Source of the DNA: Hirundichthys speculiger
Taxonomy: Eukaryota > Chordata > Actinopteri > Beloniformes > Exocoetidae
Length of the DNA: 64,000 nucleotides
Assembly: GCA_018398805.1 (NCBI GenBank)
Contig: JAGFBZ010000290.1
Location: 434,001 to 498,000, forward strand
Direction: 5' to 3'
In this document: piece by piece, positions 1 to 64,000 of the stretch
Numbering within the stretch: position 1 is the first letter of the stretch
Layout: each line of letters begins with the position of its first letter
Program-made: the position numbers and the translations under genes
The notes under the pieces: generated by a model
Databases searched by the model: none
Seen by the model: the letters and a program-made list of their open reading frames with translations, nothing else
What the model was told of the DNA's origin: nothing

Positions 1-1080
<1,080 letters not shown>

Positions 1081-2113
1081 TAATTAATTCTGGTTAGATT
1101 ATATTTGAATAATACTTTTTAGTCATATTCTATGACTATTATGACTCATAATAGTCAAATCGTAATATACAAACCTGCGAACATCTTCATAAACATGTAC
1201 AACTTATTTAGCCTATATGCAGTATAGTATACACAGAACCACAAATATCCTGTCTGTTGAAGCCAGCGTAATAAGCCTGTATATGGTGTAATTTAGAATT
1301 ACACTGAAGTCAGCCACTGCCATGTCAGCTGAAATTAGCCTTTCCTTTCATGCATGCTACTCCACTTTATCCATTTTCTGTCAAAGCAAGTCCCAATGGG
1401 TTGCTACATATTCCTTCATTACACAACTGTACATGTACACAAACATACACAACTTTCTACAGCTGCAGGGAGTTTGATTATAGCCATTACTAGTGTGACA
1501 GCAGTGGCACAGTTAATGATATCTGTGTTATATAGAGAGGAGAGCTTTGTGGTGAGTTATTAATCCTAAAATGCTGTCTCTTTTATGGCCTTATCAATAT
1601 AGGCTGTTGCACCAGTCGATACAGCTGCTTCAAACCAACAACTATTCATCTACAATGCAAATCGACCCAGTGCAAATAGAGTGTGTGTATGGACTTGTTT
1701 TACAATATTTGTGGAGGCAGCGTACTGAGACCAATATACTTGTGCTGTACAAGAGAGTTGGAACATTTTGAATGCTGAATTCAAGTTTAAAAGGTTCTTA
1801 AGGTAAAAACCTTGGGTTTTAATCCTTCTGAGCATTTGTGCAGGTGTGCATATGTGTGTGTGTGTGTGTGCATTTGTTGTGTAGAATGTTTCTACCGAAG
1901 TTAAACTAATATGATGTTCTTACATGTTCTTATCTGGTGTCCTATGACTGAATACTTAACCTGTGGCCAATCCATTGAGTTCACCATCACAGGAATGAAT
2001 CGGGTAGCTCAAAACTTAGGCCAAACAAGTGGTGCAGAATTTGAAATGATCAGATTCTCTTTCTGTATCTAATGTAAAATTGTAATTTAAGGTTGTATAT
2101 CTTTGTGTACATG
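1081..2113. other. Non-coding stretch, no feature recognised
   Basis: Only a short TG run near 1855-1870 stands out. No coding or transposon signature seen. Confidence 0.55.
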
Positions 2114-2115
2114 TA

Positions 2116-2340
2116 CAGTTAGATCCAGAGGTATTTGGACAATGAAACTGTTTATGAGTTTGCCTTTAAGGAGCAATACAACCTAGACAAGAGCTTGAAT
2201 TTAAGGGATTTTGTTTTAAAAAATTGCACTTATAATTTGTGATTGAAAACCATTTTAAACACAGTACCTCCATTTTCAGGGACTCAAAAGTATTTGGTAA
2301 ATTGACTGAAAAGTTAAAGTTAATTTATTTGATTGGCATG
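2116..2340 (+). mobile_element. Tc1/mariner-type MITE end fragment
   Basis: It begins after a TA dinucleotide with CAGTTAGATCCAGAGGTATT, followed by TTGGACAATG. This closely resembles the terminal repeat of a very common fish non-autonomous element (CAGTTAGGTCC... TTTGGACA). A GGGACTCAAAAGTATTTGG-like internal motif lies near 2279-2298. No matching opposite terminus was found, so the copy is truncated. The family name rests on recall of the terminus. Confidence 0.6.
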
Positions 2341-2380
2341 TAGCAGCTGTTTGATTATAAGTCTCTAGAGAGACTTTCAA

Positions 2381-2396
2381 CCCTAACCCTAACCCT
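2381..2396 (-). repeat. Short telomere-like (CCCTAA)n run
   Basis: CCCTAACCCTAACCCT, about 2.7 units of the vertebrate telomeric hexamer with the C-rich strand on plus. It is too short to be a functional telomere and could be part of a dispersed repeat. Confidence 0.8.
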
Positions 2397-4215
2397 GCAT
2401 CCACACACTGATCTGTGAATCTGAATCCACAGGCCCATATAAAAAAAAGGGAAAAAAAACACATTATACAGATCAGTCTCCCAACCCTCCTTTAAGGCCT
2501 CAGCCCCACACTGCTGAGGAACAGGACGAGCCAACAAAACATCACCTGTGCACTTCAGTACCTGGAGTCAACACCAGGAGGCCGAGAAGACACTCAGTCA
2601 ACCGGAACAGTCAAGCTGATGTTCGAGGCCCAGCCTTGATGATAAAACCACACCAGAACTGGCTACCAGGATGTCAGGGACACTGAAACAAAACAACAAA
2701 AGAAAAAAATAGATTTCAGAACCAGAACATTGTACCACAGTTGTACCCAGGTAAGGATAACACAGCCTCAATCAGGCCTACAACTCATGACCAAACTATC
2801 ACTCACCCGATTGGCCTCTACCACAACTTCCTCAACCTAGAAAGGAAAAACAGACACATGGACAGAGAGAATGCAGGAAAGAGACAGTTACATTAAATTA
2901 CACACCAACTCTAAACAGCTTACAAGACAATCTATCCCTTTACAAAGAATATTATTATGATATTACCTTTGTTGATAAAGATAAAAAGGTTTTGTCTTAG
3001 TATCTACATTCAGTAGTTTAATAGTTTTCTTTGTTCTGCATGCCTCATAAGATCCTCCATTCAGCTTGTTAAAGTCATATCACACCTTACATCGAAATAT
3101 CAAACCACTTTTTTATATTATGTCTCACTATTCCAGGGCACTTTCTCTCTTCCATATATTGATCTCTCCTCACACAAAGGAGAAATCTGAGATGACTGAA
3201 CTACCATTTCTAGCCACTGATTTGTAGAAGAAATATAAATGTTTAAACTCATTTTTCAATTCTTAACAATGTAAGGTTGGTGTCTCTATTGCAACACTGA
3301 GCTCCTTTGCTCCTGTACTATACAAACATAAAAACACAGAAGGTCATATTGTCTGCCCACGTCAAGGCAGTCCACGAGGTCAGTCAGTAGTCACACACAC
3401 ACACTCATACCTTCACATTGTTCAGAAGGAAAATCACGGTGACATAAATGTGACATAAACAAACGTGACATTAATGACATAGCATAAACAGAAATGGTAT
3501 TAGGTGTGCGTTTCTGTGTCCTCCAGCTCCGACCAATTCCTGTCCCCAGTTCCATCTACTGGTCAGGGCTGAAATATCCAACAGAATTATTGGTCAAAAT
3601 GATAATCGAGGTCACCTGTAATTTCCAGGTGAGGAAGTGAGAGCTTAATAACATGCAAATCAGTCCCTGTAATCATTACCACAGCAAGACAATAAAAGAA
3701 TAACTGAATGTGTTAAATGGGACAGAGAAGTTCATACTTTGATACCCAATTCCAATGAACATGAAATGTCACTGAAAGAAGAAAAACACCAAATTAAAAT
3801 GAGACAAACAATACTAAATAAGTTTATTTCTTTCTTCATCTTTTTTATTTTTTTCCTCTCTCTCTTAGAGAACACTACCAGCAAGAAACTGTGACTATAA
3901 GTCTTTTCTGTTCTCTGCGCTCTTATATTTCTTACAGCAGTAAGCAAGCTTTTATTTACATAACAATCCCTGTTTTATTTCAGTCTGACTTTGGCTCTCC
4001 TGTAAGTTTGAAAGTTTGTGCCAAGTTTGCCACGTCCCAGCTTTCTGTGCTCCATGCTCAGGAGAAAAACCTATCTCTCCCCCCCCACCAGCAGGCCAGC
4101 CAATGACTGCCCAAGGCACGGCCCAAAAAGGTGAAGACTGTCCCAGTGCACCATTACTTCCTGCCACGTCACTGCAACATCGGTTTGCAGCTCTCACCCT
4201 GGCAGTCCGCCACTA
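2397..4215. other. Non-coding stretch, no feature recognised
   Basis: Mixed sequence with A-rich runs and one short ACAC run near 3391. No transposon terminus, RNA gene or protein homology could be supported. Confidence 0.5.
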
Positions 4216-4660
4216 TAATAAAGGTCAGGGGTTGGGGTGAGGAAAATAGTTAGGGTTAGGCATAAAGAAGCTGGGGGGTTTGGGTTGGGGTCAGGGTTAG
4301 AGATAAAAAATAATGGGGGAGTGGGGGTTGGATTTGGGGTTAGGGATAAAAATGGTGGGGGGTTGGGGGTAAGGGTTAGAGATAAAGAATGCTGGGGCAT
4401 TGGAGGAGGGTTGCGGGTTAGGGATAAAAGTGGTGGGTTAGGCTCAGGTACAGAGATGAAAAAATGGTGGAGAGGTGGGGGTTGGGGTTAGGAGTAAAAG
4501 AATGGCTGTGGGTTGGGGTTAGGGTTAGTGATAAAAATATAGTGGTGGGTGGGGGTTAGGTATAAGAGATGGTTGGGTGGTGTGGGTTGGGGTCGGGATT
4601 GGGCATAAGAAATAGTGGGGGTTGGGCATGAAAAATGGTGTGGGGGTTTTAGGGTTGGGT
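4216..4660 (+). repeat. Degenerate G-rich minisatellite with TTAGGG-like cores
   Basis: About ten diverged units of roughly 35-55 bp share a GGTTAGGGATAAAAATGGTG-like core joined by runs such as GGGGGTTGGGG. Units begin near 4250, 4300, 4337, 4376, 4414, 4450, 4486, 4519 and 4555. Many have four or more G-runs of three or longer, so G-quadruplex formation on the plus strand is plausible. Open frames on both strands here give Gly/Val-rich or Pro-rich strings and are not genes. Confidence 0.85.
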
Positions 4661-4879
4661 CCGGTACATATGTGTGGGATATGGGGTCTCTTGGAAGTGG
4701 GCATAAGGTGCGTGCTAGTGGGGTATGGAGGCCCCTTGAGAATGGATGTATGTTTGTTGTGAGTGTGGTGTGGATGGGGTTTGGGTTTTTTTTGTGTGGG
4801 GTAGGGGGTCATTGATTTTCATAACTGGTTGATCATTGTTAGTTCAGGCAGTTGTTAGTTGTGGCAGTGGCCAGATGTA

Positions 4880-6480
4880 GTAGTCGTTGGGTACATTAAT
4901 TGTTGTTTGGTTAGGGACTATTGGGACTTATCTGAACTTGCTATTAAGGCCTTGTGGGTATAGGGCATTTAGTTTGTATATCCTGTTTTTGTCTTTGATT
5001 AGTGGGCCAGTCTGGGTTGTGGTCGATTGTTTTGGTCTTGATGTTTTTGATTCCGTGATTTTGAAAATGTACTATGTGTCTCTATGGGTTTCCCTTTTAA
5101 GGTTTCTCCTGATGTTGTGTTTGTGTGCGTACATGCGGATGGTTACTGTGTTGCTTGTTTCTCCTACATATTGTTTTGGTACTTTGCACATTGGATCGGG
5201 TATATGATATTGTTGGTCTGTCTGTTGAGGTGTTGTGTTATTTCAAATGTTTTTTGGGTGCTTGTGCTTTCAATGATAGGGTTGCTGGTGATGTGTGTGT
5301 GGGTTCGTGTAGTTTTTGTGTTCAATCTGGACCTGACCAGAAGGTCCTTTAAGTTTTTTTTTTTGTTTTTAATGGTAGTTTTTGAAAGGAGGTTTTATTT
5401 TTTGTGTTTCTTGGAATTATTTCTTGACAAGTTTGTGTAGTTTTAGCATGTTGATTGTTAGTGTGTATATGAGGGGGATCGTTTTTTGTGATGTGGTTTT
5501 CATGTGTTCCTTATTTGTTTGGTTTTTGGCTTTTTGTAGTTACGTTCTGGTGTGTTTTCTGTGTCTGAGGTTTTGGAAGAGGAGGGCAGGATGTGGTGAT
5601 ATCTTATGTTTTGGGATTTTACGATGCCAAGGAATGTGTGTTTTAGATGGAAGCTGTCTCTGTGGAGGAGGATCTGTGTGTCTGTGGGTTTCCTGTAGAG
5701 TTTTGATTCAAGTATTTTTTGTTGGGAGGTGGGATTCTTGACTATGGTGGTATCCAAGAAGTCCACTTGGTGCATGTTGAGGTGTGGCTTAACTTTGATT
5801 GATGGTTGGTGATTGTTGATTGTGTCCACAAATAGGAAGAATTCTTCCTGTGAGTGGTTCCATATTCCAAAGATGTCATCCAGGTATCTGTAGTAGGTTT
5901 GTGGGTTTTTTTTGGCATTTGTGGGAAATTTCTTCTTCCCATTGAGCCATGTAGATATGGCATACAAGGGTGAGAATCTCTTGCCCATGGCTGTACCTTT
6001 GATTTGTAGAAACCAAAGGTCATTGACCTGGAATTCATTTCTTTCCAGGTGAATCTGAGGGAGTTGGAGTTGATCTGTTTCCGGACGGTTTGGGTCCAGG
6101 TATTTCTTGGAACAGTTGCGAATGGCTGTTAATCCCTTATCTGTTACAATGTTTGTGTAGAGGCTTTCTACATCCCTAGTAAAAAGGAAACTGCCGGTGT
6201 GGACTTATTCCTTTCTGATTTTTTCAAGGAGGTTATTGGTGTCCCTGATGTAGCTGGCGTGTTTTGTGGACAGTGGATAGTGATTTATCCATTAGGCTGA
6301 TCCACGTGATTTGCCAGTCGTATACAATTAAGCTTCCCACTAAGATTTTGTTTAGTATTGTTCAGGATTGTGTATCTTTGTGTATTTGGGGAGTAGGTAG
6401 AAGAAGTACCTGGCCCATAGTGGGTTAGGTCCTTGTAAGTAAATCAGTTGTTTTTGGTGAGTAGCTTTTTCTGTTGGATT
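4880..6480 (-). pseudogene. Penelope-like retroelement, RT and GIY-YIG remnant
   Basis: Reading the minus strand from 6480 down: a diverged FFYLLPK segment near 6400, then PLSTKHASYIRDTNNLL, an in-frame stop (6205-6207), and RDVESLYTNI around 6170. Next come IKGTAMGKRFSPLYA near 5990, the catalytic YYRYLDDIFGIW near 5890, and HQVDFLDTTI with YRKPTDTQILLH further down. This motif order is the reverse transcriptase of Penelope-like elements. Downstream, after frameshifts, QYVGETSNTVTIRMYAHKHN (about 5110-5195) matches the YIG part of a GIY-YIG endonuclease, and NRIYKLNALYPQGLN near 4930 looks like the C-terminus. A stop at 5072-5074 and several frame changes make it dead. The best open block is 5500-6204. 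The YLDD box is intact; the GIY half of the nuclease is not recognisable. Family call is firm; subfamily is not determined. Confidence 0.9.
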
Positions 6481-6908
6481 TGTTTAAGGATTTTCGTTAG
6501 AAGAAGTAAGAAGTAGTGCGCAGTGAAGTTATGTGAGTTACAGTGAGTTATTTGTGTAGCCAGTTCTTTTTATACGTCTATCCCTGTGTTATTCTTTGCT
6601 AGAAGTTCTTTTTTTTTCTGTTTTATTAGTCTTTTCTTAGGTTTCTTTGGTCAGAAATTGTGATTGTTCCCAGGGGAATAAGGTGAAAAAATCCAAAATT
6701 AAAAATGAAAATAGATTGGAAATAAAATGGAGAAATTAAGCAAAAAATCTGCGTCCGATTGCAACTCACGGGCAGTCCCTGATGGTGGATTACTGAGTGT
6801 TAATTTGGGTTGAATTTGAAGGAGTCTGATTGGAATATCAGGTCAGATTTAAGGTGTGTAGTGTAGTGTGTTTGTGTGTCCGTGGTGCTAGTCTCCTAGA
6901 AGATTGGA
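6481..6908. other. Linker between Penelope-like element and telomere-like run
   Basis: It may contain degraded upstream Penelope-like sequence, but no further motifs were readable. Confidence 0.4.
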
Positions 6909-6926
6909 TTAGGGTTAGGGTTAGGG
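6909..6926 (+). repeat. Telomere-like (TTAGGG)3
   Basis: Three perfect TTAGGG units in tandem. They abut the L2-like LINE fragment that starts at about 6927. The orientation is opposite to the CCCTAA run at 2381, with the Penelope-like element between them. Confidence 0.9.
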
Positions 6927-7090
6927 TACACGCCATGACAAATGATCCATATGCCAGCGAGTTTTTAAACCTTTTTAACAGTATGAATTTTAAATATCAC
7001 GTCACACCACTGACTCACAACAGAAGACACACCCTAGATCTAGTGATAACTTATGGCCTGTCTACTTGTGCATCATCTGTTGTTGACCTG
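6927..7090 (+). pseudogene. L2/CR1-type LINE ORF2 endonuclease fragment, 5' part
   Basis: The plus-strand frame reads EFLNLFNSMNFKYHVTPLTH, then NRRHTLDLVITYG and SSVVDL. This matches the C-terminal half of the apurinic-type endonuclease of L2/CR1-clade LINEs (HTLDLVIS... then SDHYCVFF). It stops after VVDL because a 1.4-kb sequence is inserted at 7091. The next residues (AVSDHYCVFF) resume in frame at 8489, so this copy was continuous before the insertion. It is truncated at its 5' side next to TTAGGG repeats. Confidence 0.85.
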
Positions 7091-7395
7091 TGTTAGGATC
7101 TTTTTTGAAAAGATTCTAACTGCGTGTTCTTTGCTGGAAAGGAGAGTCTCGGTCGGTAGTACAAGTACAACACAGATCTTTAATTGCAATAACTTGATCA
7201 CGGCTCTTTTGCAGAGGCAGTCTCTAGCAGAAGAAGGACAAATTAACCGATACAACAACAATTTATAGACCTTTTTGGGCCAGCCCCCCCGGAAGTACCC
7301 CGTCCGCCATGGGCGGAGTGTGCCACAGAGCGACACTTTCACCGGCTCGCAGATTAACCAGTGTTTTTCTCTTTCTACAAATATATATTTTTATA

Positions 7396-7651
7396 ATGTC
7401 GAGTCGGTCGAGTGGGAATACATGTTCCATCATAAACTGTGCCAACAATGGCATGAAAATTCAACAATGGAAGAAGAAAATATGAGAAATGCACAAGCCT
7501 TTACTGCACGAAGACTGCCTTGTTTGCAGCCATACAGCTTGCACCGATTTCCTGGGCGCACCGACAACCAAGAAGTTAGGAAGACGTGGGTGAAAAATAT
7601 CAACAAAAAGGACTTTGTTCCAAATGAATACAGACGGATGAGTTTTCATTA
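7396..7651 (+). pseudogene. THAP-type zinc-finger relic
   Basis: An ATG at 7396 opens MSSRSSGNTCSIINCANNG followed by a WKKKI segment, the first Cys pair of a C2CH THAP finger. A TGA at 7483-7485 (probably a former Cys codon) and a frame change near 7510-7525 break it. The rest reads on in another frame: CLQPYSLHRFPGRTD, VRKTWVKNINKKDFVPNEY, then MSFH, equivalent to the family's FP box, the invariant Trp, the P of the AVPTIF-type region and the final CSxHF (its Cys is lost). THAP domains bind DNA and occur in P-like and Kolobok transposases and in host proteins. Nothing downstream looks like a transposase. Dead. Confidence 0.8.
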
Positions 7652-7940
7652 ACATTCAATCTCGTACTACTCATGGTCTCGCTGAGAGTCCCGGACGATT
7701 CTGGCCAAAAGAATGGCAGTATGACGCTACTGTAGCCCTCGGCACTAGCACAAGCCTATAAATCAATGAATGAATGAATTAGGAGAATGATAAAATAAAT
7801 TAAATAGAACATTAACACATAGAAGGCCACTGCCTAACATCATCAATCCAAGACATGTCTGCGTTATCCGTAACAGATGCTCCACGCTGCTGTGTTTGGG
7901 TTACTTAGGTGGAGCACCGCACACTCCAGTTATGTTTGGG

Positions 7941-7954
7941 CCACTAGGGGGCGC
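7941..7954 (+). promoter_or_regulatory. CTCF-like core motif
   Basis: CCACTAGGGGGCGC matches the well-known vertebrate CTCF core (CCASYAGRKGGCRC) at all positions I can judge. It lies within the 7091-8488 insertion. Binding is inferred from sequence only. Confidence 0.5.
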
Positions 7955-8488
7955 ATATCCACAATTTTTAAGTAGAAAAGGTGTATACAAAAATGTGCGT
8001 CACTAGATGGGGAGGAGCCGCGGTTTAGACTTGGCTCTCCCATTAGCTGGTCCGGTCCTCTTGTCCAATCCACTGCAGGTGTTTCCTAAAAAGGAATGAT
8101 GATTGCCTATCCCACAATGCTATTCTGTTTACCTGGCCAGGTCTTTTGTTTCCAAACACATGTTTCTAACCGGCTACAGCTGGGCTAGTTTGCTACATTT
8201 CTGATATAAAGTGAAGACAAAACATACTCTAAGAATGATCTAGGACACTGTGAGGTGGACATATGGTTCATTAAACAAAACAGTATAATAAAAACAATGA
8301 TCAACAATAAAACACTATGATATAAACCAAGGGGTAATGTCATTTATGTTTCCAGTACTAGAATATTAATAATACTATTGATAACAGTACTATTTCCAAT
8401 ATTTAACTAATGTGTATTTGTGCACAAACGAGACCCTCTAGCTGCACTAATTCTGGACCTAAAAAGTTAAGAAAATTCTGACTTAACA

Positions 8489-8990
8489 CCTGGCAGTGTC
8501 TGATCACTACTGTGTTTTTTGACATCACCAGTTTTAGCCAGCAGGAGGCCCTAGTGAGAACTGTGAGGAAACAATACAGTACTTCTGAAGTGGCCGCCAA
8601 TTTTTATTGGCATTTTAAATAAAATTTCTGCTCAGATTTTGCCTGCACTTTGATTTTATTGTTGATCATTTTAACAGCAGATTGAAATCAGCTATCAATG
8701 CTGCAGCTCCAATTAGAATAAAAACAATAAGAACCAAACCCACACCACCATGGATAAATGGAGAAGTTAAAGAGCTGAAAAGAAAGTGCAGGAGAGCAGA
8801 GAGAAAATGGAGAAAGAAAAATTTTACACATGCAGCTCAAAACTTACAATAACTCAGTCAGACAGGCAAGAATCACCCATTTCTCAAACCTTATCACAGA
8901 ACATAAAAACAACCACAAATTCCTTTTTAAAACTATTGACTTTTTAATCAACAGAGATTTTTAACAAGTCTTCCATACCACTATCAGATC
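8489..8990 (+). pseudogene. L2/CR1-type LINE fragment, continuation
   Basis: It resumes the LINE interrupted at 7090, reading AVSDHYCVFF then DITSFSQQEALVRTVRKQYS. After frameshifts it reads DHFNSRLKSAINAAAPIR, TKPTPPWINGEVKELKRKCR and RAERKWRKKN. This is the end of the endonuclease and the linker before the RT of an L2-clade LINE (PWxNxExxxLKRxCRxAERxW). Several stops follow; it fades near 8990 before any RT motif. Confidence 0.85.
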
Positions 8991-9039
8991 ATATTAGGCT
9001 AGTTTGTGGTGTATTTTAAATGGGGTTCGCTGGAAACCT

Positions 9040-9210
9040 GGCACGGTTTTGACCGTACGTGAACTTTGAAAGAGCATCGTTGACAATTGCCCAAATGAAC
9101 TCGTTCACACCCGACACTCATCAAGGGGAAAGAGGTTCAGTTTAAGTTCGCACAAAATATGAACTTGTTTGTGAACTTTCCTTCAGTGAACACGTTCAGG
9201 TACAACACTG
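9040..9210 (-). mobile_element. hAT-type element terminus fragment
   Basis: Read on minus from 9210 it starts CAGTGTTGTACCTGAACGTG, then TTCACTGAAGGAAAGTTCAC. This resembles a common fish hAT terminus (CAGTG start, GAACG/GTTCA-rich subterminal repeats). The opposite end was not found. Confidence 0.55.
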
Positions 9211-9447
9211 TATATAAGAGACAGAAATAAGGGTGTTGTGTTATGTTTGTGCTGCACGGGGGGAGCGGGGTGTTGCTTTGGAGGACTGCTTTGTTTGGTG
9301 TAGGTGTGTGTGTGTGTGCGTGTGTGTTTAAATGTTATATAGTGTATCTGGGTGTGTAACAGCTTTTATTTTATTGTACATTGTTTTTATTATTAAGTAC
9401 TTTGTGTTGACTGGGGGCATTAAAAAAAACTTTATGAATAAATTTTG

Positions 9448-9591
<144 letters not shown>

Positions 9592-9749
9592 GAGATAAGT
9601 AAATGTGACATTGTGGGAAAATTCTGCAAAAAAGCAAAGTCAGTTCTTGTAAAATTTAGTTTTCTGCACAGGTCAGTGCATCCTTTAAGGAAGAGTGAAG
9701 AGCTGCACAAACAGAATGAGGCATCAATTTCAACACAGTAACAGAAATA

Positions 9750-10314
9750 CAGTAGTATCTTAACTTACGAAATTAATTTGTTTTGAAACTCATTTCATAA
9801 ATGGAAAATTTCGTAATCAGAAACGCATTTTACCCTATAAATGGACAAATCCATTCCAAGGCGCCCAAAAGTCAGACATCATTTTTTATAAATTATAAAT
9901 AATACATGAAATGACATAAAAACCTGTAAGAAATGCATGTTAGAATTAGATTATTGCACAATTATACTAACGTAAAGAATAAAGTACATTAAAGAATAAA
10001 AATTGTTTATTTACCTGGGTTGCGGTCATACAGACAAGGGGTCCCCCTAGCCAATGGCATGCCAGGAAGATGCTGAGCGTTAGCCAATTGCAGAGCAGCT
10101 CGGACGGGCCGCTTTCAAACCAAGATACAGGAGCCGACAAGTATGTTTCCGTTCAGTGGACTCTGGGAGCTGCGAGTAGCAGAGCGTACTTTGAAAATTT
10201 TCGCCTTCGTAACCTGGAATTTCTTTCGTATATCGATGCAATATTTTTAAGAAGAGGCCTTTCGTTAGCTGAAAATTGTATTAATAGATATGTTCGTAAG
10301 TAGAGGTACCACTG
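9750..10314 (-). mobile_element. Tigger-type non-autonomous element (MITE)
   Basis: It is flanked by TA (9748-9749 and 10315-10316), with inverted ends CAGTAGTATCTTAACTTACG and, on the other strand, CAGTGGTACCTCTACTTACG. The interior shares stretches with the elements at 14285 and 60439, including the GCTGCTACTC/AACTCCCAGAG-like and CATCTTCCTGGCAT segments. No transposase is left. TA duplication and CAGT termini place it in the pogo/Tigger group. Confidence 0.88.
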
Positions 10315-10316
10315 TA

Positions 10317-12579
10317 CACACACATACAAAATACATACACGGACAAGAACATTATATTATAAACAAAAACACAAATAATTGTGTGACTGTCTGCCAATGT
10401 GGAAGATTGCAGGTACTGGACTGCAGAAACTGCAGAAACCCAAATGATTCATTCTTACTGAACATCTATTTAAACACAAAAACTCTCCTGACAGAAGAAG
10501 CACAAGAGTCAGTCGTGCTCATTTTCCCCATGCCTCTAATTACTCTCAAAATTATTTTATTTGAATAATTGTGTGTACCTGGAGAGTGTTTGAAAAAGGA
10601 AGCACTTAATAGAGGATGATCATTTGTTACATATTCAGAGCGTGCCCTCATACTGGATGTTTGCTAACAGTGAAGGAAACCTGCCATGTAAGACACAGGA
10701 GAGGCTTGAAGAGGAGGAATGATGTGAGGGACAAGTGGCACATGTTCACAACATGTTCTAACAGCAACAGGACATTTGTTGTCATTTGGGATTCTAATAA
10801 TCGGTCTTCAGCAGTGGCACACAGCTCATAAAAGCAGTTAAACTACTTTACTACTAAACTACTTTGAAACCGTATGAACCTGATTGCTACATTTTTTTCT
10901 GAGAACCATAAACCATCTATGAGTTACTACCACTCAAGTCAACGACAAAAAGAGACTTGATTTTTTTTTTTTATCTATTAAAAAAGATGACCACGCTCTT
11001 AAACATGAGTGCATATAAATTCTGCTTAAAAACATAAGATAGTCAAGTCATTAATGTAGTTATGAATACAAAGTGAAACAGTAAATATCTAATTTGGCAT
11101 AGAGAGCTTTCTATTCAGCACCATCGCAAGGAGGCACAGAGCAGTGGGTAGTTGTCATGTGGTTTTGCTAAAAATTGAAAAAGATTATGTATCCATGTTA
11201 TTAAAAAGTTGGATAGGGGTCTTAGTCACAGTGAGAGTATATGTGCTAGGTAGGACACCTGCAAACTTTTGACCTAAGCTTGAACAGTATTTTTATCTCT
11301 GAAGTAGGTGGGTACCTACACGGATTCTTGGATGCTCAGCTCCCATAACTTTGGTGTTGGACTTTAAATAAACAAAACAGCATTCAGTCACTGTGCATAT
11401 TACTCCACAGGGCTACTCTGTCCTGTCTGTTGGTCATTACACTGCAACATCAGATGACGTGAATTTGTTTTTGACTGGGAAATTGGATTTGTGTACTCAC
11501 ATGCATTGAGAGTCACGCTCAGTGCGTGGGAATTGAGAGCCCTGCTCTAATAGCAATTAGTAAACTGCCTCCATAGTTCCTCGATAATAAAAGATAACAG
11601 CCCAGGTGATTGGAGGCCACTTGAAACAAGTCTAATATCCATTTGTTGTGTGGGATAGCAAAGCGTCCTGATAATGTCTTTCCTCTATTGACATCTCCTG
11701 TATTTATGAAATGTATGTATCACAAACTATGTAGGCCTCAGTGTAATCAGTAGCAACAATTTTCTCACTGTCCCAGACCTAGCTAATGTCTTTTTTGCAA
11801 TTAGAGTGGCAGTGAAATTGCTTTTGAATGTTGCATGTCATAAAGAAGCATTGCTGTGTTGTTTTTGTTATTGTTGTTGTTGTTGGTGTTTTACTTGTTT
11901 TAATAGTTAAAGGTTCCAGGTGAGCCTATTTTTTCCAGTCAGTTAAAACTCAAGCTTTATGTTCTGATAACATTCTTCTGGCGATCCAACTAAATGGATA
12001 GAAATCTCTTCTTTCACAACCATCCCCACAAGTGTAGTACAATAGTTGGTTGCCGTTCTGTCAGCCATGAGAAATGCTAAATTTAAGAAGTGCATGATCT
12101 CTGTTGTGAATAATTGTGCAATTGAAAGTGATCGCAAATGCAAAGGTTAGTTAATAAGTCTGGGCAGTTTATTTGAATACAGTTTGAATATATACATTTT
12201 TCACTCTGTAAGTCCATCTGCCATAAATATGCAAGAAGATCATTGAGTACCATTGAGTATCTAAGGTGCTTACTTATCCTTTGAAATGATTTACAGTCAT
12301 TCTTTAACAACATAACCAAGTGTGCATCACGAAGAAAACAACGTGTAATTGCCATCTTCAACTGAAAATCCTAGTGTTTGATTGATGTGTAAAATGCAAA
12401 TTTAACCTGAATTGGAGAATTTTTCTCTAATCTTGTCCTTTTAAAAATCAGATCTTCTTGTTGCCACAATCCCATTAATTTTGAACTGAGGAAGCTGACA
12501 ACAGCTTTTGTCATCCAGAACACGAAAAATTTAAAATGTCTCTCCTTTGTCTGCAAGGGTTAATTGTTTCTGTGATTTC
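10317..12579. other. Long non-coding stretch, no transposon recognised
   Basis: Looks single-copy. Small open frames have no homology I can name. The block 11480-11640 is relatively complex and contains TAATAGCAATTAGTAAACTG; it could be a conserved non-coding element, but this is only a guess from its composition. Confidence 0.45.
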
Positions 12580-12603
12580 AAAAAAAAAAAAAAAAAAAAA
12601 AAA
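12580..12603. repeat. Poly(A) tract
   Basis: A pure A run of about 24 nt. It could be a retroposon tail, but no retroposon body or target duplication was found beside it. Confidence 0.9.
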
Positions 12604-13813
12604 CTCAGTTATAAGGGTCTTACACACCATGATGCATATCTCCCAAAATCCTTCATCTGGTTTTTATATCAGTTCTGCATAACTTAAGTTTTCTCTGGTG
12701 CTGTATGTGTTGAATCATAAGATTTTTTTTCCCCTGTATTCCCCAGTGTTTATTGTCTACGATACGGCATTGCATTAGTTTGTGTGTACATTTCTATCAA
12801 GAGGCAAGATTGCTCATGTTTTCCCTCCCTGCAGCTTATGCAGACAAAAATATCTCAGCTAATTAATAATGTCGAACTTTTTAGTATCTCTGATGGGATT
12901 TCCACTGGCTTCATTCACTCTTATTCAATTTTCACCTCCCAGCAAAGAGGGCAAGACAGAGGAGTGATGAGGGACTGAGAGAGAAGAACACCAAAGGGGG
13001 GAAAAGTAGAAGAGAGAGATTAATGAGTCGAAGCGTTGAAGAAAAAGTGACGGAGGCGAAATGAAAAAAAAGATGAGATGATTGTATGATCTTTATGTGA
13101 TACTGAAACTCACAGAAGTGGAATAAGAGACAGAGAGCAAATTTATGCATTTTTAGTACAAATGTTTGTTACATCCTGATGCTCTAGCATCAAACAAAAC
13201 ATAACTGAGGGGCCAAATGCATCAGACCCTTTTTACTTTCATTACTGAAACTGTGTGTATGCACAAAGGCAAAAATGTGCCGACACATGCTTTTTACCAG
13301 ATTTATAAAGTCATGCATTTGTACGTAGGGTTATCTTTCTAAAGGCTCAATTATGGTAGGTTTGTGCCTTCGTGTATGAACTTGATTTCCACTTCCATTT
13401 TTATCCATGAATGAATACAGATGTTCCTCTAATCAGTCATTTGTATGTAAAATCATAGTTTGCATCACAATTGTATAAACATGAGATGAACACAAAGCCA
13501 ATTTCATTTTCCCTACTTCACAGACGAACATTTCAGTTTCACTATCGCTTCGTCCTTGTTTTTATTTGGTGTCTCACTCCTGAAATCATGAACAGAAAAT
13601 AAACTGCTGAATGGAAAAACAATAATGGAAAGTGATATACATTCAGAGCATGGAGGGCTACAGATGCTGCAAAGTTGAAAAAATCAAAAAACAAAACAAA
13701 AAAAAGCCTAAAAGCATATCAGCTGAAAACATCAGGGATGGATACAGGTGACCAAAGCTTTATCTGCCATTGATGAACAGGTAGCTTCTAAAATTGATCA
13801 TACATATTCCATC
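12604..13813. other. Non-coding stretch, no feature recognised
   Basis: Includes a purine-rich AGAGAG/GAAG block at 12948-13140. A 13200-13560 block with GTATGCACAAAGGC-like words may be an old dispersed repeat, weakly echoed at 16580-16720. Confidence 0.4.
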
Positions 13814-13821
13814 ATATGGTG

Positions 13822-14038
13822 CGGGGGGTCCAGTCCTTGAGAACTAGTGTCCTACATGTCTTAAGAGTTTCCCGGCTTCAGCACACCTGATTCAAATGAT
13901 TGGGTCGTTAACGGTCTTGTACAGACCTTGATGACAAGCTGATGGTGATCCATTCATTTGAATCTGGTGTGTTGTGGCAGGAAAACATCTAAGACATGCA
14001 GGACGAGGGCCCTCTAGGACTGGGATTGCCAACCCCTG
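13822..14038. mobile_element. Small hAT MITE with 8-bp TSD
   Basis: Its right end ends CCAACCCCTG, the complement of the CAGGGGTTGG start typical of many vertebrate hAT elements; the left end is degraded (CGGGGGGTCC). Flanks ATATGGTG (13814-13821) and ATATGGTA (14039-14046) match at 7 of 8 bases. The inner part is partly palindromic, with TGTCCTACATGTCTTA against AAGACATGCAGGACGA. Confidence 0.78.
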
Positions 14039-14284
14039 ATATGGTAAGTCCTACTGAAAATGAGCCAACCATCATCTGTAAATCAGAACAATACATTGAA
14101 GCATCCATTATCTTCGTAAAGTGTCTGAAAGATCTTCCAATACTGTGTTAGTCACCACTCATAAGCAGCCATTACACATTACTGCAATTATTTACATCAC
14201 CAACAATTTCATAAAAATGAATAATCAGAAACTATATCATAAATATGACTAATATACATTCCTTGAATAGGGGAAACCCAAATA

Positions 14285-15024
14285 CAGTAGTACCTCTACT
14301 TACGAACGTCTCTACATACGAAACTTTCAGGTTAAGACACGCCTAAATGGGAAAATATTGCCTCTTGTTACGAAAGAAAATTTCAGGTTACGAAAGGCAA
14401 AAATACAGTACGCGCTGCTACTCACAACTCCCAGAGTTTACCAAACGTAAACATACATGTAGTGCTCTGCCACTGGCTAACGCCTAGCATCTTCCTGGCA
14501 TCCCTCTCTGAATTCTCTGAATTTCAGAATTTGTTGAAAAGAATCATCCCAGAAAAAGTGTTCACCAGTAAGGCTATCGCTCACCATATTCATGTTTGCC
14601 TTGCACAATTTCGAAGGATTGTTAAAAGCCGACAAAAGCAAACATCCTTTGATCGGTTCTTTACAAAACGTCAGGCAAAAACCACTGCTGAGAGAGAACA
14701 TGAACCAAAGAAGGCAAAAGGTGACGACAATGGCAGTTAAAAGGTAAATGAATATAATATTTATTCTTTACTTTATTCTTTTTTTTTTATTATATACAAC
14801 TCTCATTTTATGTTTATTGTGCAGTAATCTAATTGTAAAATGTATTTGTTACATATTTTGATGCGTTCTTATAATTTATAAAAAAAATTTATGACTGAAT
14901 TTTGGGGGGCTTGGAACGGATTAGGGCATTTACATGGAAAACGCGTTTCTACTGACAAAATTTTCAGGTTATGAAACTACTTCCTGAACAAATTAATTTC
15001 ATAAGTAGATGTACCTCTGTACTG
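14285..15024 (+). mobile_element. Tigger-type element, internally deleted
   Basis: It starts CAGTAGTACCTCTACTTACG after TA and ends in the inverse (AGATGTACCTCTGTACTG). It retains only the 3' end of a transposase frame (14505-14740). The right-hand TA is mutated to TG. This is the longest coding-bearing member of the family also seen at 9750 and 60439, and it shows the orientation of the other two. Confidence 0.9.
14505..14740 (+). pseudogene. Tigger/pogo transposase C-terminal fragment
   Basis: The frame reads FQNLLKRIIPEKVFTSKAIA, then a CLAQFRRIVKSRQKQTSFDR segment and FFTKR, ending PKKAKGDDNGS and a stop at 14738-14740. The HFRxILKxRQKQxSLDRFF-type tail is characteristic of Tigger-like (CENP-B related) transposases of the Tc1/mariner superfamily. 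The DDD catalytic region and the DNA-binding domain are missing, so the protein is non-functional. The ATG at 14462 lies upstream in flanking element sequence and is not the original start. Confidence 0.78.
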
Positions 15025-16239
15025 TGAAAATGGTATCCATTGGGTGGCAGCACTGGTCGAAACTGGTTCTTACTGCAGCATTTGGGGTTTTGCGTATCAT
15101 ATAAACTTCTGGTTTTTGAAGCGACTATGCAAACTCCCACGGTCTTAGAAGGCGTCAATTTAGCATGAGGGTAAGGACAAAATGGGGAAGAATATCGACA
15201 AACTGAACCTCACAAGAAATTCCAGGTTATGTTTCCGTCAAATCAGCAAGCAACAGATCAACACTGATTGCGAGACGAGTGGAGATCCTGTGTAGTTCTA
15301 CTGGAATAACTGGAGGAATCTATAGGAGAGAAAGACACAGGTCTGCAGAGCTCCAGATGAGTGTGAGTTCTTTTTCATGGCTTCTAGAAAGAATAACTCT
15401 TTCAGATCTTGGCAGACATGTGGACAATAATCTCTTTACAGAGAGTCAGAATGAAAGATATGTCATGGGACTTTTTTTTTTTAAACTTTTTTTTCAAAAA
15501 AAAATAACCTTGATTTGTATTATAATTTTAATTAGTGAATGTCTGGAAATTGTATCTAACTGCGAAGCATCTCAGGTAGTCAGACATGTCATTTCATTTC
15601 TGCTGCAGGCTTTAAAGATTTAACTTTTTCATAAAAGATTTCATTTGTTCCATTTTTTTCTCTTGAGAGACTTTTCATGATATTCTCAAAGCACCTTGGA
15701 CTTTAGCATTGTCGATTAACCTCCTCCCCACGTTCCATAGCTCATCTTTCATTCATCATTTTCCCTTCCTAAGCACTCCATTACATTTTTCACACCTCTC
15801 GCTAGTTTGCAACTTTCCCTTTGATCGTGGCAGTTTTTTTTCTTATTCTTCTGAGCTCCATTAACCGTTTAGTCTTATCTAAGGCTTTGTCAGCATGAGA
15901 TAGTTGGTTAATGTCACAGCTTCTTCCTGCAACTGGAAATCATCTATTCTTACTAAGCTCAGATTTTAATTAAACTAACATTACTGCAATTAAAATTACA
16001 ATAGGTGCTATCAGTAACATTATTTTTGAGATTAAATTACATTTCTTCCCATCTCTTCATACTTATAAACTAAGTCTTTGAAACATAATTCCCACGGAAA
16101 TTGGGCTGTACCTGATATCAAACTGTATAAACAGAAAACATAAACAAATATGCTTAGCCTTTTCCTTTTAACCTCTATAAGATTTTTTTGTCCATTTTTA
16201 GATTGTATTTTTTCAAACAAGGAATGCAATAGCAAAAGA
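15025..16239. other. Non-coding stretch, no feature recognised
   Basis: Contains poly(T)/poly(A) runs near 15472-15510. The open frame at 15279-15623 has no recognisable domain. Confidence 0.4.
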
Positions 16240-16327
16240 GCTGACAGAGATGGACAGTCCAAACAAACATCTACCGGCAGATCACGACTTCATCATGACA
16301 GACTGTACAGTTTGCATTTTGTATCAG
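16240..16327 (+). pseudogene. THAP-domain exon relic with splice donor
   Basis: In one frame, RWTVQTNIYRQ; in a second, DHDFIMTDCTVC; in a third, LYSLHFVSG. Taken together this is the C-terminal half of a THAP finger (W, then R-x-D-F-x-x-T-D, then CSxHFVSG). It is followed at once by CAG|GTAAGT, a strong 5' splice site, where THAP genes often place an intron. Two frame changes in 90 bp and C-to-Y in CSLHF say it is dead. The N-terminal Cys pair upstream was not found. Confidence 0.5.
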
Positions 16328-16915
16328 GTAAGTAATTTATATATAAGTATACCTGCATCTTTGGGTTAACAAACTGTTATGTGATAATAAACGTTTAACT
16401 GATGTTGTCTACCATTAAGTGATAACACACATTTATTCTTCCCTAAATGTTTTGAAATTAATATGTACATATTAAACACCCCTCTAGTTAACTTTCTTCG
16501 AACAAACTTGAATATATGTCTTTTAAACAAAGGGTATTTGTAATTAGTTTACTGGTAAACCCTCAATAAAACCAGAACGCTCTGTGGTTCTGGTGCCTCG
16601 TTTATAAACATTGCTTAAGCACAAAACAAGGGCTGAAAGTTGTGCACATCACTGTTAAAAAAAAAAAAAATGATAGGGAAATGTACACACCTGTGCGCAA
16701 ATTCTGAAATTGTGCACGTACATTTTGGAGATGGGGGAAACTGGCATAGATGGTGAGGTGGTGAATTAAAGCCATGTTAAACTCAGACATTAAATTTAAT
16801 TTCATATCAGACTTGTAGATCTGTATAATAATAAACAGCCAAGCCTGCAGTCCCATAGATGTGTTCCTGGAATGTGTGTCATATATCCTACTTCTATCTT
16901 CAAATGATATGCTAG
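16328..16915. other. Non-coding stretch downstream of THAP relic
   Basis: AT-rich. The segment 16590-16720 (GTGCCTCGTTTATAAAC, then GCACAAAAC repeated) resembles an old fish dispersed repeat, but no termini are defined. Confidence 0.4.
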
Positions 16916-17075
16916 AGCAGTGGATAGCACTAATTGATGCATTAATTGTGATAAAGTGTGTATTAATCAGTCTAATTGCTCAGTGAGCGTATAACATATG
17001 CAGTGATGCTGGTGCGTAATGCTGCATAATGGATGCACTGGCACTCCTTGAGGATTATGATCCTCAAGGATCAGG
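16916..17075. promoter_or_regulatory. Homeodomain-site-rich block, candidate conserved enhancer
   Basis: A dense run of TAATTG/CAATTA/TTAATC words between 16930 and 16980 includes the quasi-palindrome CTAATTGATGCATTAATTG. It is followed by TGCATAATGGATGC. At 17046-17069 there is a perfect 10-bp inverted repeat (CCTTGAGGAT ... ATCCTCAAGG) with a 4-nt loop. No repeat family is apparent. Enhancer function is inference. Confidence 0.3.
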
Positions 17076-17500
17076 ATGGAGAGAGTTTTTAAGGACCACA
17101 TAGATTTCCTGGTCTATGATGATGACTGTTAATATGCTGAATTAGCTTCCCTTGAGCAGTGGTTTTTGATCTACGTGCTGAACTGGATCCAGTGTTAAAC
17201 AGACCGACCCACCGGAACCACACATCCTAATATAGGTGTGACTGCTCTTAGTTTGGCAACAGGCTTTTTCCAGCGGGAATTAGCCAACAACTATGTGCTT
17301 GATATGATTAACAATATATAATGTTAAATTGTCTGTCTAAAGCAACTTTTGGTTTTGGTATCATTCACTTAAATTCTATCTTTAGGTCTGGGATATCACA
17401 GCTATCCCTGAGCAGAATAATGCCTGCCGTCTTGGATGGCATTATTAACATGACTAATCGATGCATCAAGTTTCCTTATGTAGTTGATGTTCGCCAGAAA

Positions 17501-18055
17501 TGTTGAAAATCTTCGTGGTGATGAAAATGTGGCTCTAAGGCTTCTCTCTCTCTCAAACACCATGTTGTCCAATTGTGTCAAAGGGTTCAAAAAGGCTGCT
17601 CCGAGGCCAACTTTTAGATGCATAAAGGTGTTTATTACAAATAAAAGAAAGCACACGACAGACTACTGCAGCAGTCTGGGATTTCCTGAGCCAACGATAG
17701 GAAAGTCCCCAAACAAATAACGGTGCACGCTTTTATAGATGACCAAGCTGGGTCTGACTGGACCAGCCTTGACACAGCTGCACTTTGTTCAAAACATCCC
17801 TGACAGATTTAAATATAGACTAGCTAGTACATATCTATAATCTAAACAATGTACTGACAGTGTACGTACAGGGAGTTTCACACACCAACATCGACCCAAA
17901 TTCCTAAGACCAAAAAGGAATGTACTCATTCCAAATGTCTTGAACTCATTGACTCTAAGAACATAATCAGAACTTATGATAAGGACCATATCATCAGACG
18001 CTACACTTACAGTGTGGGAGAAAAGGAGGTCATAAAATGAGACTGCATTCTTACA
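17501..18055 (-). mobile_element. Probable LTR of a retrotransposon
   Basis: Read on minus it begins TGTAAGAATG and ends TTTTCAACA (TG...CA). It carries a TATA box (CTATAAAAGCG) near 17733-17743 and an AATAAA signal about 100 nt later (17626-17634). Four nt past its end comes TGGCGAAC (17489-17496), which could be a primer-binding site. No second LTR, gag or pol follows, and no target duplication was found, so it is a truncated copy. The order of signals fits an LTR well; family unknown. Confidence 0.5.
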
Positions 18056-18190
18056 TGCCATAAAGTTTAGTTTTAACAGTTAAACAGTTCTCTCAGTTAA
18101 TTTTAATCCTAACAGTTCTGATAACAATTACCCAGTGTATTCAGGACACATTTTTCATTAAAGTTGTTGTATTGTTTTTATTTTTTTCAG

Positions 18191-18400
18191 CACAGACACA
18201 GACAGATACAGATCCATTTCAGGTGGAGCTTGATGAACTTCAGGAGTAGTATCAGGAGCTACAAGGGAATACCATCATGTGCTCAATGAAAATCCAGATT
18301 TGAAACAGCAGCTTATAAAATCAAGAAATACATACAAGAATTTAAATCACTCACAGATGTCAACACTGACTGGATGCCCATGTTTAATACTTTTTACTTC
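18191..18400 (+). pseudogene. Possible second exon of a dead THAP gene or transposon
   Basis: It is preceded by a long pyrimidine tract ending TTTTTTTCAG, a good 3' splice site. The frame reads TQTDTDPFQVELDELQE, a stop, then YQEL; in a shifted frame, ENPDLKQQLIKSR then STLTGCPCLILF. An acidic/Gln coiled-coil followed by an F/L-TGLP-like segment is seen in THAP-containing DDE transposase proteins of fish. It pairs naturally with the exon relic at 16240-16327. Homology is weak. Confidence 0.35.
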
Positions 18401-18957
18401 TTTCTAATCTGATGAGGAACAATGCTGTCCTTAGACTGATGTCTGAATCATCGCTGTTTGCTATGGAAATGAAATAGTTGCAAATAGTAATTGTATCTGT
18501 GAAACACTTTTTCAAGTCTTTGCCAACAGATGGATCTAAAAGAACAGAACATTTCTGAAGGTTAACACATAACTGCAGAGGCCAAACCTGTATCTGAGTC
18601 ATCTTTGCTCTTTGCATCTTTGCATCTTTGCTCAACGTGCATGGAGGTGGACAAATCTGCTTTAGTCTTCTAAAGACTTCCTCTGCATCCTCTTCACTGG
18701 TATCACTGTTAAGCTCCAGTTTTGGAGATTAACAGCCAGCGTCTCTTGCTTTAGTTAGCTTTGGTTTATTTGACTCTATTTCTGCAATGTGTTGAAGTTC
18801 ATAATAGGATGATATCATTGAGGTCCAACAGAGCAGCTCCAGATCACAAAGCTCCAATCAGAAAATTACAAAAAAAAGACATATTCATTGTCTGAGTTAT
18901 TTGATAATCAATGTTCTGACCAAGTCATATAATATAAATAATCTCATATGTAATTAT
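18401..18957. other. Non-coding stretch, no feature recognised
   Basis: No supportable homology. A short tandem CTTTGCAT repeat lies near 18606-18632. Confidence 0.45.
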
Positions 18958-19398
18958 TAGGGCTGTAGCAATACACTAATCTCGGGATATGATACGATAC
19001 GCGATACTCGGCTCACGCTACAGTTCATATCTATATTCATCTTATAATACATTTACATCATTTTCAAAAAAGATTTTAAAGGGACAAAGTGATTTTGGTG
19101 ACATCTTGTGAGTGTTTCAATGACTTTGTTTGAATTTATTAAACTGAAAGCTTCAATTACACATTATATGGCTGACAGGCAGATTGCAAATGCTGGAAAA
19201 AATGAATAAAAGATTTGTTGAGAAAAATAGTTTCATTTATTTAAACAGTGCAAATTGTTGTTTGCAAGCTTTTAAAGGTGGGACACGGGGGTTTTGAAAG
19301 AAGCTTAGAATATCGATACCCACGACCGAAAAATCGATACTCAATACTCGATAAAAAATCGATATATATTGCAGGATCGATAAAATCGCTCAGCTCTA
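18958..19398. mobile_element. hAT MITE with perfect 8-bp TSD
   Basis: Starts TAGGGCTGTAGCAATACACT and ends GATAAAATCGCTCAGCTCTA. GTAATTAT is duplicated at 18950-18957 and 19399-19406. ATCGATA/TATCGAT words cluster near both ends. No coding capacity. Confidence 0.92.
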
Positions 19399-19406
19399 GT
19401 AATTAT

Positions 19407-20078
19407 GTTTTTATGGTAGAACTGGTTCCACTCACATGCCAGGTTTGTCTTTGACTCACAGTTTAGACCGAAGAGGAGAAACTTCTTGGCTTTACAAACC
19501 AAAACTGCCAGATGAATGACTGCAGATTTTCCGTTGCTCTATAGAATAGGGTTTTCCTCATGTTTCATCCACGTAAAATGTCATCAAACACAAGTGAATT
19601 GTATGTAATATGTGAAAATATAAAAGAGCAATCACCTGTCCAGTTGAAGCCACCATGGCAACTCGTCTTAATCCCCTCTGTTGTCTCAGTCATCAACAAT
19701 ATTAATTCTTTTTTTCTGGCTCAGGTAAGTTTTTTTTGTTTTGTTTTTTTTTTTTTTAAGTTTCTTGGCCTTTGAGTTTGTTTGCTATGCCAATGCAACT
19801 TGCTGGTGATACCACTAATGACCATTGACTGGTGTTGTAGGCAAACAGGTATAGATGTAGCTATCAAACACACCGAGAATGCATGAGTCAAATGCACCTT
19901 AACTACCACAGAGGAAAAAGCAGAACATCTAATTGATTGACAGAAAGGGTGACCTAACATTTTCCTACGCTCAAGTGAAATAATTGCACGTTTTTAGTGC
20001 CACAGCCTCCACAGACAATGGGTGTTATTCCTATTAATCTCAGAACACTTATTTAATTATTTATATTAGTATTTAATC
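19407..20078. other. Non-coding stretch, no feature recognised
   Basis: Contains a T-rich run at 19730-19760. No supportable gene. Confidence 0.45.
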
Positions 20079-20224
20079 ATTAAAATTAGGGCTGTCAATT
20101 TCTCAAAATAATTAATCAGATTAATCGCATGACTGTCAATAGTTAATCATGATTAATCGCAAATTAATCGCATATTTTTATCTGTTTTAAATCTACCTTA
20201 TACAGATCTTTTTCAAGTTGTATT

Positions 20225-20637
20225 ACTCTTATTAATACGAGTCCTGACTAGAACCAGGAAATATGACCATATTAGTCCAGTCCTGAGGTCTCTGGCTTCC
20301 TGTCACTCAGAGAATAGACTTTAAAACAGCTCTACTTGTGTTCAAGTCTCTTCATGGCCCCAAAGTCCATCTCTGACATGTTAGATCCATATGAACCAAC
20401 CTGGACTCTGAGAACCTCAGGTAGTGGTCTCCTGCTGGTGTCCAGAGTCAGGACTAAACAAGGTGAAGCTGCATTTCAGTTTTATGCTCCTAAAATCTGG
20501 ACCTTGATAGTCTTCCAGAAGATGTGAGACAGACCTGAACTCTGACAATGTTCAGATCCAGACTGAAAACAGTTCTGTTTAGATGTGAAGATGATGACTG
20601 GAAGGATTTTATCTGCACTCTTCATTTTTTTATTTAA
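20225..20637 (+). pseudogene. L2-type LINE ORF2 C-terminal fragment
   Basis: Reads RTRKYDHISPVLRSL then, in a second frame, DFKTALLVFKSL, and KSISDMLDPYEPTWTLRTSG, GLLLVSRVRTKQGEAAFQFY, APKIW. This is the C-terminal tail typical of fish L2/CR1-type LINEs (HITPVLxxLHWLPV...RxKxGExAFxxxAPxxWN). It ends near 20530 and its 3' UTR is cut at 20637 by the piggyBac-like element. It lies inside the outer hAT. Confidence 0.85.
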
Positions 20638-21056
20638 CCTTTGTGTCGTGTTCGTTTCTCCCCCCTTACTTTAGTGTTCCCGGTCAAATTTGACCGGCCT
20701 GTTTTAACTGCTCCTACATTAACAGAAAAACCACTGATCATCACCAAATTTTATTTAACTCCCTTTTAAGCTGTAAACAATGTCTCAAACTAGTGGTTTA
20801 CATGAATAATTGCAGTGAATATACAAAAATACAAGGGGTGGGCATGTGTCTTCACACACAGGAGTGGCATTTTGCAATCAGATTGTAGTGTGCCTTGCAA
20901 AGGCATCACATTTGAAACATATAAGACTTGTTTTATTGTCTCTAGGGGCACAGAGGTGGCATCTCTTCTATTTCTGCCCCTGTTTTGGGGGGAGAGCAGC
21001 AGGGCAGTGGCCGGGGCTGCAGACTCCTCACCAGACTGGCAGAGGCTGGTGCATGG

Positions 21057-21836
21057 TGGAGGTCTTCACGGGTCCACTTTCATGGAGCAGAACCCGAATG
21101 GACCTGTGAAAATTCGACCCGAAACTGACCCGACCCGAGCTATTATCATAAGTTCAGAAGTCTGAACCCGAATGGACCCGCAATATTTGGACCCGGAACT
21201 GACTCGACCAGAGTCTTTAGTTTCCGACCGCGAACCGAACCGAGTAACCCGAATAGAACCGAGACAATCCAGCCCATAGTTGCTCATGTTAAAGTTGTCT
21301 ATCGTTGAATAAAACTTGATTTTCTTACCTAAAGTTGTCTTTTTTTACCCGGTTCAGTTGCTACATAGGCTACGTGACGTAGACAACAATAAATCCACAT
21401 TGTTATTTTCTTTGTGGATACAGATGCTATTGGTAGCAACTGCTAACGCTAATAGCCTACACCGGTCAGGATGTGTCGTGAATATGTTCTATCATCCAGC
21501 GTTGTCATGTTGGTGATCCGTTGTGCTTTACAGCTGCCGGGCAAACCGCTAATAACACGCTATGGCAACACGACTGTTTTATGACAAACACGCCACGTTA
21601 ATGAATAATTAATTTAACTGCCCCGAGTCCTGACATTGGCGGCCACCCCCAATATCTTTACCTCTCTCAAGTAAACGTTGACCCAGCCTGTCAGAGAGCA
21701 CCGACCGGACCCGAGACTAACTGTACCGATTCAGACCAGAACCCGGAGTCACGTCTTTTGAATGGACCCGAGACCCGATTCGGGTCGGGTCGGAACCTCA
21801 GGTTTTCGGGTTGTCGGGTTGTTCCGAAGACCTCTA
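21057..21836. mobile_element. hAT element nested inside the piggyBac-like element
   Basis: Ends TGGAGGTCTTC and, inverted, TAGAGGTCTTC. Flanks GTGCATGG (21049-21056) and GTGCACGG (21837-21844) agree at 7 of 8 bases. Both subterminal regions are packed with ACCCGAA/GGACCCG words in both orientations (21090-21245 and 21690-21815), probably transposase-binding repeats. No protein is encoded. Confidence 0.82.
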
Positions 21837-22055
21837 GTGCACGGGGAAGGTGCTGGTGCCGCTGAATCAAGCTCTGCCAGAAAGAGTCTCCTCTTGAAAC
21901 ACAATGTTCCCCTAACAAACACCTAATTGTTTACTTTGAAATGTGGAACAAGTGTTATACATTTAGTTTGGAAGGTGTAGTTCATGTGGGGGGATGGGCA
22001 CATGAGGTGGGAAGAGGAGACACCTATTTGTTCAGACTGAAAGGTTTATGTGGGG

Positions 22056-22143
22056 TGGTGTGTGTGTGCGTGTGTGTGTGTAGGTGTGTGCGTGTAGGTG
22101 TGTGGTGTGTGTGTGTGTGTGTGTGGTGGTGTATTTGTGGTTG
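22056..22143. repeat. (TG)n-rich microsatellite
   Basis: Imperfect TG/GTGG repeat within the piggyBac-like element. Confidence 0.9.
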
Positions 22144-22406
22144 TGTACTATCTGATGGATGAACACAATTTACGGTCACCCATTAATTTCCTATGGCGGT
22201 CATTTTTGACCGGGAACACCACAGGTGTTACAAAGGTGAATAAACTACTCAAAATTCAATGAAAGTGGTGATCAGCAATTATAGATGTTCAAATGGCTAG
22301 TGTGGAGGATATCATAAGGCCCTGAAACAATCAAATGTAAAACACAATACTTATGATTGATGAAAGTAGGAAATCGGTAAGATTTGACCCGAACACGACA
22401 GAAAGG

Positions 22407-22569
22407 TTATTTAATTAATTTTTTTGTTAATTAATTTTATTTATTATTGATTATTTTTATGCTTGTATGGAATGATTCTATTTGCCTTCTTGTGATTTTA
22501 TGCATCTGTAAAGCACTTTGAATTGCCTTGTGTACGAATTGTGCTCTACAACTAAAGTTGCCTTGCCTA
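22407..22569 (+). mobile_element. L2-type LINE 3' tail
   Basis: AAGCACTTTGAATTGCCTTG, then an AACTAAAGTTGCCTTGCCT end: the familiar 3' end of fish L2-like LINEs and their SINEs (AATAAAnTTGCCTTGCC). It continues the copy cut at 20637. Confidence 0.8.
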
Positions 22570-23181
22570 ATATGAGAGTACACAAATGCTTGCCTTATGC
22601 AAAACAAATGCATGTTTATTTATTGCTACAATGCCAAATCTATTATATATTGTATATATATACTCAATATTTTCTCTTATGTTCTTCATACAAAATATTT
22701 TTGTGGTTTGCTCAAAAGGAGGGGGGGGGCTCTCTGCATCCGCGCTCTAATTAACCAACAAGTGATACTTGAGAGTGGTCGGACTCCGGTGGTAACTAAA
22801 TTCACATCGACAGTAAACACAAACAACATTTATCTTGTGGAGATAGCCATCAGGCAAGGTTTTGAAGCTGAACTTACCATTCAAAATAGTATCTTTTTAT
22901 CCCAGCTACTTCTAACGGAGGTTTATTTACGTCTGTCTGTCTGCCGCATGGACGTCGACCTCAGTGCATGGCTTCCTGTTTTGACAAACGGACTACTACA
23001 GGACTACAACCACGGCGGGGCCCGAGGCTCATGAAGCCTGGAGGCAACACGTACTCTCCTCTCTACTATTGTACATCAACGGCCGGCCCGCGTTAATCAC
23101 GCGTTAATAAAATTAGTTGCGTTAAATTATTTTGCGTTAATCACGCGTTAACGCGTTAACTTTGACAGCCCTAATTAAAAT

Positions 23182-23643
23182 AAAAAAAAAATTTCTTGAA
23201 ATGATTATCTCCTCAACCTTTAAGGTCATGCACATTGAGCCTTATAAATGAGATGAGCAGTACTCAAAAAGGAGTAATATAAATAGAAAACCTAAACTGC
23301 AAGAGCAAAATAATCTACAATCCCAAAGCAAAAAGACTTGTTACATATAATTGTTGGAGGCAGTGTGAACATTGCATTCTGTCCATCTTCTTTTCATTTG
23401 TCAGTGTGCATCAGTGTTTGCATTGCAGGCCTGTGATACAAAAGTATTGCGAATAAAAGATGGTACAGAAAACCTTTGCCACTTAAAAAGCATTGGCGAT
23501 ACTAGGAGATGAACCATTTTAATTGTTATTTTGTCCTGTTCTCCCTCCAAACACATCTTAAGGTGGGCAACATTAGTGAATCATAGGTCATATTTTTCAT
23601 TTCAAAGTTATCCACAAATTCACTGCAAGGGAGAGGTCAGGTG
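23182..23643. other. Non-coding spacer
   Basis: Nothing recognised between the outer hAT and the large palindromic element. Confidence 0.5.
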
Positions 23644-23647
23644 CAGG

Positions 23648-23824
23648 TGTTCCGGGAAATATGGGGGCGCCGGGAAATTTGGGGACACTTCCGGGGTCAC
23701 TTCCATATTTGGCAGAAGGGGGCGTGGCCTGAAGCGCCGCAGAAAGCCGGCCACGGGCAGTCGGGGCCCCATTAGGGGGGTTCCAAACATGTCGCTGCAG
23801 TGTCTATGGAGGTTTCAGGTTGTG
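23648..23824 (+). repeat. Left terminal inverted repeat of the palindromic element
   Basis: GC-rich compared with the arrays; holds GCCGGCCACGGGCAGTCGGG and ends in GGAGGTTTCAGGTTGTG. It pairs with 27873-28038. Confidence 0.93.
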
Positions 23825-25408
23825 CTTACCTGACATTTTTGAGACATCAACAGAACATTTGAGTCGCTTTCAAAGGTTTGCATCCAAAAAGATGTCATAT
23901 TTCATCACTTTATTGTCTTTCATAAGGGGGGACCAAAAATCCCGGGATATTTGGGTCCCGCCATTAGAACTAACATTCTCTTCGCAAAATCACGTTTTTA
24001 CTGCTTACCTGACATTTTTGAGACATCAACAGAACATTTGAGTCGCGTTCAAAGGTTTGCATCCAACATGCTGTCATATTTCATCACTTTATTGTCTTTC
24101 ATAAGTGGGGACCAAAAATCCCGGGAAATTTGGAACCCGGGATATTTGGGTCCCCCCATTAGAACTAACATTCTCTTCTCAAAATCACGTTTTTACTGCT
24201 TACCTGACATTTTTGAGACATCAACAGAACATTTGAGTCGCGTTCAAAGGTTTGCATCCAACATGCTGTCATATTTCATCACTTTATTGTCTTTCATAAG
24301 TGGGGACCAAAAATCCCGGGAAATTTGGAACCCGGGATATTTGGGTCCCCCCATTAGAACTAACATTCTCTTCTCAAAATCACGTTTTTACTGCTTACCT
24401 GACATTTTTGAGACATCAACAGAACATTTGAGTCGCGTTCAAAGGTTTGCATCCAACATGCTGTCATATTTCATCACTTTATTGTCTTTCATAAGTGGGG
24501 ACCAAAAATCCCGGGATATTTGGGTCCCCCCATTAGAACTAACATTCTCTTCTCAAAATCACGTTTTTACTGCTTACCTGACATTTTTGAGACATCAACA
24601 GAACATTTGAGTCGCGTTCAAAGGTTTGCATCCAACATGCTGTCATATTTCATCACTTTATTGTCTTTCATAAGTGGGGACCAAAAATCCCGGGAAATTT
24701 GGGTCCCCCCCATTAGAACTAACATTCTCTTCTCAAAATCACGTTTTTACTGCTTACCTGACATTTTTGAGACATCAACAGAACATTTGAGTCGCGTTCA
24801 AAGGTTTGCATCCAAAAAGATGTCATATTTCATCACTTTATTGTCTTTCATAAGGGGGGACCAAAAATCCCGGGATATTTGGGTCCCACCATTAGAACTA
24901 ACATTCTCTTCTCAAAATCACGTTTTTACTGCTTACCTGACATTTTTGAGACATCAACAGAACATTTGAGTCGCGTTCAAAGACTTGCATCCAAAAAGAT
25001 GTCATATTTCATCACTTTATTGTCTTTCATAAGGGGGGACCAAAAATCCCGGGAAATTTGGAACCCGGGATATTTGGGTCCCCCCATTAGAACTAACATT
25101 CTCTTCTCAAAATCACGTTTTTACTGCTTACCTGACATTTTTGAGACATCAACAGAACATTTGAGTCGCGTTCAAAGGTTTGCATCCAACATGCTGTCAT
25201 ATTTCATCACTTTATTGTCTTTCATAAGGGGGGACCAAAAATCCCGGGATATTTGGGTCCCGCCATTAGAACTAACATTCTCTTCTCAAAATCACGTTTT
25301 TACTGCTTACCTGACATTTTTGAGACATCAACAGAACATTTGAGTCGCGTTCAAAGTTTGCATCCAACATGCTGTCATATTTCATCACTTTATTGTCTTT
25401 CATAAGGG
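23825..25408 (+). repeat. Forward tandem array, 9 units of 179/195 bp
   Basis: The marker GCTTACCTGACATTTTTGAG occurs at 23824, 24003, 24198, 24393, 24572, 24752, 24931, 25126 and 25305. Spacings are therefore 179 or 180 bp, or 195 bp when a second CCCGGG-bearing 16-bp piece is present. Each unit has a CCAAAAATCCCGGG ... TTTGGGTCCCCCC quasi-palindrome. Units come in two variants at one site (CAACATGCTGTC or CAAAAAGATGTC), which alternate irregularly, as expected from unequal exchange or conversion. Confidence 0.97.
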
Positions 25409-25450
25409 GGGACCCAAATATCCCGGGTTGCAAATTTCCCGGGATTTTTG
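25409..25450. repeat. Centre of symmetry of the palindromic element
   Basis: CATAAGGGGGGACC on the left meets GGTCCCCCCTTATG on the right, around a short asymmetric core CAAATATCCCGGGTTGCAAA. The arms reverse direction here with almost no spacer. Confidence 0.9.
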
Positions 25451-27107
25451 GTCCCCCCTTATGAAAGACAATAAAGTGATGAAATATAACATCTTTTTGG
25501 ATGCAAACCTTTGAACGCGACTCAAATGTTCTGTTGATGTCTCAAAAATGTCAGGTAAGCAGTAAAAACGTGATTTTGAGAAGAGAATGTTAGTTCTAAT
25601 GGGGGGACCCAAATTTCCTGGGATTTTTGGTCCCCACTTATGAAAGACAATAAAGTGATGAAATATAACATTTTTTTGGATGCAAACCTTTGAACGCGAC
25701 TCAAATGTTCTGTTGATGTCTCAAAAATGTCAGGTAAGCAGTAAAAACGTGATTTTGAGAAGAGAATGTTAGTTCTAATGGGGGGACCCAAATTTCCTGG
25801 GATTTTTGGTCCCCCCTTATGAAAGACAATAAAGTGATGAAATATAACATCTTTTTGGATGCAAACCTTTGAACGCGACTCAAATGTTCTGTTGATGTCT
25901 CAAAAATGTCAGGTAAGCAGTAAAAACGTGATTTTGAGAAGAGAATGTTAGTTCTAATGGTGGGACCCAAATATCCCGGGATTTTTGGTCCCCCCTTATG
26001 AAAGACAATAAAGTGATGAAATATGACATCTTTTTGGATGCAAACCTTTGAACGCGACTCAAATGTTCTGTTGATGTCTCAAAAATGTCAGGTAAGCAGT
26101 AAAAACGTGATTTTGAGAAGAGAATGTTAGTTCTAATGGGGGGACCCAAATTTCCTGGGATTTTTGGTCCCCCCTTATGAAAGACAATAAAGTGATGAAA
26201 CATGAGAGCATGTTTGATGCAAACCTTTGAACGCGACTCAAAATGTTCTGTTGATGTCTCAAAAATGTCAGGTAAGCAGTAAAAACGTGATTTTGAGAAG
26301 AGAATGTTAGTTCTAATGGGGGGACCCAAATTTCCCGGGATTTTTGGTCCCCACTTATGAAAGACAATAAAGTGATGAAATATGACAGCATGTTGGATGC
26401 AAACCTTTGAACGCGACTCAAATGTTCTGTTGATGTCTCAAAAATGTCAGGTAAGCAGTAAAAACGTGATTTTGAGAAGAGAATGTTAGTTCTAATGGGG
26501 GGACCCAAATTTCCTGGGATTTTTGGTCCCCCCTTATGAAAGACAATAAAGTGATGAAACATGAGAGCATGTTTGATGCAAACCTTTGAACGCGACTCAA
26601 AATGTTCTGTTGATGTCTCAAAAATGTCAGGTAAGCAGTGAAAACGTGATTTTGAGAAGAGAATGTTAGTTCTAATGGGGGGACCCAAATATCCCGGGTT
26701 GCAAATTTCCCGGGATTTTTGGTCCCCCCTTATGAAAGACAATAAAGTGATGAAATATAACATCTTTTTGGATGCAAACCTTTGAACGCGACTCAAATGT
26801 TTTGTTGATGTCTCAAAAATGTCAGGTAAGCAGTAAAAACGTGATTTGGAGAAGAGAATGTTAGTTCTAATGGGGGGACCCAAATATCCCGGGATTTTTG
26901 GTCCCCCCACAATAAAGTGATGAAACATGACAGCATGTTGGATGCAAACCTTTGAAAATGACTCAAATGTTCTGTTGATGTCTCAAAAATGTCAGGTAAG
27001 CAGTAAAAACGTGATTTGGAGAAGAGAATGTTAGTTCTAACGGGGGGACCCAAATATCCCGGGTTCCAAATATCCCGGGATTTTTGGTCCCCACTTATGA
27101 AAGACAC
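25451..27107 (-). repeat. Inverted tandem array, 9 units
   Basis: Same unit as the forward array, opposite strand. The marker CAGGTAAGC ends at 25560, 25739, 25918, 26097, 26277, 26456, 26636, 26831 and 27001, giving spacings of 179, 179, 179, 180, 179, 180, 195 and 170. The last unit is shortened. Open frames of 70-289 codons on minus are by-products of the repeat, not proteins. Confidence 0.97.
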
Positions 27108-27110
27108 TAA

Positions 27111-27840
27111 AGCCGGGCATACATTGTACGATATTTTAAATCGTTTGATTCAGCCCTATCTCAAACTGCACGACTAGATCGCTGAGTTCAAAAGTTCACA
27201 GCCCACGAGTAATGCTCTCACACTGTACGGCCCGATGCTCTGATGCGACTTGACTGCTTACACTATACGTTCATAACGCACCTAAGGGTGCGTTCGAAAT
27301 GAGCCAGGCCTGCGCAGAATCGATCACCGGTGGGCGGGGCACAATGCAGATAAGAACACGTTTCATGCAACAGGAAGATCACTTTTATTTTAACTTCAAT
27401 CAGCGATCGAGGACACTTTATCTAAGAACGTGGTCTGCAAACTACATACAGGTGACCTAACAGGAAGTAAGTGTCTCCTCCTGAATGCTGGAAACTGTCC
27501 GACTTGACTGCAGCTTTTTGTCTCCACCTCCTGCTGCGGCCGCCTGATCTCGTCTACTCGCCAGGCGAGCCGCAGTTCATCTCAAACGCACCTACTGCTT
27601 CTACTGTGGGATACCTTCACGAGGAGCGACCAGGATTTCAAACAAGTTTGATTTCCTTGCGAGCACACGATTTGTGATCGGGAGCTCGTCGGGAGGTGTT
27701 GATCTCTCGTCGTTACCCCACGTATACTGCACGTAGCACGACCCACGATAGGGTCGAAATTCGGCCCGATCCAAAAAATAGTCGCACGACTGGAAAATCG
27801 GCTCAAAACGAGCCGACAGTCACACAGTGTATGCCCGGCT
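27111..27840. mobile_element. PIF/Harbinger-type MITE in the right arm
   Basis: Inverted ends AGCCGGGCATACATTGTACG and, on minus, AGCCGGGCATACACTGTGTG. The 3-bp duplication TAA lies at 27108-27110 and 27841-27843. TWA duplications are the mark of PIF/Harbinger insertions. The interior has no transposase. Confidence 0.85.
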
Positions 27841-27872
27841 TAAAGCCGGCTAATATCGATCCATAACAATGA

Positions 27873-28038
27873 CACAACCTGAAACCTCCATAGACACTGC
27901 AGCGACATGTTTGGAACCCCCCCTAATGGGGCCCCGACTGCCCGTGGCCGGCTTTCTGCGGCGCTTCAGGCCGCGCCCCCTTCTGCCAAATATGGAAGTG
28001 TCCCCAAATTTCCCAGCGCCCCCATATTTCCCGGAACA
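27873..28038 (-). repeat. Right terminal inverted repeat of the palindromic element
   Basis: Begins CACAACCTGAAACCTCCATA and ends ATATTTCCCGGAACA; it is the inverse of 23648-23824. Confidence 0.93.
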
Positions 28039-28042
28039 CAGG

Positions 28043-31000
28043 CAGGTCAGTGTAGTACCCATTACCTTCTTCTTCCTCAGTCACATCTTCACAGTGGTGT
28101 AGAATCTGGTATATATCAGTCTAGTTCACTTGCTCTGGACTCACATTCTCAAATGCACATGCAGTCGGCCTCACTGCTTCAACACTGGACCACTGGAGCT
28201 AAGATTTTAACACAAAAATTAAAAAAGACATCTTACTCCACTTAAGAGACCAGTAAATTACTATGATTTCCCTTAGTGTATACAATAGTATTTGATGCTT
28301 TATTAAGGTTTGGAACTTCATTTAAGCTTTAACATCTTGTTACAGTGAAGTGGCATTTAACATGTTAAAATTACTATCATGTACCACAGATCACAACAAC
28401 CTTCTCATCCACCGACTCATCTCCCTCCAGGGGGATGACTTTTTTCCCTCAGGTTGCTTTTGAGAAAAAAATAGAAAATGCATTTCATTCAGAGGAGAGC
28501 AAAAATTGAGCTGTATTGATCATCTCCTACTTTTGAACCCTTGACTTGCAAACTTTCATGCAAAAAACGAAATAGTTCTCAAGTCCATATTAGTGCGTAA
28601 AGATAATGAATATAATTCACATGTTCGCCAAGTGGTAGCAGTAGGTGTCCATGATGCTGGTCAGTGCTACTGTCTTATCTATGAAAAGAAAAAGAAGGTT
28701 GAAGACAATAGGGGTCTCATTATAAGCCTAAACCTGAGCCATTGATGCTATTGAGGTTTTACAACAGTCCAGTCAGAATCTTCTCATCCTCCATCTGTTG
28801 TTGATGATTCTTTTGATGATTAAAAACCAATGAGAAATACTGTTAATATGTCCAAATCTAAATATGCCTGAATCTAAACCTATTATGTACACATATCAAT
28901 ACAGTATAGTACAAATGCTTGACATCCAAACAAAATGACTAATGAAGAGCCTCTCAGAATGACAGACTATACTGTCAGCCCAGTGGTGCCTGAAAAGTGA
29001 CAGAGTACAGTGTTATTTTTCCAGGTACCATCAGACTGCCCAAATACCTCTTTTTTCCAAGTATAAGGGAAGGTTAAAACTCAACAAAACTATAAAAATA
29101 GAGTAAGGCAGGACGTGAATTGGTATGTTAATTGTTTCATAAGACCACTGAGTTGTACTATTCAATCACATCATTTTCCAGATCAATCAACAGTAAATAA
29201 TATAGCCATTTTATTTCCAAAAACCAAGATAATGCTTCATATTTAAACTCCTCAGCCAAAGATGCCTTGCATGTATCACCACATGGCATAGTCATAATGT
29301 GAGGGATGTTCATCTTACGTAAGACATAAATTTAACATCAAACCTTATTGTTAAATTCAAAGCATTGGGTATGTATTTCATTTTCAAAACCTTACCAAGT
29401 TGCTTGACAGCGGATATGTGACCAAAAAGGGTGGGGTAGGGGGGTGGGGCAGATAAAATGAAGAGGAAAAGTGTCAAGAATAGAACTTTCAACAGAATAT
29501 AACAGTGATATTTGTAGTAAATGAGGAAAATTTGAGTCTTCCAGGACTCAAATTCAGTTCTCCCAGGTGACAGTCAGTGTGCTAGAACAATCTGCCACCT
29601 TCCCCAGAATAAGTTTTCATTTGTGGTTTATAAACCTGACAGTAACCTGAGAGTAGTAAAGGTTGGGTCAGACATGTTTCCAAAAAAGGAAAAATCAGAT
29701 AGGAATATGAGAATTGTAAATCTTGTACATATTTGTGCTTTCTAGAACACTACAATGGTGACTTCGCTGCTTCCAGTATATCTTTACCCTCCTCATAGTC
29801 TTTTGTTAATTTTGCTTATCTATTTTTATACAATACAGCTTCTTCTATACAGTTTCTACAAGGACCTTGTTTATTTTCTGTGTTTGGATCTTATTGATTT
29901 GGTTGATCATATGCATATGTATATATGCGTGAGTGTGTGTGCGTGTATGTGTGTGTGTATGTGTGTTTATATGTGCCATCCTCATCATTTTGCCTTTCCT
30001 TTTTACTTAAATGTCAGTCACTCTCTGGAATATCCCTGTCCTGGTCTGTCCTTTCTTTACACTCTCTTGTAACAACTCTTTCTAAAACCTCCTTTTGAGT
30101 TACCTCTACCAGTCTGTTCCTCTCTGTATATATACAGAGAGTCCTGCACACCAAGTCCTGCAACATTGTGGCCATATATCTGTGTGGACTGTATAAAGTA
30201 CAACCATTTCTGCACAGGCACATGCTCTCCAAGCAAATGGATATACATACAAAATAAACAAGGTCTCATTTATAGGAGGGGAGTAAAAAGGCTGTCATGA
30301 TATGGAACTCTTGAACAAACTTAAACACAGATTCACACACACAGCCTTTAAGAAAGATGAAGAGACATCCTGTATAACAGAAGCAACAGTAATGAACTAA
30401 GCATCATCACAGAGCAGCTCACCCGCTCACAACGTTTCTCCATTTACAATGTATATTTATATTATGTAAAGCTGAATCTACAATAAATCCTGTTTTGGTT
30501 CAGCTCACAGTCCTGTCATTAAGACTTTGCCTCAAAAAGCCAAAACAACAAACAAAAACAGCGAACAGCTGTGTCAACCACTGCTAGAGAATGACACGCT
30601 TTTATCGCTGTGGTAAAGGTCCTGTAGCTATATTGTAGCGACGTAATGTAAAAAGTGAAGTGATGGCACAAACCACCAGGTTAGAAATGTACCTTGTAGA
30701 GGTATAGACCGGAAACCACAAAAAAATGTTTCAATCTAGCAATGCCAAAAGAGATACAGCATATGTTAACTCTGGGGTTTTTGATGTTAATTCTGGATAG
30801 GATGTTAAAAGCCAGTGAGACTGTAGACTTTAGGATTGGTGGAGATGTCAGCAACACATTAGAATTAACACAGAGAGCAGCTGTTTGTTCTCTGCTTCAA
30901 GCCAGGAACTAAATTGTTTGTTTGTTGTTGGTTTTTTTTGTATGTTTTTTTTATGATCACATCTGACATAATGGAAGTCTCCTTGCCTGAATTATTGTTT

Positions 31001-31727
31001 CAAAGACATTTTATTTATAAGATTTTAAATTTGTAGTGCTACTGAAAATCCATTCTTATTAGCTAAAAGTGATTTTTTTCCCCAACTTTTCCCATAACTT
31101 ACCTTCTTTTTTCTGTCATACTCCAGGCACTATTTAGTCTATCTCATTCACCCATGTGTCATTTTCTATTTTTCACTCTACCAAACTTATTTTATCTCTC
31201 CCACAAATAGTCTTTTTTCAAGTCAATCCTTCTTCTCCAATGTAATCACCTTTACTTCTTTTCTTTCTCTTTCGTCAGAGTAATAAGACCGAGAGCTAAG
31301 TGTTGAGTGCCATCATCATGTTGTTTCAGTTCCAGGGATCTTCCCTACTTTTTGTTTTCTTAGTCTTGCTGTCAAACATCAAGATGAAACTTTTCTTATC
31401 TTCCTCTGTAACTTGCAATCCACTATTTTCACTGTCCAATAGTCATGCAGGCACATTTTGTCTTCTTCTTTGGTCTCAAAATAAATTTTTCACACACCCA
31501 CTGTATGAGTCTTTTACTGCAGACACTAGAATATTTAATCTCCACAAACCCTGTGCTGACAAAAACTAATTGTGTTACACTGAAATGTGCTCCTTTGTGT
31601 TCATTTAGTAAGTTCGCTGAAAATATTACAGTAAAAATATAGTAAAGTTTTTAAAGTCACAGGTCAAAAAATAACATTTCTGTGCTAAAATCCGAACCCT
31701 GAAGTGCTGACTGGAAAGAGTGTATAT
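28043..31727. other. Long plain non-coding stretch
   Basis: No transposon end, RNA gene or coding homology recognised over about 3.7 kb, apart from a short TG-rich run at 29932-29972. Small open frames at 29755-30072 and 31300-31569 have no recognisable domain. It could be ordinary unique intergenic or intronic DNA. Confidence 0.5.
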
Positions 31728-31840
31728 ACAAATTTTAGGCATGCCGTGATTTTTGAATAAAAAAAAGGTTAGAAAAAAAAAAATTAAAATACGATTTAAA
31801 TCAATTTAATTAAACCATGAATCGCGATGTGGTCTCCAGG

Positions 31841-31854
31841 CCAGCAGAGGGCAC
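31841..31854 (+). promoter_or_regulatory. CTCF-like core motif
   Basis: CCAGCAGAGGGCAC inside the hAT-type element fits the CTCF core fairly well. Binding is inferred. Confidence 0.35.
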
Positions 31855-32411
31855 ACTCGAGTCAAACTACATTCTTGTTCAATGTCACTATATGCGGCGC
31901 TAGTGTGATGTCCTACGTACTATTGCAGTTACACCTCTGCGCAGCTAGATGGAGCCCGTCACCAGTAAGTGAATGGAGCACATGCCAGCAGGATCTGATG
32001 TAAAATGGAGGATCACATGACACACTCAGGGTTAGAAAGTTTTTTGCAGTCCAGAATTTGTTTTTATTGACTGAATTATTAATGTTGTTCTTGAAACCGA
32101 AAATAACTCAACCTTGATGGTTATGTACGTAGTTGTTAACATCATCATTGCAGTTATTATACTTTACGGTTGTTGCTTATTCACAGTTCATAGCCTCAGA
32201 TTTTGAGAATAAAATTTATCAAATAGTACTATACCTTGATCTTAAATAACATGGAAACTTGACACGTGCCTTAACTTAAGTATGGAGCCGTACTTCGTAA
32301 AAGAGATGAAATCATTAAAATATTTAACAATACAGCAGAATGTTATCTCTGTTTGATTTTTTTCTATAGTAATTGTACAATAAAAAGTTGTTTTTATGAA
32401 TAACCATATTA

Positions 32412-32894
32412 CAGTAATCCCTCACACTTCGCGGTTAATGGGGGCTGTGACCCCTCCACCCCCACCCCACCCCCGCCAATGGTGAAAACCGCAATGTGGA
32501 TGTACATGTACATGTATATGTACATACAGTATACATGTACGCGCGTACGCAAAATCTACGGAATGTACACTCACTTTGACGATCTCTCCTCTGTGCGTGG
32601 CTGACAAGAGCAAGAGATGGGAGATGCGGGGACGCGTGTCAGCCAATCAGTGTACAGACCACCGACGGCATAGTAATGTCCGTCATAGCAGCCAATCACA
32701 GGCCTCGATTTTCATTACATGGGGCACCCCGTGTCAGCTCTTGTTGCTTTCCAAGACTTGTTCTTGATGTGATGTGTTTTGCTTCAGCCTCGTGCGCTTC
32801 GTTTAAATTTTTTTTTCAAATTTCTTTCAAATAATTTTGAATATTTTTGAAACCTCCGCGATGTACTGAGACCGCGAATTGTGAGGGATTACAG
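32412..32894. mobile_element. Tigger-like MITE (CAGTAATCCCTC ends)
   Basis: TA-flanked (32410-32411, 32895-32896), with ends CAGTAATCCCTCACACTTCG and, on minus, CTGTAATCCCTCACAATTCG. CGCGGTT/CCGCGA words follow each end. Nested in the hAT at 31736-33776. Confidence 0.88.
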
Positions 32895-33499
32895 TATCTT
32901 CATCATATTATTATTTTTTTTTCACAAAACTATATTTGAAAAATAGGGGTTGTCTTTTTATCAAAGTCGTCCTATATTCGGGCCAATACGGTAAATTGGT
33001 AAAATTGTTCAGTCAATTTTGTTCAGACAAAAATAAATATGCCTTAGTTTGTGCCGGGCTTATCTAGCTCAGGAATAATTAAAAAACAAAATATCTAATG
33101 CAGTATTGATTTGGAAAGAGTGTAAAAAAAAAAAAAAAAAAGACCAGTTTTGTTATGTTTGTATAATGCCTTAGTTTATGCCTGGCTTAAATAAGGGTTG
33201 ACTTGTTATCTACTTAAAGAAAAAAAATATTGATATTGTACTAATTTATTGAAAAAGAGGGCAGGCCTATTGTAGAAAAAAAGAAAAACAAAAACAGGAT
33301 TTGACATATTTGAGAGTTCATAAAACAGTTTCCACTTTCCAGTCATTTGCTATGCAGGTATAAAAAGAATAAGAAAAAAACAGTATTGTAAAAAAAAAAA
33401 AAAAAAAAAGAAGAAGAAAAAGAGAACTGAGTGTAAGAGAAAACGCTAAAGTATTGTTAAAAAGGAAAAGGATGGCATTGTGTAAGAGAAATAATAATA

Positions 33500-33665
33500 C
33501 AGTGATCCTTTGCCAATTTGTGTTTTAAGCTCCGTGGTTTTAGTTATTCGCTGATTTTTCAGAAATATATAATATAATAAAAAAATCAAGAAAAATTTGC
33601 GGAAACATCACAGGATCCCCATTGACCGCCGGTCCCCATTGACCATGAAAAATAAGGGATCACTG
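33500..33665. mobile_element. Short Tigger-like MITE
   Basis: 166 bp, TA-flanked, from CAGTGATCCTTTGCCAATTT to ATAAGGGATCACTG. Nested in the same hAT, downstream of poly(A) runs at 33125 and 33389. Confidence 0.82.
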
Positions 33666-33784
33666 TAAAAACCTTTAAAAAAATCACTAATTTGCCTGTA
33701 AATTAATTTTGTGTTGTACATATTTCAAAACGTGGTTTGAACTGTATCGTGAGTTGAGAGAATCGTGGCATGCCTAACAGATTA

Positions 33785-34642
33785 AACAAAAAAATAAGAT
33801 TAAAAAAAACCTGCAGTATTGGTCAATTGGTAATTTAATCACCCTGCATTTAGTTACTTTTCTATTCAGAGATTCAAGGATATAAGGCATTGAATCAGCA
33901 TTGGTGTATAACATAGCACCACAATAGAGTCATTCTACTTTGATAATGACTCAAAACTCTGGTAGATTGTACATTCTGAAAGCTCTGTGTGTTGTGGTGA
34001 GCACCATGTTTGTTCTCCCTCTCCTACTGCTCCCCAATCAATTTGCTGTTTTTGGTTATCTTGCTAAACCAATAAGCTTCCAGTCATGTCCCTTGGAGGC
34101 AGAGACTGATTTGGGGAGACTACATGTGCAGGGCTTAAAGCATTCCGGCACCGCCGGATTTCCGGCGAGCGCCGTTTCGCTGGAGGGGAAGGGGGGAATC
34201 TTATATTTTAAAAATGTCTGATTGATATTACTTTTGAGTTCATAAGTTCATCTGCCAATGATATGAGAAGAACACAACTCTCTCTAAAAGTAACAGAGCA
34301 GGTTTTGGAAAAATGTGCTTCAACCAAGTCCCCGAGTCCGATGTTGCATAGATGCTCGGTTCCCCGAGCAGAGAGAATATCGTCGGAAAGTAGGGTGGAG
34401 AGTAAAATCATGAATCCTGGGGAAGATGCTCTCCTAATTGACAAAGGATTAAAAAATGGTGCTGGGCGTGGATAGAAGAGAGAGGGGAAAAAAAACGATT
34501 AGCCTTTTGGTAGCTGGTGTAAGAAGTTAAGAGAAACAGGTGCTTCTGCACTTTGTGCTCCAGAAAGCTCGTATATGCAACTCGCTATAACAAAGTCCCA
34601 CCACGTTACGAATCAGAGCCGCTCTTAGAGCAGCTGTTTGGA
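33785..34642. other. Non-coding stretch, no feature recognised
   Basis: A GC-rich patch at 34143-34185 (GCACCGCCGGATTTCCGGCG) is a small inverted repeat. Nothing else recognised. Confidence 0.4.
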
Positions 34643-34650
34643 CTCTACAA

Positions 34651-35152
34651 CAGCCTTTTTTTGCGCCATGGACCGGTTAAATGTCAGCCAATATTTTCTC
34701 GGACCAGTCTGTAAAATGTGCAGAAGATAAATACACTAAATAAAATGATACGACCGGCATAAAAACTGCGGTATTTTCTATATATTATAATAAACATGAA
34801 TCTGCTGTGTATTCACGTGCAACTTTATGAGAAGTGTCCTCGGAACATCGCGCCAACAACAGAACATCGGTAACATCCTCTCCACACAAAGACACTTTCT
34901 GAAGACGATTGTTTTTTACTCATTTTGCTACGTGACCCAGACACGGGTCTGGAAGTCTTGGTCATGTGTCAAAAATCAGTCATAGACGGATGTAATGGAG
35001 ATAATCCGGTCATTTTTCAAAATAAAACATCATTTAGACTTGGATAATAAATCAAACAGTAATAATGGAAGTTATTTATTTTTTCTCTGCGGTCCGGTAC
35101 CAAATGACTCACGGATTGGTGCCGGGCCGGAACCTGGGGTTGGGGACCCCTG
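34651..35152. mobile_element. hAT-type MITE with perfect 8-bp TSD
   Basis: CTCTACAA is duplicated at 34643-34650 and 35153-35160. The right end reads GTTGGGGACCCCTG, the inverse of the CAGGGGTCCCCAAC start common in vertebrate hAT elements; the left end is decayed (CAGCCTTTTTTTGCGCC) but keeps GGACCGG. Confidence 0.87.
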
Positions 35153-35160
35153 CTCTACAA

Positions 35161-35945
35161 CACACAACAAGTTACTGGGAGTAGCTGATGGACCAGCATC
35201 AATGACTGACCATGTGAGGAACTTGAAAATACGAGTGTGCACGTTCATCACAGAGCAGGATTTGTTGTTGAAGCTGTCCAACCTGGTAAAATGATGCAAA
35301 AAAAACAAATAGCTGAAGACAAAATAGCTCTGACAAAACTGTTGACTTTCTTATCAACGTGCTATTTGAACCCACATGAAACAACACCAGATTTAAAAAA
35401 AAAATAAATAAATAATGTTTTGGTTGTTAATTGAATAGTTATTTTATTGATATTTATTCTATTAATTTCCTAAAACTTAATTTACCATTATTCCTGTTGA
35501 GCAAATGGATTATGGAAATGTTGCCATATAGAATTCCAATGTTATCTAAAATTCACTGTTGCACTTTATCTTTTTACAAAATAAATAGCACAAATGCTGC
35601 ATAATATTTGGAGTTGATGGCCTTTTGTCATAAACCCTCAAATAAATGGTTGTCATCCAAATTTTCCCGCTGCCTGACTGAATTACACATTCTCTTTTAA
35701 CATGTCACCTTGTGAACTGTAGGTCATCTTGTAAGCTGCAGCAAAACTTTATCAAAAGTATCCTAAACGCTACATGTGTTACCTACCATGTTGAAGTAAC
35801 AACCCCCACTTCCACCACGAACGCACACACGCACGCACACACACAAAAGTTCAGGCTCAGAATAATTTTTTGCTTTAACCCCTGCATGTAACATTTTGAA
35901 AAGAAAAACTTGCTCTAATAGCCCTCGTTGAAAGTGAACAGACGG
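35161..35945. other. Non-coding stretch, no feature recognised
   Basis: AT-rich with short A runs and a CACGCACAC patch at 35823-35845. Confidence 0.45.
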
Positions 35946-35949
35946 TGAG

Positions 35950-36032
35950 AAGAAGAGGGAAGACATGCAGCAGAGTCACAGGCCAGGGGTCGAACCTGCG
36001 ATCACTGCAGGAGGACTAAAGCCACGGATATA
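35950..36032 (-). mobile_element. tRNA-derived SINE fragment
   Basis: On minus it has GGCTTTAGTCC (A-box-like) and CGCAGGTTCGACCCC, a perfect RNA polymerase III B box (GGTTCGANNCC), spaced as in tRNA-derived SINEs. It is not a real tRNA gene: the acceptor stem is absent. Confidence 0.55.
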
Positions 36033-39000
36033 TAAAAAAGATATCTAGGCTGCCTGAAAACTTGGATATAAAAGTTTCAGACAATCTTGAACATTTGAAA
36101 ATCACGAAAAGCATAATACTGGATCTTTAATGTAATTACTCTGGCTTTTGGACTTGCTTATCACGTTTTCAGATCAAAGAAGGACATATCTGCGTCTCTC
36201 ACCTTATTTGTTTCAGTCTGTCATTTTCTGCCTGTCTCATTCTTTTTTCCTTTATCACCGCAGAGACCAAAGAGAGCGTGTACATCTCAGCCATGTTCTT
36301 CATCTCTGCTGCTGTCTCATCTATCCTCTGTTCTACTATTCCCTCCACTCAGAGCTGAGGAACCACAAAGCTTGTTATTAACTTTCTCGTACCATTTATC
36401 TCCCTTTCAGCATCACCATTACCTCCCTCTGCATTCTGTCATCTATGACCTGTGCCTCCCCTTCTCACTCTTCTTCTCACACTGTATCAGTATCATCAGC
36501 ATTCTTTCCCTTTTTGCAGGTAGCAGCTAAGTTCAGCATCTCAAATCCACCCTTGTACTTGTTGCAGGTGCAGGGCTCTTATGTTTGATGGTAGGGTCAT
36601 TCATCTTGATGAGATCACAGCACTAGCAAAAACACATTTGACCACAGACCATGAAAGTATTGTCCATCAAATTAAGCTTTTGCCTTTTCAAATTACTGTA
36701 AATTCACTGTTATTGATAGTCTCTTGAAATATCTGTGAGGAAGTAATAGAAAGGTATCATGACCAATATAATTCAGTATTATTAAGCTTCTCATCCATCA
36801 GATTGTGATTTGAAATTCTATTGCATTTGTTTCCAACCTCAAATCAGAAAAAAAAAACATGATAAATGCAATTACAAATATAACTGTGCTTCTTATATTA
36901 GGTTTATCTCTGTTATAGACAGTATAAACCCAAGATATCTCAAAACACAGGTCAACAGCAAGCACCACTGGCAGAGAAGATTTATGTTATTTGGTGGATT
37001 GGATGATTGGAATCTAAAAAAAACAAATATTTACTTATTTGTATTTGCATATATACGTCAGAATGTAAATCTTAAAATGTCTGGTAGCCATTTCTGCACC
37101 ATGTTTAAACACATAGAAAACAGAAAGATCTTCTGCGTTGATGAAAGAGCCACTAAAAATACTGTTCTGACAAGTGGGGTTGGTCCGGTAAACCATGTCA
37201 TACCACTTTGTCCCACTAGATGCAGTAAAAAATTATAGTTTTCAGTTTGCTTACATTCAAACGAAGCAGAGAAAGTTAAGCTGGGTGAGGGGGTTTTCTC
37301 CTCACATGTCATGTTTAAAACAGCACCCTGTCAGACCTGGTGGGGAAATCCCCTTTCAAGCATTCAGGCTACTGCAGATAATGAAAGCAGAGGGGGAATA
37401 TGCTATAAACGTTTAACAAAACACAATGCACCGTACCACACGTCAGTTAGCTAATTATGTCTTCATTACATATGGCACAAAGCTAACCGTACAGGGTCAT
37501 GGTTATGGTTTTTTCTAGGTGTACAGGCAGCCAAGTCCTGTACCTGCTTCTTCCTCAGTCATGAATTGTAATGTGTGCAGAGCATGGTTTTTCATTTTCA
37601 TTTGGGCTCATTGCCAATAAGGTTATAGACAGTCCTTTGTGTCTCGAGTGTAAATTTTGTGGAAAAAAGATCTTAATTACTGATCCATCAGACCATGATG
37701 CATGCTTCTACAGTATAATGGTCAGGCCCAGATACTTGAGTACTGGCCGACATCAACACCACCATGAGGCTAAAGCCTGTTTTTTGTGGTTAGATCAATG
37801 ATCTATGAATTAATGACAGTTCTTGATTTAAGTTCTGGATGTAGGAGAGATCACAGCAGAGATCACAGCTACTCAGTTTAAGCTTGTTCCCTTGCCCTGT
37901 ACACACTGAAGGTTATCCAGATTCCTTGAGTTATTTATATGATCAGCGATATTATGATTATATGTGATTATATGTATAGTGATGTTATGCATTATAGAGG
38001 AAGAAGATTGACCATTTTCTCACGCATTTTTTTTCAATTGATCCTTTTTATCCCCTTTTTTATGAAGAGTTTCAAAGCTTTTATGAGCAACGAGCGTTGT
38101 CACTGCAGATAAAAACAACACTGCTGTTTCTCAAAAATTCTTTTAGCTTGGTGAACTTAAATTTTCTCTTTTGTGAAAATTATAAGCATGATGAACTTTG
38201 ACACAGAATGAAGTTAATGAATTCTCAGATGGTGTTAATTGCTTACAAACAGCTCATTGACTACCTCAGCTGCTGTGAAAACAAGCAGACACTCTGACAG
38301 ACTAATATGCAATTTTTACAGAAACTCCAGGTCAACCCCCCCCAAAAAAACGAAAAAAAAAAAAACTGTAACAACAAAAAAAACACTTTTTTCAATTTTT
38401 TGTTTTGTCATTCCAGAATAAAAACATATTTATCAGTCTGATTCAGGTCATTGCTGTTAATTGCTGTGGGCATGGTTTTGAAATTAAAATGTGCAGCCAA
38501 TAAATAATCCATCCTTGCATTTTCCATCCAGCGGAGGGTCTTAAGGGCCAGGAAAGAGCACAATAGAGAACTTTTTTTCCTCTTCTTTCAGCACAACATG
38601 CAGGCTTTCACAAGTAAAAACTACCTCAAAATACACAGATTACTTGGTAATTTCATTTTCAGACTCTTATGTTTACCTGTTCTACTGTTCAGTCAGTCAT
38701 TAGTTGATATCAAAGCCTCTTATGCAACTGTCTTGCACTGCAAGACATGTGTTGAACTGCCTCAATGTTACAAAACACAGTACAGCTGTTTGTTGTCCTT
38801 CCTCAGTCACATCAAGGTGTGTGTGTTTGTGAGCATCTATATGTATTAGTTGAATATGCACATTCCTGTGGCTGCTCTCTCCCATGCCCTTAGGAATTTC
38901 CGGGATTTCCTTCTTTCCTGATCACCTGTTATCATTGCCCATCACATGCTCCTAACTTGCAAAACACATAAAGGTACACACATGCCTTTAGGATGACTCA

Positions 39001-39108
39001 CATGGTGAAACACACACACAGAAATGCACCTTGTCAAGTGGCATAATATATTAAAAGAGGAACCCATCCCTTTCCTGATTAAAGGTTGTCTGTTTCTCTC
39101 TCTTGCTC

Positions 39109-39112
<4 letters not shown>
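36033..39112. other. Long plain non-coding stretch
   Basis: No transposon end seen. A frame at 37571-37801 contains CLECKFCGKK ... DHDACF, a CxxC pair followed by H and C, but it lacks any wider similarity I can name and is treated as chance. Confidence 0.4.

Positions 39113-39154
<42 letters not shown>
39113..39154. repeat. (GT)n microsatellite
   Basis: About 21 perfect GT units. Confidence 0.97.
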
Positions 39155-39155
<1 letters not shown>

Positions 39156-39715
39156 CCTTTATTATGCACATGCTACATTAAAGGGTGTGACTCTGTCCTT
39201 AATGACGTCTGACCTTTTTTTTTTTTTTTTACCCACTCCTACACCTACAGTAATGGGGCTTGAGAGTGAAAAGTTAATATAGAGTGTCTGACAAAGAAGA
39301 GAAAAGTGGGTTTAGACTATTATAATGAATGTAATTAAAAGAAACTGGTTAACTTTGATGAGATGAAAATAAAGAGTGACAAAAGTGATGGCAAGTATTT
39401 AAGACTAATTTAACTCACATCGACAAATATATATAAAAAGAAAAGTTTATGCTTCATGCCCCTGTCTTTCATAGCCTTTACAGCGCATGTAGCATCATTG
39501 TCCATTATCCAGTTTCTCGTCACTTAGACCAGTCGGTAGGTGCAAATGGTAGCTAGAAAAGTTTAAATTCAAAGTTGAGATTCACGAACTTGAGTTGAAA
39601 AATGAAAAATACAAATATTGCATTATAGAGATGGTTATTACGTAGAGGGAAGTGATAACTACAAAAATAAGGCTACTTATCAAAAAAAAAAAAAAAAAGA
39701 AGAACAAAACATATA
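39155..39715. other. Non-coding stretch
   Basis: Contains a T run (39217-39230) and an A run (39681-39698). No gene seen. Confidence 0.5.
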
Positions 39716-39723
39716 GATTGAAT

Positions 39724-40306
39724 CAGTGACGTGCGGTCAGGTGAGGCAGGGGAGGCCGTGCCTCACCTGCCATCATGGAAAGAAAGAAATGAAAAAATAT
39801 ATATATTTTTTTATATTTATCAATTGATGTGTACTTTAAAGTAATTTTCCATTTAACTTCACCATTTTTAGATTATTTTTTATTCAAAATCGCCGAATTT
39901 TCACATTTACCATTCAAATATTGAGAAGATGCGGGCGGTGAGGCAGCACCCCGCTGAGCCTCACCATGGATTGCGCAATGACTCGGCTAACTGTTCTGCC
40001 ATGCTATGTAGTGAGACCAGATCGCCGTCTCTTTGTATGTCACTATTAAAATGTTCAAACACGTTTGCTATATGAAATAAGTTTCCATAGTTTAGCTGAT
40101 TCATATAATGAACAGCAACTATATGTGTGTAATGTGTTTCTTGTGCCGGCGCGATCATAAAACGGCTGAGAAGAGGCACGGGGTGAGGCACGCACTTCTC
40201 CTGCCTCACGTTAGGGGGCACTAGTGAGCACAGGGATTCTTCTTGCGACACATTGGCTGCATGAAGTCAGTGCCTCACCAGCCATGAATCTCACCGCACG
40301 TCACTG
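39724..40306. mobile_element. hAT MITE with perfect 8-bp TSD
   Basis: Inverted ends CAGTGACGTGCGGT and ACCGCACGTCACTG, flanked by GATTGAAT at 39716-39723 and 40307-40314. The repeated GTGAGGCA/TGCCTCAC words form subterminal inverted repeats. Identical ends and a perfect duplication suggest a recent insertion. No transposase. Confidence 0.95.
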
Positions 40307-40314
40307 GATTGAAT

Positions 40315-42043
40315 GCATAGTGAACAAACACCAGGAACCTCAAATCAATCTCTGAAGGAATCCTTTTCAGATAGGGTGAAATGTCTGGATTGCATCCATC
40401 AGATCTGTTCCCCTGATTTTGTGTGGTTTCCATCCTTCCCAAAATAGCTTGTTTGCTGTCTCTAAAGTGTTTAAGGAATAACCATTATTTTTCCACCATT
40501 TTCTTACCGTGTGTGTGTGTGTGTGCGTCTGAGTGTGTGTGCTTGTGGATTTCCTGCTATTGTATTTTACTTCGCCTTCCACCCAACACTAATTTGTCAG
40601 TATGACTGTGTGCCAGGGAAACCAACCTATGTTAAGTGCGAACAGCTTTAAAGATGAGGTCACGGCTTTTTGTTATAAAGCAGGTTTTTCTATAAACGCC
40701 CAGGTGGCATTTTTTTTTTTTTTTTTTGTAACCTCAAGGAGGTGGTGCACTGCTCAGTTCAGAACTGACTTCAAATGTCGATCAAGAAATAAATAATGGA
40801 ATTCTTTTATTCAGCCTCGAGTTACACAGATTCCAGCTATTCTTATAAACATGCTGCCCTTTATAAGCATCACAATAAAAGTATTAACACTATAACTTGT
40901 ATTTTTTGTATTACGTTTTATGACTGAAGATGAAAAGAAATCAAAGTTGAAGTAATTTGTTGCTATCTCATGCATGATGAGAGACAGATATGAATAAAAT
41001 CCTCAATAAAAATGTTTTGAATGATGTACTCTTCTCTTCTATTTGGGGATTATAAAATCTCTGCTGGCCATTCAAAATATAAATGTTTATGCAGGCTCAG
41101 ACTGCACACACACATGGTATTCAAAGAAGAAGAGATGGTTCCTAATGGACAAAACATGTTACTTTTCAAATACATGTGCATTTGGCCCTCATTTCGTCGA
41201 CTAATGCATCTAACATGTCATAATGAATCTCCTGGAAGCATGATGGATCAAGCGAATGATACGAGGTTGAGGAATATGACGCTTGGGAATAAAATGCATG
41301 TGGCAGATAACAAAAAAAAGATCCAAGGTGACAGCAAAAAATGCTGTTCAAGGTAAAACACTTCAGAAACATTCCTCCTATCCAGCAAGGCTAAATGTGG
41401 GCTCATTAAAAATCTAAAGATTGTACAGGAGGAAAAGGGGAGTGGATGGGAGCACACGTAGAAGAGATTAAAGGCAAGATGGACTAGTAAAAGAGATTTA
41501 AGAAGAGGTAGCAATGATGAAAGGGAGAAAGTGGTGTTATATATGATGAAAAATTGACGCACAGAGAAAGCGCAATGTGGCTTTGCTATTTTGTACCATG
41601 AGGCAAAGATGAGCATTTCACTTCTATCACATAACAGCTTTTTATTATCTGCTCTCATACAGTATTCAATAGGCTGGACCTATTTGGCCAAAAGGAATAT
41701 AAAAAAACATCTCATAGTCATGTTTCACTTCCATTTTTTTTTCTTTAATTGAAAAGTGGGGTGGTAGAGTAAGGAAGTTGAAACGGACAGGTATAACAGG
41801 TAGTCTTGAGAGAAAACAACAAATCACAAGATTAATATTTTTGATATGAAGATGTAAAGTATCACACCATAAAATAGGAGATTGTTAGTAATGGAGTGAT
41901 CTTTGACTGATCATTGTTCACGCAAATATGGCAGAAATCATAACACATTTGTTGTCTTTAACCAATGTAGGTATAGTAACAAAAGCAAACTCTCATTAGA
42001 GCTGACTCCTAGAAATTGAAATTGAAAGTGAGCACCAGTTAAT
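40315..42043. other. Non-coding stretch, no feature recognised
   Basis: Includes a short TG run (40509-40545) and a T run (40711-40727). No homology recognised. Confidence 0.45.
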
Positions 42044-42044
42044 A

Positions 42045-42341
42045 CGGTTGTGTTCAAAATATTAGCAGTGTTTTTTTCTAAGTGAGTAAAGTTCAAAATC
42101 CTTATAATAGCTTTTATTTCCCAACACACAAATGCAATGGGAAGACTGCACATTATATTCAAATGAAAAATTAATAATAAAATTTGTAACTATTTATTGT
42201 ATACTTTACAGAAAGTTTAAAAATGAACATTACTGTTCAAAACATAGCACAAACATGTGTGCATTTTTCTTTCCAAACTCAAACATTTCCTTTTTAAACT
42301 GAGCATTGCTTGAAGATTTAGTTTTCCTGTGGGTCACGAGA
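42045..42341 (-). mobile_element. Tc1-like element terminal region
   Basis: After a TA comes CGGTTGTGTTCAAAATATTA, a terminus I recognise from fish Tc1-like elements (TTGTGTTCAAAATAATAGCAG). It lies just past the stop of the transposase at 42342, as expected for the 3' untranslated part of a minus-strand copy. The opposite terminus was not found. Confidence 0.75.
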
Positions 42342-42690
42342 CTAATATTTAGCTGTAGAACCGCTGATTCTGAGAGCTCCCTCACATTTGTGCTGTATGG
42401 AGTCGACCAGCTTCTGGCACCTGTGAAGAGGTATTCCAGCCCAGGACGACTGGACTACATTCCACAATTCCTCTGAATTTCTTGGTTTTGCCTCAGAAAC
42501 AGCTATTTTGATGTCACCCTACAAGTTTTATATTGGATCAAGGTCCGGGAGTTGTGCTTGCTACTCCATAACATTAATCTCGTTGGTCTGAAACCAAGAT
42601 GCAGCTCACTCACTGCTGTGTTTAGGGGTCATTGTCTTGTCGAAACTCCCATTTCAAGAGCATTCAAGACCTTATTGATGTTTTCTTTAT
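42342..42690 (-). pseudogene. Tc1-like transposase C-terminal fragment
   Basis: Minus frames read FRQDNDP (the DN of the second catalytic Asp region), then PDLDPI, stop, NL, stop, GDIKIAVSEAKPRNSEELWN. After that come VVQSSWAGIPLHRCQKLVDS and IQHKCEGALRISGSTAKY, with the natural stop at 42342-42344. This is the DDE/D C-terminus of a Tc1/mariner transposase: QDNDP...H, SPDLNPIENLW, CxxLVxSMxxRC. Two nonsense mutations hit the ENLW box, and a frameshift follows QDNDP. The N-terminal helix-turn-helix half is missing. Not functional. Confidence 0.9.
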
Positions 42691-43026
42691 TGTCAAGTGG
42701 TTTAAAGGTTTTAATATTCTGCTGCAGCAGTAACACAGTTTATGCTTTTATTTTGAAAGGCTTAGAATAACGGGGTGACGTAAATCGATTGTTGCAATCT
42801 GTATCGCAGCAGCGTGAAATCCATTGTGCAGAGACAAGGTGTGCTCCATGGTCAAAAAATGGGAAAAGACGCTCGTTAAGGTGCAATTCTAAGCTGCAAA
42901 CAGTTCCTTAGTACCTGGTTGATAGAGGAACAAGGTTGGTATTTGCGTTTCATATTGTAAATGTAAATTTAGTTATATTTCACAGAGCATACTGGTTGGC
43001 ATTAAGTGTAGAGGTTACTTGTTTTT

Positions 43027-43041
43027 GATGCCCCCTAGTGG
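43027..43041 (-). promoter_or_regulatory. CTCF-like core motif
   Basis: On minus CCACTAGGGGGCATC, a strong CTCF-like core. Not clearly inside a defined element. Confidence 0.42.
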
Positions 43042-44799
43042 ACACAGATTTACTTCGGTAAATTACTCATGCTTAATTAGTAATGTAAAGGCAAAGGTTT
43101 GTATGGTTTATTATTCTTTGTTAACATATGACCACTATTACAATATGGGGTATCTTAATTTATTTCATGGTAAATAAAACATATAAAAGGCAATGTTTGA
43201 AGGTGTTTCATAAATACACATGAAAAATACAAAGAAATAGCACTCAGGGTAAAGATTGTCAAGGATAAAAGTTTGTAATAATTTAATGTAAAGATTTCAT
43301 GTATGGTTAAATAAGGAAAAGGGTTAAAGGCAACATACTGTTTGAGTATTCCTTTTATTCTTTACATGTTGTAGTTCTTACGGTGTGTTCACATGCAAGG
43401 CTGTTCAATGAAAGGATTGTGAACCATCAGTTTGAGAGACCATCTTTTCAACCGGGATGCTATAATGACCGCGTCAAGTATTTTGATGTATTCAAACTGA
43501 TCCATGATCCCTGGTGTGTAATATATAGACCCAACACTATTTCTCTTGACGCCAGTCAGTGTGTTCTTTGGCAAATTGTAACCTCTTCAGCTGTTAAGGT
43601 TAGGAGTTCTGACCCAAATGGCAGGAAACTCCAACAAATGAAAGTCTTTTTTTGTCCAAAAAAATCCAGAACAAAAATTCCTTCCAAACAAATCAGTGAA
43701 GAGAGAGATGGCCGGACAGGAGGGCAGAAACATGGATAGAGAGACAGAAGGACAACAGACGAACCAGCAAGGATGTGGAGAAAGAACAAGACTTGTATGA
43801 CAGAACAAACGAGACACAGGTGCAAACAATCAGGGAGAAGTAAAGTGAAAAATAAGGAACGGACAGACCCTCAAAGTTAAGCAGGAAACAGAACACAAAG
43901 AACTCAAGGGAAACCGACCAACTAAGAGTATAAAGAAGAAAAACTAATGAAACATAACATGCCCAACCCAAACTACAGCTTCAGCAGAGGTGGTTTCTCC
44001 AACAGTAGGACTTTGTGGGGGCTTCTTGCCGATAGCCTGGCTTCGCATAGGTGTCTTCTAATTATACCAGTACTGAACTCCACACTTTTATTTTGTTCAA
44101 TATTCCCGTTTCTTGATTTCCTGTAAAATAAATAGTAAATACTTTAAAAAAATTATACATTTTTGATGTTTTGATTTGGAAGAGTGTGCAGCATGGAGAG
44201 AAATAAAAGTTATTACTTTGAACAAAACTGTACATTTTTATTAAGGGTATATTTTTTTAAATCACTGCTTCTATAGCTTTTCTCTTTTGGGGTGGCCACA
44301 CCAGATTATTTATTTCCATCTTACACTGTTTTCTGCATCTTCCTCTGTCACACAAACCAACTGCACATCCATTTTTACCACATCCATAAATCCCATCATT
44401 GGTCTCTGATATTGCAATATCATGATTGATTAATGGGTCACAAGGACTTATTTGGGTACACATGAAAAGACACAAACAATATCGACATTGATCTATTACT
44501 TCTTGAAGTGCCTTTCTTTTACCAGATAGTCTGGAAGATTCAAAAAGGCAAGTGCCTAAATTCTACTCTAGGCACCAGATACGCAACATATATATGACAC
44601 TGTACAAATGAACATACTGGTGTGTTCCATTATTCTCTGCAAAACCATTTCTGCTACTGCATGCACAGAGTAGTAGTTTGACTTTAACCCTGTATTGTAA
44701 TGAGCTCTAAAAGCGATATCCTGCATCCTCAACTCCTCTCCACTATACATCAAGCCTCTTTCAACCTCTACATACACTACATCTATAGATGAAAGCCTT
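43042..44799. other. Non-coding stretch, no feature recognised
   Basis: The open frame at 43383-43739 and its minus shadow have no recognisable domain. The last ~110 bp may include decayed RTE LINE sequence continuing from 44800. Confidence 0.4.
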
Positions 44800-45060
44800 C
44801 CACTTTTTTCCTCTGCATCCCTCCAGCATCCTTCCACCAATCTATCCCTCTGATTTTAGTGTTCAAACTATCTCAGTCTAGCCTCTCTTACCTTATCTTT
44901 AAGATGTCTAACCCCGGCTGTCCCTCTGATGTGGTTATTTTTAAACTTATCCATCTTCGTCACTCCCAAAGAATATCTTAATACCTTTAACTCTGCCACC
45001 TTCAACTCTGCTTAGTGTCTCTTGGTCAAGCCATATAGAAAGGCTGGTCTCACAACTATC
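44800..45060 (-). pseudogene. RTE-type LINE ORF C-terminal fragment
   Basis: Minus frame from 45060: VVRPAFLYGLTKRH, stop, AELKVAELKVLRYSLGVTKM, DKFKNNHIRGTAGVRHLKDK, VREARLR, stop, FEH. This is the post-RT region of RTE/BovB-type LINEs (R-W-x-L-G-V-T-R-x-D-K-x-R-N-x-x-I-R-G-T ... RLRWYGHV). The W in RLRWYGHV has become a stop. Two nonsense mutations in 60 codons show it is dead. Confidence 0.85.
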
Positions 45061-45578
45061 TTTGGAACTTTTCCCTTTACTCTAGCCATTTTCCCCACAT
45101 CTGATGGACACAAATGCAAATTTGTGCTAATAAGAGCATTTATAACATTACTCTGTGCATGGACAAATGGAGGTTTACTTCCCCTTCATGTTGAAAGCAA
45201 AATGGTATGGAAGATGCATTTGCCCAATATGTGACCTTACAGAAAATAAAAATTAGTATAATTTTGTTCTACTGAATGCTTTTTCTAAATTGATAAATCC
45301 ATGAAGAGCTGCTGCATAACTAAGTAAGACTGAGGTAGATATTGTAAATATTGATTATTCACAACTGCTGACATGGCTGTTTGAAATAGGGAAATTAGGG
45401 ATGGGCCAGTAATTTGGCACATCATTAAAATTAAAAAAAAAAAATCTATCCATTCATATATATTAGGAACATGAAACATGGGTTTTATCATGATACTCAT
45501 CATAATATTTTTAGTAAAAAAATTGAGAAAAAAAATAGATATTAGAATGCTGAAATTAGGTGGATTCCATGTTTGAAG
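45061..45578. other. Non-coding stretch
   Basis: May begin with further decayed RTE sequence (CCACATCTGATGGACACAAA at 45095). Otherwise nothing recognised. Confidence 0.4.
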
Positions 45579-45590
45579 TATAAACATCAT

Positions 45591-45641
45591 CCATCCATCC
45601 ATTATACATGGCCGCTTAATCCTCTGCAGGGTTACGGGGAC
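45591..45641 (-). mobile_element. 51-bp retroposed LINE/SINE tail with 12-bp TSD
   Basis: (CCAT)n followed by ATACATGGCCGCTTAATCCT and GCAGGGTTACGGGG, the minus copy of the tail that ends in (ATGG)n at 50145. TATAAACATCAT is duplicated perfectly at 45579-45590 and 45642-45653, proving a target-primed retroposition event severely truncated at its 5' end. Confidence 0.9.
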
Positions 45642-46316
45642 TATAAACATCATGAGTTTGTAAATACAAAAAAGGCAATATAACAAGAAGAGGGTGCTGC
45701 GTAATTTAGAGATTACACATCACTGTATTCTTTGCATATGGTTTTTATTCTCTTGAGGTCAGAGGATGTCTGGTCAGCAGTTGTGGTGGATGTGGGAATA
45801 GTCACGGCCAGACACACTAGTCTATACAGCTGTGGCATGATCTCATTCAGATGTTTGCTGTGTAGGAAACCAGGGAGATCTTTGGGACATTTCCCTTCAA
45901 AGTCCATCATGGCCTACATCACAGTCAGTTCTGATATTAAACAGGTCAGATCATCAAATAGAGCTCCATGGCTCTGGTGTCAAGCTGGAAAAGATTGGAT
46001 TTGGGAATTTATTTCTGATATGTCTGAAACTACTGGTGGTAAAGGAGAGACAGGAACATTAATTGTTCCTGATTTTTAAATCTGTTCTGTATCTGGCAGA
46101 TAAGGTTTTCCAGAACACTGTTGTGGAGTTTCTTGTACTGTTCGCGTATCCCTCTGCGCTCAGTAGAAAGATAGATGTCATCATACCTGTTTCTCTCTGC
46201 TCTATGGTGTCACAAAACTCTTTCAACTCTGACTTGTGCTTTTTAAAACATTGCAGAACTGCTCATCCAATGATTCGTTCTGCAAACATGGAGGAATGAC
46301 ATAAAAGTTTTGTTGC

Positions 46317-46317
<1 letters not shown>

Positions 46318-46354
<37 letters not shown>
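46318..46354. repeat. (TA)n microsatellite
   Basis: About 18 TA units, ending 3 bp before a hAT terminus. Confidence 0.96.
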
Positions 46355-46357
<3 letters not shown>

Positions 46358-47095
46358 TAGGGCTGGGCAAGTTAACGCTTTATTATCGCGTTAACTCATC
46401 AATTTATTAACGCCGACATTTATTTTATCCCGCGTATATGCTTGTTGCTTACATGCTTTTGTTTTGAAAAGTCTGTTACTGGCTGCAACAAACCGGAACT
46501 AGGAAAACACACGGAAAAGCTAAAACTGATAGAAAACGGTAAAAATTAGTATACTTTACAGTTCGGGTAGCAACTTGGGTAGCAATATCAACAATTCTGT
46601 CGGGAAAAAAAAAAATTCTGAGCTGCAACAAAACGTTTGCGTCATTCCACCATGTTACATCAGATCTGTTCCATGTGTTCACTGTCGTGTTATTCTCTTA
46701 CTGGTTACTTCAGTACTTCAGTTCATCTAGTGGCATCTAGTGTGTAATGATAACAGAAAGTCCAGTCGACGATTATAAAACAAATTCAGCTCTGTGGCAC
46801 GTTTTTTAATTTTGTATTTTTGATCCAAGTCTAAAATTGAAATAAAAAAAAAACTGGCATTTTTTTGTGTTAGATTAAAAAATGAAAAACATAATAAAAT
46901 GTCACTTTTTTAAATTTTTTTTGTTTTTGATTGATAATTGAAAATGGAAAGAATGAACGATACACGGATTGGTAAAGTTACTGAACTTTAACATGGACAT
47001 TTTCATTTTAAAGTTCTCCCAGACGGAGGATTTAACAGAAACAAGGTTATTTGTAACCACTGCCAAGTTGAACTTCCAGTTAAAACAGGGTTTCT
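46358..47095 (+). mobile_element. hAT element, left part
   Basis: Starts TAGGGCTGGGCAAGTTAACG with GCGTTAAC and TTAACGCC words just inside, as in a very common fish hAT family. The part 46500-46795 recurs at 63078-63360 and 63685-63710. A BED-finger relic follows at 46990-47092. No right end was located; another sequence starts at 47096. Confidence 0.7.
46990..47092 (+). pseudogene. BED-type zinc finger relic of a hAT transposase
   Basis: The frame reads HGHFHFKVLPDGGFNRNKVI then CNHCQVELPVK: the F..F....K..C..C core of a BED finger, the DNA-binding domain of hAT transposases and ZBED proteins. A stop precedes it (EL-stop-HGHF), and the His half is cut off by the sequence starting at 47096. 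Confidence 0.65.
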
Positions 47096-47185
47096 CAATG
47101 GGGGCGGTACCGCCCTCCAGGGGGCGTTCTGAACCTTTAGGGGGGCGCTGGAAATGTCAGGGCTGAGAGGGGGGCACTCAAGCAC
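47096..47185. mobile_element. GC-rich hAT-like terminus fragment
   Basis: CAGGGTTTCTCAATGGGGGC, then GGTACCGCCCTCCAGGGGGC: a terminus-like start followed by self-complementary GGCGGTACCGCC, similar to dispersed fish hAT-type repeats. No opposite end found. Confidence 0.45.
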
Positions 47186-48289
47186 AAATGAGAGCATCAT
47201 GGCAACGGCATACTTACGCCACAGGTGTGAAGCTTCTGCCATTAGCGATGCCAGATCCTGATGTGCAGCTCTTCTCAAGTTTAAGTGCGTGCTATGTCAG
47301 TGCAGACCACAAGAAATGGGGCTACTCCACTTGGTCGATGTTATTCTGTGCCTTCTTATCTTGCCTTTTATTTTTCTCATCATCATTTTCAGGCTGGGGA
47401 GAACAATTGTTTGCTGACGGTCTCTTGTTAGCAACAACTCGTGACTGTGTTTCGTGTGAATTTGTAGCTTGTAACATTAGCATCATAACATAAGCATGGC
47501 AGAAAGTCGTGATGGCACACAGGACATTGAAAAATGACATCGAAAAATGACCAGAACGATGTTCTGCTGATGCAATTAAAATATTTATTTATTCCCATAA
47601 CTGATCCGAAAACCATAACGCCGGCAGTTAGTGCCACAGCGGTCAAAAACCTTTTGCCCTTCCAGGTCCAACACCTAACCAATAACAGGCAGCTACCTTT
47701 CTACCTGACCCTCAGGTAACAATACAGTTACACACACAGACACACAAAGTGAACTACAAGTCATAACAACATTTTTGGCTCCTATACAACTGTTTCTTTA
47801 TTTGCACATTTATACTTATTTAAGGTTCAGCTTAAAGTCAAAAGTTTTTTTCATTTGAACATGCACTATAATTTTTGTTCCTGATAATTCCTGATAATTG
47901 TTTGCGTATTTTGACCTACTATGGTTGTTAAAGTGTTTATTTAAATTTGCACCAGACAAATAAGCTTTGTTCCTGTTACTTATTTTGTCCATTTAAAATA
48001 AAACCTCTTCCTGTACCAGTTGTTTCTCCGATTAATGTGAAAGTTTCATTTTGATTAGATTTTGGCTTCTGATGTTTCAATATGACAAGAAAATAACAAG
48101 ATTTTGTGAAATTATTAAAATGTATGTTTTTTTTAGACATTTGTACAGCAATTAAGAATATCGCGATAATATCGTAAACCGTGATAATTTGGTCAGTATA
48201 ATCGAGATATCAAATTTTCCATATCGTTACATCCCTATTACAGACATCACCATTTAATAACATAATTTTCAGCCTCTTTGTGTTTAGCT
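47186..48289. other. Mixed repeat-like sequence, no gene
   Basis: 48150-48238 (ATATCGCGATAATATCGTAAAC, then CATATCGTTACATCCCTA) looks like the right end of another hAT-type repeat ending at 48238. Its left end was not found. Confidence 0.4.
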
Positions 48290-48595
48290 CAATGAGTGAC
48301 TCTTGCCTTTTTACGTTTGTGCTTTTCACTCATTAAATGATCCTCGTTGGAAGACCACGGGGCAGACGAGGACACGCTGGAGAGAGTTTATCTCTCAGCT
48401 GGTCTGGTGGAAGCGGCCGGGGGGAGGAAGGACTGGGCCTCTCTGCTAAAGCTGCTGCCCCCCGCGACCTGACCTGACAAGCGGAAGTTAATGGATGGAT
48501 GGAAGTGATCCTCGCACATATATTTTTTTGTCCATTCAACCGTGTGCTGGCAAAACTTGCAGAACTTTGAATCGCCAGACACATAATAATCTCAG
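48290..48595 (-). pseudogene. CGGBP1-like zinc-finger N-terminus of a hAT transposase, split by LINE insertion
   Basis: On minus from about 48588: SGDSKFCKFCQHTVEWTKKY then MCEDH. The frame is then interrupted by a 159-bp retroposed piece (48347-48505). Past it the frame continues LMSEKHKRKKARVTH. Two Cys (CKFC) and two His (DH ... KH) in this spacing match the CGGBP1/hAT-type zinc finger (CxxC...DHLxSxxHxxxK). No DDE or dimerisation domain follows, so only the N-terminus survives. It probably belongs to the minus-strand hAT whose end is at 49960. Confidence 0.7.
48347..48505 (+). mobile_element. 5'-truncated RTE-type LINE tail with 9-bp TSD
   Basis: Encodes a WASLLKLLPP-like C-terminus, then GCGGAAGTTAATGGATGGAT, the (GATG)n tail of RTE-type fish LINEs. 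TGATCCTCG is duplicated at 48338-48346 and 48506-48514. It lies inside the zinc-finger frame at 48290-48595. Confidence 0.85.
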
Positions 48596-48754
48596 AAAGA
48601 TTGCTCTGTCCTGTACCTGGGAGTAAGACACTGGTTCCTTCGCTCCATCGCTGGTTTCTCAGGTGGCCGCTTTGACTTTTTTTTTTTTTTTGTTAATGAG
48701 GAAAGCGGGGGCAGAGTGTCCTCAGCTTTTAGTGACCCCCTCTAGGAACATTTT

Positions 48755-49792
48755 CAGTGTTGCCAGATTGGGCGGTTTCCTGCCCAATTAGGCTTTTGAT
48801 TACAGCTGGGGGGGGGGGAGACATGCATTTGGGCTGCTTTTACCAACATCTGGCGTTTTTTTTAATATTGTAAAAACAGCACAACAAACTGTTATTTTAT
48901 GGTTTAAAAACAGTACAAATACAAAATTCTGTATACTTTGCTCACTCGTATTGTGGTCATCCAATTTAAAAAATATTTAATCGCAGTGAGTTATTCAGTC
49001 AGTAAACTCAAAGTAGTAAGCTATTCTGTAGGCTATCATGCTGAAGTGGAGAAAATATAAGAAATGGTGTTTACGCGGTTGATGTTACAGATCAAATCAA
49101 ATCAAATATACTTTATTGATCCCCCAAGGGGGAAATTCAAGTTTCAAGTACACCAGACGCTACAGTCTGGTTAACTTGATGAGCTGCCGGCGTCCAGCAC
49201 TCCTTTTTCATGTCCTGGTCCTGTGGTCTGAGTGCTAACTCCAGATAACAGCCGTTAAAAACTGTTAACAGCCGTTAAAACCAGTATATTTCCACAATGG
49301 TGAATTAAGTGAGATATCTCCAGGTCAGAGGAGGAAACACCGATTAACCAAACTGTCTCTTCTGGGAAGACCGAGCTCCCTGAGTCCGTCGCCACGTCTC
49401 CACCAGCCGCAAGAGGACCGGTCCGCACCCTCAGACAGCACGTCAACACCCGACCACAAAATCACCAAACTAGAGCGTCCAGCATCCAGCGTTGCAGGAA
49501 TAAGTCCCCCAGAGCAGCAGCGAGTAGCCTTTATGCCAGGCTGCTGTGTTAACTTGGGCCTGGAACTGGGATACATGATGTGCATTTTTGCACATTTTCT
49601 GTGACATGCACTATGATAAAATACAACTATTCATTTCTTAATTGTTAAATACTGTAAATGCATTTAAATTCACGATTATTCAAATATGAAATATTTTCAT
49701 ATGAAAACACTTATTGGGCGGGTTTTTCTGAAGTGGGCAGGTTTTGGAACGCGTTTGGGTGGAAATTAGCTCAACCAAATCTGGCAACACTG
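48755..49792. mobile_element. hAT element with perfect 8-bp TSD
   Basis: Inverted ends CAGTGTTGCCAGATTGGGC and, on minus, CAGTGTTGCCAGATTTGG. AACATTTT is duplicated at 48747-48754 and 49793-49800. TTGGGCGG/GGGCGGGTT words lie inside both ends. A LINE-like tail (49093-49590) is nested inside. No transposase. Confidence 0.92.
49093..49590 (-). mobile_element. LINE/SINE 3' end nested in hAT
   Basis: On minus it ends CCCCCTTGGGGGATCAATAA, then AGTATATTTGATTTGATTTG, the standard 3' end of several fish non-LTR elements (GGGATCAATAAAGT plus a simple tail). The upstream sequence to 49590 is more GC-rich and likely belongs to the same copy, but I cannot name its coding part; the 5' limit is uncertain. 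Confidence 0.6.
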
Positions 49793-49800
49793 AACATTTT

Positions 49801-49960
49801 CTTGAAAGAAAAGTTCCTTTTAGTCTGGGAGGAAGAAAAAAAAAAACTTTTACGCAAATTGCTGTTCAGATCTGTTATATGGCGCATTTAAAGTGTATTC
49901 CGTTTTTAATCTCCGCGATTCTGTCCGCGATTCCGTGATCGCGGATTCCCTAGGGCCCTA
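49801..49960 (-). mobile_element. hAT terminus (TAGGGCCCTAGGGAATCC)
   Basis: On minus the sequence from 49960 starts TAGGGCCCTAGGGAATCCGC, then a GATCACGGAATCGCGG repeat: the end of another fish hAT family. The element at 48755-49792 is inserted in it, since the AACATTTT duplication separates this end from the sequence left of 48747. Confidence 0.65.
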
Positions 49961-50009
49961 CAATAGGAGTGATGAACAAAATGGGAGTGTGAGTGGTTGT
50001 TTGTCTACA

Positions 50010-50146
50010 TGTGGCCCTGAGATGGACTGGCGACCTGTCCAGGGTGGACCCCTGCGTTTCGCCTGAAGATAGCTGGGATAGGCTCCAGCAGATCCCCGTG
50101 ACCCTGCATAGGAATAAACGGGCATAGATAATGGATGGATGGATGG
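50010..50146 (+). mobile_element. SINE/LINE 3' tail with (ATGG)n
   Basis: GATGGACTGGCGACCTGTCC, then GGATAGGCTCCAGCAGATCC and AATGGATGGATGGATGG. This is a very common fish retroposon tail. Same family as the 51-bp piece at 45591. Confidence 0.85.
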
Positions 50147-53080
50147 AAGTGTTGTGTCATTCTCAAGGTCATCTATCTAACTATTCAATTATTTAAAAAC
50201 CATCAGAAGTAACTCGGTACTCCTGTCCCGGTTGTCTCCACCAACAACTGCATATTCCTTTCACCACGATGTCACACATCAACAACGATGAAATAAGCTC
50301 ATGGACATCATGGCAGAGGCAATCAAGAGACACAAGAAATAAATTATGGAGGAGAAAATGAGAAATTAATGGAGAAAGAGATCAAAGAATTTTGGGCCAC
50401 TAAACCTCTGTAGAAGGGCCCACTTGGTTAAAAAAATATGCATGTGCCAATTAGCATCTACATGCTATCTGGGTTAGATGTTAGATGTCATGACATTTGC
50501 CCCCTGGGGACCAATAAAATGATTTTGAATTGAATCTTCATTGCCTTGTGCCATTTTATGATATCTATTTTCTTTTCCGTTTGTCTCTGTCACACATATT
50601 AAATACTATCGCATCTGAATTTCAATTAAGCTCCTATTCCCATACTTTTCTATCGATATTTTCAAATGGTGAGATAAGTCTGAGATTGTGACTGAAAAAC
50701 TGTCTGTTAAGAGTAAATATTCACCTGCAGTAATTTAGAAAGCACCATAAGAATGGTGCCCCACATCTGGTAAAATCCTGTGTTAACCACAGTGTCATCT
50801 GACAAAATCATTAAAGGCCTCTGTGCCAAGCTGCCAGCTATATTTACATATATGACATGTATTACATATACGTAGCTAAATTATCATAAGTAGCTCTTTG
50901 ACACACAAAATAAGGTTAGAGTTCAGCAGTCTCTATCTCTAGCAGCACAATAACCAAGCTGGTAACAGTGCTCAGGCAGAAATAAATAAACTCTTGTGTA
51001 TGTTTATTTGAAAGAAAACTGTTTTAAAAACATGTTTAAAACTGACTTTGCAAATAATTATTAACCAGACTGCTAAATTATGAGATCATTGCCATCTTTA
51101 CGCTACGTGCCTTTACCTCAGAATGAATGATACCCAGCAGATAGAGCAATACTGTCTCAGACGTCACCCGGGTTCACAAGCTCGGCGTCAGGTGCTGGGA
51201 AACCAGGGTACTCTGGTGAGAAATGGGCTACTGAAATAAGACACTCACGGAGCAAGGTGGAGAATATGGTATGAGTAGAGTCTTACTACACCAGCAATGC
51301 TAGAGAGAGGGGTTATATGCAAAAAATGTGGGTGGAAGAATAGTTGTTGTGTGTATGTGTGTGTGTGTGTGCATGTATGTGTGTTTTGATTAAATAACTG
51401 ATGGTAAAAAGTCAAGTCCATTTGTACAATGTATTAAGGTACATGAGAAACCCAGGTGCAAGTCTATGTTGGTTTTTTCATGGAATAGATGTGAGAATCA
51501 GCGTGAATCCAAATGAGCTACAAAGAGAAAAAAAGTTAAACGGACAGAAAACAGTCAGACACAACAGTGTGTCTTGAGAGGAATGAGAGCAGAAGATGAG
51601 AGAAAGCCTTTGAGGAGAGAGCAGCTGTTCGGTGGAACAGCCACAGGGCAAATTTCAAAATGCATGAAGGGGGGAACCTCCAAGGCCTGGGTACATACAC
51701 TGACACACAAACATCCAAGATGTGAGATGATTCAAACCATGATGTGTATTTCCCCATCCATGGATACATATTTGTTCATCTCTCTCTGTAAAAACATGTA
51801 TACAATATAGGTTTGCATTTTCCTGCACTACTACACAATCATATGACTATATGTTTGTGTTTAAATATTTAAGACGGAGGGACTGCCGTAATTATCTAAC
51901 AAAGATAGATGGAGCCAGTTAAAGTGCTTGTGGCCTGACTATCAGTTATGTCCTTTCAAAAGGGCAAAAGGGGGCATTTTGACTGATACTACAGCTACAT
52001 AAAAAGATGGCGTGCAGTAGTGGATCACTTAATATCTACATTAGTCTTACAAAAAAATTTTCAATAATTTAATTCAAAATACAGGAAAAGTTACAACTGT
52101 TCTGAAGATAATTAAAATGAATAACACATAACTTCAGAATTGTGTGTGTGTGTCGGCAGATCCATTTAGAGCAGGCACAACTACAGTTTGGTACATGGAG
52201 AAAGTTTTGAATGTTGATGCTATCAAAAAAATCACCTAATTGCAGTAAGTCTGAGTATTAGCAAATGCAACCTTAGACAAACAACATATAGCATTTTCAC
52301 CAATATGCCAATATTCAACAAAAATTAAGACAGAAAGAAAAAAAAACGTGCACAATACTAAATACTCCCATGATCAAAAAGTCCACCTAAGAAGTAATTT
52401 CCTGTGTGACTTTATCACTCCCGCACATCATGGAGGAATTTTGGTTGATTCTTTGTCACAACATGGTTTAGGTTTATTCAGGTTTTTTGGTTTGGGGGTA
52501 GCTCTGAACTTCCTTCCATGTATTTCATTTACATCTACTACTTCTTCTTTGTTGTTTTCAAGAAGGATTTGGTGATGTAATTACAGAGGGAAACAAACAA
52601 TGCAAGCAATGGACAAGCATTAACACCAATGATGGTGTAGGCTCCGTAATAATACTGCACATGGTTACTACACGCTTTAGGCTGCACTGAGTTAGACTTA
52701 GGTAGTGACTGTAGTCCAGATCAATGCAGATTATATTGTTTGTTAAAAGAGACAGAACAGTATTGTTTTATTCCTATATCATTTTTTGTGAGTGGTGCAT
52801 CTAACACACCTGGCATCTTCCCTAACAGCCTCTGCTGCAGCTCATCAGTGCAGTGAAATGTGGTTGCAGTATATGTTACACAAAGACATATCAGATCATA
52901 GTATGCCCCCGCCATCTCTGTGTACATGAAATATTTATTGAAATATCTAACTGAAGATCAAACTGAAAGCTTTTTGACCATTTCATTAAACTTTAATCTT
53001 GAAATTGAAAAAAAAAAGGCATTCATCAAGGTCTTTTCAAAATTCATGTCACCCTTCAAGAACCTAAAGACTTAACTTAA
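50147..53080. other. Long plain non-coding stretch
   Basis: Only a TG run at 51344-51382 and a short one at 52141. A LINE-tail-like phrase (GGGGACCAATAAAATGATTT, 50512) may mark an old retroposon end. No gene recognised. Confidence 0.45.
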
Positions 53081-53094
53081 ACTTGTTTCTGGTT

Positions 53095-53790
53095 TTGGTC
53101 AGGGTCTCGAGGCTCCACGGTGTGGACCTGCTGAGGGAGGATCTAGTGACGGGGCGGTGCCCCTGGTTTTTTTTTTCCATCTCCCCGTTCTTCCCCACGG
53201 CCTCCCCCCCATGGTCTGGCTCACTGTGCGTGGGTGGCTGGCTCTTAGGTGGGCTGTGGTGGTATGCGGGTTGCCCCCTCTGGTTCCGGTGGCGAGTTGT
53301 GGGGGGGGTGGCTTGTTACCCTGTCTGGGCTTGTGGAGGTGGGAGGGTTGGATGGGCTGGATGGTACCTGTCGGGTCTGGATGGAAACCCAGTGCACTGA
53401 TGGAGGTCTGCTGCATGACACAGGCCCAACACTCCAGCACAGACTGTGGTCCAGCCAGTAGTTGGTTGGTGCTGAAAAGGCGTTGGAGGCCATCATCACA
53501 GCTTACTGTCCTGGTCCAGGCTGCTGGTCTGCTTTAACTTTGGGGAGGATACTGGAGATAAACACTTTCACAACACTATAGCAACTCAAACCACCACACA
53601 TTCATCTATAAGCACCACACCACACAACTCACACATACTACACTACACATATTACACACACCACACCATCACGGTCGGCTTTATGTCTTCTTGTTTAGTG
53701 TGTTCATCTGTTCTTTTGTACTCCAATCTTGGTGTTTTAAGTCCTCCCTGACAGAACCAAGGTTTTAGGAGTCAATAAAGCACTAACTCA
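53095..53790 (+). repeat. GC-rich block, probably a dispersed repeat of unknown class
   Basis: Strongly GC-rich 53100-53530 against AT-rich surroundings (GGTCTCGAGGCTCCACGGTG, then TGACGGGGCGGTGCCCC). It is followed by a CAC/CACA-rich part (53580-53672) and an AATAAAGCACTAACTCAC ending near 53775. It looks like a transcribed retroposon or a UTR. Several overlapping open frames on both strands have no homology. Confidence 0.4.
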
Positions 53791-54081
53791 CTATCACTCA
53801 CACTTGTGCATTTATTAAAAATAATAAATAAATATTGCCAAAGAGGACTGGTGAAGGGCATGTCCACTTTTCACATTAATCCGTTTAATTTATCTGCAAG
53901 TTAGCACTCCTTTTTTTGACTTATCACACCAATACAGTACTGAGAGATCTAAGAAAAGAAAAGTGACATTTTGATCATTTGCAATGTTGAAACAAATGAA
54001 AATCCAGTCCCGAAAAGTGCCTAATGCTGCAGCTGCTAATGCTAATGATAGCCAAGCAACAAACTCTCCACAACACGTGAC
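53791..54081 (+). mobile_element. Likely 5' UTR of the L1/Tx1 LINE
   Basis: Precedes ORF1 directly. 54018-54047 (GCTAATGCTAATGATAGC) is common in fish L1 leaders. The exact start is not defined. Confidence 0.4.
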
Positions 54082-54860
54082 ATGTCTTCTCTGACAATGG
54101 AAACCGAAGTTCTGATTTACAGGGTAACTCAAAGTTTCAGTGACGTTGTGGAGGTGAAACTCTCAAAGTTTTCAGAGACACTTGAAAAAATTTCCATGAA
54201 TTTAGAGACCCAGTCCAGCCGCATTACCGCCGCGGAGCAGCGAGTCTCGGATGTTGAGGATATAGTGGCCGGCTTGGAGACTAGGCTCGCTGAAATAGAC
54301 AAGAAAATGAAGCAAATGGCTGATGCCATGGATGATTTGGAGGACAATATTCATGTCCTTAATCTGAAAGACGGCACGGAGGGAAATCGTCGAGTACAGT
54401 TTTTTGAATCCTGGCTGCCTACTGTACTTGGACTGACGGCAAGCCCCGGGACTAAAGGCCGCATTAAAATTGACCGAGCACACCGCAGTTTAGGACCGCG
54501 GAGAGCGCGTCCCCGACTGGTTATTATTAAACTTAACAACTCCAAGGGACAAACTACGGATAATGACAGCAGTACGATGTAAATCTAACTTGGAATATGA
54601 AGGAAAACGGATCTTTATCCATCATATTCCAAGTTAGATTTACATCGTACTGCTGTCAATCTAATTTGGAATATAAAGGAAAACGGATCTTTATCCATCA
54701 GGATCTGGCTCCTGCGGTCCGAGAAAAGCTTCGCGCCTTCAACGGAGTGTGTCAAGCCTTAATAGACAAGGGGTCCGCTTCACCATGCGCTATCCGGCTA
54801 CGCTCACCATAAACCACAAGGGCAAGGTGCACAGTTCGAGGCCGGGACGGGTGCAGAGGA
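54082..54860 (+). pseudogene. L1/Tx1-type LINE ORF1 remnant
   Basis: The start ATG at 54082 gives MSSLTMETEVLIYRVTQSFS. A heptad-rich coiled coil (residues 25-95: VSDVEDIVAGLETRLAEIDK and so on) follows, then an RRM-like region (NIHVLNLKDGTEGNRRVQFF and IKIDRAHRSLGPRRARPR). This order is that of L1 ORF1p, a trimeric RNA-binding protein. The frame breaks near 54545. Its C-terminal domain continues in other frames: NLEYEGKRIFIH, QDLAPAVREKLRAFNGVCQA, and FTMRYPATLTINHKGKVH at 54777-54835. A foldback duplication sits at 54569-54705. Not functional. Confidence 0.88.
54569..54705. repeat. Foldback duplication inside L1 ORF1
   Basis: GCAGTACGATGTAAATCTAA with CTTGGAATATGA (about 54569-54600) is followed by a 24-bp spacer. 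Then comes its inverse, CATATTCCAAGTTAGATTTA with CATCGTACTGC (about 54624-54654). After that the spacer piece AAGGAAAACGGATCTTTATC and the preceding AATTTGGAATAT recur in direct orientation (54660-54700). The whole is a snap-back plus forward jump. Confidence 0.93.
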
Positions 54861-55488
54861 CTTTCTTGATAAGCTGAAATAAAGGACCACTCAGTTCTGT
54901 GGCGTGTGTACTGGGCGATTATATGACCACGTGCCGCCAGGGAGTGAGTAAGGTGTGGTGTATTGATTTTGTTATCTTGTTATTATTATCCTTTTTTGAC
55001 AGAATATCAATGTGATATTAGAAAGAAGGGTTTTAAAACTGCATTGGCTTAGTTAACTGTATTTGACACCATGCTTGAGTTACAGTCATATCTGACATAT
55101 TAGTTTGGTGTGTTAGCAAAGAAAGGATAATGGCAAATTCATTAGACTACCATAATACTAAAATGCTCACTATTCATTTTATGTTGTGGGAGCGGGGGTG
55201 AGATATGAAAGTTGTTTTTTTTTTCCAGAAGTGATTACTCCTCTAGCAGCACATGCTTATTTATTTTCTTTCCCTTGAATTCTCATGCTCCAATATTATT
55301 TTCATATTTTTTGTTTCGTGTGTGTGAGTTTGGGGGTGGTTCTTTTTGTTCCCCCACGTGTAGGAGATGTACAGTACAGCAGTTTATTTTCCGAACAACA
55401 GTGAATTACATATTTCTTGTCATGGGCTATACTTTTTTTTCTTTGAATCAAATAATTTTCTTTTACTACCTGACAAGTTATTTACACT
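54861..55488 (+). other. Inter-ORF region of the L1/Tx1 LINE
   Basis: AT-rich spacer of about 630 bp with T runs; no coding motifs readable. Confidence 0.5.
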
Positions 55489-57975
55489 ATGAATAACACA
55501 CAAGTCATTACACTGAATGCCAAAGGTATCAACCATGTGGTGAAGAGACGTAAAGTACTATCTGTGCTCAAAAAAGATAAGGTACAAGTGGCATTATTAC
55601 AAGAGACCCACCTTACTGATCTTGAAAACTTAAAATTAAAACGAAATTGGGTTGATATTCTATTCTTCATTTAACTCTTAAGAGTAGGGGGGTAGCAATA
55701 CTTGTCCATAAACATGTGGCATTTACACTAAATAAAGTCATATGTGATACAGAGGGAAGATTTGTAGTTATTACTGGCTGTCTATATGGTGAACAAATTC
55801 TCATAGGAAGCATCTATGCCCCCAACACCTTTGATAGCTCATTTTACTCTAAATTGCTGGCTAATATCTCTTCCATTTGTCCTTCATTAGTAATAATCGG
55901 AGGGGATTTTAACTGTGTTTTGGACCCAGGGTTAGATCATAGCCCGCCTCTACCACTCTCCAAGATGGCTAGAGCCACAAGTGAACTCTGTTCTGATCTC
56001 GGCCTGTTTGATGCATGGAGTGTTATCAACCCACAAGGGAAAGATTTAATTTTTTCTCCCGCCGTCATCATTGCTTTTCAAGAATTTATTATGTTTTCAT
56101 TTCCAAATTAGCTTTAGATAGGACTAACACTATTAACACATGTACCCTTTCCGACCATTCATCAGTCACTTTTGAACTTCTACCACCTTATTATGACCCC
56201 ACGTCCAGCCACTGGCACCTAAATCCATGTCTCCTGAGCAATCCTTCATTTTTAACATATCTTGAATCACAATGGGAACTTTTTATTTCTACAAATGATG
56301 CGCCTGATGTCCCTGCTTCAATCTTGTGGGAAACAGGCAAAGCATTCCTGAGGGGTGCCATAATATCGTACACAGCTGCAAGGAAAAAACGTTTGTTAGC
56401 AAGACAAGTAGAACTTGAACAGCAAATTACAGTACTAGATAGAAAGTTCAAGGCTACCTCCTCAACTTTGTTTTTAAAAGATTAGAAGCAGCATGATCTT
56501 CCTTGGATCAACTGCTAACCCAAAAAGCAGGATCAGCGATATTCTTTGCCAAACATAGACTCTTCGAATCTGGTAATAAACCTAGTAGGCTTCTTGCCCG
56601 TTTGGCCAGAGGCTGTAAAGGAATTAATGCAATACCATCACTTAGGGACAGAATTGGCACAGAACACTTTGAGACCAAAACTATATGTAAAATAATGAAA
56701 GATTTTTATCAGGAACCAAACTCATCAGACTACCAAAACACTTCAGAGCATAGGAAACTTTTTTTTTTATAGAATAAACTTTCCCACATTATCCGAAAAA
56801 TGTAAAAATGATCTCTGTTGACCGATTACAGTACAGGAAGTTCTTGAGACCATTAAATTTTTGCAGAGTGGGAAAGCTCCAGGTCCTGATGGGTTTGGCC
56901 CCGAATTTTACAGGAAGATGGCCAAATCAGTGGTGGGCCCTCTGTCTAATATTTTTACTGAATCTTTTCAAAGGGGCACGCTCCCACCAACTTTAAATCT
57001 GGCCCACATCTCTTTGATTTTAAAGAAGGATAAACCCCCTGATCAGTGTGCATCTTACAGACCGATAAGCTTAATTGGGGTTGACTGCAAGATACTATCA
57101 ATACTGCCTGGCTTGAAGATTGGAGGAGGTGCTACCTGCCTTAGTTAAATCAGACCAGACAGGGTTTATTAAAGTTACATATTCATTTTCTAATGTTCGC
57201 CGGCTTCTGAATACAATACAATTTTCACATAGTACAAAGAAAAGGGTCCTCGTCATTTCACTAGATGCTGAGAAAGCGATTTGACGGCGTAGAATGGGAG
57301 TATCTTTTTGATGTTCTCCATAGGTTTTGGATTGGGCTCAAGTTTTATTGAATGGACCAAACTTCTATACAGATCCCCTACTGCTAGAATTCTTGTAAAT
57401 GGCTCTAAATCTAATGTTTGTCCCTTGAGCAGAGGTACACGACAAGGCTGCCCCCTCTCACCACTGTTATTTGCTCTTGCACTGGAGCCTTTGGCAGAAG
57501 CTATTACGAGCCACCATGGGATGTCGGGGGTTGCATTGGGAGGCAACGAATATAGAATTTCACTTTAGGCTGATAATATCTGGCTGTTTATTACCCAACT
57601 CACAGAGTTTGATCCCTATTTTGTTATCAATTGTTAGTCAGTTTGCAGTTTGGTCAGATTCCAGGGTACAAAATTAATTATAGTAAGTCAGAGGCCTTGC
57701 CACTTGGTGACTTTGGAGACTGAACATCCTTGGTTAATTTCCCTTTCAGATGGTCATGTTCAGGTTGTCTGGATTTAAGACAAACTCCAATCAGTCACAC
57801 AGTGGTAGAGGAAAATATACAAGGTTTTTTTATGGAGCATCTCAGTGCCTCATTAAAGGGCAATGATGACTTGTTTTATAGTGTCTGGCAACCCTTCCTG
57901 AATCATCTTCCTGGTGACCTTGTTGACCTGCTGCAGAAAGGGCAACCATATTTTGCTTTCATCAATAAGTCATAG
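55489..57975 (+). pseudogene. L1/Tx1-type LINE ORF2 remnant (endonuclease + reverse transcriptase)
   Basis: ATG at 55489: VITLNAKGINHVVKRRKVLS, then VALLQETHL, the first endonuclease block. Later IIGGDFNCVLDPGLDHS (about 55895) and CTLSDHSSVTFELL (56145) complete the APE-type nuclease. RT motifs: FLQSGKAPGPDGFGPEFYRK (56856), ASYRPISLIG (57050), VISLDAEKA then a 1-base frameshift before FDG (about 57275), and RGTRQGCPLSPLLF (57434). The catalytic YADD site has become stop-ADN (57566-57577). A deletion then joins to the C-terminus (FYSVWQPFLNHL, about 57878). At least six frame changes; at about 2.5 kb it is shorter than a full ORF2 of 3.5-4 kb. Dead. Confidence 0.92.
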
Positions 57976-60436
57976 AAAACTTTTTTTCCCCATCCAGAAA
58001 CTTGTTTCTGCATTAAATATGAACAAAGAAAATGCTCATTCAGTAAGCAACAGAGATTTTGATATGCTTTGATGCTATGAAATCATTCAATAAAAAATCC
58101 ATTGACCTCAGCGTCCCAGGATAGCACCACAAATTGACAAAACTGATTCCTCAAAAACTTTGATAGCCTGACAGCAAAATGCTTGAGAATTTTAGCAAAC
58201 TATTCCTTAAACTACTGCATTCTTTCAAGCTGAACTCGAAAAATGGCTTAGTGGCTTAGTGAGGCGTAAATCTGTGAGAAAGGCATTTGCATTATTATCA
58301 AATAATTATTTTCTGGTCTTAAATGGCTGTTTTCTTATGTTTATACAGAAAAAGTAGTTATTGAAATATCACGGCTTTCCAACTTTGTTTTTCTGCATTT
58401 TTCAGGATTTTAGAAAGAACTTTCTTGAAACTAACACAAAAGGGCAAATGTTTAGGGATTCAAATAATAAAATATCTAGTTGTTAAGTCAAATAAAATGA
58501 TCTTTTATATATTTTTTGGAAGATACTATGTGGTCAGCAGCTGCTTCAAGTCTTTGACTGTAGACAGACTGTCTAGCATACAGTTCATCAACCTTGCTGA
58601 TGCCCTTCCCATTCTTCTGTGTCGCCAGTCTCAGTCTCACTGCCTTATACTTGGTTATCAGCCAGTGGAATACAAGCTCAGACTTGTGAAGGACAATATG
58701 ATCTCACAGAAATTCATACAATAATACCACTCTCTGACATCCTACATTACATCATGGTGTCACGTAAAGCCTAGAAATTATGTGCTGGCACCACAAATAC
58801 AGTACCTTTGGACAGTTAATCTTAAACTCAAACTTTGTTGTGACAGATACAAGATTTTCCTCTCTCAGCTGAGATGTGTGCTGAATAGAGATATTGCTAT
58901 ATGAAGGTACTGGCAACAATAATAATATGAAAAAATCTAATTATATTATTAGATTAATAATAGTTATATATATATTCATATTGGGAGTAATCCAGTTCCA
59001 GTTATGTTCTGGCTGATATTCCAATGTAAAGTGTTGTTGCATTGCTGGTGGCCACCTGTCATTTTATGTAAGTAAGAAGAAAACGAGGAAGAAGAAACTG
59101 AGTTACCTCATTGTAATAGCTATCTACTCTACAACAATCTAATGTGTGTGGCTACTGCATCATAAAATAATGTTATAAGAGATGAGAGACAAAAGCAAGA
59201 TCATCTACCAGCACCTGAAATAATGACTAACTGAGAGGATTTTTTTTTAAATAAGAAAATGCAATAAATAACTAAATAAATAAAACAGACTTCATCAGGT
59301 ATCAAAATTGGATATATGTATATACTGTCACATACACAACAAATCATGCCATTGCACTATAGCAACATTATCAGTTAAGAGAGAGAAGCATGCTCAAAGC
59401 AAGCTCAGCCTTTAGCCTGGCGACTGCTAAGTTAGGTTCTAGTTGACCTCTTTGCTCCTGAAGAGAATTGAAGTGAGTATAGAAAATGATAATTCAAGTA
59501 GATGTGGAAGTAGTCTATGAGAAATTAAGAGCACCCAATTCATGTAACACTTTGTGACTTTCACATTGCTGAGGATAAATTTTAGCCAACTATTCTTTAC
59601 AACATTGGTTCAGGTCATTGACATCTGTAGGTATTTGTTTATGAAGTGCTCTTTTAAGGTTCCACCATGCATCATTTCAATCAGGTTGAGCTCTGGTGAT
59701 TTGACTGGATTATTGCAGCACCTTACTTCTTTTCTTTTTCAGTCATTTTATTCTGTCATTTTCCTGTTGCATTATTCATTTTTGATCAACTGACATATGG
59801 CTTCACATTTGACTTTGGGATACTATGGTATGCAGAAAAGTTCATGGTTCCATGACAGAGTGACAGGGAAGAGCATAAACTGTATATATAGCTGGATGAA
59901 CTGTCAGCTGCCCACCAGCGCAGCTCGCCTGAAGGGGCCAGGAACCACAGGGAATCATTTTAGGATTCCTCCAAGTGGAATTATGCTGTGATCCTCCAAT
60001 CAATCATCTCAGCTGCTAGTCTTTGCAGCGGGACCTTCCGTCTCAAATGTTTGCTTTGGTGGCTACATGAAATGACTGCTTTAATTAGCATGGCTAAGCT
60101 AAGCTTTGTCCTCAGATCATTTCAGACCATTAACAGCTATTAACAGTGCTCTGTAAGTACAATTAACACAAAACAGAAGCACAACAAAGCATATTCTCTT
60201 TAAAATTTTACCATGATCTGTTTTTATTCACAGCTCAAAAGTCAATAAAATGCTAAGTGCTAAGTAGCTAAAATAAATACAGCAATGGCTATCTGTCAAT
60301 CAAATGACATTCAGCCATTTTATTAGTCAGCTTTTATTGTTTTATATAATTTTACTTGATGTGGCACAAAAATAATTCAGCCCATCATACAGTTCTTATA
60401 GAAGACAAATTTAATTACAAAGACCAATGCTGTAAG
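57976..60436. other. Long plain non-coding stretch
   Basis: The first ~150 bp may be the LINE 3' UTR. Beyond that there are no transposon ends or genes I can support; open frames at 58425-58724 and 59554-59793 have no recognisable domain. Confidence 0.45.
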
Positions 60437-60438
60437 TA

Positions 60439-60745
60439 CAGTGGTACCTCTACTTATGAACATCTCTACATAAGAAATTTTCAACAGGAAAATACTGCCT
60501 CCTGTTACGAAAGAAATTTCAGGATACGGAAGGCAAAAATGGCGTACGCGCTGCTACTCACAGCTCCCAAAGTTTACGTAAACGTAAACGTACTTGTCGA
60601 CTCTTTATCTCGGTTTGAAAGCGGTGCGTCCGAGCTGCTCTGCCATTGGCTATCGCTTAGCATCTTCCTGGCATCCCATTGGCTAGGAAGGCTCCTTGGC
60701 TGTATGAGCGTTACCCAGCAACCCAGGTAAACAAACAATTTTTAC
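60439..60745 (+). mobile_element. Tigger-type MITE, 5' part
   Basis: Starts after TA with CAGTGGTACCTCTACTTATG and shares GCGCTGCTACTCACAGCTCC, TAGCATCTTCCTGGCATCCC and other stretches with 14285 and (inverted) 9750. Interrupted at about 60746 by another repeat; it resumes at 61006. Confidence 0.88.
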
Positions 60746-61005
60746 ATCCGCCAAGGAGGTTATGTTTTTGCCGGCGTTTATCTGTTTGTCTGTCTGCTTG
60801 TCTGTCCATGTTTCAAGATAACTCAAAAAGTTATGGATGGATTTTGATGAAATTTTCAGGGGTTGTCGGAAATGTGAAAAGGAAAGAACTGATTTCATTT
60901 TGGGTGTGATCCAGAAGAAATCCTGGATTATAGATCACTTTCAATTTTTCGATAATTGTTGCGCTTGGTGGAAGGTATGCACTCTCCGAGTGCTTTTTTT
61001 TTAGT
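60746..61005 (-). mobile_element. Repeat inserted in the Tigger MITE (short copy)
   Basis: From CCGCCAAGGAGGTTATGTTT to CACTCTCCGAGTGC and TTTTTTTTTAG. It is the inverted, internally shortened form of 61247-61672. Ends carry the complementary words CCGCCAAGGAGG and GCACTCTCCGAGTGC. No coding capacity. Confidence 0.82.
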
Positions 61006-61100
61006 TCCAACATGTCTTTCTTACAGGTTTTTATGTCATTTCATGTATTATTTATAATTTATTTTTTAAAAAATTATGTTTGAATTTTGAAATTAAGTTA
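61006..61100 (+). mobile_element. Tigger-type MITE, resumed part
   Basis: CATGTCTTTCTTACAGGTTT, then TTATGTCATTTCATGTATTA: matches the inverted 9890-9945 part of the MITE at 9750-10314. The right terminus is lost. Confidence 0.82.
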
Positions 61101-61246
61101 AAACTGAGTAAAATCAGAGTCATAATTGAATGTAAAATAAAAAGAGATGATTCATGCTCAACTCAAAGCTAAAACTTAGAATGAAACTTAGATGAAGTGT
61201 TAACTACTTGGGGAAACATAATGTTATCATTAAAAAAAAAAACTAG

Positions 61247-61672
61247 AAAAGCACTCGGAGAGCGCAGACCTCCGCCAAGAGCAATAATTCCCCCATATGG
61301 CGATTTACAGATTGCGATAAAATCTGCGTTCTGGATCAGATCCGGATCAGCCTTTGAAATGTGATGGAGGTTCCCATTGTCAATCCCTGAGTCAAATTTC
61401 ATTAGTTTTGTGTAATAATTAACGGAGGTATTAAGAAACAAAATTTTTGGCCCCATTGACCACAATGTTATCGAAAATTTGAAAGTGATCCAGAATCCAG
61501 GATTTCTTCTGGATCACACCCAAAATGAAATCAGTTCTTCCTTTTCATATTTCCAACAACTCCTGAAAATTTCATCAAAATCCATCCATAACCTTTTGAG
61601 TTATTTTGTACACAGACAGACAGACAGATAAATGCCAGCAAAAACATAACCTCCTTGGCGGAGGTAACAATC
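61247..61672 (+). mobile_element. Same repeat, longer copy in opposite orientation
   Basis: GCACTCGGAGAGCGCAGACC then TCCGCCAAGAG at the left; ATAACCTCCTTGGCGGAGGT at the right. Outer words CTCCGCCAAG and CTTGGCGGAG are inverted repeats. With 60746-61005 it forms ~240-bp inverted arms about 430 bp apart. A common fish repeat, class uncertain. Confidence 0.85.
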
Positions 61673-63069
61673 TATGAAACTAATATGAGTTCAGTGCTGT
61701 AAAATGCCGGCCACGCATTGGTTTATGTAACAATAAACAGTAGCACCAATAAGCATTTGGAGGTGTATGTGGGTGTGGCTAGGAGCTGATGTAAAGTAAA
61801 CCTTAATAGAAAATAGCAAAGACAATTACAATAAAAGTTAGAATATTAAACCACTTGTTAGTCAAAGTCAGAGCTTTTGAAAATTCTACTGGCACATAGC
61901 CATTCTTAAGACAAAAAATACAATCTTAGAGAAGTTTGCATTTGCACTGGATGTTTTTATTTACATTTACAAACATCCTCGTAGGGTGCACATCATGGTC
62001 TGTTGTTGTTTTGCCAGCAACAACTTCCTGCAGGGAAAGAAACCGGAGAGGACACATTTATATACATGTTCCCATTCTACATTTACAAACAGAAAGCAAT
62101 AAATGTGATTAAGTGATACTATTCTGGCCAATGCAAAAGCTAATACTGCTGGAAATCTGGAAGATATTAAGGGTCAGATGAGTAAGAATGTTAACATGCT
62201 CAGCCATAAACATACACATTCATATACAAGCACTTCCTGTCTGGAGAGCTATGTTTATATCCTGACAGATGCTGGGAGTAAGCAACATGTATTTTATCTT
62301 ATTAAGTCAAGGTTTTATCACTAATATGCAGAAGAAAGGCTGAGTTTGATTGCTTTGAAAGTGAACTATCTTGTCAGATTTGATCATCTCTGATAAAAGC
62401 TTTTATTTGTAAAAGATTTTTGCCAAGTGCATTATTGGGGTGTGTATTTAAAGAGCCATATCTGATATTACATGAAATATACATGAAACCTATCCATACA
62501 ATGCATTACTTTTGTCAATATGTCACTGTCATGGTCTAAGGAATGGTATTGTAACTCATCCAAGGAAAATGGAAGCTGGATTCCTCAAGCTATCCATTTT
62601 TAGCACTTGGCATTTTTTTGTTCATGCTTTTGATATAATTTTCATTCAAATGCAGAGATTATAACAGCTGCAGCTGGTCTTATTCCTCCCACACATCAAT
62701 TAAAGGCCACTTTCCATGAGTCATAATTTATTCTTTTCACTTTTCTTATGTGATCAAGTAGGATTTCTTTATGCTTTCACCTGAAGTAACAAAAGTGGCA
62801 AGAATAAATGTTTTTGTACTCATGAGTCTGCTCACTAAGTCATTGTAGCTCTTAAAGTAGATAATTTACATATTATAAAGCTCTTAAAAAACCCCAAATT
62901 ACTCATGTATTTAGAGTTTTGATGCGTCTGACAAATGAACATTTGAATGATCTGTGATATCACTCTGATCTGATTGCTAACTTTTACCAATGCAGTACAC
63001 ATGCACACACTTTTACCACCTTCTTAATACCAGCAACATGGTACAGTATACCCTTATCATTCGTGGGGG
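61673..63069. other. Plain non-coding stretch, possible conserved element
   Basis: 62645-62780 is compositionally complex, with AACAGCTGCAGCTGG (two overlapping E-boxes), TCAATTAAAGGCC and ATGAGTCATAATTT (AP-1/MARE-like). It might be a regulatory element; there is no direct proof. Confidence 0.4.
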
Positions 63070-63077
63070 TCACAAAG

Positions 63078-63720
63078 CTAAAACAGACATGGAGAGCGGT
63101 AAAAAATCCATGTACTTTATAGTTCTGGTCAGCAACTCAGGTAGCAATATTAACAATTCTGTCAGAAAAAAATTCTGGACTGCAACAAAACTTTCAAACC
63201 CCTTCATTCAAAAAAAATTGCGTCATTTCTCCATTTCCATGGCTTCACTGTCGTGCTATTCTCTTATTGGTTACTTCAGTGCGGCTCCATCTAGTGGCAC
63301 AAATGTGTAACGACAAAAGAAAGTTTAGTCCTCTATTATAAAACGACCCCCATTTTTGAGAATATGACTTCTAGATTAAAATATCATCATATATTTGGGC
63401 CAATATGGTAGTTTGATCAAGGACTTATTCGACAGCAGATGGGTATCCTGTAATACTCGAAAATGAGCATCAGAAAATTGTGTGCTCATCACGATCTGAG
63501 AAGAACAAGACATGTCAGATGCAGAGCTGGAGAGCACTTTGGTTCAATCTATATATGAGCTGAGTTTTCATTCAGATTCCCACAATTTTGCAAATATTAT
63601 AGTATTCGATTCCTGCGCCGCCATGCTACCTGAACTGCCGTGCACAAAGCCATTTCCGTGTCACGTAAACCGGACAATGAAATATTAAAAACAAATTCAG
63701 TTCTGTGGCCTGTTTTTTCA
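63078..63720 (+). mobile_element. hAT internal segment, second copy of the 46.5-kb sequence
   Basis: AGCAACTCAGGTAGCAATAT and AACAATTCTGTC with surrounding words match 46500-46795. The match is interrupted near 63345 and resumes at 63685 (AAAACAAATTCAGTTCTGTG). No termini were seen. Confidence 0.65.
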
Positions 63721-64000
63721 CAGGTGACTGGAAATGGGGTGGAGGTTCATGGGTATGTTTGTCATTAGCAGGGTAGAAAGTATGAAAAGATGATAAGTAT
63801 GAAAGGGTGACACATAACAAAGGGAGAGGAGGAAAAGTAGAGTAAGGGATGTTGAGAGGGTGAGAGAGAAGACAGAGGAGATAAATCCAGAGAAAACCGC
63901 TTGTGTTCATTGTATGTGACAAATCCCTCACATCACATGGATCCCATTCATTTTTAATATAAAGAGAAGAGGTGTTGTCAATACCTATGCAAAGCATCTT
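63721..64000. other. Non-coding stretch to window end
   Basis: AGAGGAG/GAGAGAG-rich part at 63800-63890. The minus open frame at 63626-63997 has no recognisable domain. Confidence 0.45.

Follow-up and report, generated by a model that had tools for sequence, protein, structure and literature searches.

The 64-kb stretch of fish DNA analysed here (the window, whose first letter is position 1) contains, at 23648-28038, a palindromic transposon-like element that codes for no recognised protein in the frames tested and has two arms built of opposed satellite arrays. The structure is real, and it is most likely that of a foldback-type, non-autonomous transposon whose satellite arms carry the motif of its own tips. 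We propose that the repeats derive from these tips or mimic them. The reading as a whole, foldback transposon and tip-like repeats together, concerns a single known locus, and we give it a probability of roughly 0.6.

Anatomy of the element

The element starts with TGTTCCGGGAAATATGGGGG and finishes with the reverse complement of TGTTCCGGGAAATATGGGGG, giving TG...CA termini. Of its terminal inverted repeats (TIRs), the left one measures 177 bp and the right one 166 bp; their alignment comprises 178 columns with 163 identities, 2 mismatches and 13 gap columns (12 bp confined to the left TIR and 1 bp to the right TIR). With 163 of 165 ungapped positions identical, they correspond to the near-identical inverted ends of about 170 bp reported in a preliminary description of this DNA. 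Subtracting the inserted MITE and one TAA leaves an element of 3658 bp, in agreement with the earlier estimate of about 3.66 kb. Its arms of approximately 1.8 kb each match at 1661 of 1708 aligned positions, with 217 further columns gapped. Inverted repeats make up most of the element, and tandem repeats, nine units per arm, lie within them; both are structural features of foldback elements.

A unit anchor occurs nine times in forward (23825-25306) and nine times in reverse orientation (25539-26980), as the preliminary description had it, and the right arm has an additional partial tenth unit at 27042-27110. To the 179- and 195-bp units recognised previously, units of 180 and 170 bp have to be added, and the two central units are shorter, cut at the centre. 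Alignment splits each unit into two parts: a core, about 144 bp in length, and a palindromic module with the layout GGGGACCAAAAATCCCGGG...CCCGGGATATTTGGGTCCCC, which comes in a short version of 33 bp and a long version of 49 bp. Every one of the 17 complete cores (135-145 bp), of which the left arm has 8 and the right arm 9, is flanked by inverted module arms; a further core in the left arm is truncated and fused to the TIR. Neighbouring units have one module in common, and the palindrome is not doubled. The two arms enter the unit at different phases, the right arm via a linker of about 29 bp that the left arm lacks. Each of the 18 units contains CAGGTAAG, and each contains AATAAA; both read outward from the centre.

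The later MITE noted in the preliminary description is 730 bp long, lies in the right arm only, carries the TIR AGCCGGGCATACA and has TAA on both sides. We take it to be PIF/Harbinger-like. PIF/Harbinger elements have 3-bp target-site duplications (TSDs) of the TWA type; the TAA duplication conforms to this type, and PIF/Harbinger is accordingly named as a candidate family.

CAGG, already recorded as a direct repeat outside both ends, stands immediately outside each terminus and represents the simplest putative TSD of the element, which by itself is weak evidence: under random placement, the flanks match over 4 bp in 0.5% of cases for 1-kb flanks and in 1.4% for positions within 28 bp. The flanks also have AGGTCAG in common, at a distance of 7 bp from the left end and 5 bp from the right end; a shared 7-mer of any kind is seen in 1.8% of random 20-bp pairs. 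Because the flank is rich in CAGG (1.4%), because AGGTCAG is shared and because there is a single copy, the element boundary is not certain. Elsewhere in the 64-kb window there was no further match at E 0.001. The coordinates of all parts are listed in Table 1.

Table 1. Parts of the palindromic element and its putative target site, in window coordinates
Feature	Position	Strand	Basis
CAGG, left half of putative 4-bp target-site duplication	23644..23647	.	chance of 4-bp match 0.5-1.4%
Left terminal inverted repeat, starts TG; tip motif CCGGGAWATNTGG at 23652 and 23670	23648..23824	+	end alignment, motif scan
Forward array, nine units (8 complete cores and one truncated core fused to TIR)	23825..25405	+	unit anchor, cores
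Inverted centre, single long palindromic module, direction switch	25406..25458	.	letter-identical to module 26677-26729
Reverse array, nine units plus part of a tenth (outer long module at 27042-27092)	25459..27110	-	unit anchor, cores
Later MITE insertion, TIR AGCCGGGCATACA, TSD TAA, PIF/Harbinger-like (candidate)	27111..27840	.	arm comparison
Linker joining right array to right TIR, missing from left arm	27844..27872	-	arm comparison
Right terminal inverted repeat, finishes CA; tip motifs at 28004 (1 mismatch) and 28022	27873..28038	-	end alignment, motif scan
CAGG, right half of putative target-site duplication	28039..28042	.	chance of 4-bp match 0.5-1.4%

A motif shared by tips and repeats

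The motif CCGGGAWATNTGG is present twice at each tip of the element, 18 bp apart and beginning at base 5 of the end. At a tolerance of one mismatch, the window contains 42 copies of it, every one within the element: 4 copies are at the tips, including one with a mismatch, and the other 38 are distributed over 18 modules. Shuffled sequences gave a mean of 0.15 copies (maximum 1), a figure that overstates the case because the motif was chosen after inspection of tip and unit and because array copies are not independent; the count is informative chiefly in showing no copy of the motif outside the element. A fairer measure of the likeness between tip and unit is an alignment test against dinucleotide shuffles. 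The best local alignment matches the tip pair (18-bp pitch) with the long-module pair (16-bp pitch) over only 32 bp, and its score was reached by 1 of 1000 shuffles for the left TIR (this one exceeding it) and by 8 of 1000 for the right TIR.

Since the unit contains the tip motif, and in the same paired arrangement, the repeats look as if they were built from, or like, the element's own end, and the arrays do not look like unrelated cargo. The preliminary description had suggested a non-autonomous transposon that carries and spreads a satellite. The inverted ends, the foldback geometry and the lack of a recognisable protein are consistent with the first part of this suggestion, whereas the notion of the repeats as a load carried along is at odds with the tip motif in the unit.

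The shared motif also bears on the strongest alternative, in which a transposon with these ends would have taken up an unrelated, pre-existing satellite that then expanded inside it. Such a capture has been proposed for miDNA4 of Xenopus in the accessible part of a review (PMC12628747), and units may exist outside the element. However, capture leaves both the tip motif in the unit and its paired arrangement unexplained, and we consider it an unlikely, if credible, origin. Also unlikely, and speculative, is a stronger form of the proposed relationship between tips and repeats, in which each unit would be a miniature pair of ends (a core between two inverted tip motifs) that transposase or recombination in the modules could cut out, invert or re-insert, making the element a self-building and self-inverting generator of satellite DNA.

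Coding and RNA-forming potential

Open reading frames in the element reach 307 codons, so that the earlier statement that no protein is encoded holds in a narrower form: the frames tested code for no recognised protein. Two array frames scanned against Pfam gave 3 and 1 weak matches, all below the curated cut-offs, and no transposase family, and among 43 word-sharing candidates for homologues of a 255-codon array frame none reached E 0.001. Given these sub-cut-off matches and the empty homologue search, a coding function of the unit was rejected for the frames tested. At gathering scores, Rfam gave 0 matches in the whole window. Elsewhere in the window, the minus strand carries a reverse-transcriptase fragment (5503-6204); among the 60 relatives listed for it, 7 are named by organism, 6 of them from bony fishes and 1 from a Cetobacterium metagenome bin, a distribution that fits a teleost source.

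The predicted RNA fold of the whole element pairs end to end, with 1675 pairs spanning the centre and an energy of -3391 kcal/mol, compared with -1143, -1068 and -1190 kcal/mol for three equal-length controls from the window. This fold reproduces the capacity for hairpin formation proposed previously, and it suggests that a transcript of the locus could form a long hairpin, as expected of a fold-back element able to make long double-stranded RNA. The same strong fold, together with the outward-reading CAGGTAAG and AATAAA in 18 of 18 units each, would suit an immobile host locus, that is, an inverted satellite array giving rise to long double-stranded or hairpin RNA, with the inverted ends being the outer part of an inverted duplication. 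We regard such a locus as improbable, in view of the sharp TG...CA ends, the direct repeat just outside them and the tandem tip motif at both ends.

The inverted centre and the history of the arms

The forward array finishes in CTTTCATAAG, which is followed by one long module of 53 bp and then by the reverse array; the two arrays thus meet with almost no spacer, as initially described. The 53 letters of the centre recur identically within the reverse array, and the array direction switches within a module whose two arms resemble each other. Because each complete core sits between inverted module arms, flipping of cores without any alteration of the junctions is conceivable. The anatomy suggests that flipping by recombination or template switching in a module would explain the absence of a spacer at the centre.

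Units do not group according to arm, whether compared as a whole (permutation p 0.10) or by their cores (p 0.16). Mean distances between whole units are 3.5% in the left arm, 3.9% in the right arm and 4.0% between arms; for cores only, the corresponding values are 2.2%, 4.7% and 3.7%. Letter-identical units are found within arms (F2 and F3, R5 and R7) and across arms (F6 and R4), and the core of R6 is equal to the cores of F2, F3, F4, F5 and F8. Recent copying of a whole arm was considered and rejected: mirrored units differ by 3.4% as against 4.0% between arms in general (permutation p 0.053), and mirrored cores by 3.3% as against 3.7% (p 0.14), leaving no clear trace of such an event. Shifting the register by 1-3 units in one direction gives core distances of 2.6-3.3% (6-8 pairs), as good as or better than the mirror pairing, and shifting it in the other direction gives 3.6-4.4%, which is worse. 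The mirror pairing of units is therefore marginal at best.

Two of the nine mirrored core pairs are identical, and the other seven differ by 3 to 6 substitutions per approximately 100 bases. The three pairs nearest the centre differ at 3, 5 and 4 positions, the central pair showing 4 differences per 100 bases and one indel. These differences speak against a fresh foldback-read chimera and would be consistent with exchange between the two arms. Sequencing is known to have difficulty with long palindromes, and the two identical pairs would fit an inverted centre produced by a foldback-chimera read or by misassembly. A fresh foldback chimera, however, gives mirror arms. Because seven of the nine mirrored cores differ here, including the three nearest the centre, and because only the right arm has the MITE and the linker, such an artefact is quite improbable; the outer ends are, in addition, intact in both arms. 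Least probable of all is a fusion, head to tail, of formerly independent short MITEs with CCCGGGATATTTGGGTCCCC-like ends, the outer TIR being a further relative: inverted arms containing the tip motif do bound 17 of 17 complete cores, and tandem repeats derived from MITEs are on record for Xstir of Xenopus in the accessible part of the review (PMC12628747), but no solo unit lies elsewhere in the window and adjacent units share one undoubled module.

Comparison with known systems

The comparisons in this section refer to the accessible parts of the cited papers. The closest design found is Tetris, a non-autonomous foldback transposon of Drosophila virilis with tandem repeats of approximately 220 bp (TIR-220), which have a 37-bp stretch in common with the outer flank (PMC4079207). 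Its authors propose that the repeats raised transposition by providing extra transposase-binding sites and suggest the Mutator superfamily; the transposase is unknown (PMC4079207). Tetris has TSDs of 8-10 bp and contains both an inner and a middle domain; the left TIR of one complete copy has three or four repeats, and repeats are 87% alike within complete copies and 94% alike over all (PMC4079207). Like Tetris, our element is putatively non-autonomous and has long TIRs and repeats sharing a short stretch with the outer flank. In contrast to Tetris, the element described here lacks a middle domain and has a putative TSD of 4 bp; each arm contains nine units, about 96% alike, and in each unit there is a palindromic module, at which the direction changes.

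Galileo, a member of the P superfamily from Drosophila, likewise has foldback-like long TIRs with internal tandem repeats (PMC3688188, PMC3573991). For Galileo G, band shifts revealed two extra transposase-binding sites in the TIR repeats; the site is present in only two of four repeats, the first lying about 70 bp from the end (PMC3688188, PMC3573991). Galileo generates a 7-bp TSD, and its fuller copies code for a THAP-domain transposase (PMC3688188, PMC3573991). By analogy, CCGGGAWATNTGG is a putative binding site, although the element differs from Galileo in its putative 4-bp TSD, in having no recognisable protein and in a motif that begins at base 5 of the end.

For longer duplications, the flanks agree at 2 of 7, 5 of 8, 2 of 9 and 4 of 10 positions. 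A 7-bp TSD directly at the ends, as in Galileo and the P superfamily, is thus absent (AGGTCAG lies 7 and 5 bp outside), and the 8-10-bp flank agreement speaks against Mutator membership, with a worn duplication in this one copy being possible. The anatomy suggests that the element functions as Tetris and Galileo do. Given its different putative TSD and the lack of any transposase found, it is not assigned to either family.

Ginger1 and Ginger2 have TG...CA ends beginning TGTNR, a 4-bp TSD in most cases, and TIRs of about 40-270 bp and 50-180 bp, respectively (PMC2836005). The TG...CA ends, the TIR lengths and the putative 4-bp TSD of our element are similar. However, its TGTTC ends deviate from TGTNR in both groups, and CAGG corresponds neither to the CCGG or CCGT/ACGG of Ginger1 nor to the AT-rich RTATAY preferred by Ginger2 (PMC2836005), and membership in either was rejected. 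Satellite arms are not mentioned for either Ginger group (PMC2836005). In Xstir of Xenopus, a tandem repeat has arisen from the internal part of a MITE, and the description of Xstir in the accessible part of the review contains no palindrome of two opposed arrays (PMC12628747). Unit and tip patterns had 0 matches in plasmids, phages and viral contigs (3 patterns) and in prokaryote genome contigs (2 patterns), collections that are not designed for fish genomes and therefore say little here. Among the matches listed from the open-licence literature, no such element from fish was found.

Proposed mechanism and its implications

Based on this anatomy, we propose the following hypothetical sequence of events, in which (i) a transposase made elsewhere recognises CCGGGAWATNTGG, paired 18 bp apart at each end; (ii) the arms are lengthened by tandem amplification of a unit bearing one to three copies of CCGGGAWATNTGG in its palindromic module, these copies serving, by analogy with Galileo, as secondary transposase-binding sites; (iii) recombination or template switching in a module flips part of the array without leaving a scar; (iv) this module-internal flip leaves two arrays facing each other at a module, with no spacer; and (v) exchange and conversion thereafter keep the units alike in both arms. 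According to this scenario, the motifs of the modules would probably provide extra transposase-binding sites, a putative role drawn from the Galileo analogy. Counting against a transposon are the single copy, the fact that no transposase or superfamily was found, and a similarity between tip and unit that extends over only 32 bp.

In the accessible parts of the reviews, the origin of satellites from transposons is mostly inferred from worn remains. The present element still combines ends, units and reversal point in one place, all little diverged, and its repeats contain the tip motif. With this element, it becomes possible to test whether foldback elements have multiplied their transposase-binding sites in the form of internal repeats, an idea demonstrated in part in Galileo and put forward for Tetris. 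It offers a concrete route to opposed arrays without a spacer, namely recombination inside palindromic modules, and could help to reveal how satellite DNA arises from a mobile element. If the satellite is indeed made of the element's own ends, the element could found satellite arrays at other sites of the fish genome.

Sequence signals in the satellite units and element boundaries

Both CAGGTAAG, a strong match to the consensus of vertebrate 5' splice sites, and AATAAA are present in all 18 satellite units of the putative foldback element (23825-27000), where they are oriented outward from the centre of the two opposed arrays; these units hold 18 of the 21 CAGGTAAG sites in the whole window. 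The heptamer AGGTCAG is common to both flanks (23634-23640 and 28044-28050), a few bases outside the element ends and beside CAGG, the putative target-site duplication. This pair could be due to chance, reflect a target preference, or mark a true element boundary lying further out.

The MITE inserted in the right arm has a CpG observed/expected ratio of 1.11, compared with 0.45 in the window, which is perhaps a sign of young age.

Other repeats and retroelement remains

Repeats and retroelement fragment in the window
Feature	Position	Strand	Description
MITE	27111-27840		730 bp; ends AGCCGGGCATACA; TAA duplications
Dispersed repeats	9763-10317, 14280-15006, 60434-61671		several pieces within the window; 75-87% identity
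Further dispersed repeat pair	46516-46781 and 63074-63344		75% identity
Degenerate tandem array	4282-4560		G-rich; period ~79 bp; words resembling GGGTTAGGG
Reverse-transcriptase fragment	5503-6204	minus	relatives in fish

The reverse-transcriptase fragment, presumably of the Penelope-like type (our own naming), gave no match in the Pfam scan. The region 54052-57568 probably represents the remains of a LINE-type element, within which the frame 57293-57565 matches RVT_1 slightly below the Pfam cut-off.
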